In this document: positions 1 through 49,406 of the stretch, piece after piece
Position numbering within the stretch: the stretch's first letter is position 1
Layout: each line of letters starts with the position of its first letter
Assembly (NCBI GenBank): GCA_018822365.1
Contig: JAHJKL010000059.1
Location: 1-49,406, forward strand
DNA: 49,406 bases
DNA from: Candidatus Margulisiibacteriota bacterium
Lineage (GTDB): Bacteria > Margulisbacteria > WOR-1 > O2-12-FULL-45-9 > XYB2-FULL-48-7
Reading direction: 5' to 3'
Notes under the pieces: generated by a model
Told to the model about the DNA's origin: nothing
What the model saw: only the letters and a program-made list of their open reading frames with translations
Database searches by the model: none
Position numbers and translations under genes: made by a program

Positions 1-353
1 ATCAACGGTTCGCCCCGGAAATTGAACTTTACCGAAGGGAGAAAATTATCTTTAACTTCATCAAGTATCTTTTTATAAAGCTCCTTACTCATATAGCCCT
101 GGGCCATCTTCCCAAAAGGGATCTGGCACATTGAACACCGAAGGTTGCAGGTGTTGGAAGTTTCGATATCAATGTGAAGCGGAAAATCAGCCACAATATT
201 TTTCGCGGGATTTTCCGACCAGGCCTTTCGATACAGGGCGAATTTTTCGCCAAACAGCCGGTTAGTATCCTCAAACCGATCCGTCCCCAGAACTTCGATA
301 AAGTCCGGACTGACTTTAACTATTCGACTTTTTTCGACAATATTTTCCAGCAT
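1..353 (-). CDS. Radical SAM protein, N-terminal part (runs off window)
   Basis: An open frame of 117 codons starts at ATG 353 and is still open at the window edge, so only the N-terminus is visible. Residues 69-76 read CNLRCSMC, the CX3CX2C motif that binds the 4Fe-4S cluster of radical SAM enzymes, preceded by a strand ending IDIETSNT. FRGEP near residue 112 matches the glycine-containing strand that follows in SPASM/twitch-type members. The start is supported by an AGGTAGGAG Shine-Dalgarno that overlaps the stop codon of the upstream gene. It is the last visible gene of the glycan operon, so it may modify a sugar or a peptide carrier; the substrate cannot be told from this fragment. Confidence 0.85.
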   Translation of the reverse strand, partial: MLENIVEKSRIVKVSPDFIEVLGTDRFEDTNRLFGEKFALYRKAWSENPAKNIVADFPLHIDIETSNTCNLRCSMCQIPFGKMAQGYMSKELYKKILDEVKDNFLPSVKFNFRGEPL

Positions 354-364
354 TTGTGCCACTC

Positions 365-2173
365 CTACCTTAAAAACAAGCAAAGACATTCCTCGCTTTT
401 TCGCCCCAGATATTCTCTGTAATACCGCTGCGCTTTGATTGTTTGATCTTCGTTTTCACCCTTTAAAGATATTTCGTTAAGCAAGGTAACAAGCGATTTT
501 TCTGATCCTGCCTTCAATTTGTTCAAGGGGGAGTTTATAAGAGGATCATAACTAATTATATCATGAAAATGGCTGATCTTAATGACCGGCAAGCCCATCC
601 CCATTGCCTCTAAAGCTACTTTACTTCCATCATAAAGTACGACAAATGATCTTTCAATGTCCTGTTGAAGAGGGCGGGATGAAATCTCGACATTATTTAT
701 AGCTAGAAGATTAAAAGTCAAATTATCAATATAATTACTTAAGGGAGCCGCCGGGTGAGGTCTGATTATCAATTGAAAATCACTCTCTTTTAAAGAAGAA
801 ATCACAAATTCCAGCATTTCTTTAGCCCTTGGATAACAGCCAAGCACAACCAGTATATTTTTGCTCGTTAATTTTGGCTTGATCTCAAAACCGGCTTTAA
901 CCGCGGAAAGAGAACAGCCCACCTGCAATATTGCCGGTGGATAATGCCCATCTTTTACTAAATAATCTCTGGTAATACTCCCCACAGTAACAATCCGGTC
1001 CGGCAATGGAATAAAATTCTTCTCATTAGCGCTCAAAAGAACACTCGTCAGCGCCTGATAAAGCACGCTATGCTGGTACCCAATAATATAAGGCTTTTTT
1101 GTTGCTCTTAATCCAAGGGTCAGCATTTTTTCCCATGGATAATTCTCGTGGCTAAAAATACAGGTCGCAAGCTTATAATGCCGACCGATGCCCTTACCGA
1201 GGTAATAATAAATCATATTATGCAGATCCTGTCCGCGGGCGCGCTCATAAGCAAGGCAAGAATTCAGAAGCAAAGAGATATCGATCCCTTGAAAATAAAC
1301 AGGTCCCGTAACCTTGCATGGCTTGAGCCGGCAAGAAAAAAAGGCCAAGAGCGGATCGATCAAACGAAGCAACATCTCCTGCGGTAGCGGCTTGCCATCC
1401 GTCTTCATAATCTTTACCGCTTCGATAAAATCACCAAGAACACCGACAAACATATCAACGTTCAGTTGTTTTTTTCTTAAATCGTCATGAAGCAAGCCGA
1501 AGTAAAGATCTTTATAAGGAGAAGAAGACAATGAAGCAGAGGTCGCCCAACTCCTGATCAAATATCGCCCCCCTTCCTTCATTTCTGGCCCAAACACTTT
1601 CTTCCGGCGCAAAAACAAACGACAAACAACGATCCGGTAATAATGTTTCAGCAGGAACAACCCTGAAGAAAGAGTCAGCCTGGACAGAAAAAGCAATGAA
1701 GCAAACAACCAGCCCTTAAAACCGGACATCAGCACTGGCCGCCCATTATTTTCGCAATAACGCCTCAACTGCCCGGCGACGCGAGGTAAATCTGTGACCA
1801 CTACGACAAACTCCGCACCCGAAGCCTTTATTCTATCAGCAAGACAAGCCATCTTATAAAGCTCGTCGAAAAAACTCGAGGAGACATAATCTTTCGAAGA
1901 GAGACTGTAGCTCCACCATTTAATGCCTTGATATTTGGAATTAACTTCTCCGATCAAATCAATATACTCCGCCAAGAAGCGCTCCGTCTCTGCCAGAGGA
2001 CGGTCACAAACATTCACCGCTTTAACCCGGCAGATATCCAAAATAGCCGCGGCTTGCTCTCTGTCAGTTGCTAAGACAAGAAGCGCAGTGCCAAACAACT
2101 CCTTTTTGCTTAAAAACAGCTGCTGAGCGCGATGCGCATCCGGCACAATAAATATTTTTCTAATCTGACCCAT
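365..2173 (-). CDS. Large GT-B-like surface carbohydrate biosynthesis protein (602 aa)
   Basis: Seen: a long protein with a hydrophobic stretch at about 154-188 and a C-terminal half resembling capsule/CDP-glycerol-type GT-B transferases. Motifs are ENYPWE at 343-348, GYQHS at 365-369, RPHP at 471-474 and DGSKVALEA at 515-523. The last two resemble the acceptor-phosphate and donor-binding segments of such enzymes. Inference: a glycosyl- or polyol-phosphate transferase acting at the membrane. The ENYPWE signature recalls a family of uncharacterised O-antigen cluster proteins described in Leptospira, but I could not confirm that. It overlaps the upstream gene by 14 bases and is followed 11 bases later by the radical SAM gene. 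It is the third of three consecutive large proteins of similar layout. Confidence 0.7.
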   Translation of the reverse strand: MGQIRKIFIVPDAHRAQQLFLSKKELFGTALLVLATDREQAAAILDICRVKAVNVCDRPLAETERFLAEYIDLIGEVNSKYQGIKWWSYSLSSKDYVSSSFFDELYKMACLADRIKASGAEFVVVVTDLPRVAGQLRRYCENNGRPVLMSGFKGWLFASLLFLSRLTLSSGLFLLKHYYRIVVCRLFLRRKKVFGPEMKEGGRYLIRSWATSASLSSSPYKDLYFGLLHDDLRKKQLNVDMFVGVLGDFIEAVKIMKTDGKPLPQEMLLRLIDPLLAFFSCRLKPCKVTGPVYFQGIDISLLLNSCLAYERARGQDLHNMIYYYLGKGIGRHYKLATCIFSHENYPWEKMLTLGLRATKKPYIIGYQHSVLYQALTSVLLSANEKNFIPLPDRIVTVGSITRDYLVKDGHYPPAILQVGCSLSAVKAGFEIKPKLTSKNILVVLGCYPRAKEMLEFVISSLKESDFQLIIRPHPAAPLSNYIDNLTFNLLAINNVEISSRPLQQDIERSFVVLYDGSKVALEAMGMGLPVIKISHFHDIISYDPLINSPLNKLKAGSEKSLVTLLNEISLKGENEDQTIKAQRYYREYLGRKSEECLCLFLR

Positions 2174-4175
2174 TGATTATCTTATCGCGCCCCCAAGTTT
2201 TCCTGAATTTTTCGTCGGCAAACGCCAAGGCGGCCTCTCGGTCCTGTCCTTGATTTAAATTGTCTAGCAAACACTCCAAATAGCCGGCCATTCTTTTCGC
2301 CGCTTTTCCGTCCCGAAACTGATCTTTTTGCGGCAAAGTCGCAATTATTTCCTGTCTGCCGACCCGGCTGTCTTTGTTCTGCCTCATTTCGCTTATTGCC
2401 GCCAGCAGACCCGGCAAGGAATCAAAAATGATGGTTCCCCTCCCCCAATCATATTCCTCATATGTGTATATTTTTTCCAGGTCCAAATAAACAACCCGCG
2501 AACCGGCCAAAAAGCACTCTAAAGCAGTTGTCCCTCCTAATAGGAGGGCGACAGTAAGATCGGCCGCTAAAGATGGTTCCGCCGGAAAAGTGTCGGTCAT
2601 ATATTCGCCGTCAATAAAGATGCATCTTCCGGTCGCTTTTGCTTTTTCGACTAATTTCCCAATTTCAGGCAACCTTTTTAAGAATGTTTTTGGACGTTTT
2701 GGGCTACAGATCAGCCCCAGTGTTTTATCGGCGATCACGGCTTCAAGTAAATTTTTGTATATCTCCATGCTCCTAGCGTTGGGGAGAACACTCATCTGGT
2801 CGTCGCCGGAATTTTCATCGAAGTAACAAATAATGAATTCAGCCCCATTATCAACCAGTTGCCGTCTTATGCCTGCCGCCCGTTCTTTAACAGCTATAAA
2901 CGCATAATCAGTTAGGAAACCATTATAGATATAACGCCCGCAAATCGATCCAGCGTCGGTCAGTCGCGGCAAATAATAAGGCCCAAATATAAACATCACG
3001 TCGGCCCCCGAAGACAATCCGTTGTTTGAAATCGGCCAATTCGATATCTGATAACTAACGTTTATTCCGCCGTTGTCCCTAAGCGCTAACTGGCGGGCAA
3101 GCCTGAAAGGGTCAAAATCAATAAAATCAATATTTACTTTGATGTTGTTACTCCTAAAAAAATCATAAAAACGCGCATATTGACCGACAAACCGCATTGT
3201 CCAGTGCAAATAGTCCAAAGATCTCAAGGCAAATGAGTATCTAATAAATAAAAAGATGCTCTTTACTAACATCTTTAAACTTTTCAAAAAAACGGCAAAC
3301 GATGGGCGGTAAATCATGACATCACAGGTAGCAGTCGCTTTAGGCGTCATCGCGACAGCAGAAATGCCATTTTCCCGTAACTGATCCGACATTTTTTTGT
3401 TGACCGGGACATCTTCTCTTTCAAAATACATAATTGTTTGCGCTCTGTACTTATCCAACATCAATAACCAGGGAAAATCACAACGCTTATTAAGATCAAA
3501 AGAAAACCCTTTTAACGTGTAGGGATTGCTCAATTTGACGGTCTGTTTAGCAGCAACTTTTTGCCGCCAATTATTTGGAGAGAACAGGGGCAAAAGCATC
3601 ATTTTAACGATTAAATACAGGTTTGCAGCCAGCATTATTAATTGTCCGCACAATGTCCTTAACGAATATCTGGTCAACACCGTAATACCGAAGCGATCAA
3701 GAGCATAAGCGGCTAACTCATTTGTAAACGGCGACCAAGGGACAACATATTCAATTTGCCCCCGCCCCTTGAGTTCACTCTCCTGTTCAATCGCTCTAAG
3801 ATATATAGTGGGATCATGCACCATATTGTACGAGTGTTTCCTGAAATAAAGCCTGACCTTATCTGTACTGCCTAGCATCTCTCCTAAACGGCCAATAAAT
3901 TCATTCTTCTCAATAACATTGCGCTCAATCCGATCAACAAGCTCGATCAAATCCTGGCTATAAATAATCGGAAAAATCGCCTCTTCCTCATCTCCTCGCA
4001 GATCACGAAGACAAAAATTATAACGAAAAATTATTCGCCCCAGATCAAACATTTTAATGACTTTTTTAGCCAAAGGGGTCGCGTTAAAATAATAGATCTT
4101 ATCAAACTTCTTGCCAGGAAGTAAAAACTCTATCAATAACAACAAATCAAGACGATAATAATACCTGGACTTCAT
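2160..4175 (-). CDS. Large GT-B-like protein of unknown specificity (671 aa)
   Basis: I do not recognise a named family. The N-terminal half is mixed alpha/beta with a membrane-seeking segment near 180-200 and another near 305-320. The C-terminal third has LLGGTTALECFLAG, the G-T-x-x-L/E pattern near the donor site of GT-B enzymes, followed by a strand ending VVYLDLE. NWPIS and FGPYYLP sit where the two Rossmann lobes would meet. There is no signal peptide. It overlaps both neighbours (4 bases with the upstream gene, 14 with the downstream gene), so translation is probably coupled. The likely role is a glycosyltransferase or glycan-backbone polymerase at the inner membrane; specificity is unknown. 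Confidence 0.6.
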   Translation of the reverse strand: MKSRYYYRLDLLLLIEFLLPGKKFDKIYYFNATPLAKKVIKMFDLGRIIFRYNFCLRDLRGDEEEAIFPIIYSQDLIELVDRIERNVIEKNEFIGRLGEMLGSTDKVRLYFRKHSYNMVHDPTIYLRAIEQESELKGRGQIEYVVPWSPFTNELAAYALDRFGITVLTRYSLRTLCGQLIMLAANLYLIVKMMLLPLFSPNNWRQKVAAKQTVKLSNPYTLKGFSFDLNKRCDFPWLLMLDKYRAQTIMYFEREDVPVNKKMSDQLRENGISAVAMTPKATATCDVMIYRPSFAVFLKSLKMLVKSIFLFIRYSFALRSLDYLHWTMRFVGQYARFYDFFRSNNIKVNIDFIDFDPFRLARQLALRDNGGINVSYQISNWPISNNGLSSGADVMFIFGPYYLPRLTDAGSICGRYIYNGFLTDYAFIAVKERAAGIRRQLVDNGAEFIICYFDENSGDDQMSVLPNARSMEIYKNLLEAVIADKTLGLICSPKRPKTFLKRLPEIGKLVEKAKATGRCIFIDGEYMTDTFPAEPSLAADLTVALLLGGTTALECFLAGSRVVYLDLEKIYTYEEYDWGRGTIIFDSLPGLLAAISEMRQNKDSRVGRQEIIATLPQKDQFRDGKAAKRMAGYLECLLDNLNQGQDREAALAFADEKFRKTWGRDKIINGSD

Positions 4176-6175
4176 CCTTGCCCAACCTTTTCAGATACAA
4201 ATTTTGAAAGATTTCCTGAATAATCTTCAGCAAACAAATATTTTTTAAATAGAGGTTTTGGAACATTTTGGGACAAAATGTTGTCCAATAGCCATTGCAA
4301 ACCATCTTTCAGGTGCTTTGCGTCATTTACATAATAAACCGAGCCTATCTTCCCGGCAGTTCCGGACGTCAACTTCTCTGCCTCAAGATGCTGGTATCGT
4401 CCCTCTCTGTCAAACAATAAAACCGGGATAAAATTTTGCAAGGCCTCCTCGATAACGGTCGACGAAAAATTGACCAATAGGTCCGCCAGCGTCAGCATTT
4501 CGTAAAATGGCGGGTCGGAAGAAAGGATGGTCAAATTATTTGTTTTTGGAAGCAAGGATCTTAACGTCCCGAAAGTGGACGATCTCCCCCAGCCGGCATG
4601 CAATCGAATAACCAAGTGATACCCTTCGATTTCATTGATCGCGCTTATCAGATCGGCCGCGGATGCCAGGAACTCATCGAACGTTTGAAAGGTATGAAAT
4701 CTCATCCCATTTCTTAAACGAACGCTTTCGGGGTACAAGATTATTTTTTTATTCCATATATTTTCATCCAAATATTTCTTTTTTAGCGCCGCCTTCTGAT
4801 CTACATTGATCTTCGCGAAGACCAACGGTCCGGTTTTAATGATCCGTTTTTCTTTGACAAGGTGATGTTTTCTGTAATACTCGTAATGCTCGAACTCGGT
4901 TGGAGTTTGGATCGCCGCGCAATTATAAACATCGCTTAAAACCAAGGTTTTTCCTAAATGATAATTTTCGATGCTTTCAAGTTCGTTCTTTGGCGCGACT
5001 ATCGGACCATGCGCGATCATCAGCGCCGGAATATCACGAATCAAACAAAGCTCGGCGAGCATAAAATAGGTGAACCTCGCAAACGGGGAAATCATCAGCT
5101 TGATGTTCAAGGTATCAAAACAGCGTTTCATTATTACGGACTTATAATACAAATTAACCAGATAAGGCTTTAAATCTATAACAATTTTCTCACCCATGAT
5201 ATCCATGAAATTCACGCCATTAACCGTAAAATGTCCATGCCAATCGCCATTGAGCTTCGCTATAAGGTCGTCCACCGACCGCGCTAAACGCTGGCCGTTG
5301 CCGGAGCTAAGCCGCCTGGAAACGATATCCGGCTTTATCGGCAAGATTAAATTTAAGCCACTGATCCTCGAGATGTTCAATAACCTTAATACGCAGGTAA
5401 GCGTAATGGCGGCGATCTTCTTGAAACCGATCTCCTCGGAAACCACCATCCAGTGCACGTCGGAATAATTTCTTTTTAGATCGTTCGCTATTTTCCCGAC
5501 ATTGTACCCGGAGGAAGCAAGCAGGACCACTTTTTTTCTTTTCAAGGAAAAGCACAATAAACGCCGGTATCCCTCCGCCGCCAACCCAAGAAAGAACGCG
5601 CTGATAAAGCCGCCAAACGACCTCTTTTTATCGCTTGAGCTGGATCGCATCGGGATCTTTTTGAATTTCAGGTCGTGTTTGCTTGAGAATATTTTAGCGA
5701 TCGCCCCGACATACCGCTCGCCAGCCTGGATCTGAGGCGTACTGTTCTCTTGAATATCATTCCGGGGGGAGCAGGCGTATATAGACGCGATATTGTGTTT
5801 GTTTGTTAATTCCACAAGCATTTCGTTATACATCAAAAAATGATGCATATAAAACCGCAGGAAAAACAGAAAAGTGTCGTTGTAGCTTTCTTTTATTTCC
5901 GTGCCATCCTCAAGACTTATGTTCTTCGCCAGGAATTGATACCATTTTTCCGATTGTAGCAAAGCCCTGGAATGCGCCTGATTTGACAAATATGGCAAAG
6001 TATTTTCAAAAGGGATATTGCAGCTTTTAAAAAACAGTTGGACCTGCGCTTGCAGGGCAATGATCCGGAAATCCATCGGGGAAAGCGCTTGCTCCCGGCA
6101 ATATTCTAAAAAAGCTTCGGCTTCATCGGTAAATTCCAAAAGAACGATCTTTTCTCCGGTATTTTCTTTTTCCAT
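4172..6175 (-). CDS. Large GT-B-like protein (667 aa)
   Basis: The C-terminal half has the hallmarks of a capsule-type GT-B transferase: AHGP at 388-391, YPES at 481-484, RLHAG at 524-528 and FSSTVIEEAL at 570-579. These correspond to the acceptor-side loop, the start of the second Rossmann lobe and the donor-phosphate helix. The N-terminal 200 residues look like a separate domain, joined through a hydrophobic helix at about 189-212. The gene begins 1 base after the hydroxyacid dehydrogenase stop and overlaps the next gene by ATGA. Inferred role: transfer of an activated sugar onto the growing glycan. It shares its general layout with the two following genes but is not obviously a recent duplicate of either. 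Confidence 0.65.
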   Translation of the reverse strand: MEKENTGEKIVLLEFTDEAEAFLEYCREQALSPMDFRIIALQAQVQLFFKSCNIPFENTLPYLSNQAHSRALLQSEKWYQFLAKNISLEDGTEIKESYNDTFLFFLRFYMHHFLMYNEMLVELTNKHNIASIYACSPRNDIQENSTPQIQAGERYVGAIAKIFSSKHDLKFKKIPMRSSSSDKKRSFGGFISAFFLGLAAEGYRRLLCFSLKRKKVVLLASSGYNVGKIANDLKRNYSDVHWMVVSEEIGFKKIAAITLTCVLRLLNISRISGLNLILPIKPDIVSRRLSSGNGQRLARSVDDLIAKLNGDWHGHFTVNGVNFMDIMGEKIVIDLKPYLVNLYYKSVIMKRCFDTLNIKLMISPFARFTYFMLAELCLIRDIPALMIAHGPIVAPKNELESIENYHLGKTLVLSDVYNCAAIQTPTEFEHYEYYRKHHLVKEKRIIKTGPLVFAKINVDQKAALKKKYLDENIWNKKIILYPESVRLRNGMRFHTFQTFDEFLASAADLISAINEIEGYHLVIRLHAGWGRSSTFGTLRSLLPKTNNLTILSSDPPFYEMLTLADLLVNFSSTVIEEALQNFIPVLLFDREGRYQHLEAEKLTSGTAGKIGSVYYVNDAKHLKDGLQWLLDNILSQNVPKPLFKKYLFAEDYSGNLSKFVSEKVGQG

Positions 6176-6176
6176 C

Positions 6177-7109
6177 CTAAAGTCCGAGTCCCTTCAATAA
6201 ATTTTTAACGGCGTCTACTTCCATCTGGACCCTCGCCTCTTTCGCATAACTCCCCATGTGAGGGGTCAAGACAATATTGTCCAATTCACATAAAGCGCCT
6301 GAATAAGGTTCGGCCGCAAAAGCATCGAACCCCGCCCCGGCAAGCCGCCCATTTTGCAGACAATCATATAAGGCGGCTTCGTCCACCAGTTTCCCCCGGG
6401 AAACATTTATTAGAACCGTTCCGGGCTTCATCGCTTCAAGCTGCTTGCGGCCCAGCAAATGATGGTTTTCTTTCGTATAAGGGATATGCAACGAAATTAT
6501 TTCAGACGTTGCGATCAATTCCTCAATGGTCTGGACTTGTTTGATCCCTTGATTTCCGGAAACATAGGGATCATAAATATACAGCTGGCAATGGAAGGGG
6601 GTCAGTAATTCCGCCAGCCTCCGGCCGATCCTGCCGAAACCAATTATCCCGACCTTCTTTTCCTTAAGCAGACGGCCCATCGTTTTTTTCCAGGCCCCCC
6701 GCCTCAAGTTACGGTCGGAATAACTAATTAAACGAAGAACGTCCAGGATCAGCCCGAGCGCCAACTCCGCCACCGCCTCCGTCGGGCCATTAGGCGTATT
6801 ATAAACTTGGATCCCCTTCTTTTCGGCGGCCGCGACATCAACGCTGTCCAACCCTACCCCCAGCCGCGAGATCACTTTCAAAAAACCGACCTGCTCCATT
6901 ACTTTTTCCGTCAATGGTTCCGTCCCCGCTATCAGGCCGGCCTTATCAGCCAAATAACCGGCAATCTCTGCCTCCGTCAATTGCCTGCCAGTCGGGTTCA
7001 ATTCGTAATCAATTCCATGATTTTTAAGCAAATCCAACGGCTTGGGATCGTCTTTCCCGAAAGTTGAAGTCGAAATAAAGATTTTTTTCATCCGATCACC
7101 AGTTAACAT
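6177..7109 (-). CDS. D-2-hydroxyacid dehydrogenase (phosphoglycerate dehydrogenase-like)
   Basis: NAD-dependent D-isomer 2-hydroxyacid dehydrogenase, 310 aa, without the C-terminal ACT domain of full-length SerA. Seen: substrate-domain start KKIFIST, Rossmann motif GFGRIG at 158-163, and catalytic Arg in NVSRG (R238), Glu in FAAEP (E267) and His in TPHMG (H284). In this family the enzyme interconverts a 2-oxoacid and a D-2-hydroxyacid. Its neighbours (VOC protein, CMP-ulosonate synthetase-cupin, AroB homologue) suggest a dedicated step in block (c) rather than serine synthesis. ATG 7109 has an AAGGA Shine-Dalgarno; ATG 7091, giving the family-typical MKKI start, follows GGTGAT and is equally credible. 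The gene overlaps the VOC gene by 14 bases. Confidence 0.88.
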   Translation of the reverse strand: MLTGDRMKKIFISTSTFGKDDPKPLDLLKNHGIDYELNPTGRQLTEAEIAGYLADKAGLIAGTEPLTEKVMEQVGFLKVISRLGVGLDSVDVAAAEKKGIQVYNTPNGPTEAVAELALGLILDVLRLISYSDRNLRRGAWKKTMGRLLKEKKVGIIGFGRIGRRLAELLTPFHCQLYIYDPYVSGNQGIKQVQTIEELIATSEIISLHIPYTKENHHLLGRKQLEAMKPGTVLINVSRGKLVDEAALYDCLQNGRLAGAGFDAFAAEPYSGALCELDNIVLTPHMGSYAKEARVQMEVDAVKNLLKGLGL

Positions 7110-7476
7110 ATTCGTCCTTTTTCAGGTAATCCTTCATATGCCAAACAACCCCTTCCTGATCGGTGAAAAAATAACAATCGCCGTCAGGATTTTTCACGGT
7201 CCGGTCAATTTGTAATTTCAAACCATCCTCAATAAACGACCTGGCATTCTCGGTCCTCAAGCAAGGCTGACAAAACCCGACGGCACACGATCGCTCGCCG
7301 GATTGCTTCTTCTTAACCTCGATGTTCAAACCATCGTTACTGATAAACATCGCCGTGCCGGAGCCGCTTATCGTTTTATATCTTCCGCCTTGAAATATTC
7401 TGGTCAGGAATTCGCAATAAGCCGGGATATCCGAGACATGCACTTCAATATGGTCAAAAAATACTGGTTTGCTCAT
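7096..7476 (-). CDS. VOC-superfamily protein (glyoxalase/bleomycin-resistance fold)
   Basis: A 126-residue single-module vicinal-oxygen-chelate protein. The first strand FFDHIEVHVSD carries His9, the usual first metal ligand; LNIEV (about 50) and the terminal VVWHMKDY segment supply the other typical ligand positions. VOC enzymes use a divalent metal to enolise or epimerise oxygenated substrates, or to cleave C-C or C-O bonds. The gene starts 1 base after the CMP-synthetase-cupin stop and runs into the hydroxyacid dehydrogenase gene, so it belongs to the same pathway block. A lyase, epimerase or isomerase acting on an alpha-oxo or hydroxy acid sugar is plausible; the exact reaction cannot be read from the sequence. 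Confidence 0.75.
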   Translation of the reverse strand: MSKPVFFDHIEVHVSDIPAYCEFLTRIFQGGRYKTISGSGTAMFISNDGLNIEVKKKQSGERSCAVGFCQPCLRTENARSFIEDGLKLQIDRTVKNPDGDCYFFTDQEGVVWHMKDYLKKDEYVNW

Positions 7477-8619
7477 TTACTTCTCCTCTCTATATACATG
7501 CGGGACCAGGTCGCGGCTGACCGCCAGACGGACCGCCGGCCGGTCGCCGATCGCGGTGATCTTGTGCCATTTTTTCTTTTCGATGAAGACCAGATCGCCC
7601 TTGCCGACTTCGTATTCTTTGCCTTCAATCTCCCACTTCCATTGTCCCTCGACTATATACCACCATTCGTTCCAGTCGGGATGGAAATGGAGCCGGTTCC
7701 CTTCGCCGGGAAGCTGGGAAATCAGCGTCGCGGAATTGTTCTCGGTATTAACAACCCGGCGACACCATGACCTTGAGTTGTCCATGCCGGCAATTATCGC
7801 TTCAAGGTTGACCAGCGGGAGGTTCTCATGTTCAAAATCATTATTTTCAACTCCGTCTTTTTTAAGTATCCTGGGGACCTCGACTTCGGCGACCAGTTTA
7901 TCTTTTGATTTTTCTTCATAATATTTCTTTTCGAAATATTCATGGTTTTTGCGGTAAAGCAGGGCAACTTCCGCCAGCGCAAAATCCTCTTCATGGTCAA
8001 TATCGATCGTCGACAGCCCTTTCAAAACATAATACCCGGTCTTGCCGTCCGCACCATGATAAGCAAAGCCGTACTTTTTCAGGTGGTCTTTGAAGCTCTG
8101 GTAGGTCCAAGCCATAAGGACCGTGGCGTAAGACTGGACCGGGACCATATCCTGCGAAGAGATATGCGGCTCCAGCCTTTTAAAATTGACCGGCTGATCT
8201 TTATAAATACAGGCGATCTGCTGATTCTCGACCGAAACCAGAGTATCGAATTTCCCGTCCGCCATTTGTTTTACAAAAGCGCTGATCTCTTCAGGCGTTA
8301 TCAAGGGAGAGGTCGGAAGAAGCTGGACCAGGATCTCCCCATTGACCTTGCCGATGAAATCGGCTACAAAATCATCGTTATTGGCCTGATCAGAGGCAAA
8401 CTTGTCCGGCCTTTTATAGAACTTGGCTCCGTATTCGGCGGCAATCCCGGCAAACACTTCCGCTTCGGAATTGACATAAACCTCGTCAAAAACCCCGGAG
8501 GCAACGGCCGCTTCTATTATATAAGCGATCAAAGGCTTGCCGTCGATTAGCCGCAGGTTCTTCTTGGGCACCCTCTTGCTCCCCAACCTCGCCGGTATCA
8601 TCCCGATAGTTTTTGCCAT
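7477..8619 (-). CDS. Acylneuraminate cytidylyltransferase-like domain fused to a cupin
   Basis: Residues 1 to about 225 are a NeuA/KdsB-type CMP-sugar synthetase: MIPARLGSKRVPKKN (7-21) is the CTP-binding loop, LLPTSPL at 100-106 is typical, and STIDIDHEEDF (203-213) is the metal-site aspartate segment. Residues about 290-375 form a cupin with metal ligands H311, H313, E318 and H352, and a charged linker joins the two. CMP-synthetases activate 3-deoxy-ulosonic acids with CTP. The cupin may isomerise, epimerise or sense the sugar, or tune the enzyme. The gene follows the AroB-like gene by 3 bases and has a GGAGGAAGG ribosome site. It is distinct from the SpsF-type enzyme at 23202-24023, implying a second activated ulosonate or analogue. 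The fusion is unusual to me. Confidence 0.88.
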   Translation of the reverse strand: MAKTIGMIPARLGSKRVPKKNLRLIDGKPLIAYIIEAAVASGVFDEVYVNSEAEVFAGIAAEYGAKFYKRPDKFASDQANNDDFVADFIGKVNGEILVQLLPTSPLITPEEISAFVKQMADGKFDTLVSVENQQIACIYKDQPVNFKRLEPHISSQDMVPVQSYATVLMAWTYQSFKDHLKKYGFAYHGADGKTGYYVLKGLSTIDIDHEEDFALAEVALLYRKNHEYFEKKYYEEKSKDKLVAEVEVPRILKKDGVENNDFEHENLPLVNLEAIIAGMDNSRSWCRRVVNTENNSATLISQLPGEGNRLHFHPDWNEWWYIVEGQWKWEIEGKEYEVGKGDLVFIEKKKWHKITAIGDRPAVRLAVSRDLVPHVYREEK

Positions 8620-8622
8620 TTT

Positions 8623-9708
8623 TCACCTTCCTCCTGCCCGATAGCCCGCGATAAACTCCGCGTACGTTTTTCGGAATTCGTCTTCCTTCAGGTCGTCGTA
8701 TTTAAACTGCTGGCCAATGTCTTTCGAAAGGATCATGGTCAGGTCGTGGCCAACTCTTTTTTTATCCTTTTTAAGATACTTAATCATGGCCTCGGCCCCG
8801 ATCGTCTTAAAGTCGAACTTCGGGTAATACTGCCTAAAAATCGCCTCGAATTCGTCATATTTCCCTTTGGTCATTATTCCCCGTTTGAGAGAGACCAGGT
8901 TGGCAAACCCCATCCCAACGATCACCGCTTCCCCATGGCTGACCCCAAAGTTGCTGGCCGACTCGAGCGCGTGCCCGAAACAATGGCCGTAATTCAGGAG
9001 GTTCCTCCGCCCCGAATCAAACTCGTCGCCTTCAAAATAGGATCGCTTGATCTCCAGCGTCGATCTGATGACCGGCTCAAAATATTCATTGTCCCTCAAA
9101 TCACCGGCGGAAAGATATTTTTTTAACAATGCGTAGCCCTGCTGGTTGGACATCAGATGAAATTTTATGATCTCCCCCAACCCGCTGTTAAAATAAGCGT
9201 CGGCCAAGGTCCGGCATAACGAACGGTCGATAAAGATCTTATCTGGGGGATAAAATGTCCCGATCAGATTTTTGCTGTCATCGAAGTTGATCGAAGTCTT
9301 CGAACCGATACAGCTGTCCGCTTGCGCCAGAAGCGTCGTCGGGAAAAAAATCCATTTTAACCCCCGATACATAGTGGACGCGATAAACCCGCTGATATCC
9401 TGGAGGATCCCCCCGCCAAACGTTACCAGAATATCATTGCGGGTGAAATGGGCGTCGATCAACGCCCGATAGTAGTCGGCCAGCTTCAAATATGACTTGT
9501 TTTGCTCCAACGCGGGAATGACCAATCGGTAAGCCTCGCCCGTAAAAGCATTGACCTTTTTTTGATGCGCCCGGTAAAACCCTTCATCTATAAAATAGAA
9601 CAAACGGTCGTATTTCTGGCCGGAAAAAACTTGATCCTTATTATCCAGCAGATCGGAAACGATCTCCGCCGAGTAATCCTTAACTTTGGACTTAATCTCC
9701 ATCTTCAT
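8623..9708 (-). CDS. 3-Dehydroquinate synthase family protein (AroB-like sugar phosphate cyclase)
   Basis: 361 aa, close to normal AroB length. NAD-binding TFGGGILQDISGF, PTTLLAQADS, KTSIN and DSKNLIGTF are present. Metal ligands are kept: Glu in GLGEIIK, the first His in NYGHCFGHALE and the His in SHGEAV. Positions that distinguish dehydroquinate synthase from C7-cyclitol cyclases are also kept (RNLLN, the second His of GHCFGH, KKDKK near the end). The chemistry should therefore be dehydroquinate-synthase-like on a 3-deoxy-ulosonate 7-phosphate or close analogue. Location in a glycan operon argues for a dedicated precursor route, although a relocated housekeeping aroB is possible. Its start overlaps the SDR stop by ATGA. 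Confidence 0.85.
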   Translation of the reverse strand: MKMEIKSKVKDYSAEIVSDLLDNKDQVFSGQKYDRLFYFIDEGFYRAHQKKVNAFTGEAYRLVIPALEQNKSYLKLADYYRALIDAHFTRNDILVTFGGGILQDISGFIASTMYRGLKWIFFPTTLLAQADSCIGSKTSINFDDSKNLIGTFYPPDKIFIDRSLCRTLADAYFNSGLGEIIKFHLMSNQQGYALLKKYLSAGDLRDNEYFEPVIRSTLEIKRSYFEGDEFDSGRRNLLNYGHCFGHALESASNFGVSHGEAVIVGMGFANLVSLKRGIMTKGKYDEFEAIFRQYYPKFDFKTIGAEAMIKYLKKDKKRVGHDLTMILSKDIGQQFKYDDLKEDEFRKTYAEFIAGYRAGGR

Positions 9709-10433
9709 TTTATCGTCACGCCTCCATCGACAACGACCGTTTGGCCGGTAATATAAGTATTAAGGTCGGAGCAAAGAAAAACCGCGAAATTAGCGATCTC
9801 TTCCGGACTAGCAAACCGACCAAAAGGAATATTGCGAATAAACTGTTCTTTTTGCTCGGCGGTCAGGACCATTTCCACCATTTCAGTCTGGGTATGCCCG
9901 GGACAAATGGCATTCACCAGCACATTGAATGGAGCAAGAGCCAGCGCGCTTGCCCGAGTAAGCCCGATCAGTCCGGACTTGCTTGCGCTATAAGCAGTGG
10001 AGCCGGGCTTTGAAACAATCCCAGCCATGGAACTGACATTAACGATCTTCCCCGATCTTTGTTTTTTCATTTTATTCGAAGCAACCTTCATAATCCTGGC
10101 CGGCGCATATAAATTGACTTTCAACACTTTATCAAAGTTCCCATCGGTCAGATCATAGACTGCTTCAGGAATATGTATCCCGGCGTTATTGACCAGCACG
10201 TCCAACCGTTCTTCTTGTTCCAGCTTTTCAAGAAAACCCGCCATCCCTTCCACGTCCAAAAAATCAACCTTGATATGCTCGGCCAGGGGGTACCCCTTTA
10301 TCCAGGCGGGGGGCTCCCCCCTGCTGGTGACCGTTACCCGGCAATCAAGCTCCAGCAGTCCCTTCGCGATCGCTTCCCCGATACCGCGGTCCCCACCGGT
10401 CACCAGCGCGTTTTTCCCTCTAAAATCGATCAT
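9705..10433 (-). CDS. Short-chain dehydrogenase/reductase (SDR)
   Basis: Classical SDR of 242 aa: cofactor motif TGGDRGIG (about 12-19), NNAG (83-86), catalytic Ser in NVSSMAG, and YSASK with the catalytic Tyr and Lys. It ends with the family-typical GQTVVVDGG segment. It would oxidise or reduce a sugar hydroxyl or keto group with NAD(P)H. It overlaps the neighbouring SDR and the AroB-like gene by 4 bases each. Its closest relative in the window is the adjacent SDR (shared SASK-x-GLIGLTRA and FLCSDLNTY-x-TGQ), so the pair looks like a tandem duplication that has diverged, perhaps for successive redox steps. Confidence 0.9.
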   Translation of the reverse strand: MIDFRGKNALVTGGDRGIGEAIAKGLLELDCRVTVTSRGEPPAWIKGYPLAEHIKVDFLDVEGMAGFLEKLEQEERLDVLVNNAGIHIPEAVYDLTDGNFDKVLKVNLYAPARIMKVASNKMKKQRSGKIVNVSSMAGIVSKPGSTAYSASKSGLIGLTRASALALAPFNVLVNAICPGHTQTEMVEMVLTAEQKEQFIRNIPFGRFASPEEIANFAVFLCSDLNTYITGQTVVVDGGVTIK

Positions 10434-11122
10434 TGGATGGTAAACCCCCCGTCCACAACCAGCACCTGGCCGGTCATGTAAGTATTGAGATCAGAACATA
10501 AGAAAGCCGCCGCTTTCGCAATCTCCTCCACTTCCGCGAACCTTCCCGTCGGCACCTCTTTGCATAACAAATCGATATCGTTTTTTGACAGGATCGATGC
10601 GGTTAGGTCGGTTTTGGTAAAACCAGGGCACAGCGCGTTAACCAGTATGCCGTGTGGAGCTAAATCAAGCGCCGCCGCCCTGGTCAGCCCGATCAGACCG
10701 GTCTTGCTCGCCGAATAAGAAGCGCGTTTTTCCTTGGAAACGATTCCGAAAATCGAGCTTAGATTTAATATTTTTCCTTTTATATTATTCTTGATCATCC
10801 GGCTTGAGACTTCTTTTATCAATAACGCGCAGCCGGTAAGATTAACTTTAACAATCCTTTCAAAATTGCCGATATTCATTTCATTGATCGGCTCGATCAG
10901 GTTGATCCCCGCATTGTTTATCAGGATATCAGCATCATCCGGCATATTTTCTATAAAAGCAACAATGCTCTTGTCATTCGCCAGGTCTAATTGAGCCGTG
11001 CCTGTAGCCACCACTTCTCCGCCCAAATCGGACAATAAGTCGGCAATCCCTTTTCCGATCCCCCTGGTCCCACCGGTTACGATCGCCTTTTTCCCTTTAA
11101 AATTCAATTTATTTTTGTGCAT
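10430..11122 (-). CDS. Short-chain dehydrogenase/reductase (SDR), paralogue of the next gene
   Basis: Classical SDR: TGGTRGIGKG cofactor motif, NNAG, LNLSSIFG with the catalytic Ser, YSASK with Tyr and Lys, and the terminal GQVLVVDGG. The loop after the first strand is shorter than in its paralogue (GTAQLDL follows VVATG directly), typical of small 3-oxoacyl-reductase-like SDRs used on sugars. ATG 11122 is preferred because GGTGG lies 9 bases upstream; an in-frame ATG at 11131 has no usable spacing. The gene overlaps the Gfo/Idh gene by 14 bases and the second SDR by ATGA. Substrate unknown; context suggests a sugar or cyclitol intermediate of block (c). Confidence 0.88.
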   Translation of the reverse strand: MHKNKLNFKGKKAIVTGGTRGIGKGIADLLSDLGGEVVATGTAQLDLANDKSIVAFIENMPDDADILINNAGINLIEPINEMNIGNFERIVKVNLTGCALLIKEVSSRMIKNNIKGKILNLSSIFGIVSKEKRASYSASKTGLIGLTRAAALDLAPHGILVNALCPGFTKTDLTASILSKNDIDLLCKEVPTGRFAEVEEIAKAAAFLCSDLNTYMTGQVLVVDGGFTIQ

Positions 11123-12092
11123 AAACCGCATCCACCAATTTCATCAGTTTGAGCGCGTCTTGCGTATTCGCTACCGGGACTTCTTTGTCGTTCTCAATCG
11201 AATCCAAAAATATCTTTACTTCCTTTTCCCAGGAAGAATTTATTCTATAGACAAACTTCTCTTCTTCGGTCCAGGTGGCGGCTGGCGGCGCGGTCCGGTT
11301 CTCCGCGATCGTTAATTGTTCTTCCCCATAAGACCCGGAAGAGGTTATAAGACCATTGACTGTTAAATATCCTTTTTGCAAAAACATTTCAAGAGAAAAC
11401 AGGTGTCGCCACTGGGTCATGGTTGAGTGAAGCGAAGCGACCTGCCCCTTATGGTTTTTGAACAACGCAAAAACGTTGTCTTCGATATCCGCTTTCCAAT
11501 AAAGATTAGAAACAAAAGCTTTCACTTCTTGAAAATCACCGCACATCATCAAGAATAGATCGAGCATATGGATCCCCTGGTCAAGAAAGATGCCACCGCC
11601 AGATAAATTCTTTTTTGATCTCCAGTTATCCTGAAAATTGGGCGGAACACTTTTTCCGTAGCGACCCCTCATCCAAAGCAACTTGCCATATTTTCCGGAA
11701 TCAATCAATTCCTTGGATCGTATGATACTTTCATGATGCCGGTGATTAAATCCGAACATCAATTTCAACTTCGGATGTTTTTTCTCTTCTTTGATCATCT
11801 CCATTACTTCCGCCGCGCTGATTCCCGGAGGCTTTTCACAAAAAACATGCTTGCCCCTACGCAACGATTCGATTACGTATTTGGCAATTAAATAATTGGG
11901 AACACAGATGAATACACCGCCAATCTTGTCATCATCAAGTATTTCCCGGTAATCTTCCACGACCTCAACCCCATTAAGCCGGATTTGACCGCAAGGGTCG
12001 TAAACCTTTGCGACCGAATGACCGGGGATACAATCAATCACCTCATGACGGATCTTTCCCATCACGCCGTAACCCAGCAAGCCAAATTTCAT
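11109..12092 (-). CDS. Gfo/Idh/MocA-family oxidoreductase
   Basis: NAD(P)-dependent sugar or inositol dehydrogenase, 327 aa from ATG 12092. This start is chosen because AAGGAG sits 6 bases upstream; the longer frame to 12131 lies inside the preceding gene. Seen: N-terminal Rossmann motif GLLGYGVMG, CEKPPG (the conserved E-K-P with the catalytic Lys), GGGIFLDQGIHMLDL with the G-x-x-D-x-G-x-H signature, and a C-terminal beta-sheet domain. Members oxidise or reduce a ring hydroxyl of sugars, nucleotide sugars or cyclitols. It sits between the SIS isomerase and the two SDRs, so block (c) has at least four redox enzymes. Confidence 0.9.
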   Translation of the reverse strand: MKFGLLGYGVMGKIRHEVIDCIPGHSVAKVYDPCGQIRLNGVEVVEDYREILDDDKIGGVFICVPNYLIAKYVIESLRRGKHVFCEKPPGISAAEVMEMIKEEKKHPKLKLMFGFNHRHHESIIRSKELIDSGKYGKLLWMRGRYGKSVPPNFQDNWRSKKNLSGGGIFLDQGIHMLDLFLMMCGDFQEVKAFVSNLYWKADIEDNVFALFKNHKGQVASLHSTMTQWRHLFSLEMFLQKGYLTVNGLITSSGSYGEEQLTIAENRTAPPAATWTEEEKFVYRINSSWEKEVKIFLDSIENDKEVPVANTQDALKLMKLVDAVYAQK

Positions 12093-12102
12093 TTTTTTCT
12101 CC

Positions 12103-12723
12103 TTATCTGAACTTGTAGACCGCCGCGCCAATGATCTGATCGTTAATATAATGGATCAACAAATTATGGATTATTTCCACATAACCGTAAGCCTTGCTGT
12201 TCAGGTAAATATTGATATTGCCTTTTTTTCTCAAAGGATTATTTTTTTCAAAAGCCGAAAAAGTGATCACTTCGCACCCGATTTTCCTGGCCGCTGCAAC
12301 AGCATTTAAAATATTCTTGGAGGTCCCTCCGCTGCTAATCGCAATCAACACATCTCCTTTGTCAGCAAAGGCTTCGATCCCTTTGCTGTACACTTTGTCG
12401 TAGCCATAATCATTTGCGAATGTCGTTAATTGGGGCGTGCCGCTTATCGCCATCGCCCGGAGCCCGGCATTCTTGGTCAGGTCGATCGCCATGTGCTCAG
12501 CGATTGCCGAGGAACCACCGTTCCCGACCAGGATTATTTTTTTCCCGCGTTTTTTCGTGCTTTTGATCATTTCTATGGCCGCTAAAAGATCCCTGATATT
12601 TTCCTTATCTTCCAAATACTCCTTTAATGATTCGTTAAACCCCTCAAAATATTGTCTAGTATCCAATTCGATCACTCCTTTTATTTGATTTAAACAAACC
12701 CCTTTAGCTACGCTTTCGATCAT
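12103..12723 (-). CDS. SIS-domain sugar-phosphate isomerase (GmhA-like)
   Basis: A single SIS domain of 206 aa. GNGGSSAIAEHMA near 67-79 is the phosphate-binding loop seen in sedoheptulose-7-phosphate isomerases (GmhA/DiaA group), and SSGGTSKNIL is the second signature. The family performs aldose-ketose isomerisation of C7 or amino-sugar phosphates. In this operon it could supply a heptose phosphate to block (c). ATG 12723 directly follows the methyltransferase stop and has AAGGGG close upstream. A TTG at about 12663 with GGAG upstream would give a shorter protein of more typical length; the choice is open. No other heptose-pathway gene (kinase, phosphatase, HddC) is visible nearby. Confidence 0.85.
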   Translation of the reverse strand: MIESVAKGVCLNQIKGVIELDTRQYFEGFNESLKEYLEDKENIRDLLAAIEMIKSTKKRGKKIILVGNGGSSAIAEHMAIDLTKNAGLRAMAISGTPQLTTFANDYGYDKVYSKGIEAFADKGDVLIAISSGGTSKNILNAVAAARKIGCEVITFSAFEKNNPLRKKGNINIYLNSKAYGYVEIIHNLLIHYINDQIIGAAVYKFR

Positions 12724-13527
12724 CTAGCCCCTTGTCTCATCCTTTACAAAGAGGCGAATGGTATTGTTGGCAAGAGCATCCTCTTGCCTATAAGGAACGG
12801 GAAACCGTTCGCAGACCCCGGTGAATATTTTGCTTGCTACCATTTTCAAACCGACTCTCTCGAACAATTTTTGGAAATCTCGCGGATAGGCCAGGAAACT
12901 TCCTTCATTTTCAAGCGTCAGCACGAACTTGCGACTAACTCTCGCCATTTCCCTGAATACATAGTTATATCTGGGATGGATATTAACCAGTACGGAATGG
13001 CAAAAAACCAGATCGAATTGTCGTGACGGAAATTTGCGCAGTTCCAGCGGGGCATTCCCTACGATTAATTTACTCTGTTGCGCCATATCAGGAAAAGCTA
13101 CCCGGGCTAGTTTGACTGCTTCTTCGCCGATCTCAATGCCGGTAAGGTCTCTATATCCAAGCTTGTATAAATAATTCAATGATCGTCCGACATTACAGCC
13201 GATTTCCAGGATCCGGCTGTTTTTATCAAGGTAGGGAAGTACTTCTTTAAACAATTCAATCGTGGAATTATTTTCTTCAATATAAGTTTCCGGATGGTCG
13301 TTACTCCCTTTTGTGCCTTGTTTCTGCCAGCGGGAACAACTTTCAAAAGCGGGAGAGGCCAGAGGTGGCCCTATGCCGTTAGTTGCCAAGAAAGAAGCCA
13401 TTCTGAAATATTGATACTTCAAATAACTATTATTTCGCATAACCTCAATTAACTTCTTGCGAAAAACACACAACCCTTCATACATACTGTAAACCCCCGC
13501 TAATTTAAGCATCCTTTTTGTAACCAT
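12724..13527 (-). CDS. Class I SAM-dependent methyltransferase
   Basis: A 267-residue Rossmann methyltransferase. Motif I is ILEIGCNVGRSL (about 105-116), followed by LTGIEIGEEAV at the end of beta2 and FDLVFCHSVLVNI for motif IV. An 80-residue helical N-terminal extension precedes the domain. It transfers a methyl group from S-adenosylmethionine; in glycan clusters such enzymes usually O-methylate a sugar or cap a chain. A strong GAGAGGAG site precedes ATG 13527, 22 bases after the flippase stop, and the SIS gene follows with no gap. The acceptor cannot be assigned. Confidence 0.85.
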   Translation of the reverse strand: MVTKRMLKLAGVYSMYEGLCVFRKKLIEVMRNNSYLKYQYFRMASFLATNGIGPPLASPAFESCSRWQKQGTKGSNDHPETYIEENNSTIELFKEVLPYLDKNSRILEIGCNVGRSLNYLYKLGYRDLTGIEIGEEAVKLARVAFPDMAQQSKLIVGNAPLELRKFPSRQFDLVFCHSVLVNIHPRYNYVFREMARVSRKFVLTLENEGSFLAYPRDFQKLFERVGLKMVASKIFTGVCERFPVPYRQEDALANNTIRLFVKDETRG

Positions 13528-13549
13528 TTTCGTCTCCTCTCTTTATCAG

Positions 13550-15079
13550 TCATTCTAGCTCAAAATTATCCGGTCCACATGAATTACACCGGTTCGGCAT
13601 CTTAATCGCAAGTTTTGGGTTCCTTTTTTTTAGAAACATATTCATGAGCATATCAAATTTGCTTCTGGTCAGGATATTGCTCCGGTGGCCGATAAAAACA
13701 AACAATGCTAGAAACACAAGCTTGATCAAATAAATCACTTGAAGCGGACAATTGATCTTCGGCAGATAAAGCAACAGACCCGCAGGGACGAAAACATTAA
13801 AATACATCAGCAATAATAACAACCATTCGTACTCGAACTTATACAATCTCTGGCCTACGTAGGTTGTAACTCCATTAATAAACAAAAAGCTCAAGAAGGT
13901 CGACGCCGCCCCACCCGCCAGTCCGTACTTCGGGATCAAGATAAGGTTAAAGCCGACATTAGCAATCGTCCCAAAAATGGAGAGAGGAAAGAGCAGGAAG
14001 GTCTTTTTGGTATAAACATATTGCAGTCCGACAAAACAACCGAAAACATTGGTCGCATAAGCACAGGCGATAATAATGATCACCGGGACAGCGTGGGAAT
14101 AACTCGGGGGAGCCATGATAAATATGATCTCTTTTGCAAAAAGGACCGCCAGCACGATCGGGGCCAAAGTGAGATAAGAAAACACCGTGACCATCCTGCC
14201 GACCGACCGGGCGGCGCCGGGCCCGTTATCAAATACCTCCTTAAAAAACACCGGCTGGAATGAATTCCAGACCGCCACCATTAAAGTAAATAAAAGCTGA
14301 CCGATATTCTGACCGATATTGTAAATACCAACAGCGGAAAGAGACAGCAAACTGCTTAGCATGTATTTATCAAAAAAACGGGAGATCAACCCGGTAAACG
14401 ATTGTGGAACGAGTTGCAAGCCGTATTTAATGCTTTCCCATAACAACCCGAAATCATATCTAAAAACATATTCGCGATTGAACCGGAATAACAGGGTCAG
14501 GAAAACCAAGACCGAAGCGGTCAGAGAGCCATAGAGCGGCCCCATGTAGGACATTTTAAAAAACCAGATATAGATCAAGCCTGCAAAAGAAGTGATCAAC
14601 ATTTGCATAAGAATATACATGGCATATTCCTTGGCACGTTGCATGTTCTGATAAAGTAGCAGGTAAAAGTTATTCATGTAAGCCAAAAATGTCGCCAAAT
14701 AACAGACGAACTGGGCAGTGCCGTAAACGGGACTGCCAATGATCCGTTCAGCGATAAAATCCTTGAACAGATAGATCGGAACAATTGAAAACGCGAACAT
14801 GACAAAAAGACAGATCTGGGCTGAGATCACCAGCGCGTCAAGTTTTTTCTTGTCCTTATAGTATTCAAAATAATACCTCTGTGTAGCACTCGACAAGCCA
14901 AAAGTCAGCACCCCAAGGGCAATGGCAGGAAAGATCCCGGCCATGGCGATGATCCCGTAATCGGACGGTATCAGGAGCCGGGTCATGATCGGCATGGTAA
15001 ACACAGAGATCAGATACCCGACAAAATTCGGCGCGGCATAAATAAGAATATTCTTTATGTTCTTTTCGCTAATTGCCAT
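13550..15079 (-). CDS. wzx: Wzx-type oligosaccharide flippase
   Basis: A 509-residue integral membrane protein with roughly 12-14 hydrophobic segments spread over residues 8-475. It has the N-terminal pattern of polysaccharide transporters (NFVGYLISVFTMPIMTRLL, then PSDYG). This MOP/MVF-superfamily fold flips undecaprenyl-diphosphate-linked repeat units across the inner membrane. The hydrophilic C-terminus carries a CNSCG pair of cysteines that is not part of the usual family. It is the only obvious flippase in the window and is preceded by a 68-base gap, one of the larger gaps in the operon; I see no convincing promoter there. Confidence 0.88.
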   Translation of the reverse strand: MAISEKNIKNILIYAAPNFVGYLISVFTMPIMTRLLIPSDYGIIAMAGIFPAIALGVLTFGLSSATQRYYFEYYKDKKKLDALVISAQICLFVMFAFSIVPIYLFKDFIAERIIGSPVYGTAQFVCYLATFLAYMNNFYLLLYQNMQRAKEYAMYILMQMLITSFAGLIYIWFFKMSYMGPLYGSLTASVLVFLTLLFRFNREYVFRYDFGLLWESIKYGLQLVPQSFTGLISRFFDKYMLSSLLSLSAVGIYNIGQNIGQLLFTLMVAVWNSFQPVFFKEVFDNGPGAARSVGRMVTVFSYLTLAPIVLAVLFAKEIIFIMAPPSYSHAVPVIIIIACAYATNVFGCFVGLQYVYTKKTFLLFPLSIFGTIANVGFNLILIPKYGLAGGAASTFLSFLFINGVTTYVGQRLYKFEYEWLLLLLMYFNVFVPAGLLLYLPKINCPLQVIYLIKLVFLALFVFIGHRSNILTRSKFDMLMNMFLKKRNPKLAIKMPNRCNSCGPDNFELE

Positions 15080-15147
15080 TATTTATTTACCCGTACCCTG
15101 ACCGATAACCAAATAAATCTCACAATTATTTTCAGGACGTTTTCGGC

Positions 15148-15837
15148 CTAGCATGGCTGTTGCTCATACAAACTATCAATATATTTTTTTATTTTGGCTG
15201 CCTTATCTTCTTTGCTTCTTTTCTTCATCAATTCTCCTATGCTATCGGGACAAAGCTTCCCGCCGCGTTTTCCCTTGATTTCATAAAACCGGTCGGCCGT
15301 CACTCCCGTCCAAACCGTATCTTGAATTTTCCCGTCCCTGATAAACGAAGATTCATTGTAACCTTCGATACGAAAACCAATAAGCTCCAATTGATTGACC
15401 CATTTCCACAAATCAACAACTTGGCCCGCCCAAATCTTATTTAAGTTCAACCGATCGAACCCATGCTCAATCATTAAAGCCATTGCCTCCAAAGGCACAC
15501 CCGGCGCATATTTCTTTTCTCCCACCACGATCGAGATCGAAGCTTTTCGATTAACAAAATCAATATCATTGAATGAAATGACGCCGACGTGGCTATCGCT
15601 CGCTTTATCAATAATGCTCAATAATATTTTTGTTTTATCATTTTTCAATGAATTGACAAAATCCACTTGTTTTTCGATCGTATTTGGATAGATCCCCTGG
15701 CCCAAATATTTTGTCGTCGCTTTATCGTTAAACCAAGTGTACCATTTGCCACTGATAACGTCCTTTTCAATGTCCGGGGTCCTCAAATATACCAGCTCCC
15801 CCGTTAAAAACACCGCTGGGGCAAAATTATTGTTCAT
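15148..15837 (-). CDS. GNAT-family N-acyltransferase
   Basis: A RimJ/RimL-like GNAT, 229 aa from ATG 15837. This start has a GGAGG site 5 bases upstream and overlaps the PIG-L stop by 11 bases; the longer frame to 15933 has no such site. Seen: VYLRTPDIEKDV at the N-terminus, central strands leading to the acyl-CoA pyrophosphate-binding stretch GEKKYAPGVPLEA, and WKWVNQLELIGFRIEG near the end of the fold. A charged 35-residue C-terminal tail is added. Placement directly after a PIG-L deacetylase suggests re-acylation of an amine freed by that enzyme. It is not the best PseH candidate, as the protein at 16578-17045 fits better. Confidence 0.8.
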   Translation of the reverse strand: MNNNFAPAVFLTGELVYLRTPDIEKDVISGKWYTWFNDKATTKYLGQGIYPNTIEKQVDFVNSLKNDKTKILLSIIDKASDSHVGVISFNDIDFVNRKASISIVVGEKKYAPGVPLEAMALMIEHGFDRLNLNKIWAGQVVDLWKWVNQLELIGFRIEGYNESSFIRDGKIQDTVWTGVTADRFYEIKGKRGGKLCPDSIGELMKKRSKEDKAAKIKKYIDSLYEQQPC

Positions 15838-16576
15838 AAACTCCTCCATTCGATCGTTGTCCCGCACTAATATTCTGCCTGACAAACGATTCGACCATTT
15901 TATTTTTTCCTTTTCCGGCTCTTTTTTTTGCATTACTAATCAGGCCTTCTACCGATAATGGGCCCGCATCATTCCATTCGCTCTCATAGGCTTTCACGGC
16001 CTCAATCTTTTTTCCGATCGTACCGGTAATATCGACCAACACATCGGGCCTAAACCGGTTAGTCGATAAAGGCTGGAGAATATCCATATTCCCCGGGATT
16101 TCATAACATAATATTTCCGCCTTCTTCTTGTCGCCAAACTTCGGCCTGAAGGCGGTAATAGTCGCTTCATAGGCAATCCGGTGGTCCCGGTTCAAATCTC
16201 CCCAATGGTGGGTAAAGACTTTTTCCGGCGCAAAATCATTCTTTACCTGCTCAATCTCCTTGATGAGAGCTAAAATCGAGACAGCGTCAAACCGCTGGTC
16301 TGGATACCCGCAATACTTTATCCGATCGGGTTTGATCCCCAATATTCCGGCCGCGCGCCTCATTTCTTTCTGCCGACGCACTATTTTGGCGGAGGAGAGC
16401 TTACGTTCTTTTACATTTGAAATCCCAGGGTAATACGATCTGGAGGTAACACCGTCTCCCAAGACGAGCAAATAAACCTCGGCCCGATCTTCCTTCACCA
16501 GTTTGGCGATCGTCCCGCCGCAACCAAACACTTCGTCATCGGGGTGCGCAGCAACAATCAGTATTTTTTCATGCAT
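15827..16576 (-). CDS. PIG-L/LmbE-family N-deacetylase
   Basis: 249 aa from ATG 16576. It begins with the family signature: VAAHPDDEVFGCGG holds the AHPDDE zinc-binding and catalytic residues, and HHWGDLNRDHR carries the second H-x-x-D-H zinc-binding element. PIG-L enzymes remove N-acetyl groups from sugars or sugar conjugates. Inside a pseudaminic acid cluster this could expose the C5 or C7 amine for another acyl group. The frame extends upstream to 16651, but that part lies within the GNAT gene; ATG 16576, just after the GNAT stop with AAAGGA upstream, is the natural start. It overlaps the downstream GNAT gene by 11 bases. Confidence 0.9.
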   Translation of the reverse strand: MHEKILIVAAHPDDEVFGCGGTIAKLVKEDRAEVYLLVLGDGVTSRSYYPGISNVKERKLSSAKIVRRQKEMRRAAGILGIKPDRIKYCGYPDQRFDAVSILALIKEIEQVKNDFAPEKVFTHHWGDLNRDHRIAYEATITAFRPKFGDKKKAEILCYEIPGNMDILQPLSTNRFRPDVLVDITGTIGKKIEAVKAYESEWNDAGPLSVEGLISNAKKRAGKGKNKMVESFVRQNISAGQRSNGGVYEQ

Positions 16577-16577
16577 A

Positions 16578-17045
16578 TTATAGTTTTCCTTTATATATAA
16601 GCAGGGAGATCCGTCCGTTTCCCCGGCTTTCGTAATCAAAAACGTGTACAAAACCGGCCCGGATAAAAGTTTTTAAAGAAACGGGATTATCCTGCTTAAC
16701 CCTGGCCAAATATATGGGAAACCGCCTCATTGACAACGCCTTCTTTATAAGGACCGGGCCATAGCCCCGGCCTCTTTTTTCGGGTACAACAAGCACCCCA
16801 AATTCCCCAATCCCCTTGCCCAAGCGGTCCAACCTTACATGCCCGATAACTTCCCCGTTGCTATCTTCCGCCATAAAAAGAAGACGGTCGCGGCTGGTCA
16901 GGGAGGAGGCCAACCATTTCAGATGACCCTTATATTTTACCGGAGCTGATTGAAAATTAACCTTTCGCGTTTCCGGGTCATTCCGCCAGCGGAACAAATC
17001 GGCGGCGTCGGACATTTTCACTTTTCTCAATTTTATTCTATCCAT
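16578..17045 (-). CDS. pseH: GNAT N-acetyltransferase, PseH candidate
   Basis: 155 aa from ATG 17045, which has GAGG 9 bases upstream and lies just past the pseI stop. LFRWRNDPETR near the N-terminus, GHLKWL and the acetyl-CoA loop VPEKRGRGYGPVL are shared with PseH/SpsD, which N-acetylate the C4 amine of UDP-4-amino-4,6-dideoxy-L-AltNAc using acetyl-CoA. Its position next to pseI supports that role. The ARVKQDNPVSLKTFIRAGF helix is standard for GNATs. It could instead acylate a different amino sugar, but it is the protein in the window that best matches this step. Confidence 0.8.
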   Translation of the reverse strand: MDRIKLRKVKMSDAADLFRWRNDPETRKVNFQSAPVKYKGHLKWLASSLTSRDRLLFMAEDSNGEVIGHVRLDRLGKGIGEFGVLVVPEKRGRGYGPVLIKKALSMRRFPIYLARVKQDNPVSLKTFIRAGFVHVFDYESRGNGRISLLIYKGKL

Positions 17046-17059
17046 TTTTATCGTCCTCT

Positions 17060-18127
17060 TTATTCCAAATCTTCCCATTTCACCAAGTCATAGGCATTCA
17101 TTGCTCTCCGCGCCTTCTTTCCAATTATTTTATTTATATTCTTCGGTTCGATCCCCGTACCGGGCCGGATAAATCCTAGGGATTCGCTTTTAATAATGTC
17201 CCCCTTTTTAATGTCTTCCAATACGGTAATGCTTCTTCTTATCAGTTCCCGGTTTTTTAGCTCTTTCCCGCTTACTTCCCTGTTTCGGCTCCCCAAGGCT
17301 TTTTCAATAACTCGTATTTTCAAAACCATTTCCTTCATCTCTTCCGGTAGCATGGAAAAATGATGCTCGGCGGGCTTGGGATCATTTCGATCAAGGGTAA
17401 AATGTTTTTCAATGATACAGGCGCCTAGACCTATAGCGACCAGATCAAGGTCGTAACCCAGAGCATGGTTTGAAAAGCCAACAGGCCGTGAAAAATGGTC
17501 CCTTAACATTTTAATGTTTAAAAGATTGGCCTCTTCAGGCTTTAAAGGATAATTCGATACGCAATGGAGTAAGGCTAGCGGGGCTTTTTTAAACGATTGA
17601 ACAGCCTCTTCGATCTCTTCCAGCCGGGACATGCCGGTTGAAAGAATGACCGGCAAGCCAAGCTTGTCAATTTCCCGCAAAAACGGAAGATTATTCAGGT
17701 CCATGGAGGCGATTTTTATGGCGTCAACTTTTTTTTCGGCCAGGAACAAGGCCGCTTCCATACTGGCCGGAGTGGATATAAAGGCCAGGCCCAGGCTCCT
17801 TGTGTAACCGATTAATTCATCATACCATTCATAAGGCATTTCCAGTGTTTCGACAAACTGGTACCAGTAATCGAATTTATCGGATACATTCCAGCCGGAG
17901 TAAGCATTCGCGGGAACGTTTGGATTGACTATATCCAATGCCTTAAAAGTTTGGAACTTAACCGCGTCCGCACCCGTTGCGAAAGAAGCTTTGATCATTT
18001 TTTTGGCCGTTTCAAGGTTCGCCCCATGATTATTTCCTATTTCAGAAATAATATAGCAAGGCGCTCCGGTCCCGATCTCTTTACGGCCGATTTTTATTTT
18101 TATGTCTTTCTCGTTTTCTATGTTCAT
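17060..18127 (-). CDS. pseI: Pseudaminic acid synthase (NeuB family)
   Basis: 355 aa, the usual length for NeuB/PseI/LegI enzymes. The TIM barrel opens with ISEIGNNHG, followed by DAVKFQTF, STPAS, KIAS, STGMS and IEKHFTLDRN-x-P-x-P-E-H, covering the PEP- and metal-binding residues. The C-terminal 60 residues are an antifreeze/SAF domain (SITVLEDIKKGD...IRPGTGI) that closes the partner subunit's active site. It condenses PEP with the 6-deoxy-2,4-diacetamido hexose released by PseG. The PseI assignment over LegI or NeuB rests on pseB, pseC and pseG in the same operon. It overlaps WbqC by ATGA. Confidence 0.9.
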   Translation of the reverse strand: MNIENEKDIKIKIGRKEIGTGAPCYIISEIGNNHGANLETAKKMIKASFATGADAVKFQTFKALDIVNPNVPANAYSGWNVSDKFDYWYQFVETLEMPYEWYDELIGYTRSLGLAFISTPASMEAALFLAEKKVDAIKIASMDLNNLPFLREIDKLGLPVILSTGMSRLEEIEEAVQSFKKAPLALLHCVSNYPLKPEEANLLNIKMLRDHFSRPVGFSNHALGYDLDLVAIGLGACIIEKHFTLDRNDPKPAEHHFSMLPEEMKEMVLKIRVIEKALGSRNREVSGKELKNRELIRRSITVLEDIKKGDIIKSESLGFIRPGTGIEPKNINKIIGKKARRAMNAYDLVKWEDLE

Positions 18128-18861
18128 ACGATACTTTTTAACAATTCCCCTTTAGTTATGTTCCCCGATTGAACTATTCGCAAACTATCTTCCCCGTGGT
18201 TAAAGAGCAAATCTATAATTGAGAGGAACGGGCTGAACTCTTTCCCGTGAAGCTGGTCGTAAACCGGATGCTGGTAATCCTGGAAATAAACGTTTATCCC
18301 GGCTTTTTTAAACGCCTCCAGGTCCGCGTAGTTCTTTCCCTGGATCCCAAAGATGTATAAATCCGCTCCCATTTTTTGGCACATTTCGAGGACCAGTTCC
18401 GATTTGCTGGAAGTAAAGCCATATTCGGAAAGCTTAAAAAACTTGACTTCAATGCCCAGGAATTTCATGATGTTTTTTAACAAATGTTCGTTTAAATCGG
18501 ATAATTTATCCCATTTTTTATTATAGGTATCTTCAAAAAAGCCGATATATTTATCGAAATATTTGGCTTTTTTATGCGTAAGATATATGGATTTGAAATG
18601 TTTTCTTGCCCACGGCAACTCGTTGTTAATCATGACGTCCTTCAGCTTCAATTGGTAATGGTCCTTGTTTAACACCGGAACGGTCAACCAGATATCTCCC
18701 TGGTTAGTTTTGATTTTATTCCGATTGTTCCAATCTTTGGTCTGGTATTGAACGTCGTCGAAGTAAACGAATATGTCCGCCAGGGAAATCTTATGGAATA
18801 AACCCAACCATGGCAAATATACCGGTTGATGCGCGGTAAGTATGATCTTTTCTTTATTCAT
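18124..18861 (-). CDS. WbqC-like family protein
   Basis: A 245-residue WbqC-family protein with the N-terminal signature HQPVYLPWLG, then FDDVQYQTKDWNNRN and conserved tryptophans. The family is common in O-antigen and nonulosonic acid clusters, where it is thought to help modify amino sugars, but I know of no settled reaction. No signal peptide or membrane span is visible, so it acts in the cytoplasm. It overlaps the E1 beta gene by 8 bases and pseI by 4. Its position between the 2-oxoacid-dehydrogenase module and pseI suggests a role in choosing or delivering the acyl or aminoacyl substituent. Confidence 0.85.
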   Translation of the reverse strand: MNKEKIILTAHQPVYLPWLGLFHKISLADIFVYFDDVQYQTKDWNNRNKIKTNQGDIWLTVPVLNKDHYQLKLKDVMINNELPWARKHFKSIYLTHKKAKYFDKYIGFFEDTYNKKWDKLSDLNEHLLKNIMKFLGIEVKFFKLSEYGFTSSKSELVLEMCQKMGADLYIFGIQGKNYADLEAFKKAGINVYFQDYQHPVYDQLHGKEFSPFLSIIDLLFNHGEDSLRIVQSGNITKGELLKSIV

Positions 18862-19840
18862 AACTAAAACAAGCCTTTCTTATTGCTTCCACAATTTTAT
18901 CGACACTCGGTAGCACCGCTTTCTCCAGCGCTATCGATGAAGGGATCGGGCAGTCTTCCGCCGCGATTCTAACCACTTTCCCATTCAGATACTCCAGGCA
19001 CTCTTCCGCTATGATAGCAGCAATTTCCGCTCCTATCCCCGAAGTTTTATACCCTTCCTCAACTATGACCGCTTTCCCAGTCTTTTTTACGGAGCTTAAT
19101 ATTGTGTCGACATCCAACGGTTTTAACGTCGCGAGATCGATCAATTCGACGGAAATCCCCGATTCTTTAGCTATTTTGGCCGCTTCCAAAGAAAGATGCA
19201 GAGCCCGGCCGTATGAAATGAGCGAAATATCGGTCCCCGCAAGGACCTTTTCCGCCTTCCCGATCTCCAAATAGTACGGCTCTTCCGGAACTTCCTGTTT
19301 AAGGTCATAAAGCATTTTATTTTCGACAAAAATGACCGGGTTAGGATCGTTAATCGCGCTCTTCAACAACCCTTTGGCGCTATAGGGGTTTGACGGCGCG
19401 ATCACTTTCAATCCTGGAGCATTGACAAACCAGCTTTCCAGGCTTTGCGAGTGGCTCGCCCCATAGCCTTTTCCTGCCCCGGACGGAACTCGGACGGTCA
19501 GCGGGACATTGATCTGCCCACCATACATATAATGGATCTTAGCGGCATGATTAACAATTTGGTCCATAGCCAGAGTAATAAAATCCATAAACATAATTTC
19601 TACAATAGGGTAAAAGCCAGTCATCGCGGCGCCCACCGCGATGCCGACAAAACTGTTTTCGGAAATCGGAGTCTCAATAACCCGGGCGTCACCAAACTGG
19701 TCAAGCAACCCTTTGCTGACGCCAAACGCCCCGCCATAGGCGCCAATATCTTCCCCCAGAAAGATAACTTTTTCATTCGCGCTCATTTCTTCGGCAATTG
19801 CTTCCCGGATTGCCTCACGATATGAAATAATCCTAGCCAT
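18854..19840 (-). CDS. 2-Oxoacid dehydrogenase E1 beta-subunit-like protein
   Basis: 328 aa from ATG 19840, which overlaps the E1 alpha stop (ATGGCTAG) with GGAAGGGG upstream; the frame reaching 19864 lies inside E1 alpha. Seen: REAIREAIAEEM, GEDIGAYGGAFGVSKGL, RVIETPISEN with the TPP-activating Glu, then the transketolase C-terminal domain. It is full length, like PdhB/AcoB/BkdB. It would pair with the E1 alpha protein to decarboxylate a 2-oxoacid with thiamine diphosphate and reductively acylate a lipoyl group. No classical E2 or E3 gene is nearby; the only lipoyl protein is the unusual fusion at 20785-21918. Confidence 0.93.
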   Translation of the reverse strand: MARIISYREAIREAIAEEMSANEKVIFLGEDIGAYGGAFGVSKGLLDQFGDARVIETPISENSFVGIAVGAAMTGFYPIVEIMFMDFITLAMDQIVNHAAKIHYMYGGQINVPLTVRVPSGAGKGYGASHSQSLESWFVNAPGLKVIAPSNPYSAKGLLKSAINDPNPVIFVENKMLYDLKQEVPEEPYYLEIGKAEKVLAGTDISLISYGRALHLSLEAAKIAKESGISVELIDLATLKPLDVDTILSSVKKTGKAVIVEEGYKTSGIGAEIAAIIAEECLEYLNGKVVRIAAEDCPIPSSIALEKAVLPSVDKIVEAIRKACFSYE

Positions 19841-20798
19841 CTTTGTAAACCCCTTCCAGCGCAAAATGTTGCGGCGTAAATTCGCTTTTTTCGCTAAATT
19901 TCAGAGCGTCCCCGACCTCACGTTCGATATCACCCTTTATTTTATCCATTTTTTCAACATCAAAGCCAGCAACTGCCAATCGTTTTTTTAAAGAACCGAT
20001 ACAATCCTTTTCCAACCAGCACTTTTCTTCGTCTTTTGTCCGGTAAACCTTGGGATCGCTTTTCGAATGCCCGCAATGTCTGTATGTTTTCGCTTCAATA
20101 AAACAAGGCTGTTGCCGGTCCCTGATATAGCTTATGGCCTCGTTAGAAACATCAAAGACCCCGCTTACATCCATGCCATCCACAATGTAATTTTTAATAT
20201 TATAAGCATCGGCTCGCTGCGCGAGATCGTCTATATTGGTCATTTTGCCAACCGGCGCGGACATGCCATAAAGATTGTTCTCGCAAACAAATAAGATCGG
20301 CAAATTCCAGATCGAAGCGATGTTCAGCGATTCATGGAATGTCCCTTGGTTAGTCGCCCCATCCCCAAAAAATACGACTGCGACCTGCCTGGTCTTTCGA
20401 AGTTTTATCGACAGCGCGATCCCGGTAGCAACAGGTATGCCGCCGCCGACGATCCCATTTGTCCCATAAAAACCAATCTCTTTCGCGCAAAGATGCTGGG
20501 TCCCACCCTTCCCATAGCAATAGCCGTCGATTTTACCCATCAATTCCGCAAATATCTTTCTAATCTCTCCCCCTTTGGCTATCAAATGGCCGTGACCCCG
20601 ATGGGAACTGATCACATAGTCATCTTGATTCAAATTAGCCGAGATCCCCACTGCCACCGCCTCCTGCCCAATGCACATATGGCTGGTGCCACCAAGCATC
20701 CCCCGGGAGAACAGCCAATCGATTTTCTCCTCAAAAAGGCGGATCTTGAGCATCAATTTGTAAAATTCAATTAATTGCTCAAGGTTATTGTTTGCCAC
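19833..20798 (-). CDS. 2-Oxoacid dehydrogenase E1 alpha-subunit-like protein
   Basis: 321 aa from GTG 20798. I prefer this start because GGGGGAAAG lies upstream and it gives a 14-base overlap with the preceding gene; an ATG at 20861 would add 21 residues unlike the family. The TPP motif runs from GDGATNQG (145-152) to ENN (about 173). GGTSHMCIGQEAV and SSHRGHGHLIAKGG resemble acetoin/pyruvate dehydrogenase E1 alpha, and YRHCGHSKSDP matches the phosphorylation-loop region. It forms the alpha2beta2 E1 with the next gene. Its 2-oxoacid substrate cannot be read from the sequence; pyruvate giving an acetyl group is the default, and another 2-oxoacid is quite possible. Confidence 0.93.
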   Translation of the reverse strand: MANNNLEQLIEFYKLMLKIRLFEEKIDWLFSRGMLGGTSHMCIGQEAVAVGISANLNQDDYVISSHRGHGHLIAKGGEIRKIFAELMGKIDGYCYGKGGTQHLCAKEIGFYGTNGIVGGGIPVATGIALSIKLRKTRQVAVVFFGDGATNQGTFHESLNIASIWNLPILFVCENNLYGMSAPVGKMTNIDDLAQRADAYNIKNYIVDGMDVSGVFDVSNEAISYIRDRQQPCFIEAKTYRHCGHSKSDPKVYRTKDEEKCWLEKDCIGSLKKRLAVAGFDVEKMDKIKGDIEREVGDALKFSEKSEFTPQHFALEGVYKDG

Positions 20799-21918
20799 GC
20801 TTGCTTTCCCCCACAATCTTGCCTGGGACACCGTTGACAATGACGTTTTCAGGAATATCATGCAGAACCGCGGTCGCCGGGGAGATCATAGAATTTTCCC
20901 CGATCGTAACCGCCGGGTTTATCGCCGCACCCGCACCGATAAAGACGTTTTTTCCCACTACCACCGCCGCCGACATACTGACCCCCAACGCAACATGAGA
21001 ATGGTCGCCGACCACGCTGTTATGGGATATTTTAACTCCCAAATTCAAGATGACGTTCTTTCCAATCTCCACTTCCTGGCCCAGAATAACGCCCGCTTCA
21101 ATCAAACTGCTTTCTCCCACTCTTACGCCAGACATGATGATCGCTCTTTCGTCGATGATCGGCGGCAGTTTGATCCCCGGCATATTTTCTTTGATTTTAT
21201 TATAGATCTTTTCCCGGTTGGTGGAGTGAGAAGCGATCATTACTCCAAAATCAGGATTTTCTTCGTATCTTCTTTTTAACCATTCAAACCCGCCCAACAC
21301 TTTATAAGCTTCCACGGTCCGGTCATGGAATTCCTTGTTATCATCAATTATTCCAAGGATTTTATATTTATGATTGCTTTTTAATATTTCCATAATCTGT
21401 TTGCATCCGGTCGAGGCCCCGTAAATATAAATTTGCCCCGCATCAATTAAAGACAAAAGATCTTTTTCTTCGATCACTTCTTTTTCAATGGCGTTTAAAA
21501 CGTCTTCGCTTATTTTTTTCTCCCTGACCAGCCGGCGGGCGGCCGGGGTCATTTTCCTGTTATTCACTGGCCCTTCCTGTTTCACGTCAAAAACGCCTTT
21601 GTCCATTTCCTTGACAAATTCCGCCGATTTATCGGTTTTTGTTGATTTAATTTCGGCAAGAACCGCGGTTATATCCTCATCGGGTCCGGCTATGATGCCG
21701 ATCGTCTGATTAAAGGCCACTTCTTGCCCTGCGTTTGCCAAAACTTTTTTCAATACCCCGGACTCCTCCGCTTCAAGCTCAAAGATAGCTTTTGAGGTTT
21801 CGATCAACGCGAGGGTTTCCCCCTTGGTCACCGGTTCATTTTCTTTTTTCAACCATTCGGTAATTGTCCCCGATTCGATATTTGCTCCAAATTTTGGCAG
21901 ATATATCTGATAAATCAT
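20785..21918 (-). CDS. Lipoyl domain + E3-binding-like segment + NeuD/PglD-type acyltransferase fusion
   Basis: Three parts in 377 aa. (1) Residues 1-76 are a lipoyl domain like those of E2 subunits: PKFGANIESGTI, and ETSKA with the lipoylatable Lys43 in the beta-turn. (2) Residues about 121-156 (KMTPAARRLVREKKIS...) resemble the peripheral-subunit (E3/E1)-binding domain, although the usual G-x-G-x-x-G-R loop is lost. (3) Residues 162-370 are a NeuD/PglD sugar acyltransferase: a Rossmann-like start (IYIYGASTGCKQI, GIIDD), then hexapeptide repeats of a left-handed beta-helix. ISHNS carries His298 at the place of the catalytic His of PglD. The E2 acyltransferase domain (HxxxDG) is absent. Neighbours are E1 alpha and E1 beta. 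Inference: the acyl group on lipoyl-Lys43 is transferred straight to an amino sugar. Confidence 0.93.
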   Translation of the reverse strand: MIYQIYLPKFGANIESGTITEWLKKENEPVTKGETLALIETSKAIFELEAEESGVLKKVLANAGQEVAFNQTIGIIAGPDEDITAVLAEIKSTKTDKSAEFVKEMDKGVFDVKQEGPVNNRKMTPAARRLVREKKISEDVLNAIEKEVIEEKDLLSLIDAGQIYIYGASTGCKQIMEILKSNHKYKILGIIDDNKEFHDRTVEAYKVLGGFEWLKRRYEENPDFGVMIASHSTNREKIYNKIKENMPGIKLPPIIDERAIIMSGVRVGESSLIEAGVILGQEVEIGKNVILNLGVKISHNSVVGDHSHVALGVSMSAAVVVGKNVFIGAGAAINPAVTIGENSMISPATAVLHDIPENVIVNGVPGKIVGESKRGKQ

Positions 21919-21928
21919 CTCCCCCTCC

Positions 21929-23212
21929 TCATGGTTTGCGGAATACTGGCCGAACGACCTTTCCTTTTAAAAATCGTTTAATGTCTCCGTCAGCAAGCGC
22001 CTCATTAATGACCTGAAGCGTTCCCCGATACGCTTTCAATGTCTTGTCAATATCTTCTGAAGAATGCGAATAGCACACATTATGAACGCCAATCGCCAGA
22101 ACGCCTCTTTTGATCGCTTCCTGTTGAAACAATGTTCTAATTAATAACGGGTCGATCTCTCCCAAATTATCGTAAGTTATGACCGTATGCGGCGGCAGTC
22201 CGGCACATTGCGTAATATGGCCTAAGTTCATTTCCTGCGCCAGACAATTGTAACCTTCCTGCAATTTCTTGCCGTTAGCCCAGATTTTTTTTATAACATT
22301 CTTTTTCATCATTTCAGAGATCGTCGCGATGGCTGCCGCTAATGACAGGCACTCTCCGCCAAACGTAAAAGAGAAGAAGACTTCATCAAACGTCTCCATT
22401 ATTTCTTTTCTGCCTACCACGCAGGAAATCGGCAAACCGTTGGCCATCGCCTTCCCGATGCAGGCCATGTCGGGAATGACATTGAAATATTGTTGCGCTC
22501 CGCCAAGGCCCATACGGAAACCGGTGACCACTTCGTCAAAGATTAACAAAGCGCCATTTTTATGGGCAAGTTCCTTCACTTGCTGAAGAAATCTGTTCTT
22601 TGGCTCAACAATCCCTACCGGTTCCATTATCACCGCGGCGATCTGGCCCTTGTTTTCATCAAACACTTTTTTTAAACTATCGATATCGTTATATGTAAAT
22701 GTCAGGGTCAGGTCCTGTACCGCCCCCGGTACGCCAGCGTTTCTGGTCGTTGTTCCGATATACCAATCTTGCCAGCCATGATAACCGCAACAGGCGACCT
22801 TATCCCTTCCAGTATAAGCCCTGGCCGTCCTGACCGCGCCGGCGGTCGCGTCCGAACCGTTTTTGCCAAATCTTACCATTTCCGCGCAAGGGATTATTTC
22901 AACAAGAATCTCAGCCAGCTCTACTTCCAACGGATGCGGCAAGGAATAAACGATGCCTTTCTCAAGCTGCTGCATTATCGCCCGATTTACGGAAGGATAT
23001 GAATGACCGAGGATAATCGCACCCAACGCCATCGGGTAATCGATAAACTCATTCCCATCTACGTCCCAGACATGGCTGCCTTTCCCCTTCGCTAAAAATA
23101 TCGGGGCAGCGCCAAAAGGATACTGCCGGGCACCTTTACTAAAGGTTTGAGTAGCCGACGGTATTAGGTTTATTGCCTCATCGTATAACTTTAGCGACTT
23201 CTCATATCCCAT
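21929..23212 (-). CDS. Class III PLP aminotransferase (glutamate-1-semialdehyde aminomutase-like)
   Basis: 427 aa from ATG 23212, with AAGGAG 7 bases upstream; the frame to 23233 lies inside pseF. Fold type I class III features: ATQTFSKGARQYP at the N-terminus, RFGKNGSDATAGAVR, CCGYHGWQDW, LLIFDEVVTGFR with the PLP-binding Asp, and IGKAMANG with the Schiff-base Lys. Close to HemL in layout, but in glycan loci such enzymes usually aminate a keto sugar or a small acid. It lies between pseF and the lipoyl-acyltransferase gene, so it may add an extra amine to the nonulosonate or make the acyl precursor. A role in haem synthesis is unlikely given the context. Confidence 0.88.
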   Translation of the reverse strand: MGYEKSLKLYDEAINLIPSATQTFSKGARQYPFGAAPIFLAKGKGSHVWDVDGNEFIDYPMALGAIILGHSYPSVNRAIMQQLEKGIVYSLPHPLEVELAEILVEIIPCAEMVRFGKNGSDATAGAVRTARAYTGRDKVACCGYHGWQDWYIGTTTRNAGVPGAVQDLTLTFTYNDIDSLKKVFDENKGQIAAVIMEPVGIVEPKNRFLQQVKELAHKNGALLIFDEVVTGFRMGLGGAQQYFNVIPDMACIGKAMANGLPISCVVGRKEIMETFDEVFFSFTFGGECLSLAAAIATISEMMKKNVIKKIWANGKKLQEGYNCLAQEMNLGHITQCAGLPPHTVITYDNLGEIDPLLIRTLFQQEAIKRGVLAIGVHNVCYSHSSEDIDKTLKAYRGTLQVINEALADGDIKRFLKGKVVRPVFRKP

Positions 23213-24023
23213 AGATCTTCTCCTTATCAACAATAATCTTTTTTATCGCGGCTCTTTCAGCCTCATCATACCCTTCTTTTTCCAAAGAAAGCAAAAAACC
23301 TTCGTTCCTTCCGTCGCGGCTATTCATCTTTGATAATTCCGGGTTTTCCCTAATAAGCTCCAATATGTCATCGAAATGAAAGATCCCCTTTGAAGGATAC
23401 AATCTTTCAAATATTACCCTTATTAATTCAAAATCTTCCGGAGTGTCCACCGTAAGACGAATCGCTGACAAATCATTATCATTTGCATAGTTTTTTATAC
23501 GAAATTGATCCGGGTTCTCTATAATGTAGCCACAAACATGCTCGCGCAAATATTTTTTCTGGGAAAGCCTATGTATCTTTTCTAAAACCTCAAAACTAAA
23601 GATTTCAACATCCATCCCGTCGGGAAAAGTCGGCTTTATCGTGTTGCACAAATAGTCATATTTAAAATAACTGTCTATATAATATTTTATCATTTTATCG
23701 ACAATTTCCGGGTCGCTCAAAGGACAGTCCGCTGTAATTCTCACGATATGATCAAGCGCAAACTTTTTAGCCGCTTGAAAATATCTGTCCAAAACATCGT
23801 CTTCGCTGCCGCGCATGACTTTGACAGACAATTTCCGCGCCAAAGCCTCAATAACATCGTCGGCGGCCTTGGTCGTAGTGGCCACTACGATTTCATCAAC
23901 CAGTTGGCAATTTTTCAATCGTTCAATTAATAATTCGAGCAATGGCCGGCCAAGGACCTCTTTCATCACCTTGCCCTGCAATCTTGTCGAACCCATTCTG
24001 GCCTGTATTATTATTCCGATCAT
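23202..24023 (-). CDS. pseF: Pseudaminic acid cytidylyltransferase (SpsF/PseF type)
   Basis: 273 aa, COG1861-like CMP-sugar synthetase. IQARMGSTRLQGKVM at the N-terminus binds CTP; RITADCPLSDPEIVD and LTVDTPEDFELI supply the metal-binding aspartates. It activates the nonulosonic acid made by PseI with CTP, giving a CMP donor. The SpsF type usually occurs next to SpsG/PseG, as here, where pseG ends 2 bases upstream. It is one of two CMP-ulosonate synthetases in the operon, the other being the cupin fusion at 7477-8619. A C-terminal helical extension after residue 220 is longer than the minimal fold. The gene overlaps the aminotransferase start by 11 bases. Confidence 0.88.
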   Translation of the reverse strand: MIGIIIQARMGSTRLQGKVMKEVLGRPLLELLIERLKNCQLVDEIVVATTTKAADDVIEALARKLSVKVMRGSEDDVLDRYFQAAKKFALDHIVRITADCPLSDPEIVDKMIKYYIDSYFKYDYLCNTIKPTFPDGMDVEIFSFEVLEKIHRLSQKKYLREHVCGYIIENPDQFRIKNYANDNDLSAIRLTVDTPEDFELIRVIFERLYPSKGIFHFDDILELIRENPELSKMNSRDGRNEGFLLSLEKEGYDEAERAAIKKIIVDKEKIYGI

Positions 24024-24025
24024 TC

Positions 24026-25072
24026 CTACCGCCTCTCCAGCATCACGGAAATCATTCTTTCGACCCCTTTCCCATCCACCAGCAGACGTCCTTTGGCGCT
24101 CATCTTCCGCCGTTTTCCTGAATCAGAAACTAAATTTTTTATTGCCAGTGCCAAGCCGTCGCTTGTTACATTGGCATGCCATCCCATATTTACAATAACA
24201 TTTTGCGCGGCAAGGTCGGTCGCGATCTTGGCTTGATTCTCAGCCAAAACTAAAGTGATCGTCGGCAAACCCAGGTAGCATCTCTCCCAGGTTGTCGCCC
24301 CGCCGCTACCGATCGCGATATCAGCCTTTGCCATTATTTGCGCAATATTGTTTACCTGATAATGCACGACCGCACCTGGAAAGTTAGCGCAAAGTTGCTC
24401 AATCGCCTTTTTATTAGGGTTCAAAACGCCAATTACCACATCGATCGCCGGGCTAAATCCTTCCAGTTTCATAAGCGCATTAAGCGATTTTACCGTTTCG
24501 TTAGTGGGATCGGCGCCGCCGAATGAGATCAAAACCCGTCCCACCAGGTCGCTTTGCCCGGGCGATTTTCTTTCTACCGCCAAAAATTCTTTTCTCAGTA
24601 GCGCGTATTTCGGCCCCAGATATTTAGCGCAACCAACCGGGACTAAGCCATCATAGCGATTTTCCAGATTCTCGAAGTAGTTTTGGTCCAATAAAACATC
24701 GCAATTATGCGAGCGATCAGCCAAATCATCGATAACCATAATGTTTTTTACATAAGGCCTCATTTGCGACTCCCAATTTTCATCTAAGGCATAATTATCC
24801 ACAACCAGCCAATCCGGTCCGGATGTTTCATTCGACATAATATTTTTTGTTTCTTCGCCGCCCGCTGCCAAAGCCCCGGCAGATTTGCCGGGCAACTTAT
24901 GAACTTTTATTCCTTTGCTCTCGACTACTCCATGCACCTCCCCCTGAAGCTCGCGGCAAATAAACGAAACTTTCACCCCTTTTTCAACCAGCGCCGTCGC
25001 GAGCGTCAGGCATCGCATTAAATGCCCAATCCCAATATTCTTTGATGCATCGACGCGAAAAAATACTTTCAT
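24026..25072 (-). CDS. pseG: UDP-2,4-diacetamido-2,4,6-trideoxy-beta-L-altropyranose hydrolase
   Basis: 348 aa GT-B-fold hydrolase. The signature RVDASKNIGIGHLMRC contains His17, the catalytic residue known from PseG. SFGGADPTN and IGSGGATTWERCYLGLP form the UDP-binding half. It removes UDP with inversion to give the free sugar used by PseI. The length matches PseG/SpsG without the fused PseH domain found in some species, in line with a separate pseH at 16578-17045. Its start overlaps the aldo/keto reductase stop by one base (TGATG). Confidence 0.93.
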   Translation of the reverse strand: MKVFFRVDASKNIGIGHLMRCLTLATALVEKGVKVSFICRELQGEVHGVVESKGIKVHKLPGKSAGALAAGGEETKNIMSNETSGPDWLVVDNYALDENWESQMRPYVKNIMVIDDLADRSHNCDVLLDQNYFENLENRYDGLVPVGCAKYLGPKYALLRKEFLAVERKSPGQSDLVGRVLISFGGADPTNETVKSLNALMKLEGFSPAIDVVIGVLNPNKKAIEQLCANFPGAVVHYQVNNIAQIMAKADIAIGSGGATTWERCYLGLPTITLVLAENQAKIATDLAAQNVIVNMGWHANVTSDGLALAIKNLVSDSGKRRKMSAKGRLLVDGKGVERMISVMLERR

Positions 25073-25947
25073 CAGCCTGCCACCGCCGCTTTCCAGTTGA
25101 AGGGAAGGAGGATTTTTTCGTCGTCCTCTTTCAGCCCGTCCAGCCGGTCCTTTATCCTAGAAAATTCATTCAGATATCGGGCGGAAGCAACCAGTTCTCT
25201 AAGATTGTCCAGCCCGTCAACTCCGACGACTACCCGGTCAACCGAACTGTTGGCCAGCGCAAAATTAAGCAACATTGAAGGCAGTGGGATACTGGATTCC
25301 TCCGCCAACCGTCGGAGCGCGGCAATTTTACCTTTAACCGGCAAAAAATAACCGCCAAGTTCGCTGGCCGGCTTAAAAAGCAAGCCCTGAAGGAAGACCG
25401 ACCGGACATGGAGTTCGATCTGGCGGTCTTTCAACCTCCGGAAATAGGGCTCGAACCTCCGGTCAAAAACACTGTATGGGACCTGAACAAGATCACATTC
25501 CAAATCGTTATCCAAGATAAGGTCCAGGTCGGCCGGATAATAAAGGGAAAAGCCAATTTTATTGATTTTCCCTTCTTTTTTCAGCTCCTTAAGCAATTCC
25601 AGGCGCAGGGGCGCTTCTTTGTAAGTATTAATATTATGGAAAAGATATCCGTAAAAAGAGCCGATATTAAGTTTTTCAAGCGAGGCATTGACTATTTCTT
25701 TAAGGTCCGTCAATAGCTCTCCGGGCAACTTGGAAACTACCCGGTATTTATTTTTATTCAGCTTTAGGAATTCGCCCAGAATATTTTCGCTCTCGCCGTA
25801 AGCAGTCGCAGTATCAAGCGTGTCAATGCCGCTCCGCGCCGCTTCATCAAGGATAGCAAACGCTTCCTTTGACGGGATTTTCCCTCGAAGATTGTTTATG
25901 CCGTAATCCATTCCGAATTGGGCAGTTCCAAGCGCGATCTTGTTCAT
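25072..25947 (-). CDS. Aldo/keto reductase
   Basis: 291 aa, (beta/alpha)8 aldo/keto reductase. The tetrad is visible: Asp in DTATAYG, Tyr in the same segment, Lys in SKLPG and His in LFHNI. ALGTAQFGMDYGI at the start is typical of members found in sugar clusters. It would reduce a carbonyl with NADPH. It sits between pseC and pseG and overlaps both, so it is probably tied to the pseudaminic-type pathway, though the six core Pse steps do not need it. It may make a variant (reduced or deoxy) sugar or an acyl precursor. Confidence 0.9.
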   Translation of the reverse strand: MNKIALGTAQFGMDYGINNLRGKIPSKEAFAILDEAARSGIDTLDTATAYGESENILGEFLKLNKNKYRVVSKLPGELLTDLKEIVNASLEKLNIGSFYGYLFHNINTYKEAPLRLELLKELKKEGKINKIGFSLYYPADLDLILDNDLECDLVQVPYSVFDRRFEPYFRRLKDRQIELHVRSVFLQGLLFKPASELGGYFLPVKGKIAALRRLAEESSIPLPSMLLNFALANSSVDRVVVGVDGLDNLRELVASARYLNEFSRIKDRLDGLKEDDEKILLPFNWKAAVAG

Positions 25948-27080
25948 TTTGCCATGACCTCTTTGACTTTGCTGATCACATAGTCAACTTCCTCGTCCTT
26001 CAGGCGGGGATAAAGCGGCAGCGTGATCGCCGACTCATAATAATTTTCCGCCTGCGGGCATTCATTTTGCGCATATCCCAGTTTCCGGTAATAAGGCTGG
26101 CGGTAGACCGGTATGTAATGAACGTTCACCCCAATCCCGACTTTACGGAGGGAATCGAAACGTTCGCGCCGATCCCCCTTGACCATGACCGGATAAATAT
26201 GCCAGGCCGAACGACAACCGGGCTTTTCCTGAATAGTCGCCAAGCCGGGAATAATTTTAAACGCAGCCTGATAACGGGCGACGATCTCCCGCCGCCGAGC
26301 GACAAATTGGTCGAGCTTTTTCAATTGGCTGATCCCCAGCGCCGACTGAAAATCAGTCAGCCGATAGTTAAAGCCGAGTGCCTGCATTTCATAAACCCAA
26401 GGGCCTGGATCTTTTTCGGCGAGAAGTTGCGGATCGCGAGTAATGCCATGGGTACGGAAAGTTTTTAGTTTCTGCGCGAACTCCTTATTGTTAGTCAAAA
26501 CCATCCCCCCCTCGCCGGTGGTGATATGTTTGACCGCATGAAAGCTAAGGATGGTCATGTCCGAATACTGACCGGCACCGATCTTTTCCCCCTGATAATC
26601 GGCGCCCAAAGCGTGACAAGCATCTTCGATCACTATTAAATTCCGTTCTTTAGCCAGCTTAGAAAGCGCCACCAGGTCGCAGGGTTGACCGGCAAAATGG
26701 ACCGGGAGCAAAACTTTGGTCTTAGCGGTCAGCCGAACGGCAACGGCGGCCGGGTCAAGATTTATGGTCTGGGGATCAATATCGGCAAAGACCGGTTTAG
26801 CGCCGCAATAAAGGATGGCGTTGGCGGAAGCGACAAACGTGATCGGAGAAGTTATCGCCTCATCCCCAGCTATAAGCCCTGCGGCAAAACAAGCTCCGTG
26901 CAAGGCGGAAGTCCCGGAGTTAAACGCGACCGCGTATTTAGCGCCGCAATAAGCGGCGACAGCGGCCTCAAATTGATCGACAAGCGGCCCTTGCGTCAAA
27001 TGGCTGGAGCGGAGAGCCGCCGCAACCGCTTGAATATCTTCTTCGTCGATCCACTGAGTCGCGTAGGGAATTGTCTTCAT
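25944..27080 (-). CDS. pseC: UDP-4-amino-4,6-dideoxy-N-acetyl-beta-L-altrosamine transaminase
   Basis: 378 aa DegT/DnrJ/EryC1 PLP aminotransferase. The PseC-type N-terminus (IPYATQWIDEEDIQAV, then LTQGPLVDQFE), NSGTSAL, IEDACHALGA and SFHAVKHITTGEGG are seen; Lys184 is the Schiff-base lysine. PseC transfers an amino group from glutamate to C4 of the PseB product. PseB and PseC genes are usually adjacent, but here pseB lies at 37810-38802, with a 10.7-kb cassette between them. The gene overlaps both neighbours by 4 bases. Confidence 0.92.
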   Translation of the reverse strand: MKTIPYATQWIDEEDIQAVAAALRSSHLTQGPLVDQFEAAVAAYCGAKYAVAFNSGTSALHGACFAAGLIAGDEAITSPITFVASANAILYCGAKPVFADIDPQTINLDPAAVAVRLTAKTKVLLPVHFAGQPCDLVALSKLAKERNLIVIEDACHALGADYQGEKIGAGQYSDMTILSFHAVKHITTGEGGMVLTNNKEFAQKLKTFRTHGITRDPQLLAEKDPGPWVYEMQALGFNYRLTDFQSALGISQLKKLDQFVARRREIVARYQAAFKIIPGLATIQEKPGCRSAWHIYPVMVKGDRRERFDSLRKVGIGVNVHYIPVYRQPYYRKLGYAQNECPQAENYYESAITLPLYPRLKDEEVDYVISKVKEVMAK

Positions 27081-28105
27081 GGTTTTAAAATAACCTTTAA
27101 TAATGGATCTTTAGCTTTCCCGGACTTACCGTCTTTCATTTCCGCAAGCGTCGCCGCCCCTTTCGACAGCGGAACCTTGCGGCTAAGCAAATTATTCACG
27201 CGCACCGTTCCCCCGAAAGCCGCCAAAACCTCCGGCCATTCGTCAATCCTTGAATTCCAAGTCCCCAAGATCTTGATCTCCTTACGCAATAACGAGGAAA
27301 CTAATGCCTGCGGCAATTTTAACTCTCCGCTAATGTTGCCAAGCAATAAAACCGTGCCTTCCCGCCGAACAACCTTGAGGGCCAATTCGATCAATTGGGG
27401 GGAACCGGTCGCTTCGACAATATAACGATAACCCCCATCGCTAAGGGATAACAGTTCGGCGACAGCGTTAGTTTCTGACTTAACCGGCCGCAAACCGTTT
27501 TCTTCGGCGATTTTCAGTTTACTAGCGTGCCGATCAACGATATCAACCTCGCCACAACCGGCAAACTTCAACCACTGGCCAGCCAGATTGCCAATTGGAC
27601 CGGCGCCAAAAACAAGCCCCTTAGCCGATCCTTGAATATCTAATTTTTTAACCCCGTGCAGGGCGACCGCCGCCGGTTCAACTAAAACGGCCGCATCAAA
27701 ATCGACATTATCCGGGATTTTCACCAAATTCGTTTCCGGTACCGCTAAATATTCGGCGAAGCCCCCGTCCCTTCTCGACCCAAAATAATCATATTTAACG
27801 CACAATTGAAAATTACCGTCCCGACAATAAGAACAATTATTACAAGCCAAAATCGGATAAACGGCGACCCGATCACCAACCCGAAAGTCTCTAACTCCGG
27901 CCGCCATTTCCCTTATTGTGCCCACTATTTCATGCCCCATAATCAACGGGGTGCGATAGGCCCCGCCATAAAACGCGCGCGCGATATCGGACGAACATAC
28001 TCCAGCCGCTTCAACCTTGATCAAGCATTCGCCATTGCTTATTTGAGGAGAATCAACCTCCGACTGTTCCAAACAACCATTTTCTCTTAAAACTAAGGCT
28101 TTCAT
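27077..28105 (-). CDS. Zinc-dependent alcohol/polyol dehydrogenase (MDR family)
   Basis: 342 aa medium-chain dehydrogenase. Catalytic-zinc ligands are in GVCSSDIAR and MGHEIVG, the structural-zinc lobe has CNNCSYC with a fourth Cys 8 residues on (QLC), and the NAD loop is VFGAGPIGNL. It resembles polyol-phosphate or sorbitol-type dehydrogenases. It forms a pair with the GT-C gene upstream (overlap ATGA), and an analogous pair exists at 34871-37797. Substrate unknown; a sugar or polyol phosphate is likely. Confidence 0.88.
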   Translation of the reverse strand: MKALVLRENGCLEQSEVDSPQISNGECLIKVEAAGVCSSDIARAFYGGAYRTPLIMGHEIVGTIREMAAGVRDFRVGDRVAVYPILACNNCSYCRDGNFQLCVKYDYFGSRRDGGFAEYLAVPETNLVKIPDNVDFDAAVLVEPAAVALHGVKKLDIQGSAKGLVFGAGPIGNLAGQWLKFAGCGEVDIVDRHASKLKIAEENGLRPVKSETNAVAELLSLSDGGYRYIVEATGSPQLIELALKVVRREGTVLLLGNISGELKLPQALVSSLLRKEIKILGTWNSRIDEWPEVLAAFGGTVRVNNLLSRKVPLSKGAATLAEMKDGKSGKAKDPLLKVILKP

Positions 28106-29988
28106 TTATATTTCATCCTGTAGACTTTATAACCTTTGCCGCTATCCATCACCGCTTCCACGTATGGTCTTAATTTCTTGTTTATCCCCCTATCGGATTG
28201 TATAACCATAACCTTGTTTTCCCGAGCAGCCCTTGCCAGGTCAAACTCTTTAAATACTTTTAGTAAGTATTGGCGGTATTCGGCCCGTTTCTCGTAATTA
28301 CCCCGAAAATCGCCGTGATAAACAAACCAATAGCCAAGAAAGCTAAAAAGAGCGTCGTCGTAAATAACCTGGCCGTTCGGAAGCTTATGCATTTTATCCC
28401 CGACTTCCTTCAAATCCACGTTAGAACTCATATATTGAAGCAGTTTGTTTTCGTCCCAGTCAAATATCTTAATATACATGACCACTTTCTCTACCAAATC
28501 ATTCGAGCTTCTCCTGGCAATAAATCCCGGAATAAAAAGGGTCGCGTTTTTCCCTTCCAGCGGGATCATATAATTAACCGCGAGATCGCTCGAAACGATC
28601 GTTTCATCTAAACGAGCGTATTTGCTTAAGCTTAAGTATCGACTTTCCACGCCTTTCATAATTGGGGCAGTCCGTACAATCTGATAATCATACAATCCTA
28701 TATTCTGTAATATGGTCACAAATATTGCTCCAATTAAACCAATAATAAGAACAATTTTTATCAATAAGCAAAGATAATTCCGTTTCTTTCCCGGTAAAAC
28801 ACAACCGGCCAAAACAAGAGGAATTAAGTTTAAGTGCTGCAAATACATATAAATTCTAATATAAAAATGATCAGGCTGGACAAATCGACCAAGCAGTAAA
28901 TGCAAATTTACAGTAAACAAATAAGTGACCAACAATAAGACCAGAATCTTGCTTCTATCTATCAACTCTCGCAGGTTGACGCCGCGTAGCCAGGCAACGA
29001 TCAAGGTGGCAAAATACGTTAGGGCCATGAACACAACCCACGTCAGGCTTAAGATTAAGCCGCGTTCCCTGCCGACCCAGCCGACTTTCATGGAAAATTC
29101 TTTGCCTATTTCGTCAATAAACACAAATTGGCTGAATAAGAAAGGCAAAATGACCGCTGATATGGAAGCCAAGAGCAGGCTATTCATGACCAAAGCTTCA
29201 ACTAACAAATTCTTTAAACTTTTTTTAGTTCCCCCCATGATCACCAAGAGATTGACAAGCAAACCGGCAAAGACCACGCCAAAAACAAAATTAAAGATAT
29301 AAACATAAATGTTAAGTCCCCATAACATCCCTACCAGCAAGGCGGTCTTCTTTTTCAGCGGCTGGGAAAACAGGTGAATTGTTATCCATAAAGTCAAAGC
29401 AAAAAAAACAAAACTTAAGCTGGGATAGGGTATTTTGGTCATTTCCAATGGCACTGTCGCCTGGCTGATAAATTTAGGCATATTGCCAATCGTCCCCCAG
29501 CCAAAAATAGGAAAAGGAAACGCAGCCCCAACTGTTCCAAGAAACACCAAAATAGAGCTGAAATATCTGTCCAGCCACCGGCGCGCGATCAAATAAAGAA
29601 AAAACATCGAAAACAACGGGAGGCCAGCCCTCATGAACAGGATATAATGGTCCAAATTGCCCAAACAGATAACTTTTAAGCAAAAACCCATTACCCAGAT
29701 GGTCAAAAATGGGGACGAACTAAAAACGCTCTGGCGCAAAGAAAAGAACGGATCCGCGGGGAACAGATTGCCCAGCGAAACCTGCCGCGCCCATGGAGTA
29801 TATAGATATACCGATTCCCAGGTCTGGCAATCGGTATTCGAGACTGGATATAAATGCGGCCAGCCGGAGAATAACAGGGTCAGAATATCCTTCAGTCCCA
29901 ATAACAACCCGGCGATCACCAGTAAAACGACGAAAAAGAGGTTCGCCCCGATCCAGTTAATAACGAGCGCCGGATAATCTCTTTTCAT
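28102..29988 (-). CDS. GT-C-like multi-pass membrane protein (copy 1)
   Basis: 628 aa: about ten hydrophobic helices in residues 10-438, then a soluble, presumably periplasmic domain of about 190 residues. It shares segments with the 35905-37797 protein: WPHLY, YTPxA, NLFPA, DPFF, GLN-x-YVY-x-FNF and LLGRFVQP. The layout (large first periplasmic loop with acidic residues, many helices, C-terminal soluble domain) fits GT-C transferases that use polyprenyl-phosphate sugars. The preceding gene, a GtrB-GtrA fusion, could make and flip exactly such a donor, and the two genes overlap by ATGA. No family name can be given with confidence. Confidence 0.75.
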   Translation of the reverse strand: MKRDYPALVINWIGANLFFVVLLVIAGLLLGLKDILTLLFSGWPHLYPVSNTDCQTWESVYLYTPWARQVSLGNLFPADPFFSLRQSVFSSSPFLTIWVMGFCLKVICLGNLDHYILFMRAGLPLFSMFFLYLIARRWLDRYFSSILVFLGTVGAAFPFPIFGWGTIGNMPKFISQATVPLEMTKIPYPSLSFVFFALTLWITIHLFSQPLKKKTALLVGMLWGLNIYVYIFNFVFGVVFAGLLVNLLVIMGGTKKSLKNLLVEALVMNSLLLASISAVILPFLFSQFVFIDEIGKEFSMKVGWVGRERGLILSLTWVVFMALTYFATLIVAWLRGVNLRELIDRSKILVLLLVTYLFTVNLHLLLGRFVQPDHFYIRIYMYLQHLNLIPLVLAGCVLPGKKRNYLCLLIKIVLIIGLIGAIFVTILQNIGLYDYQIVRTAPIMKGVESRYLSLSKYARLDETIVSSDLAVNYMIPLEGKNATLFIPGFIARRSSNDLVEKVVMYIKIFDWDENKLLQYMSSNVDLKEVGDKMHKLPNGQVIYDDALFSFLGYWFVYHGDFRGNYEKRAEYRQYLLKVFKEFDLARAARENKVMVIQSDRGINKKLRPYVEAVMDSGKGYKVYRMKYK

Positions 29989-31091
29989 CGTTTAAATACC
30001 CACCATTTGGCCCCAGAATAATTGATGAGCGTCGTTAAAACCAGCACGATCAACTGCGATACTTCCGGGATAATGGAAAAGCTTTCGGTCAAAGCGTAGA
30101 TCGCCAGCACATTCGTGCCCAAAGAAATGAGGTTAAGAATAAAATATTTGAGCAGCTGGCCGGCCGCGCCCCCGCCATCGGCTCGGAAAGTCCAGCGCCG
30201 GTTGAAATAGAAACCGCTCACCATCCCCATTAAGTAGCCGATCGTAGACGCCAGCACATAATAAAAGGCGAAATACTTGTATAAAGCGTAAAAGGCCGCG
30301 TAAGTTATCGCCGTGTTAAGCCCGCCGACCAGAATGAATTTGCTAAATTGCTGGAACGGATTATTCTGGTCCTTGATGTTCTGTAGCGCTAAAAAGCAGA
30401 TATTCCGCAAATAGCCAAAGATCGTTCGATATTTCGAGAATAATGAATTTGCCCATTTTGATTCACCGTGGAGTCTGGTTCCAAAATCGACCGGAAAGGT
30501 TTTGATCGCCAACCCCTGCTGCTTCGCTTTATACATCACAAACACATCAAAGGAAAAGTCGACCGGCGCGCCTTTCAGGCTGGCCAGGAAACCCCGGGAG
30601 AATAATTTCGGCTGACCGTTGATATCCTCCAGCTCGTAGCCTAAAAGTAGCGAAGATATTTCCCCCAGGGCGCGGGTCAGGACTTGCTGGTCCTCGCGCC
30701 GATTGACGCGTAACCCCTTGATCAGGACCCGGTCCAGCGCCAAGTGGTTGTCCTTCATCAGCTGGAACGCCCGGAAAACATCCTCGGGCGGAGTTTGGAT
30801 GTCCGCGTGCGAATAAGCCAGGACTTTCCCGTTCGCCGCGTCAAGGCCCGTCATGATCCCGTGACCGTACCCGATATTTCGCTCGATCCTGACGCTCCGG
30901 GCAAAACGGTTCTCTTCTTTTGCCAACAGCGCCCGCAAGACCGCCGCGGAATCATCGGTGGAACCGTTATCGACCAAGATCAGTTCAAAATCGTACCGGC
31001 CGGCGAACGCTCTTAATCGGTCCAGGATCAGCGGCAGATTTCGGCTTTCGTTGTAACAGGGTAGCACTATGGAAAGTTCGATCCCTACCAT
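29985..31091 (-). CDS. GT2 polyprenyl-phosphate sugar transferase fused to GtrA
   Basis: 368 aa. Residues 1 to about 240 are a DPM1/GtrB-type GT2: SIVLPCYNESRNL, LVDNGSTDDSA and SHADIQTPPED (metal and acceptor region). Residues about 248-368 form a GtrA domain with four hydrophobic helices, starting FSKFILVGGLNTAITY. GtrB loads a sugar onto undecaprenyl phosphate, and GtrA is thought to flip it. With the GT-C gene that follows, this makes a GtrA/GtrB/GT-C module fused into two genes, able to decorate the glycan on the outer face of the inner membrane. It overlaps the upstream gene by 7 bases. Confidence 0.92.
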   Translation of the reverse strand: MVGIELSIVLPCYNESRNLPLILDRLRAFAGRYDFELILVDNGSTDDSAAVLRALLAKEENRFARSVRIERNIGYGHGIMTGLDAANGKVLAYSHADIQTPPEDVFRAFQLMKDNHLALDRVLIKGLRVNRREDQQVLTRALGEISSLLLGYELEDINGQPKLFSRGFLASLKGAPVDFSFDVFVMYKAKQQGLAIKTFPVDFGTRLHGESKWANSLFSKYRTIFGYLRNICFLALQNIKDQNNPFQQFSKFILVGGLNTAITYAAFYALYKYFAFYYVLASTIGYLMGMVSGFYFNRRWTFRADGGGAAGQLLKYFILNLISLGTNVLAIYALTESFSIIPEVSQLIVLVLTTLINYSGAKWWVFKR

Positions 31092-31903
31092 TTTACTTTC
31101 CCATATTTCGAATATTGAGCGGCATAATCGAAATCCTCCAAACGATCGAAATATTCTTCCCAGTATTGAAAAAGCTTCAGTTCGAAAGGCGTCCCGAACG
31201 AAATGAAGCGCTCAACTTCGAACACAACGACTTTCTTGCCGTCTTCGATCAGCTGGTTTATGCTCGTTCCAACATAGAATTCATTGTTCACCCTAATGTT
31301 CTTGACGATCATTTTTTTAGCGCCGGCCAGAAAAGCCTCTGACCGCCGGAAATAAAAAGAACCGACCACCGCCGGGTCTTTTTCCGGCTGGTCGGAAACT
31401 GTCTTTTTTTCTACGACCTCCACAACTCGGCCATCTTTGACCCGGCAATAAGCGTAGGCCAGCGGGTTCTTCTTAACCGCCAGCGGGTTCTTAAATGTCC
31501 AGATGATGACATCAACGGTCGGATCATCGAGCAAGCGCTGGTACGCGGGGTGATCGTAAACAACCTGATAGTCGCAGGAGGAAATAAAGAGCGCTTCGTC
31601 CGGACGCATCCGGTCTTCAGCCAAAAGACAGGTACAGGCCTGCCCCTGCGTAATCTGATCGACGGTGATAATACCGACTTCCATCGCCGTGGAGGAAAAA
31701 TTATCGAGTAGCACCTGTTTCAACGGATAACGTTGCAGGTGCTCGCTGTTACAGATAAATATCCAGCGGTCGGCCCGGGGGAACGAGCGACTGGCAGTTA
31801 TGACCATCGGCTGGCCCAGCACCGGAACCATCGGCTTCGGACCCCGAAACCCCACTTCCTGGAACCGTTTGCCACCGCCAGCCATCGGGATAAGGTTAAG
31901 CAT
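31085..31903 (-). CDS. Sugar/polyol-phosphate nucleotidyltransferase
   Basis: About 272 aa from ATG 31903, with GAGGT upstream and an 8-base overlap with the preceding gene; a TTG at 31909 is also in frame. The NTP-transferase signature is IPMAGGGKRF...GPKPMVPVLG, with SSCDYQV near the metal site. The enzyme couples NTP to a phosphorylated sugar or polyol. It is tandem to a related enzyme; both end in a segment of form F-x-x-(W/F)GTP-x-(D/E)-L, then aromatic W-x-x-YF. Neither clearly matches RmlA or GalU, and the nearest feel is the short nucleotidyltransferases of capsule clusters. Confidence 0.85.
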   Translation of the reverse strand: MLNLIPMAGGGKRFQEVGFRGPKPMVPVLGQPMVITASRSFPRADRWIFICNSEHLQRYPLKQVLLDNFSSTAMEVGIITVDQITQGQACTCLLAEDRMRPDEALFISSCDYQVVYDHPAYQRLLDDPTVDVIIWTFKNPLAVKKNPLAYAYCRVKDGRVVEVVEKKTVSDQPEKDPAVVGSFYFRRSEAFLAGAKKMIVKNIRVNNEFYVGTSINQLIEDGKKVVVFEVERFISFGTPFELKLFQYWEEYFDRLEDFDYAAQYSKYGKVKW

Positions 31904-32684
31904 TTTCAACCTCGTATTTCATGATCCGGTTCGCGTGGTCCTTGAAATAACCAGACCAGAATAGATATTGTTCCAGGTCTTCCGGCGTTCCCCAGCAAAT
32001 GAACTTGTCGACTTCGTGCAAACAGACCTTTTTCCCGTCCCGGACCATGGGATTGAACACCAGACTGACGTAATATTCGCCGGCAACCTTTTCCTCGCCC
32101 TTAATGATCAGGTTCGCGTAATGCTGATAGGTCGACCAGCGGTCGAAATAGTAGATCCCGACCGAAGCATGTTCCTGGACGCGATTATCGGTGAACGATC
32201 TTTTCTCCCGCAATTCCAGCAACTCGCCGCCCTCGTTGCCCCGGAGATAGCAATAATTCGTGTCGCCGTAAGACGCGGGATGGAAGCCACGGAAGACCGG
32301 GATCCCTCCATCGTAGTTTTGCGCTTTCATCAGGAAGGCCTTGTAATTCCAGTGAACAAAAAAATCACAGTAGGAAATAATGACTTCTTCATCAGTGGCA
32401 AGATAGGGATCCGCGGCTAGGGAGGAATAGACCGGACCCAGCTCGTGCGCGGGGATCCCGATGACACGGCCATGCGGCACGACCGTCCTTAACCTGGCGT
32501 AATGTCGTTCGTTTTTCAATTGCTCCTCGTTGCAGACAAAAATAAATTCGTCATTGGGCGAGAACATCTGACAGACGTATTCGATCATCATCTTCCCGTC
32601 GATCATGATGAACGGCTTGGGGTCGTTATAGCCGATCGCTTTGAACCGCCGGGAATGACCCGCCATGGGGATGACGATCTTCAT
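31896..32684 (-). CDS. Sugar/polyol-phosphate nucleotidyltransferase, tandem paralogue
   Basis: 262 aa from ATG 32684 (ATGA overlap with the GDPD-like stop); GTG 32690 is an alternative. The signature is IVIPMAGHSRRF...NDPKPFIMIDG, with ISYCDFFV and the terminal FICWGTPEDLEQ. It is the same subfamily as the next gene, with clear divergence in the middle third. Two nucleotidyltransferases in a row suggest either two different activated building blocks or a heteromeric enzyme. Substrate candidates are phosphates made by the neighbouring epimerase, isomerase and dehydrogenase. Confidence 0.85.
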   Translation of the reverse strand: MKIVIPMAGHSRRFKAIGYNDPKPFIMIDGKMMIEYVCQMFSPNDEFIFVCNEEQLKNERHYARLRTVVPHGRVIGIPAHELGPVYSSLAADPYLATDEEVIISYCDFFVHWNYKAFLMKAQNYDGGIPVFRGFHPASYGDTNYCYLRGNEGGELLELREKRSFTDNRVQEHASVGIYYFDRWSTYQHYANLIIKGEEKVAGEYYVSLVFNPMVRDGKKVCLHEVDKFICWGTPEDLEQYLFWSGYFKDHANRIMKYEVENA

Positions 32685-33253
32685 TGCCACGCTTCCCAGT
32701 CATCCGCGCAGACGGCGTCAAGCTCCATCTGGCCGATCATTTTCCGGTATTCTTTGATCTGGGCCGGCCGGCCCAGCAGGTCGGGAGAGACTAGGCAGAT
32801 CTTAAAATGTTCCTTCAGGCGGACGTAAATTTCCGGTGTCAGCGGTAGCCGGGAAAAACAATCGACCCAGACCCAGTCGCATTTCCCTTTCATCGCGAGA
32901 CAGGTCTCCAGTGATTCGTACTCCGAAAACCGCACGGCATTTTTAACGAAACCTTTCCCGGCCATCTTAACGATAAAGGGAAAGCTCACGTCCAGGAAAA
33001 AGTAATCCTTGATCTCATACTTTTTGATCAGTTCCAGGATACGATCCTCGATCCCCTCTGTTTTCACGTTCAGGATCAACAGCTTATGCCGGTAATGGGA
33101 AAGAAAGGCATCCAGTTCTTCGCCTTCCCCCCAGGGATCATGGTGCAGGATCAGCTTCCGGTCGTTATTTCGAATGTCGATCTCGATCCCGAATTCCGGC
33201 CCGATCGCCTGGAGTTCGGCGACCGTATTTATCTGGTGTCGTACGATTATCAT
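32681..33253 (-). CDS. GDPD-like TIM-barrel protein, short form
   Basis: 190 aa, shorter than usual glycerophosphodiester phosphodiesterases (about 240). Seen: RHQINTV at the start, EIDIRNNDRKLILHHDP (the metal-binding E-x-D and H-D segment), and LNVKTEG in place of the usual E-x-K strand. The chemistry would be phosphodiester cleavage or a related reaction. In this cassette it might process a nucleotide-diphospho-polyol or a phosphodiester-linked substituent. GGTGA precedes ATG 33253. The altered E-x-K strand leaves doubt about activity. Confidence 0.7.
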   Translation of the reverse strand: MIIVRHQINTVAELQAIGPEFGIEIDIRNNDRKLILHHDPWGEGEELDAFLSHYRHKLLILNVKTEGIEDRILELIKKYEIKDYFFLDVSFPFIVKMAGKGFVKNAVRFSEYESLETCLAMKGKCDWVWVDCFSRLPLTPEIYVRLKEHFKICLVSPDLLGRPAQIKEYRKMIGQMELDAVCADDWEAWQ

Positions 33254-33254
33254 G

Positions 33255-34169
33255 TTATTTCACCGCGACAAAGGGCTGCCAGTACTTGACCGACGTCCGC
33301 AAGTCCCGTAGCACCCGGCTTTCATATGGCTCTCGTTCCCGGAAACTTAACTCCAGCAAAAGCAAAACGTCGCGCGCTCCCGAATCATTGATGGCGCGGA
33401 GCACTTTTTGCGGCTTGATCTTCCCCGCTTTATTCTTATCCGGAAGGAACGGCCAGTGCCCTCCTTTATCGATCAGGCTTTGTTTGATGTGGATCAACGG
33501 CGCGTCCCTGCCGAATTCGGCGATCCAGGCATAAGGATCGGTATCCCGGGGATCGCGCGAGGCGACATCCCCATGGTCCACGTCCAGGCACAGTCTAATC
33601 GGCAAGGCTGACCCATCGTTCACGGCCAGCTGGATCCGCCTCGTTTCCGCAATCGTCTCGCCCATTTCTCTCGGAATGGACATCGGCTCCCAGGTCAGGT
33701 ATTTTAACCCCTGCTTTTTGGCGTAGGCCGCGATCGACTGCCAGTGCTCCACGCAACGAGCAAATACTTCCCGCCGTCTGGTGGCGTTATCCATCGTCGG
33801 CACGCTGAAGATCCCAAAATGGCTTCCCAGGCTTTCCGCTTCCAGCGCTACGGAGATATCGACGAACCGCTTGAACCACCCCAGCCAGTACTTCGCTATT
33901 TTTTCGTCGGGATGGGCCAAGTGATTGACGCGAGTAAAGGCGCCGGTAAAGGTGTGAGCTACCACCACGCTGTTCTTCCGACATTCGTGACGGATCTTTT
34001 TTATCTGACTGGCGACTATTTTATCCGGCAGAGAGGGATTGATAAGATCAGCTGTCAACTGCACGTATTTGAGGCCTAATTCCCGGCCGACCACTCTTGT
34101 CCAGTCTTCCGGCGCCGAATAGCGGTTGAGCGCAAACCCGGTATTTATTCCCAGCTTGATGTCAGCCAT
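33255..34169 (-). CDS. Sugar phosphate isomerase/epimerase-like TIM barrel
   Basis: 304 aa AP-endonuclease-2-type barrel: KLGINTGFALNRY, VVAHTFTGAF, SLGSHFGIF, LTWEPMSIPREMG (metal-ligand Glu), CLDVDHGDV, LIHIKQS and LLLELSFRERE (final Glu). The family isomerises or epimerises ketoses, inosose or tetrulose phosphates. It overlaps the epimerase stop by 8 bases, so the two probably act on the same sugar phosphate. It begins with GAGGT before ATG 34169. The precise substrate is not evident. Confidence 0.8.
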   Translation of the reverse strand: MADIKLGINTGFALNRYSAPEDWTRVVGRELGLKYVQLTADLINPSLPDKIVASQIKKIRHECRKNSVVVAHTFTGAFTRVNHLAHPDEKIAKYWLGWFKRFVDISVALEAESLGSHFGIFSVPTMDNATRRREVFARCVEHWQSIAAYAKKQGLKYLTWEPMSIPREMGETIAETRRIQLAVNDGSALPIRLCLDVDHGDVASRDPRDTDPYAWIAEFGRDAPLIHIKQSLIDKGGHWPFLPDKNKAGKIKPQKVLRAINDSGARDVLLLLELSFREREPYESRVLRDLRTSVKYWQPFVAVK

Positions 34170-34857
34170 TCTGACCTCTTAATTTCAGCCCCTCGTCAAT
34201 ATAGGTTTTCATCCGGGCGACCGATTCGGTCAGAGACATATCCTTGATGAATAACCCCGATGAGCCGCCGACCAGGATATCCGCGCCTGCCCCAACCATT
34301 TTGGGGATATTCTCGGCATTCACATTCCCGTCCACTTCCAGTTCGATATTCAAGCCGGAAGTGTCGATCTTATCTTTCAGCCGTTTGATCTTTTGGATCG
34401 TCTGCGGAACCAGTTTCTGTCCCGTATAACCGGGGTTCACCGTCATAATGGTAATAATGTCGACGTCATCAATAATGTAATCAAGCGCTTCCAGGTTCGT
34501 CGCCGGGTTAAGCACGACCCCCGTCTTGCAACCGAAACTGCGGATGGCCATCAGGTCCCGGTGCAAATTACGGCAAGCTTCGTAGTGGATGGAAAAAATA
34601 TCCTCGGCCTTGGGCGTAAAGCGCTGGAATATTCTGGCCGGTTCTTCGACCATCAGATGAAAATCCGACGGGATCTGGGTATTATCCCTGATCTGCCGGA
34701 TAATATCGGTCCCGATAGTATAGGTCGGCGCGAAAAATCCATCCATAATGTCATAATGGATATAATCGATCCCCTCGGCTGTCAATTCGGTCAGCGACTT
34801 GCCCATGTTCAGCCAGTCGGCACAGATGATTGAAGCGGATATTTTCACTTTCTTCAT
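34162..34857 (-). CDS. Ribulose-phosphate 3-epimerase-like protein
   Basis: 231 aa TIM barrel with epimerase landmarks: ISASIICADW, HYDIMDGFFAP, DFHLMVEEP, MTVNPGYTGQ and EVDGNVNAENI. The two catalytic aspartates (in YDIMDG and EVDGN) and metal-ligand histidines are kept. It interconverts D-ribulose- and D-xylulose-5-phosphate, or another ketose phosphate in cluster-specific versions (for example allulose- or tetrulose-phosphate). Placement with a zinc dehydrogenase and nucleotidyltransferases points to an activated polyol rather than the central pentose pathway. Confidence 0.88.
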   Translation of the reverse strand: MKKVKISASIICADWLNMGKSLTELTAEGIDYIHYDIMDGFFAPTYTIGTDIIRQIRDNTQIPSDFHLMVEEPARIFQRFTPKAEDIFSIHYEACRNLHRDLMAIRSFGCKTGVVLNPATNLEALDYIIDDVDIITIMTVNPGYTGQKLVPQTIQKIKRLKDKIDTSGLNIELEVDGNVNAENIPKMVGAGADILVGGSSGLFIKDMSLTESVARMKTYIDEGLKLRGQNG

Positions 34858-34870
34858 TTTCCCTTCCTTA

Positions 34871-35908
34871 TTAGGGCTTGATCACAACTTTCATCCCCGC
34901 CAGGTTTTTTACCGTTTTGAATCCTTCGGCGATCAGCTCCAGAGGGAAGGAATGGCTAATTATTTTTCTAACGTCAATCTTCCCGCCGGCGATCAGATCC
35001 AGCGCCAGTTTATGTTGACGGGGAACGGAACCGTGGGACCCGGTAACGTAGCATTCCCGATAATGGATGAGATTGGAATCAATTCTGATCTGGCGGGACC
35101 CCCGGGGCAATCCGCCGAAAAAGTTGATCACGCCACGTTTGGCGACCAGACCTAACGCCTCTTCCTGCGCGTCAGTATTCGCGCAAGCGGTAATAACTAT
35201 GTCCATCCCCTTCCCCGCAGTCAGCTGCCGGACCCGGTCCCGAAGATCTTCCTGGACAGAAAGGATTAGCTGATCAGGCTGGTAAACCTTCGCCAGATCC
35301 AGCCGTTGCGGATTTCTTTCCGCGATCGCCACGGAGGCCGCGCCATAAGCTTTCGCCAGAGCTACCAGGAGCGTCCCAATCGGGCCGCTACCGATGATCA
35401 GGACCGTCTTCCCCGGCTGCATCTGGGCCCGTTCCAGGCCATTAATGCAGCAGGCCAACGGTTCCGCGATCGCCGCTTCGTCGTCAGAAACACTGTCCGG
35501 GATTAGCGCGACCGGCCCGTGCTTGACCACCAGCGGCTCCAACAAACAGTATTCGGCGTAACCGCCGGCGAATTGATAGCCCATGGCGTAATTCTCGTCG
35601 CAACAATTACCCATATCATGGCGGCACCAATCACAAGCGCCGCAGGGGACGTCGGCCCCGACGGCGACACGATCTCCCCGCTTAAACTGTGAAACACCGG
35701 CACCGACCGCAACGACCTCACCGGCGATCTCATGGCCGATCACCGCCGGATACCTGACCCGATCGTTGCCGCTCTCAAAGATTCTGATATCCGAACCGCA
35801 AACGGCGCAGGTCTTGACCTTGATCAGGACCGTGCCGTCCTTCACGCGCGGGGTCTCGATTGTCTCGACCGACATCTCCCCTAATCCTTTGATAATTGCC
35901 GCTTTCAT
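34871..35908 (-). CDS. Zinc-dependent alcohol/polyol dehydrogenase (MDR family), copy 2
   Basis: 345 aa. Catalytic zinc: CAVCGSDIR and IGHEIAG. Structural zinc: CGACDWC followed by NCC. NAD loop: IIGSGPIGTLL. It resembles threonine/sorbitol/ribitol-phosphate-type dehydrogenases. It overlaps the upstream GT-C gene by ATGA, exactly as the 27077-29988 pair does, so the gene pair appears twice. The two dehydrogenases share fold and motifs but are clearly diverged, so they may reduce different ketose phosphates. Confidence 0.88.
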   Translation of the reverse strand: MKAAIIKGLGEMSVETIETPRVKDGTVLIKVKTCAVCGSDIRIFESGNDRVRYPAVIGHEIAGEVVAVGAGVSQFKRGDRVAVGADVPCGACDWCRHDMGNCCDENYAMGYQFAGGYAEYCLLEPLVVKHGPVALIPDSVSDDEAAIAEPLACCINGLERAQMQPGKTVLIIGSGPIGTLLVALAKAYGAASVAIAERNPQRLDLAKVYQPDQLILSVQEDLRDRVRQLTAGKGMDIVITACANTDAQEEALGLVAKRGVINFFGGLPRGSRQIRIDSNLIHYRECYVTGSHGSVPRQHKLALDLIAGGKIDVRKIISHSFPLELIAEGFKTVKNLAGMKVVIKP

Positions 35909-37797
35909 TGTACGCTGATAACCTCGTAGACCTTATATTTATCCTTGATTGCAACGACCTTATTGCGGACCGGGAGGCGCAGCGGGACAGCGGACCCAAT
36001 AAATCTAACGCGATATTTCTCCAGACCCATTTTAATATCGACGCCGTTATATTTTCCGACAATACTATTTTTATAAGCCCTTAATTCGGCTGCGTTCATC
36101 GTCATATTGTGATTGACAAGCCAATAGCCGAACCCCTGCCGATAGACCTGGTCGGTAAAGATAAAATCGCGGTCCGTGTAGATGTTCTTCATTATTTTGC
36201 TCGGCATCATGAATTCAAGATAACGAGCCTCGTCCCAACCATAGAGTCGCGCAAACAAAGCCAGGCGCTCGACGATCCGGTCGGTCGACTCATAATTATT
36301 GAAAGCGTTCACCCAAAGCGAACCCTGCCTGGTTATCGCCGGGACCAGGATATTAACCGCTGGGTCGGCAGCGATCACGACCTCGCCCGCGGCGGCTTTC
36401 CCGGTCAAGAGAGCCAGCCTTTCGGAGATGGCCGGCATCCGTGGCTCAATCTTTTGCCGATAATTATCATAGTTCCGCACGCTCGAGACTAACGAGATCA
36501 TGGAAACAAAGGCAATAATGACCGGGATGAAATAAATCCTCTTTTCGATGATATATTCGCGGATAAAAGTGGAACATTGCGCCACTTTCTGATTAATTTG
36601 CGGATTATGAAAGAGCGTTTTCGGCGGATTTGACAGATAATAGATGACCGGCACAAAATAAAAATAATGGAAAAAATAATTCGCCAAGCGGGTCGAAAAC
36701 AGATGCGGCTGCATGAACCGGCCAAACAAGATGTGCAGGTTCAGGATCAGGAATTCGATGAACAGCAGTATCAAGATGGGGCTAAATTTGTAAAACAGCT
36801 CATAATAATCGAAAGAAAAGATCCGGATGACAGCTAAAACGACCAGGACCGGGATCGCGAAATAACTTATAAAATATTGCAGGCTATAGATCAGCCCTTG
36901 ATATCTGGTGACCATCCCCATCTTATCAAGAACCTGCGCGTCAATGGGGGTCGCGAAGAACAGTGTCTTACCGACCAGCGGCAGGGCGATCAGCGCCAGG
37001 AGCGCACCGGCGATGCCCACTTTGATCGCGATATCGCGGCACTCGATCTTTTTATTTACCAAGACGGAAGAATAGAACAAAAAGGCAAGCCAGAACATCG
37101 CGCCGACAATAAAATTAAAGACATAGACATAGAGGTTCAAGCCCCAGAGCAGGCTCAAGCCGACGATCCGTTTGAACGATGGCTTAATGTTCGCGATGGT
37201 CAGATAAAAACAGAGAATAAAGTAAAAGAACGTAAAACTAGGGGAAGGCGCGCGGCTTAGCTCCAGGGGGCTCAAACTCGATAGCGATAAAACACTGCTC
37301 CAATTTATCCCCGTCGCGATCAGATTGCACAAGAAAGCAAGATACGAAAAATTCCCGTAAGTAATAACACCCAAGAACGAGAACAACAGCGCCCAGCTTT
37401 GCGAAATGAACCGCCGATAAACCAGGTAAAGGAGGGTAAAACTAAGGACTGGGAACAGGACATGCATGATCAGCAAATAGACATCCGGGTTCCCACCCGC
37501 TAATATTTTCAAGATCACCCCCTGCACCCAAATGGCCAAAAAAGGAAAATTGGTAAAAAACGCGAAAAACGGGTCGGCATTGGGTAGCGCGGGAAAAAGG
37601 TTCGTCAACGAAACACGATTGGCGAACGGGGTGTAGCAATAGATCTCTTCCCAAGAGAGCGTTGTGGTATTGATCACGGCGTATAAATGCGGCCACTTGC
37701 CGCAGAACAGGATCAGGGCGTCCCGGAACAATAGCAGGATAAGAACGATCGCCAGCACCAAAGAAAATCCTGCCAGCTCTTTTTTATCGATCTTCAT
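35905..37797 (-). CDS. GT-C-like multi-pass membrane protein (copy 2)
   Basis: 630 aa from ATG 37797 (a TTG at 37806 is in frame). About ten hydrophobic helices up to residue 460 are followed by a soluble C-terminal domain of about 170 residues. It shares with the 28102-29988 protein WPHLY, YTPFA, NLFPA, DPFF, GLNLYVYVFNF and LFGRFMQP, so the two are paralogues. A GT-C transferase using a lipid-linked donor, or a polymerase of the glycan, is the best guess. It follows pseB by 12 bases. Confidence 0.75.
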   Translation of the reverse strand: MKIDKKELAGFSLVLAIVLILLLFRDALILFCGKWPHLYAVINTTTLSWEEIYCYTPFANRVSLTNLFPALPNADPFFAFFTNFPFLAIWVQGVILKILAGGNPDVYLLIMHVLFPVLSFTLLYLVYRRFISQSWALLFSFLGVITYGNFSYLAFLCNLIATGINWSSVLSLSSLSPLELSRAPSPSFTFFYFILCFYLTIANIKPSFKRIVGLSLLWGLNLYVYVFNFIVGAMFWLAFLFYSSVLVNKKIECRDIAIKVGIAGALLALIALPLVGKTLFFATPIDAQVLDKMGMVTRYQGLIYSLQYFISYFAIPVLVVLAVIRIFSFDYYELFYKFSPILILLFIEFLILNLHILFGRFMQPHLFSTRLANYFFHYFYFVPVIYYLSNPPKTLFHNPQINQKVAQCSTFIREYIIEKRIYFIPVIIAFVSMISLVSSVRNYDNYRQKIEPRMPAISERLALLTGKAAAGEVVIAADPAVNILVPAITRQGSLWVNAFNNYESTDRIVERLALFARLYGWDEARYLEFMMPSKIMKNIYTDRDFIFTDQVYRQGFGYWLVNHNMTMNAAELRAYKNSIVGKYNGVDIKMGLEKYRVRFIGSAVPLRLPVRNKVVAIKDKYKVYEVISVQ

Positions 37798-37809
37798 TGT
37801 CCGCAAAAG

Positions 37810-38802
37810 TTATTGCTCCTCGATCATCGTTTGTAGCTCCGGAATGGATAACCAATGCTCATTAGTATCGCTACTATAGCTAAAACCCTCCGGAACTGGC
37901 TTCCCCTGGGAATGATTGGTCAGGCTCCACCACTGAAAAGCCGGTTGAATTACATAGCGGTCGCTTAATTCCAGGGTATGACGAGCATCATCTTCGGAAA
38001 TCATCACTTCATGGAGCTTTTCCCCCGGCCGAATCCCAACCACCTTAGTCTGACAGCTAGGCGCTATGGCTTTGGCTAGGTCCATAATGTTCATGCTTGG
38101 AATTTTGGGAACAAATAGTTCGCCGCCATGCATCCGCTTAAAACTACTGATAACAAAACGAACTCCCTGCTCCAGGGTAATCCAAAAACGGGTCATTCGT
38201 TCATCGGTAATCGGCAAAACTCCTTCCTTGGCTTTTTCTCGGAAAAAAGGGACCACACTGCCACGACTCCCAACCACATTGCCGTAACGAACAACGGCAA
38301 AACGAGTATCATGCAAACCAGCATATGAATTACCTGAAATAAATAGTTTATCGGAACATAGTTTAGTCGCACCGTATAGATTTATTGGATTACAAGCTTT
38401 ATCGGTACTAAGAGCGACAACTCGTTTAACTCCTTTATCGATCGCCGCTTCAATGATATTCATCGCCCCATTAATGTTGGTCTTGATCGCTTCTGATGGA
38501 TTATATTCCATCGCCGGGACCTGCTTGAGAGCGGCGGCGTGAACAACAAAATCAACCCCATCGAACGCACGCATTAACCGATCCTTATCCCGAACATCGC
38601 CGATAAAAAATCTCACCCTATTCTGGTCTTTGAGATATTGCTGCATCTCAAACTGTTTTAGCTCATCCCGACTATAAACAATCAGTCGCTCTGGACACGC
38701 CTCCTTAAGCACAATATCGATTAGTTTTTTGCCAAACGATCCCGTTCCGCCAGTAATTAAAACACTTTTCCCATCAAATACATGTTTTTCTTTTTTTGTC
38801 AT
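37810..38802 (-). CDS. pseB: UDP-N-acetylglucosamine 4,6-dehydratase (inverting)
   Basis: 330 aa extended SDR of the FlaA1/PseB type: TGGTGSFG at 18-24, VVHAAALKQVP, and STDKACNPINLYGATK with D134, K135, Y143 and K147 at the catalytic positions of PseB. It has the soluble PseB length, without the membrane domain of the CapD/PglF-type dehydratases. It converts UDP-GlcNAc to UDP-2-acetamido-2,6-dideoxy-beta-L-arabino-4-hexulose, the first committed step. AGGGGG lies 6 bases before the ATG. It is the first enzyme gene after the promoter and HTH gene. Confidence 0.93.
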   Translation of the reverse strand: MTKKEKHVFDGKSVLITGGTGSFGKKLIDIVLKEACPERLIVYSRDELKQFEMQQYLKDQNRVRFFIGDVRDKDRLMRAFDGVDFVVHAAALKQVPAMEYNPSEAIKTNINGAMNIIEAAIDKGVKRVVALSTDKACNPINLYGATKLCSDKLFISGNSYAGLHDTRFAVVRYGNVVGSRGSVVPFFREKAKEGVLPITDERMTRFWITLEQGVRFVISSFKRMHGGELFVPKIPSMNIMDLAKAIAPSCQTKVVGIRPGEKLHEVMISEDDARHTLELSDRYVIQPAFQWWSLTNHSQGKPVPEGFSYSSDTNEHWLSIPELQTMIEEQ

Positions 38803-38816
38803 TAAAGCCCCCTATT

Positions 38817-39041
38817 TTATTCCAGTTCTTTTAATACCTTTTTATAAACATTTATTATTTTAGCAGGTAATGTAGGGTTCAACAATTGGAGGAGATGCTT
38901 GCCGAGAATACGATATTGTCCGCCGATCTTGGCCGCTTTGAGTACCCCTTTCCGAATGAGGCGGCGAAACGTCGAATCAGAGATCTTCAGGAGTGAAATA
39001 GCCTCTTGAGGCGTATAGACTTCGTTCTCTTGGATGCCCAT
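38817..39041 (-). CDS. Small HTH DNA-binding protein (excisionase/MerR-type HTH)
   Basis: 74 aa. Residues 7-50 match the excisionase-family winged helix: YTPQEAISLLKISDSTFRRL, then the wing KAAKIGGQYRI. Such proteins bind short direct repeats. Three CTAGTC repeats at exactly 10-bp spacing lie just upstream of its own promoter, which suggests self-control and control of the operon. The predicted transcription start falls on or within about two bases of the ATG and no ribosome site precedes it, so the message should be leaderless. pseB follows after 14 bases. It may simply be an operon-linked regulator; an excisionase role is unlikely as no integrase is seen. Confidence 0.82.
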   Translation of the reverse strand: MGIQENEVYTPQEAISLLKISDSTFRRLIRKGVLKAAKIGGQYRILGKHLLQLLNPTLPAKIINVYKKVLKELE

Positions 39042-39048
39042 ATAATAT

Positions 39049-39077
39049 AGTATAGGAGGTTATTCAGGGGCTGTCAA
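39049..39077 (-). promoter_or_regulatory. Sigma70-type promoter of the glycan operon
   Basis: Read on the minus strand: -35 TTGACA at 39077-39072, a 17-base spacer, and -10 TATACT at 39054-39049. This is nearly a perfect consensus. Only 7 bases separate the -10 box from the HTH ATG at 39041, so transcription should start at or next to the start codon. Confidence 0.85.
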
Positions 39078-39080
39078 GTC

Positions 39081-39106
39081 CTAGTCAGAACTAGTCATTA
39101 CTAGTC
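39081..39106. repeat. Three phased direct repeats (CTAGTC), candidate operator
   Basis: CTAGTC occurs at 39081, 39091 and 39101, one helical turn apart, immediately upstream of the -35 box. The repeats overlap the last codons and stop of the gene at 39081-40199. Same-face spacing fits cooperative binding of a small HTH protein, possibly the one encoded at 38817-39041. Confidence 0.7.
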
Positions 39107-40199
39107 TTATTACCAGTTGGGCGATTGCCAAGGAAGCGGTCAGCCCTGGGGATTCGATCCCGATCAGATTGATAAAACCGGAATAACCGTTAGCCGACTC
39201 CTCTTTAATGACAAAGTCGCGGAAACCGTCGTCCGGGCCCTGTAGTTTTGGCCTGATCCCGGAAGTATCCGGGCTAATCATCTCTTCTTTCAACCAGGGG
39301 AAATAGGTCCTGGCCGCGCGGTAAAACTCCGCCCGCTTAGCCGGGTCGACTTCATAAATTAAATTCTCGCCATAATGGGCATCGGGCCCTAAACGGATCT
39401 GCCCGGTCAGGTCTAGAGTGGCGTGGACTCCGAGTCCATATCCTTGCTTATGAGGGACCGGATAAACCAGGTGGTGAATTTTCCCTTTGGCCCCGGGAAT
39501 GGAAAAGTAATCTCCTTTGCAGGGATAAAGATTATAATGCAGTTTTTTGACATCGAAACCGGCCAATCCGGCAATCTGGTCCGAACCAAGCCCGGCCGCG
39601 TTAATAACCCGTTCAGCCAGGATTTTTTCGCCGTTCGAAGTTTCAATTATATATCCACCGGATTGTTTCCTGATACCGGTAACCTCATGATTAAAAGCAA
39701 AAAGCACTCCATTGGCCTGCGCCTGCTGGTAGTAATATTTCATTAAACCGTGAGAATCAATAATCCCGGTCGTGGCCGACATAATACCGGTCAAAGCAAA
39801 AACATTCGGCTCCAGCTTTTCAACTTCGGCTTCAGTCAGTAAACTGATCCCCGGCACGCCGATTTCTATGCAATTCTGATAGATCTTTTCAATCTCTTTC
39901 TTTTCTTCTTCATTGGTGGAAATGATCACTTTACCGCAATTTTGATATTTGATCCCGGCCGTTTCGCAAAGCTTATAAAGGAGCGAGTTTCCCTCAAGGC
40001 ATAGTCGGCTCTTCAGAGTATTGGGGGGATAATAAATACCGGCATGGATAACTTCGCTGTTACGACTGCTGGTCTCCTGGCCAAAACTGTCGTATTTCTC
40101 AAAAACCATCAGATCACCGTCATGTCGATCGCTTAAAACCTTAGCAATGGCCAATCCGACAACGCCCGCGCCGATTATGGCATATTTAATCTTTTCCAT
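39081..40199 (-). CDS. L-2-hydroxyglutarate oxidase-like FAD-dependent oxidoreductase
   Basis: 372 aa DAO-family flavoprotein. The FAD motif is IIGAGVVGLAIAKVL, then ETSSRNSEVIHAGIYYPP, a segment characteristic of LhgO/L2HGDH. INAAGLGSD and GPDDGF-x-x-FVI are also typical. It would oxidise L-2-hydroxyglutarate, or a similar 2-hydroxyacid, to the 2-oxoacid and pass electrons to quinone or oxygen. It follows wzz by 9 bases without a clear ribosome site. Why it sits in a glycan locus is not obvious; supplying a 2-oxoacid is one idea. Its last codons contain the phased repeats. Confidence 0.88.
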   Translation of the reverse strand: MEKIKYAIIGAGVVGLAIAKVLSDRHDGDLMVFEKYDSFGQETSSRNSEVIHAGIYYPPNTLKSRLCLEGNSLLYKLCETAGIKYQNCGKVIISTNEEEKKEIEKIYQNCIEIGVPGISLLTEAEVEKLEPNVFALTGIMSATTGIIDSHGLMKYYYQQAQANGVLFAFNHEVTGIRKQSGGYIIETSNGEKILAERVINAAGLGSDQIAGLAGFDVKKLHYNLYPCKGDYFSIPGAKGKIHHLVYPVPHKQGYGLGVHATLDLTGQIRLGPDAHYGENLIYEVDPAKRAEFYRAARTYFPWLKEEMISPDTSGIRPKLQGPDDGFRDFVIKEESANGYSGFINLIGIESPGLTASLAIAQLVIRLVMTSSD

Positions 40200-40208
40200 A
40201 ATATTCGG

Positions 40209-41084
40209 CTAAGATTTTTTACGACCCGAAGAATTGCCCCAAAACTCCAAACAAAATGCAGACAAAACACTTAAAAACAAACCCATCACCAACCCAAAAA
40301 CAAAAATATTCTTAAATATTGGCCTGACTGGTGAAAGCGGCTTTTCTGCTTTGTCTATAACAGAAAAAGGAGGGATTTCCTTAGACGCCTCAAGCTTGGT
40401 CGACTCGTATTCTTTCCTTAGCATGGTATACACTGAATTGTAAATTTCAAAATCTCTCTGCACCCCACCCTGAAAGGAAAATCCAGAGGATAAGCTCATT
40501 TTGTCCTCAACCAATTGCAATTCCTCTTTGATTCTAGGCAATTCCGTTTCAATATATTTTAATTTCTTCTGTGCTTGAGTAAAATTAAGCTGATTCCAGT
40601 AGTAAGCGAGGTTCGAAACAAAACCATTTGTCAAATCAGCCGCTAATTGCGCGTCATTTGCTTCGGCCTTAATTTCGATAACATTACCGCTTACCTTAGG
40701 TAATTTAACCATGGAACCAACGGATGAAATTAATGATTGTCTATTAGCCTTAGGATTATCCCAACCTTTTATTCTTTGAGTAAGTTTTAAATCATCAAGA
40801 ACTTTTTCCGCTACCGCTCGACTTTTTAATAATTCTGTCAACTCGCCAATACTGCTTACTCCGCCCACATTGATACCTAGCATACCGGCCAATCCCGCAT
40901 ATTGCGACATACCAGAACCTGCGTTGCCACGAATCAAGACTGTAGTTTTTGCTTCAAAAACAGGGGGTTCCCTTAGGCCGGTAATCAAGACAAAACCAAG
41001 AACAATCCCTGTAACCAATACAATGACCAACCAACGTTTAATAATAACATCAATATATTCTTTAATATTTATTTCGTCTTCCAC
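40209..41084 (-). CDS. wzz: Wzz-type polysaccharide chain-length determinant
   Basis: 291 aa. An N-terminal membrane helix (about 16-34) and a C-terminal one (about 262-282) bracket a periplasmic coiled-coil domain. The helix is preceded by the proline-rich signature KPLSPVRP. No cytoplasmic kinase domain is attached and no Wzc kinase gene is seen, so this is the short PCP form. It sets glycan chain length at the inner membrane and works with the Wza protein encoded 16 bases upstream. The start is GTG 41084 with AAAGGA 8 bases before it. Confidence 0.88.
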   Translation of the reverse strand: MEDEINIKEYIDVIIKRWLVIVLVTGIVLGFVLITGLREPPVFEAKTTVLIRGNAGSGMSQYAGLAGMLGINVGGVSSIGELTELLKSRAVAEKVLDDLKLTQRIKGWDNPKANRQSLISSVGSMVKLPKVSGNVIEIKAEANDAQLAADLTNGFVSNLAYYWNQLNFTQAQKKLKYIETELPRIKEELQLVEDKMSLSSGFSFQGGVQRDFEIYNSVYTMLRKEYESTKLEASKEIPPFSVIDKAEKPLSPVRPIFKNIFVFGLVMGLFLSVLSAFCLEFWGNSSGRKKS

Positions 41085-41100
41085 TTATTTATTCCTTTAA

Positions 41101-42183
41101 TTAACGCTTAAATGTATTATATAGCGCAACTCCGGTAAAGATCATACTGGCAAAGCTGGAAAAGTCTGAAAAATAAAAGAAATTTCCCGGGACATTAACA
41201 ACATCGCCGCCAATTAATTCGATGTCTTTTTCCTTTTTGCCATTATAAATCGCATCAGCCACGTCAATATTAATTTTTCGCGCTTGTCCATTCTCCCCAC
41301 GGCTTACCGTAGTTCCACTTAGCAAGGCCCTGGCAGTTGGCCCACCCGCATAACTAATATAGTCAGACAATCTTTTCCCCGGTACATATTCGAAACGTCC
41401 GCTTTTATTCACTTCTCCATAAACATAAACAAACGTTTCTTTCCCCTCAAAAAGCAATTTATCATTTTCTTTCTCCTGAGTTTGGCTAAGCAGAAGATTA
41501 TCAGAATCGGGCACTTCAATAATATCGCCGGCCTGAACCCGGAGATCTTTTGAGAGATCGCGACTGCGATAGGCTTCAAAAAGGTCGGCAGCAAAGAGGA
41601 TTTCTTTGCCGTTAGTCGCTTTCCGTCGAATATAAATAAAACGATTTGAGGCCCCGCTGGCAACCCCTCCGGATTGGGCGATAACTTCGGAAACTCTTAA
41701 ATTGTCGTAAACCGACAAGGGACCGGGATTTTTAACCATCCCGGAAAGGTAGATTTTAACTTTTTTAGGTTGACTTAAAAGAACAGAGAGCTGATAATTG
41801 TTTCTATAACGGCTTTTAATTTCATTATTGATCTTATTTTTTGCCTGATCTAAACTCACCCCTGATATGTAGATTTCACCTATATTGGGGAAATAAATCT
41901 TCCCATCAGCTCCGACTAATAAATTATGATCAACAGACAATTCGCCGTCGCCTATTATTATATGAATAGCTAAAAGATCCCCCGGGCCAAGTATATATGC
42001 GGCTCCATCAATTGGTAATTCCAACACCATATCCCCAGCAGACTTTGGCCCAGCTTGTTCAATTGCTCCAACAGATTGAATATTTGGCGTATTCAAACTA
42101 AACTCCTCAACCGACAATGCAAAGGCAGGAAAAGCAGTACTAGCCAAGCACATTATTAGAATGAATGAAACAATTCTTTCCAT
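41101..42183 (-). CDS. wza: Wza-type polysaccharide export protein
   Basis: 360 aa. A signal peptide (about 1-23, ending FPAFALS) precedes a Poly_export domain (YILGPGDLLAIHI, then GKIYFPNIGEIYISG) and two SLBB domains (KIYLSGMVKNPGPL; YVYGEVNKSGRF). A C-terminal amphipathic helix near 340-357 could form the outer-membrane pore, as in Wza. There is no clear lipobox cysteine, unlike enterobacterial Wza, so the N-terminus is probably not acylated. The gene has its own promoter with an almost absent leader. Confidence 0.92.
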   Translation of the reverse strand: MERIVSFILIMCLASTAFPAFALSVEEFSLNTPNIQSVGAIEQAGPKSAGDMVLELPIDGAAYILGPGDLLAIHIIIGDGELSVDHNLLVGADGKIYFPNIGEIYISGVSLDQAKNKINNEIKSRYRNNYQLSVLLSQPKKVKIYLSGMVKNPGPLSVYDNLRVSEVIAQSGGVASGASNRFIYIRRKATNGKEILFAADLFEAYRSRDLSKDLRVQAGDIIEVPDSDNLLLSQTQEKENDKLLFEGKETFVYVYGEVNKSGRFEYVPGKRLSDYISYAGGPTARALLSGTTVSRGENGQARKINIDVADAIYNGKKEKDIELIGGDVVNVPGNFFYFSDFSSFASMIFTGVALYNTFKR

Positions 42184-42193
42184 AGATTTTAGT

Positions 42194-42222
42194 ATAATAC
42201 CACATTAAAGATTTTCATTCAA
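42194..42222 (-). promoter_or_regulatory. Promoter of the wza-wzz operon
   Basis: On the minus strand: TTGAAT at 42222-42217, a 17-base spacer, and TATTAT at 42199-42194. The ATG of wza is 10 bases further on, leaving a leader of only a few bases, and there is no Shine-Dalgarno. Confidence 0.7.
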
Positions 42223-42241
42223 TCGTCGCCAATATCTGTAT

Positions 42242-42285
42242 TGTCAGGTTGAAATTAATCGTTATTACTATATAATTACCTGACA
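42242..42285. repeat. 8-bp inverted repeat flanking a promoter
   Basis: TGTCAGGT at 42242-42249 and ACCTGACA at 42278-42285 are perfect inverted copies, 28 bases apart. They bracket the -35/-10 core of the plus-strand promoter; the right arm ends on the first base of the start codon. A paired operator is the likeliest meaning. Confidence 0.55.
42249..42276 (+). promoter_or_regulatory. Promoter of the plus-strand membrane protein genes
   Basis: TTGAAA at 42249-42254, a 16-base spacer, and a perfect TATAAT at 42271-42276. The ATG at 42285 lies 8 bases past the -10 box and has no ribosome site, so the transcript should be leaderless or nearly so. Confidence 0.75.
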
Positions 42286-43322
42286 TGATTAAGCAAAGAC
42301 TAATAATTGTAGCTTTTCTCTCTATTTTCGCGTTTTACCTACCAGCTTTTGCCGAAGAGATTAATGTCCCTTTCCAAAAAACACCCGGCCAGGACTATCT
42401 CGAAAGCCCGGCGATGATGATCGATTCGCTGGAAAATTCGACTTTGAGCTTGAAGTTAAATTGCTCAAGTAACGGGTTAACCCGTCTTTATTGGATCACT
42501 TCGTACGATCAGCGGTTTGAGCAGTCAAAAAGCATCTGGTTTTCCTCGAAAAGGGGCGTTCATACCTATTATTTTAATATTCCCTCTCAAAACCCCTATT
42601 GGATAGGCTGGATCAAGCGGCTAATCATTGCCCCGGAAAGCCCTGGCCAAATTGAAATTCTCGCTTCAACCGTGAGCCGGGGGAATGGGCTGACTTTCCT
42701 GGCTTCCGGCTGGCAAGAGTTTTGGGGGCCAAAAGGACGGACTCCTACCGGATTTTCGATCAATGTCACTCACAGCAGTCCTCTGTACGGCAATTCGATC
42801 AATGTCTATTTTTATTGGCTTGTCGGGCTGGCTTTTATTTTTTCTCTTATCTTTAACCTGTTTATGGGAAGACCCAAAAGCTTTGAAGAGTTCTTCTCCC
42901 CTTTTAATTCCGCCGTAAAAACCGCTTTCGCGGCTATTGTCGCTTCCTGGCTTCTGCTCGCGCTGAACGCCGATCTTAATTATTTCTCGCTTTTTAAGGT
43001 CAATTACCAAAAATATTTCGGCAAAACGATCGAGCAAAAGCACGCCGAAGCGTACGGAGAAGATTATTACGAATTCCTTAAATTTGCCGCTAAGACCCTC
43101 CCCAAAAAACCGGTCAATTTTCTGATCTATTCTTCAATCAATTCTCCGGACCTCGCTGGCCGGCTTTTTTTGGTTCCCCATGTTCTTGCCGGCGACGTAA
43201 ATAAAAAACCGGATTACATTCTGGCTTTTTATCCGAATTCTGACCAGACCAAACAGCTCCAAAGTTTGCCGGTCTTTGCCAAGCTTGACAATGGCAAGTA
43301 TATTGTCAAAGGAAAAAAATAA
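42285..43322 (+). CDS. Exported/membrane-anchored protein of unknown function
   Basis: 345 aa; I do not recognise the family. A signal peptide or first helix (about 5-23, ending PAFAEE) leads to an exported domain of about 150 residues rich in beta strands and aromatic residues. Two membrane helices follow at about 175-195 and 212-232, then a second soluble domain (about 235-345). The first soluble part could be a carbohydrate-binding-like sandwich. Its stop codon overlaps the start of the GT-C-like gene (TAATG), so the two proteins are probably made together and may form a complex. Confidence 0.75.
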   Translation: MIKQRLIIVAFLSIFAFYLPAFAEEINVPFQKTPGQDYLESPAMMIDSLENSTLSLKLNCSSNGLTRLYWITSYDQRFEQSKSIWFSSKRGVHTYYFNIPSQNPYWIGWIKRLIIAPESPGQIEILASTVSRGNGLTFLASGWQEFWGPKGRTPTGFSINVTHSSPLYGNSINVYFYWLVGLAFIFSLIFNLFMGRPKSFEEFFSPFNSAVKTAFAAIVASWLLLALNADLNYFSLFKVNYQKYFGKTIEQKHAEAYGEDYYEFLKFAAKTLPKKPVNFLIYSSINSPDLAGRLFLVPHVLAGDVNKKPDYILAFYPNSDQTKQLQSLPVFAKLDNGKYIVKGKK

Positions 43323-44770
43323 TGATAACTATCAAGCTAATCTTAGCCGTTTCGGTCCCTCTGCTCCTCGGCTATGGGGTGACTTCAGCGCTGATCAGGG
43401 AAAAGATCTCGTTTCTGGAAAGAGGCTCACTTGCCTGGGGTATTGGGCTCGGCTTGCTGGGGATCGAAATGTTCGCCATGTCTCTTCTAGGGATTACTTT
43501 AAATCTTAGAAATGTATTGATCCCAACGGTCAGCTTGACCGCGCTGCTGATCATTTGCGCGTATTACTTTAAAACCTTATCCTTTGGGCTCGAAACGATC
43601 CCATTTTTCTTAAGTAACCTGGTCGGCCAGATAAATAAACGGCACAGCTGGCAATTTTATTTTGAGAAAGTCATTATAATATTGATCGGCCTAACCATTG
43701 TTTATGTTTTTTTTGACGCTTTAGTCAAACCGACGATCGAATTTGACGCGATGTGGCGGCAGGGAACGATCGCCAAAATCATCTTTACCACCGGCCAGGT
43801 CGCGACCGAACAGGCGAAAGCAGTCGCGGGCCCTCACCCCTATCTTAATCCCTTAGCTCAATCCTGGATTTATATGGGGATTGGCTACTGGGACGACGCG
43901 CTGGGAAAAGTAATTTTTCCTCTTTGCTTTTCTTCCATGCTCTTCATCTTTTACTTCCGCCTGCGAGCTCAAACCTCCCGGTTTAAAGCCCTGATATTTA
44001 CTTACCTGCTCACCTCATTTCCGCTGATAATTCTCCACTCCGGCAACGCCTATTCAGACCTGATGCAGACTTTTTATTATTCAACCGGAGCTATTTATCT
44101 ACTATCTTGGTTCAAAGAAAATAAGCCGTACTACCTATTCACGTCAGCTTTTCTTTTTGGTATTGGTAATTTCGTAAAGCAATCAGGTATCCCACTCTGG
44201 GGGATGTCGGTCATAGTTTTAGCCGTTTTTCTCCTTTTCGAGCGCCCCAAAGAAAGCTGGAGCGGCCTCAAAAGTCTGACTATTGCCGTGTTAATCTCTT
44301 CCCCCTGGCTTTTTTCGTCGAATAGTTTTTTATACGGTTTTTTAAGCAGTGTAGCGGCACGGCTCTCCCCTGCCATTCCAACCCCGCTGGTATCCGGTGG
44401 TGTTGTTTCTCAACCAATCACACCCGCGCTTGCCGATCTGGCCTATCATCTTGGGCGGAGAATGTTCACTTACGCCGACTGGCAAATTCTCTGGTTCGTT
44501 TTTATCGTCGTTTCGGTTTTGGGAGCGAAATTGATCTGGCAAAGTTATTTAAAATACGGCTTTATCTTGATCGTCGCCAATCTGGCCATGATCATTTATG
44601 CCTTTTCCAGCCCCGGAACGTATCAATACCTCGTCGATGGAACGCTGGTCAACCGGCTAATGATGTATCAAATCCCGTTTGTCCTATATTTCTGCGCGAT
44701 ATGCATCTGCTCGCCGCGACCGGAAGAAGCAAAAAAAGAAAAGAAAAAAGCTAAATCAAAGAGGCAATAG
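43322..44770 (+). CDS. GT-C-like multi-pass membrane protein
   Basis: 482 aa with about 11-12 hydrophobic helices and a lysine-rich cytoplasmic C-terminus. The first large loop contains VKPTIEFDAMWRQG, an acidic E-F-D that resembles the catalytic acidic residues of GT-C (ArnT/PMT-like) enzymes. It could be a lipid-linked-donor glycosyltransferase, polymerase or ligase. It is translationally coupled to the preceding gene. Its 3' end overlaps the opposing GT4 gene by 20 bases. Confidence 0.75.
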   Translation: MITIKLILAVSVPLLLGYGVTSALIREKISFLERGSLAWGIGLGLLGIEMFAMSLLGITLNLRNVLIPTVSLTALLIICAYYFKTLSFGLETIPFFLSNLVGQINKRHSWQFYFEKVIIILIGLTIVYVFFDALVKPTIEFDAMWRQGTIAKIIFTTGQVATEQAKAVAGPHPYLNPLAQSWIYMGIGYWDDALGKVIFPLCFSSMLFIFYFRLRAQTSRFKALIFTYLLTSFPLIILHSGNAYSDLMQTFYYSTGAIYLLSWFKENKPYYLFTSAFLFGIGNFVKQSGIPLWGMSVIVLAVFLLFERPKESWSGLKSLTIAVLISSPWLFSSNSFLYGFLSSVAARLSPAIPTPLVSGGVVSQPITPALADLAYHLGRRMFTYADWQILWFVFIVVSVLGAKLIWQSYLKYGFILIVANLAMIIYAFSSPGTYQYLVDGTLVNRLMMYQIPFVLYFCAICICSPRPEEAKKEKKKAKSKRQ

Positions 44771-45857
44771 TTTCCGCGATCTTTTGTTGAAAACTTGTTC
44801 GCGTCTCAACCGCGCCGCTTTCTCGTCCAACTTTAGTATTGATCCCTAATATAATTAAATCAGCCAACTTTTGGGCGTCGCCGGGCGGGAAAAGAAGGCC
44901 CTCTTTGGCTAGTTCCGCTTGTCCGCCAATATCTGTAGTAATAACGTTCTTTCCCGCGGCAATCGCTTCCAAAATAACTAAGGGACACGCTTCCGGCTCA
45001 ACGGATGGTAGGACCAAAATATCAGTCATCTTCAATATCGAGGGGATATCGTTTCTCTGTCCAACAAATAATACCCGATCGGTTAGTTTATGTTTACCAA
45101 CGAAATCCACCAGTTTTCCTCTATATTCAACATCCTTTCTATCTCCAGGAGCAGGCTCACCAACGATCAAATAGGCCAGCTGGCCCTCGTTTTTGATAAT
45201 ATCTGCCGCTTCAATTAATGTTTTGATCCCTTTAAGTGGAGTAATTCGCCCAATGAATGTAATCACCTTTTTTCCTTGCAAATTGTATGTCTTATGTAAA
45301 TCAGAAACAGCTACCTGATCATATTCTCGTGGATCAATCCCATTGTAAACAACACTAGTTTTGGCCAAAAGAATTGGATCTCCATTGTTAAACACATTGG
45401 AGGTAAAATTAGAAACCGCGATCAATTTATCAACCCAATGTTTGGCTAAAAACCTTGACAGCCGCAATTCAACCCCTTTTAGGTTCGAATGAAGATGCCA
45501 AATGACAGGGATCCCGCATATCTTAGCGGCAAGCGCTCCCCACAAGAATGTCCTGGGAGCGTTCGCGTATACAATATTAATCTGGTTTTTCTTGATGATA
45601 TATATTGAAAAGAAAACCATAATAATTGAAAGAAACAGGTATTTAACAAAATCGATTAGGGATTTGCGGCCAGTTGAATATTGTCCAATAGGGGCAACAA
45701 TCGGTTGAGCGCCAATTCCGGTAAGCGCTCGTGAGAAGTCTCCTTCTCCTGGAATAATAACCCAGGAGCGATAATCAAGCCCTTTAATCAGTTTAAGAAG
45801 AACCTTCTGTCCGCCACCTAAAAAGGAGAACTGTTCGAGAAAAAGAATATTTTTCAT
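44751..45857 (-). CDS. Glycosyltransferase family 4 protein
   Basis: 368 aa GT-B enzyme. N-lobe: LEQFSFLGGGQKVLLKL, IVYANAPR and IWHLHSN. C-lobe: FIGRITPLKGIKTLIEA, then VLPSVEPEACPLVILEAIAAGKNVI with the E-x7-E donor-binding pattern. It transfers a sugar from a nucleotide donor with retention of configuration. A hydrophobic helix at about 70-90 may anchor it at the membrane. It runs toward and overlaps the plus-strand gene. No close promoter is visible upstream, where the tRNA genes lie in the same direction. Confidence 0.92.
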   Translation of the reverse strand: MKNILFLEQFSFLGGGQKVLLKLIKGLDYRSWVIIPGEGDFSRALTGIGAQPIVAPIGQYSTGRKSLIDFVKYLFLSIIMVFFSIYIIKKNQINIVYANAPRTFLWGALAAKICGIPVIWHLHSNLKGVELRLSRFLAKHWVDKLIAVSNFTSNVFNNGDPILLAKTSVVYNGIDPREYDQVAVSDLHKTYNLQGKKVITFIGRITPLKGIKTLIEAADIIKNEGQLAYLIVGEPAPGDRKDVEYRGKLVDFVGKHKLTDRVLFVGQRNDIPSILKMTDILVLPSVEPEACPLVILEAIAAGKNVITTDIGGQAELAKEGLLFPPGDAQKLADLIILGINTKVGRESGAVETRTSFQQKIAETIASLI

Positions 45858-45865
45858 AATATTTA

Positions 45866-45942
45866 AGCCGACGAGCGGGATCGAACCGCTGACCTGCTGT
45901 TTATCCGCCTGCGGCGGACTGCTCTACCAACTGAGCTAAATA
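45866..45942 (-). pseudogene. Degenerate tRNA-like remnant (threonine tRNA-derived)
   Basis: The D arm (TAGCTCAGTTGGTAGAGC) and T arm (AGCGG TTCGATC CCGCT) are intact, and the 3' acceptor half CGTCGGC matches the tRNA-Thr at 46025-46097. The 5' acceptor half is lost: the sequence there is TTATT, abutting the previous tRNA. The anticodon stem's 5' half is replaced by a 15-base palindrome. A forced anticodon GCA would need a 12-base variable region, so a working tRNA is unlikely. Confidence 0.6.
45904..45918. repeat. 15-bp palindrome inside the tRNA remnant
   Basis: TCCGCC-TGC-GGCGGA forms a six-base-pair hairpin with a 3-base loop, at the site where the anticodon arm of a threonine tRNA should be. 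It looks like a small inserted palindromic element. Confidence 0.6.
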
Positions 45943-46015
45943 AGCCACCGGCCAGGATTGAACTGGCGACCTGCTGTTTACGAAACAGCTGCTCTACCAA
46001 CTGAGCTACAGTGGC
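45943..46015 (-). tRNA. tRNA-Thr (CGT)
   Basis: A 73-base cloverleaf: acceptor GCCACTG pairs with CGGTGGC (one G-U), D arm GCTC/GAGC, anticodon stem GCTGT/ACAGC with loop TTCGTAA (anticodon CGT), T arm CCAGG-type with TTCAATC. Discriminator T; CCA is not encoded. Confidence 0.92.
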
Positions 46016-46024
46016 CCGAAAAAA

Positions 46025-46097
46025 AGCCGACGGCCAGAGTTGAACTGGCGACCTACTGATTACAAATCAGTTGCTCTACCAGCTGAGCTACGTCGGC
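46025..46097 (-). tRNA. tRNA-Thr (TGT)
   Basis: A 73-base cloverleaf: acceptor GCCGACG/CGTCGGC, D arm GCTC/GAGC, anticodon stem ACTGA/TCAGT with loop TTTGTAA (anticodon TGT), T arm CCAGA-type with TTCAACT. Discriminator T; CCA is not encoded. It starts 10 bases after the AbiEii-like gene ends. Confidence 0.93.
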
Positions 46098-46107
46098 ATG
46101 CAAACCC

Positions 46108-46752
46108 TTAGAACCCCTCATCAATGATCCTTCTTTTAAAGAAACCGGCTAAAGTGTTGGGAGAAACAGCCTTTTCAGCCAAATAACGGAGATGGCCGTC
46201 AATTTCAAGTTCTTTAGTAAAAAGCAACTGCTCCAGGAACATCCGTTCACTAAAAACATCTCCATATTTCTTTTTCGATATCTTCACAATCTCTCGCAAC
46301 GAAGCCTGCCGATTCTTAATAATAACATAAAGATCAAAATAATCGCGGTAATTTCCCCTTCGCCCCAGAGCATAAGCTTTTGTCGCCGCGATATCTTTAA
46401 TGGATAATAACGACAAAGACCCGGGAACTTTGATCAGCGGGAAAACCGGTCCCCAAAAATAGTTAAGGACTGTTATTTTTACGGCATGTTCGACAGTTAG
46501 CGTTAATTCATCGGCGGTATCAACCAACATCTTGGGAGAACGCTTAATAAAACCCGCCAACATTTTCCTTTTTACCGCAAAAGTTATCTCTTTATCTCTG
46601 AACAGATCAAAATCAAGCGATTCCCGATGGCCAATTTGCAAAGCGAGCGCGGTTCCACCGGCCAAATAATAATCGTTGCCAAATATAGTGTAAAGCTCCT
46701 TAAATGTTTCGAGCCTTTTCTTGTCCAATATATTCCAAAACAATTTTTTCAT
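46108..46752 (-). CDS. AbiEii/AbiGii-type nucleotidyltransferase (toxin-like)
   Basis: 214 aa with the polymerase-beta-type signature LAGGTALALQIGHRESLDFDLF, in which D-x-D supplies the metal ligands. IKDIAATKAYALGRRGNYRDYFDL is the conserved helix of the DUF1814/AbiEii group. In type IV toxin-antitoxin systems these enzymes add nucleotides to tRNA acceptor ends or other targets. It lies beside threonine tRNAs and 8 bases after a small partner gene, a typical pair layout. Toxicity cannot be judged from sequence; many members are of unknown effect. Confidence 0.85.
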   Translation of the reverse strand: MKKLFWNILDKKRLETFKELYTIFGNDYYLAGGTALALQIGHRESLDFDLFRDKEITFAVKRKMLAGFIKRSPKMLVDTADELTLTVEHAVKITVLNYFWGPVFPLIKVPGSLSLLSIKDIAATKAYALGRRGNYRDYFDLYVIIKNRQASLREIVKISKKKYGDVFSERMFLEQLLFTKELEIDGHLRYLAEKAVSPNTLAGFFKRRIIDEGF

Positions 46753-46760
46753 TTTCTTGA

Positions 46761-46997
46761 TCAGGCGAACAGCGCTCGAATAAAAGGCAATATGCTCTTA
46801 CGACTTAATTTGTTGGAGTTTTTTCTGGCAAAGGAATAAATCGCCCGACCGCCAAGCTTACCGGCCAGATAACGCAAATGCTCCATTCTCCCCTTTTCCA
46901 AGGCTTGAAAAAGAACCATCTCTTTGTCTTTAGCTAAAGAAACCTGATCAAAATCGGCAAACCAAATAATTTGCTTAAAATAATCAGGCAGTTTCAT
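46761..46997 (-). CDS. Small partner protein of the AbiEii-like gene
   Basis: 78 aa: a start of aromatic and acidic character (MKLPDYFKQIIWFADFD), KDKEMVLFQALEKG and EHLRYLAGKLG. It resembles short DUF6922-like proteins that precede AbiEii-type nucleotidyltransferase genes. A candidate antitoxin or substrate adaptor. The HLRYLA-x-K string recurs near the C-terminus of the nucleotidyltransferase. Confidence 0.65.
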   Translation of the reverse strand: MKLPDYFKQIIWFADFDQVSLAKDKEMVLFQALEKGRMEHLRYLAGKLGGRAIYSFARKNSNKLSRKSILPFIRALFA

Positions 46998-47009
46998 GAT
47001 TTTAAATTT

Positions 47010-48467
47010 TCACCACCGGCTCATCAGGAGCCGGGCGTTATCATTGTGCGGTGCGACCCTTTTGGTATCGACATCAACCATCCAATCAAATGACTCCAGC
47101 CCCCCGCTGTTCTGCTCGCACAGGTAGCTGACCAGGAATTTTTCCCCCTGTCGCTTGATCTTCCACCCTTTTTCCACGATCGGGGTCCCAACCGATTTGG
47201 TCAAGCTGATGACCGACTTGATCGCCGCTTCAACCCTGGTCCCCTTGCTGGTCCGTTCATCTTTGACGATCCGGAGCGAATCGTCGGCGACCATTGAAGG
47301 GACCGCTTGTTTCTTTTCTTTGACCTCAATTGGATTTTCGGCCAAACTCGCCGGATCAACCCCTTTAACCTTTAAAGCGGCCAAAAGCTGGGAATTTTGC
47401 GGATCAAACCGCAACCCTTCTCGCCAGGCATCATTTGCTTCTGAATTAAGGCCAAGCTTAAGCAGGCTCTCGCCCAGATCGACCCAGGCTTTAGTCGAGT
47501 TCGGATCAAGGGCCAGCGCTTCGCGGTATGAGGCGACCGCTTCATGATATCGCTTCGCGCGATAGCGCAGATTAGCCTGATAAAGGAACTTCTTGGCCAA
47601 AGAATTGGCGACCACCCGGCTGTCAATATCGCGAGGATTAAGCTGGAGAGATTGCTTGATCGCTTCCGCGGCTGAAGAAAGATCGCCATTGGCTGAATAG
47701 CTTTTTGCCAGCCAGATATAACCTTTGATCAGCTGGGGATTGATCGTCACCGCGTCGCGGTAATACTTGATCGCGGCGGTATATTTCTTGGCTTGATAGG
47801 CCCGGAAGCCCATGTAGAAATAATCTTCGGTCGGCTCTTTTACGTAGGAGGCGGAAACCCACCCCTCTTTTCCGTCATCAAAGATCACCTTGTACCAGGG
47901 AACTTTGGAGATCCCGATCAGGATCGATCCGGTGGTCAGCTGGCGGGTCGCTTGACCGGAAACGGCGGTACAAGTTGAGGTAACAGTCAACGGCCATCCA
48001 GTCGTTTTGGCCCGCTCGCCTCGATTAACAGCAGAGAGATCACGCGGCATCCAGCTTTGCTTTTCAACAAAAAACTCAACAGTACGTTGGATCGCTCCAC
48101 CGCTCTGGCCGATTATCTTATAACGAACCACATGTACCCCGACCGTCGCGGTATCCGGAAGTGAATAGGTCGTGCTCCAGGACATACTATCATTGGTGGA
48201 AAGGTTGATTGGATTGGCGGAAAAATCAAAGGTCGCCTGGACTTCTTTAACCCGCGAAGCGGTCCTAACCCCCAGTGAAATGATCTTATCGTCTTTTACT
48301 GTCTTGGGATAGATGATCGCTTCGACCCATACCAAAGACAAGCCTTCCCCAGGCTCGGTCGGCCCCGCCTTCAGGCTAATATTTTCCTTATCGCCGGAAA
48401 TATCAAGGGAAAAAGCACTGCCAACGACCAGGAAAACGAAAAATATGATCAGCCAACCCTTTTTCAT
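47010..48467 (-). CDS. Secreted SH3-domain and TPR protein
   Basis: 485 aa. A signal peptide (about 1-20, KKGWLIIFFVFLVVGSAFS) is followed by an Ig-like beta-sandwich (about 30-140) and a bacterial SH3-type domain (about 155-210, GWVSASYVKEP). Four TPR repeats follow at about 213-375 (for example YHEAVASYREALALDPNS), then a C-terminal domain of about 80 residues. Such proteins act in the periplasm as scaffolds or cell-wall-associated factors. No catalytic motif is visible, and no clear functional link to the glycan operon. Confidence 0.8.
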   Translation of the reverse strand: MKKGWLIIFFVFLVVGSAFSLDISGDKENISLKAGPTEPGEGLSLVWVEAIIYPKTVKDDKIISLGVRTASRVKEVQATFDFSANPINLSTNDSMSWSTTYSLPDTATVGVHVVRYKIIGQSGGAIQRTVEFFVEKQSWMPRDLSAVNRGERAKTTGWPLTVTSTCTAVSGQATRQLTTGSILIGISKVPWYKVIFDDGKEGWVSASYVKEPTEDYFYMGFRAYQAKKYTAAIKYYRDAVTINPQLIKGYIWLAKSYSANGDLSSAAEAIKQSLQLNPRDIDSRVVANSLAKKFLYQANLRYRAKRYHEAVASYREALALDPNSTKAWVDLGESLLKLGLNSEANDAWREGLRFDPQNSQLLAALKVKGVDPASLAENPIEVKEKKQAVPSMVADDSLRIVKDERTSKGTRVEAAIKSVISLTKSVGTPIVEKGWKIKRQGEKFLVSYLCEQNSGGLESFDWMVDVDTKRVAPHNDNARLLMSRW

Positions 48468-48507
48468 TCAAGCCCCCCCCCATTAATCGGTGTTAATTTG
48501 GTTTTCA

Positions 48508-49155
48508 TCAGTATGTTAATAGGATATTGTCTACCCTGGTCTCAACGTCTCCTTTTGGTTGATTCGTTAAAACGATCATCTGGATCTTCAGTAATCCGCC
48601 CGAACTATTCTTTTGGTCAAGGTTCCAGGTCCCATCCCCGGCCCCGGGATTTTCCAGGCGGAAAGCGGTAAACGGGATTGAAACCCTGGTAAAACCCTTC
48701 CCTAAGATCGGGACTTCCGCGACCCATTTATCATCCTTGGTTGGGATCCAATCCTTGTTGGAATCCTGCTCCAAAACAAAATTGTCATTATCGTCATCAA
48801 ACAATTCGATCTTTATTTTGCCGGCACCGGCAACCCCGTAAATATCCATTTGGATCCGAGAAAATGTCGTCGCGTCAACATTCAGATCACTGCCGATCCC
48901 GCCAACATAATAATTCTGCGAACTTCCTTTCAGGTCCAGGGAATAGTCGCCGCATGATTCGTTGATCGTATCCCTTCCTTCCGGAGTCCCATTTTCCACG
49001 ATCCTGGCGGTCATTTCGCCAAACTTATACCATTTGTCAAACCTGCCTGACTCAAAATTGTCGATCATAAAAAACGACAATTCGGCACTTGCCGCCACCA
49101 CTAAAATTAACACAAATAACACGCAGCCAAAGGAACGAAAACTATTTTTAATCAT
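48508..49155 (-). CDS. Secreted beta-sandwich protein, carbohydrate-binding-like
   Basis: 215 aa with a signal peptide (about 1-25, ending AASAEL). The mature part begins MIDNFESGRFDKWYKFG, the opening of CBM11/CIA30-type jelly rolls (DNFE-x-G...W), and ends with a strand VETRVDNILL typical of that fold. It probably binds sugar in the periplasm or outside the cell. It overlaps the upstream coiled-coil gene by 8 bases. Confidence 0.75.
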   Translation of the reverse strand: MIKNSFRSFGCVLFVLILVVAASAELSFFMIDNFESGRFDKWYKFGEMTARIVENGTPEGRDTINESCGDYSLDLKGSSQNYYVGGIGSDLNVDATTFSRIQMDIYGVAGAGKIKIELFDDDNDNFVLEQDSNKDWIPTKDDKWVAEVPILGKGFTRVSIPFTAFRLENPGAGDGTWNLDQKNSSGGLLKIQMIVLTNQPKGDVETRVDNILLTY

Positions 49156-49406
49156 TTCTTTTCATTGAAACTCTTTTTGGTTTTCGACCCTCCTTTTTCC
49201 GGATTACTTTAAAGCGCTTGCTGCTGGCGCTCACAAATTTAGTGGATGCTCTCTGCCGCAGCTGAGCATTCTCAAGACGCATACCTTCTTCCGCCAAGCG
49301 GATCTCTTCCGCCGCTTGAAGCTGGCATTGCATTTCCTGGTTTCGCCAGATGAGCCGCTCTTTGTCCCGTTTAAGCTCATTGACCAGGAAGATCAATTTC
49401 TCGATC
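49148..49406 (-). CDS. Coiled-coil protein, C-terminal part (runs off window)
   Basis: An open frame enters from beyond the right edge and ends at 49148. Residues after VNELKRDKERL form a heptad-rich helix (LIWRNQEMQCQLQAAEE, MRLENAQLRQR), followed by a basic tail (KKEGRKPKRVSMKR). A TTG at 49396 is in frame but the frame stays open to the edge, so the true start may lie outside. Function unknown; a small structural or division-type coiled coil is possible. Confidence 0.6.
   Translation of the reverse strand, partial: IEKLIFLVNELKRDKERLIWRNQEMQCQLQAAEEIRLAEEGMRLENAQLRQRASTKFVSASSKRFKVIRKKEGRKPKRVSMKRND

Follow-up and report, generated by a model that had tools for sequence, protein, structure and literature searches.

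A conserved gene set around an AroB-like protein as a candidate route to a CMP-activated, acidic C7 unit

The CMP-activated acids of bacterial surfaces are, to our knowledge, made in every case by the condensation of a sugar with PEP, and we know of no described class of CMP-activated carbocyclic ulosonic acid analogues. Carbocycles are formed by AroB, the 3-dehydroquinate synthase (DHQS) of the shikimate pathway, and its homologues include the sedoheptulose 7-phosphate (S7P) cyclases and DOIS. A further relative is the family TIGR04425, the "AroB-related putative sugar phosphate phospholyase (cyclizing)", a hypothetical family without an assigned substrate. A search of the open-access literature found no paper on TIGR04425 or on the gene combination presented here, nor a described pathway that matches it; the original prediction had likewise not recognised the set as a known pathway, and it is apparently undescribed.

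The window analysed here, i.e., the whole stretch of 49,406 nucleotides, carries on its minus strand a block of eight genes built around an AroB-like protein. All eight are present where the original prediction had placed them, each overlapping or abutting the next, and they are listed below with three neighbouring genes.

12103..12723, minus strand: SIS-domain sugar phosphate isomerase, phosphoheptose-isomerase-like (family match)
11109..12131, minus strand: Gfo/Idh/MocA oxidoreductase (family match; EKP lysine and D...H catalytic motif kept)
10430..11131, minus strand: SDR oxidoreductase of the AroB-adjoining type (family match; S-Y-K motif kept)
9705..10433, minus strand: second SDR (family match)
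8623..9708, minus strand: AroB-like sugar phosphate cyclase/phospholyase of the TIGR04425 clade (profiles, residues, tree)
7477..8619, minus strand: CMP-sugar-acid synthetase (CTP_transf_3, PseF/NeuA-like) fused to a cupin (family match)
7096..7476, minus strand: small protein, possibly VOC/glyoxalase-like (sub-threshold; accessory)
6177..7109, minus strand: D-2-hydroxyacid dehydrogenase, phosphoglycerate-dehydrogenase-like (R, E and H kept)
4172..6175, minus strand: GT-B-fold protein, putative transferase of the CMP-activated unit
2160..4175, minus strand: large protein without a Pfam match, candidate transferase
12724..13527, minus strand: methyltransferase, abutting the SIS gene

The Gfo/Idh gene overlaps the SIS gene if it starts at a TTG, while the alternative ATG at 12092 gives a gap of about 10 bases. 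The ends of the block are not those of the transcription unit: the GT-B-like gene starts one base after the dehydrogenase gene, and the methyltransferase gene, which is not conserved with the block, directly adjoins the SIS gene. Seven of the eight family assignments made originally hold, with strong matches. The VOC assignment is weak, given that the small protein has no Pfam match at 0.001 (PF00903 Glyoxalase, 14.1 bits against a cut-off of 20.6, E 0.065). None of the related loci encodes a homologue of it, and this gene is an accessory outside the conserved set. The window also holds a neuB gene (17060-18127); the idea that NeuB supplies the CMP-synthetase was rejected, since its presence is accounted for by PseB, PseC and PseG, which are encoded as well.

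A scan of genome contigs together with a family search, anchored on the CMP-synthetase-cupin, revealed 18 further loci in approximately 10 phyla (19 loci in all, including the window), and in these relatives the genes are clustered and not scattered, as expected if the block is one pathway. An AroB-like gene and a Gfo/Idh gene are each present in the same cluster in 17 of the 19 loci, an SDR gene lies beside the AroB-like gene in 16, a 2-hydroxyacid dehydrogenase gene is found in 15, and a SIS gene in 14, being missing from three loci that are uncut at this place (L047, L049 and L055). These counts argue that the association is not due to chance, and the conserved core is formed by the SIS protein, Gfo/Idh, the SDR, the AroB-like protein, the dehydrogenase and the CMP-synthetase-cupin. 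Two loci, both from MAGs (L048 and L054), encode the cupin-fused CMP-synthetase, yet no TIGR04425-type gene was found in either genome. The second SDR and a class III aminotransferase exclude each other (0/8 versus 6/7 loci, Fisher p 0.0014 with relatedness ignored), as would be expected if both act on a single ketone in different ways. Three Alteromonadaceae have the cluster inside their flagellar genes. The culturable Alteromonas A. arenosi carries the set within its flagellar cluster, and two loci found later among 399 Alteromonadaceae have the whole set in order. No TIGR04425-type set was found in a plasmid collection, where the AroB matches listed were ordinary aroB or other cyclases; the Thermovirga plasmid gene sits in a shikimate cluster. 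Overall, these data support a conserved, mobile pathway set.

We tentatively favour, at a little under an even chance, a dedicated and horizontally mobile pathway that leads through AroB-like carbocyclisation to a CMP-activated acidic C7 unit; the substrates, the order of the steps and the product are inferred. The SIS protein would convert a heptulose 7-phosphate into an aldoheptose 7-phosphate, although it scores 96 bits against GmhA TIGR00441, below the cut-off of 209, and shows the signature H..D / E..H versus H..E / Q..H in GmhA, so that Asp, Glu and His replace the Glu65/Gln172/His180 pattern. The same signature is shared with sister loci that lack the AroB-like gene, and given the difference at the catalytic Glu a heptose substrate is not certain. 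Gfo/Idh (52-57% identical to its homologues in L040 and L034, 66% in L048, and 52% in L064, which lacks AroB) would then oxidise C1 of the aldoheptose phosphate, giving a lactone or aldonate. Oxidation of the phospho-aldonate at C2 by the D-2-hydroxyacid dehydrogenase would yield a hept-2-ulosonate 7-phosphate, i.e., an analogue of DAHP with a 3-OH. From this compound the AroB-like protein would form a dehydroquinate-like keto acid carbocycle, through transient oxidation of C5, elimination of phosphate and closure of C7 on C2. The ring oxygens could be adjusted by the AroB-adjacent SDR, whose kind is found beside AroB in nearly all loci, and by the second SDR, or elsewhere by the aminotransferase in its place. 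The CMP derivative would be produced by the cytidylyltransferase with its cupin partner; this domain (residues 1 to approx. 240) matches CTP_transf_3 (PF02348) with 89 bits against a gathering score of 22.6, and PseF TIGR03584 with 99.2 bits, below the equivalog cut-off of 205.7. Nearby transferases may add the activated unit to a surface polysaccharide and, judging by gene position, to flagella in the Alteromonadaceae. In L046 the block is followed by a 44% homologue of the GT-B-like protein, and weaker ones accompany CMP-synthetases in L059-L061; its structure model shows a generic GT-B fold that does not indicate the type of donor. Homologues of the large protein lie close to the block in L046, L049 and L052, and its structure model is of low confidence (pLDDT 33). 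The fact that Gfo/Idh and the 2-hydroxyacid dehydrogenase travel with the AroB-like gene supports this scheme, and the lack of a lactonase in the block, for the lactone-opening step, counts against it, as do the three uncut loci without SIS and the two cupin-fused CMP-synthetases of genomes without a TIGR04425-type gene. A quinate-like carbocycle also lacks an anomeric carbon, and with CMP attached to the tertiary OH it would serve poorly as a glycosyl donor. The full reading, in which two oxidations, AroB-type cyclisation and CMP activation supply a carbocyclic ulosonic acid analogue for both polysaccharides and flagella, is possible but rather doubtful.

The AroB-like protein itself scores 280.7 bits against TIGR01357, the equivalog profile of 3-dehydroquinate synthase, below the cut-off of 305, and its best family match is TIGR04425 (394.8 bits, 5 under the cut-off of 400). 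It thus falls within or just beside this named family, and it shares a clade with proteins above the latter cut-off, including L144-L147; relatives in the same architecture also score above it. That the gene is a duplicated shikimate-pathway aroB within a mixed polysaccharide locus agrees with the protein family and its residues, but we consider it extremely improbable: a true aroB, with 388 bits and above the cut-off, is located on another contig and groups with aroB of the same genus, six genes are conserved across phyla, and in a tree from which unrelated proteins (rows L063-L081 marked typeII) were left out the AroB-like proteins form their own clade (100/98 support), apart from DHQS and the S7P cyclases. 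The block copy, for which the existence of another aroB had been raised as a check, is not the housekeeping gene; another gmhA-type gene is also found elsewhere in the genome. All the DHQS residues checked for binding of substrate (DAHP), NAD and metal are kept in the AroB-like protein, and clade members of both architectures keep R130, K152, N162, E194, K250, R264, N268, H271, H275, H287 and K356, in A. nidulans numbering; K197 is replaced by His in four of them. A DOIS and three S7P cyclases (L128-L131) change several of K250, R264, N268, H275 and K356, a pattern that the block protein does not follow. The retention of DAHP-binding residues that S7P cyclases have lost suggests that the substrate carries a carboxylate, and it is probably a 2-keto-acid sugar 7-phosphate. 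The original view of a route from a C7 sugar phosphate to a CMP-activated acid is thus supported, with a carboxylated 2-ulosonate 7-phosphate favoured over S7P as the direct substrate. Action on S7P in the manner of EEVS, with the acid group added later, was among the initial options and would suit the adjoining GmhA-like SIS gene; the residues and the separate position in the tree make it very improbable.

Sister loci without AroB (L063, L065, L067, L071 and partly L064, L074-L076 and L078) combine SIS, Gfo/Idh, dehydrogenase and CMP-synthetase genes with the gene of an IMPase-like phosphatase and, in many cases, that of an SMP-30 lactonase. No TIGR04425-type gene was found in their genomes, so that phosphatase and AroB-like protein seem to be two interchangeable means of removing the phosphate. 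The phosphatase-type set, as in Leisingera and Ruegeria, would be expected to yield a CMP-hept-2-ulosonate. In a further kind (L060-L062, L066 and L077), Gfo/Idh and the CMP-synthetase are accompanied by an unrelated 2-hydroxyacid dehydrogenase (Ldh_2). After the same oxidations, the AroB-like protein might only remove phosphate, as a phospholyase yielding a keto-7-deoxy ulosonate, the cupin (an RmlC-like epimerase) and the SDR or aminotransferase leading to a linear 7-deoxy hept-2-ulosonic acid that bears CMP at its anomeric carbon, as nonulosonic acids do. Such a product agrees with that presumed for the phosphatase loci and would be a normal anomeric donor, consistent with a NeuA/PseF-like synthetase, and the metal-type cupin (residues approx. 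300-370) keeps its H-x-H...E...H metal motif. It also fits the flagellin-gene neighbourhood, since Maf-dependent flagellin glycosylation uses sialic-acid-like sugars, according to PMC4065374. Moreover, evidence reviewed in PMC7144000 indicates that the last two steps of DHQS are possibly non-enzymatic, and cyclisation may therefore not be a fixed part of the work of the enzyme. Nevertheless, a released enol is expected to close unaided, and every DHQS residue checked is kept. All characterised AroB homologues, as far as we know, cyclise, and the linear acid seems rather unlikely to us. Alternatively, two pathways could share one cluster, with AroB and the SDR making a free quinate-like cyclitol substituent, and SIS, Gfo/Idh, dehydrogenase and CMP-synthetase making CMP-hept-2-ulosonate. 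Some loci have the CMP set without AroB, and seven loci of the phylum have AroB and SDR but no CMP-synthetase, mostly together with an HpcH/HpaI-like aldolase, which would agree with this division; it is improbable, however, as 17 of the 19 CMP-cupin loci have the AroB gene interleaved with the others and lack the phosphatase that the sister loci carry.

In this and two sister gene sets, oxidation of an aldose at C1 and C2 appears to supply the 2-keto acid; in the AroB-like set a shikimate-type cyclase appears to remove the phosphate. Nucleotide-activated acids would then be made by a new logic, and TIGR04425, so far named but functionally unassigned, would gain a testable substrate. Compared with 3-dehydroquinate synthase (AroB/DHQS, TIGR01357), the block protein shares the fold family and the substrate, NAD and metal residues checked, but differs in its sub-cut-off score, its separate clade, its non-housekeeping nature and its location in a CMP-sugar cluster. 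The S7P cyclases and DOIS are likewise AroB homologues diverted to secondary metabolites; they change the carboxylate-binding residues, whereas the TIGR04425 clade keeps them. The CMP-nonulosonate pathways (Neu, Leg and Pse; NeuA/PseF) have a homologous cytidylyltransferase and a similar polysaccharide and flagellar setting; in contrast, the block has no NeuB-type PEP-condensing synthase, and its 2-keto acid is seemingly made by oxidation. The ebo operon (EboD; PMC5133447) is mobile too, occurs in several phyla and encodes a sugar phosphate cyclase that is likewise uncharacterised, although its partners are a UbiA-type prenyltransferase and a phosphodiesterase, its predicted substrate is S7P, and it involves no CMP activation.

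The eight genes of the block predicted from the sequence were confirmed at their positions, all on the minus strand and with overlaps or gaps of no more than about 10 bases. The family assignments stood for seven of them, since Pfam and NCBIfam matches support the SIS, Gfo/Idh, the two SDRs, the DHQ synthase, the CMP-synthetase (CTP_transf_3) with its cupin, and the D-2-hydroxyacid dehydrogenase. The supposed VOC protein, with 126 residues, gave only a sub-threshold glyoxalase match, and a search of all the related loci found no homologue. Genes continue without a break at both ends, so that the block forms the conserved centre of a longer stretch of surface-polysaccharide genes, which also carries a pseudaminic acid pathway:

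4172-6175, GT-B-like gene, directly abutting the block
6177-12723, minus strand, the eight-gene block
12724-13527, methyltransferase gene, directly abutting the block on the opposite side
16578-27080 and 37810-38802, pseudaminic acid pathway (PseB, PseC, PseG, NeuB/PseI-type synthase and a second cytidylyltransferase)

PseB, PseC and PseG exceed their cut-offs, and the synthase is of the NeuB/PseI type; given this pathway and its own cytidylyltransferase, the locus appears to produce two CMP-activated acids. At 18854-21918, as read from the sequence, genes for 2-oxoacid dehydrogenase E1 beta and E1 alpha adjoin a gene for a hexapeptide-repeat acyltransferase (NeuD/PglD-like) that appears to be fused to a lipoyl domain, and their products might transfer an acyl group directly from a 2-oxoacid to a sugar.

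The original prediction would have failed had the AroB-like gene been the sole housekeeping copy, which it is not. A second AroB is present on contig 48 of the source genome (1.68 Mb assembly); it scores 388 bits, above the AroB cut-off, versus 280 bits, under the cut-off, for the block copy. As an additional GmhA-type gene is also present in this genome, the SIS and AroB genes of the block are extra copies. The best family match of the AroB-like protein is TIGR04425, a hypothetical family (394.8 bits versus a cut-off of 400). In a tree of 39 proteins, those of the TIGR04425 type form one clade with 100/98 support, outside the 3-dehydroquinate synthases (DHQS) and the sedoheptulose 7-phosphate (S7P) cyclases, and the other AroB of the source genome clusters with AroB from the same genus.

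The same gene set was found clustered in other genomes. A scan of the genome collection for CMP-synthetase/cupin proteins gave 16 loci with both domains, from Ignavibacteriota, Pseudomonadota (Alteromonas, SAR86, Pelagibacteraceae and others), Neomarinimicrobiota, Margulisiibacteriota, Planctomycetota, Omnitrophota, KSB1 and Bacteroidota; a subsequent search among 399 Alteromonadaceae added two, both with the uninterrupted order SIS-Gfo-SDR-AroB-DH-SDR-CMP-cupin, where DH is the D-2-hydroxyacid dehydrogenase. Counting the window, the AroB-like gene is present in 17 of 19 loci, Gfo/Idh in 17, an SDR beside AroB in 16, DH in 15 and SIS in 14, several of the missing genes being due to contig ends. 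Two loci from MAGs, L048 and L054, have a cupin-fused CMP-synthetase and a class III aminotransferase, and no TIGR04425-type gene was found in either genome. Within the phylum, 10 of 74 genomes, including that of the window, have a TIGR04425-like gene that stands out clearly from the aroB background, and in L034/L046 and L040/L050 it lies within the same six-gene set. The set is absent from the same-genus genome G064, its spread is patchy (3/399 and 1/300 genomes in two families) and the two other Margulisiibacteriota AroB-like copies fall in separate parts of the AroB tree; the set has thus probably been transferred horizontally as one unit.

Besides this architecture (type I), three others were distinguished. 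Type II comprises the other seven phylum genomes (loci L033, L035-L039 and L041), with AroB and an SDR, mostly an HpcH/HpaI-like aldolase, and no CMP-synthetase; its neighbours resemble CDP-dideoxyhexose-type sugar genes and a YerE-like ThDP enzyme, and its product may be a branched or carbocyclic CDP-sugar. Type III occurs in Rhodobacteraceae (L063, L065, L067, L071, L123) and Rhizobiales, with variants in Aminicenantes and Eisenbergiella (L064, L074, L075, L076 and L078 also have the set, at least in part). It has SIS, Gfo/Idh, D-2-hydroxyacid dehydrogenase and CMP-synthetase; AroB is replaced by an inositol-monophosphatase-like phosphatase, often with an SMP-30 lactonase, and whole-genome searches found no TIGR04425-type gene. 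Its Gfo/Idh proteins reach 52% identity with the window's, and the SIS proteins of both share an Asp/Glu/His signature, unlike GmhA. Type III is possibly an oxidative route to CMP-hept-2-ulosonate, apparently undescribed. Type IV (L060-L062, L066, L077) combines Gfo/Idh, an Ldh_2-type 2-hydroxyacid dehydrogenase and a CMP-synthetase, and the set also includes a GT2-cytidylyltransferase fusion. Since types I, III and IV share an aldose oxidoreductase, a 2-hydroxyacid dehydrogenase and a CMP-acid synthetase, we infer that they make a 2-keto acid by oxidation.

In the proposed type I pathway, SIS would be followed by Gfo/Idh, the dehydrogenase, the AroB-like enzyme, the SDR(s), the CMP-synthetase with its cupin and finally a transferase. 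In types I and II, the proteins of the TIGR04425 clade keep the DHQS residues R130, K152, N162, E194, K250, R264, N268, H271, H275, H287 and K356, and K197 is the sole position checked that varies (His in L043, L045, L055 and L056); several of K250, R264, N268, H275 and K356 are altered in four proteins annotated as S7P cyclases (three) or as a 2-deoxy-scyllo-inosose synthase (one). Because these residues are kept, including K250 and R264, which we take to be the substrate-carboxylate contacts of the A. nidulans DHQS structure, the direct substrate should be a 2-ulosonate 7-phosphate, which the dehydrogenase would be able to supply in type I and the aldolase-like protein might supply in type II. 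That phosphate is lost at the AroB-like step is suggested most strongly by the alternation of phosphatase and AroB between types III and I. The second SDR and a class III aminotransferase are mutually exclusive in uncut AroB-containing loci (0/8 versus 6/7; Fisher p 0.0014, with loci counted as independent and relatedness not corrected), as expected if both act on the ketone of a shared intermediate, and AroB chemistry yields a ketone. A DUF4862 gene, possibly encoding an alternative tailoring enzyme, directly follows the block in four loci without the aminotransferase (L043 at 11146-12141, L045, L047 and L049).

The weak point of this pathway is the final form of the product. A quinate-like carbocycle would mimic the features recognised by a NeuA/PseF-like enzyme, namely ring, carboxylate and hydroxyl; lacking an anomeric carbon, however, it would make an unusual glycosyl donor. 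Alternatively, the AroB-like enzyme would drop the phosphate without closing the ring, yielding a 7-deoxy ulosonate, which would be a normal donor but requires a non-cyclising AroB homologue. According to a review (PMC7144000), the final two steps of the DHQS reaction may proceed spontaneously, and this argues both for and against the carbocycle.

Regarding the destination of the product, the neighbours in the window and in most loci resemble polysaccharide genes, including a GT-B-fold protein; a homologue of it likewise comes after the block in L046. The full block of three Alteromonadaceae (L044, L151 and L152) lies inside a flagellar cluster, the usual site of flagellin glycosylation islands, adjoining flagellin, FleQ/FlrA or FliF genes; L151 also has relatives of PseG, NeuB and PseF and LuxE/LuxC-type genes nearby. 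Related proteins of one cluster are encoded near the block in L045 and L054, and the L054 member matches GT29, a sialyltransferase family.

No mention of TIGR04425 or of the gene combination was found in the open-access literature searched, and we know of no precedent for this combination or for the oxidative route that it implies. Each part belongs to a known family, and the block is classed as a variant on the known pathways to nucleotide-activated acids, one that includes a sugar phosphate cyclase.
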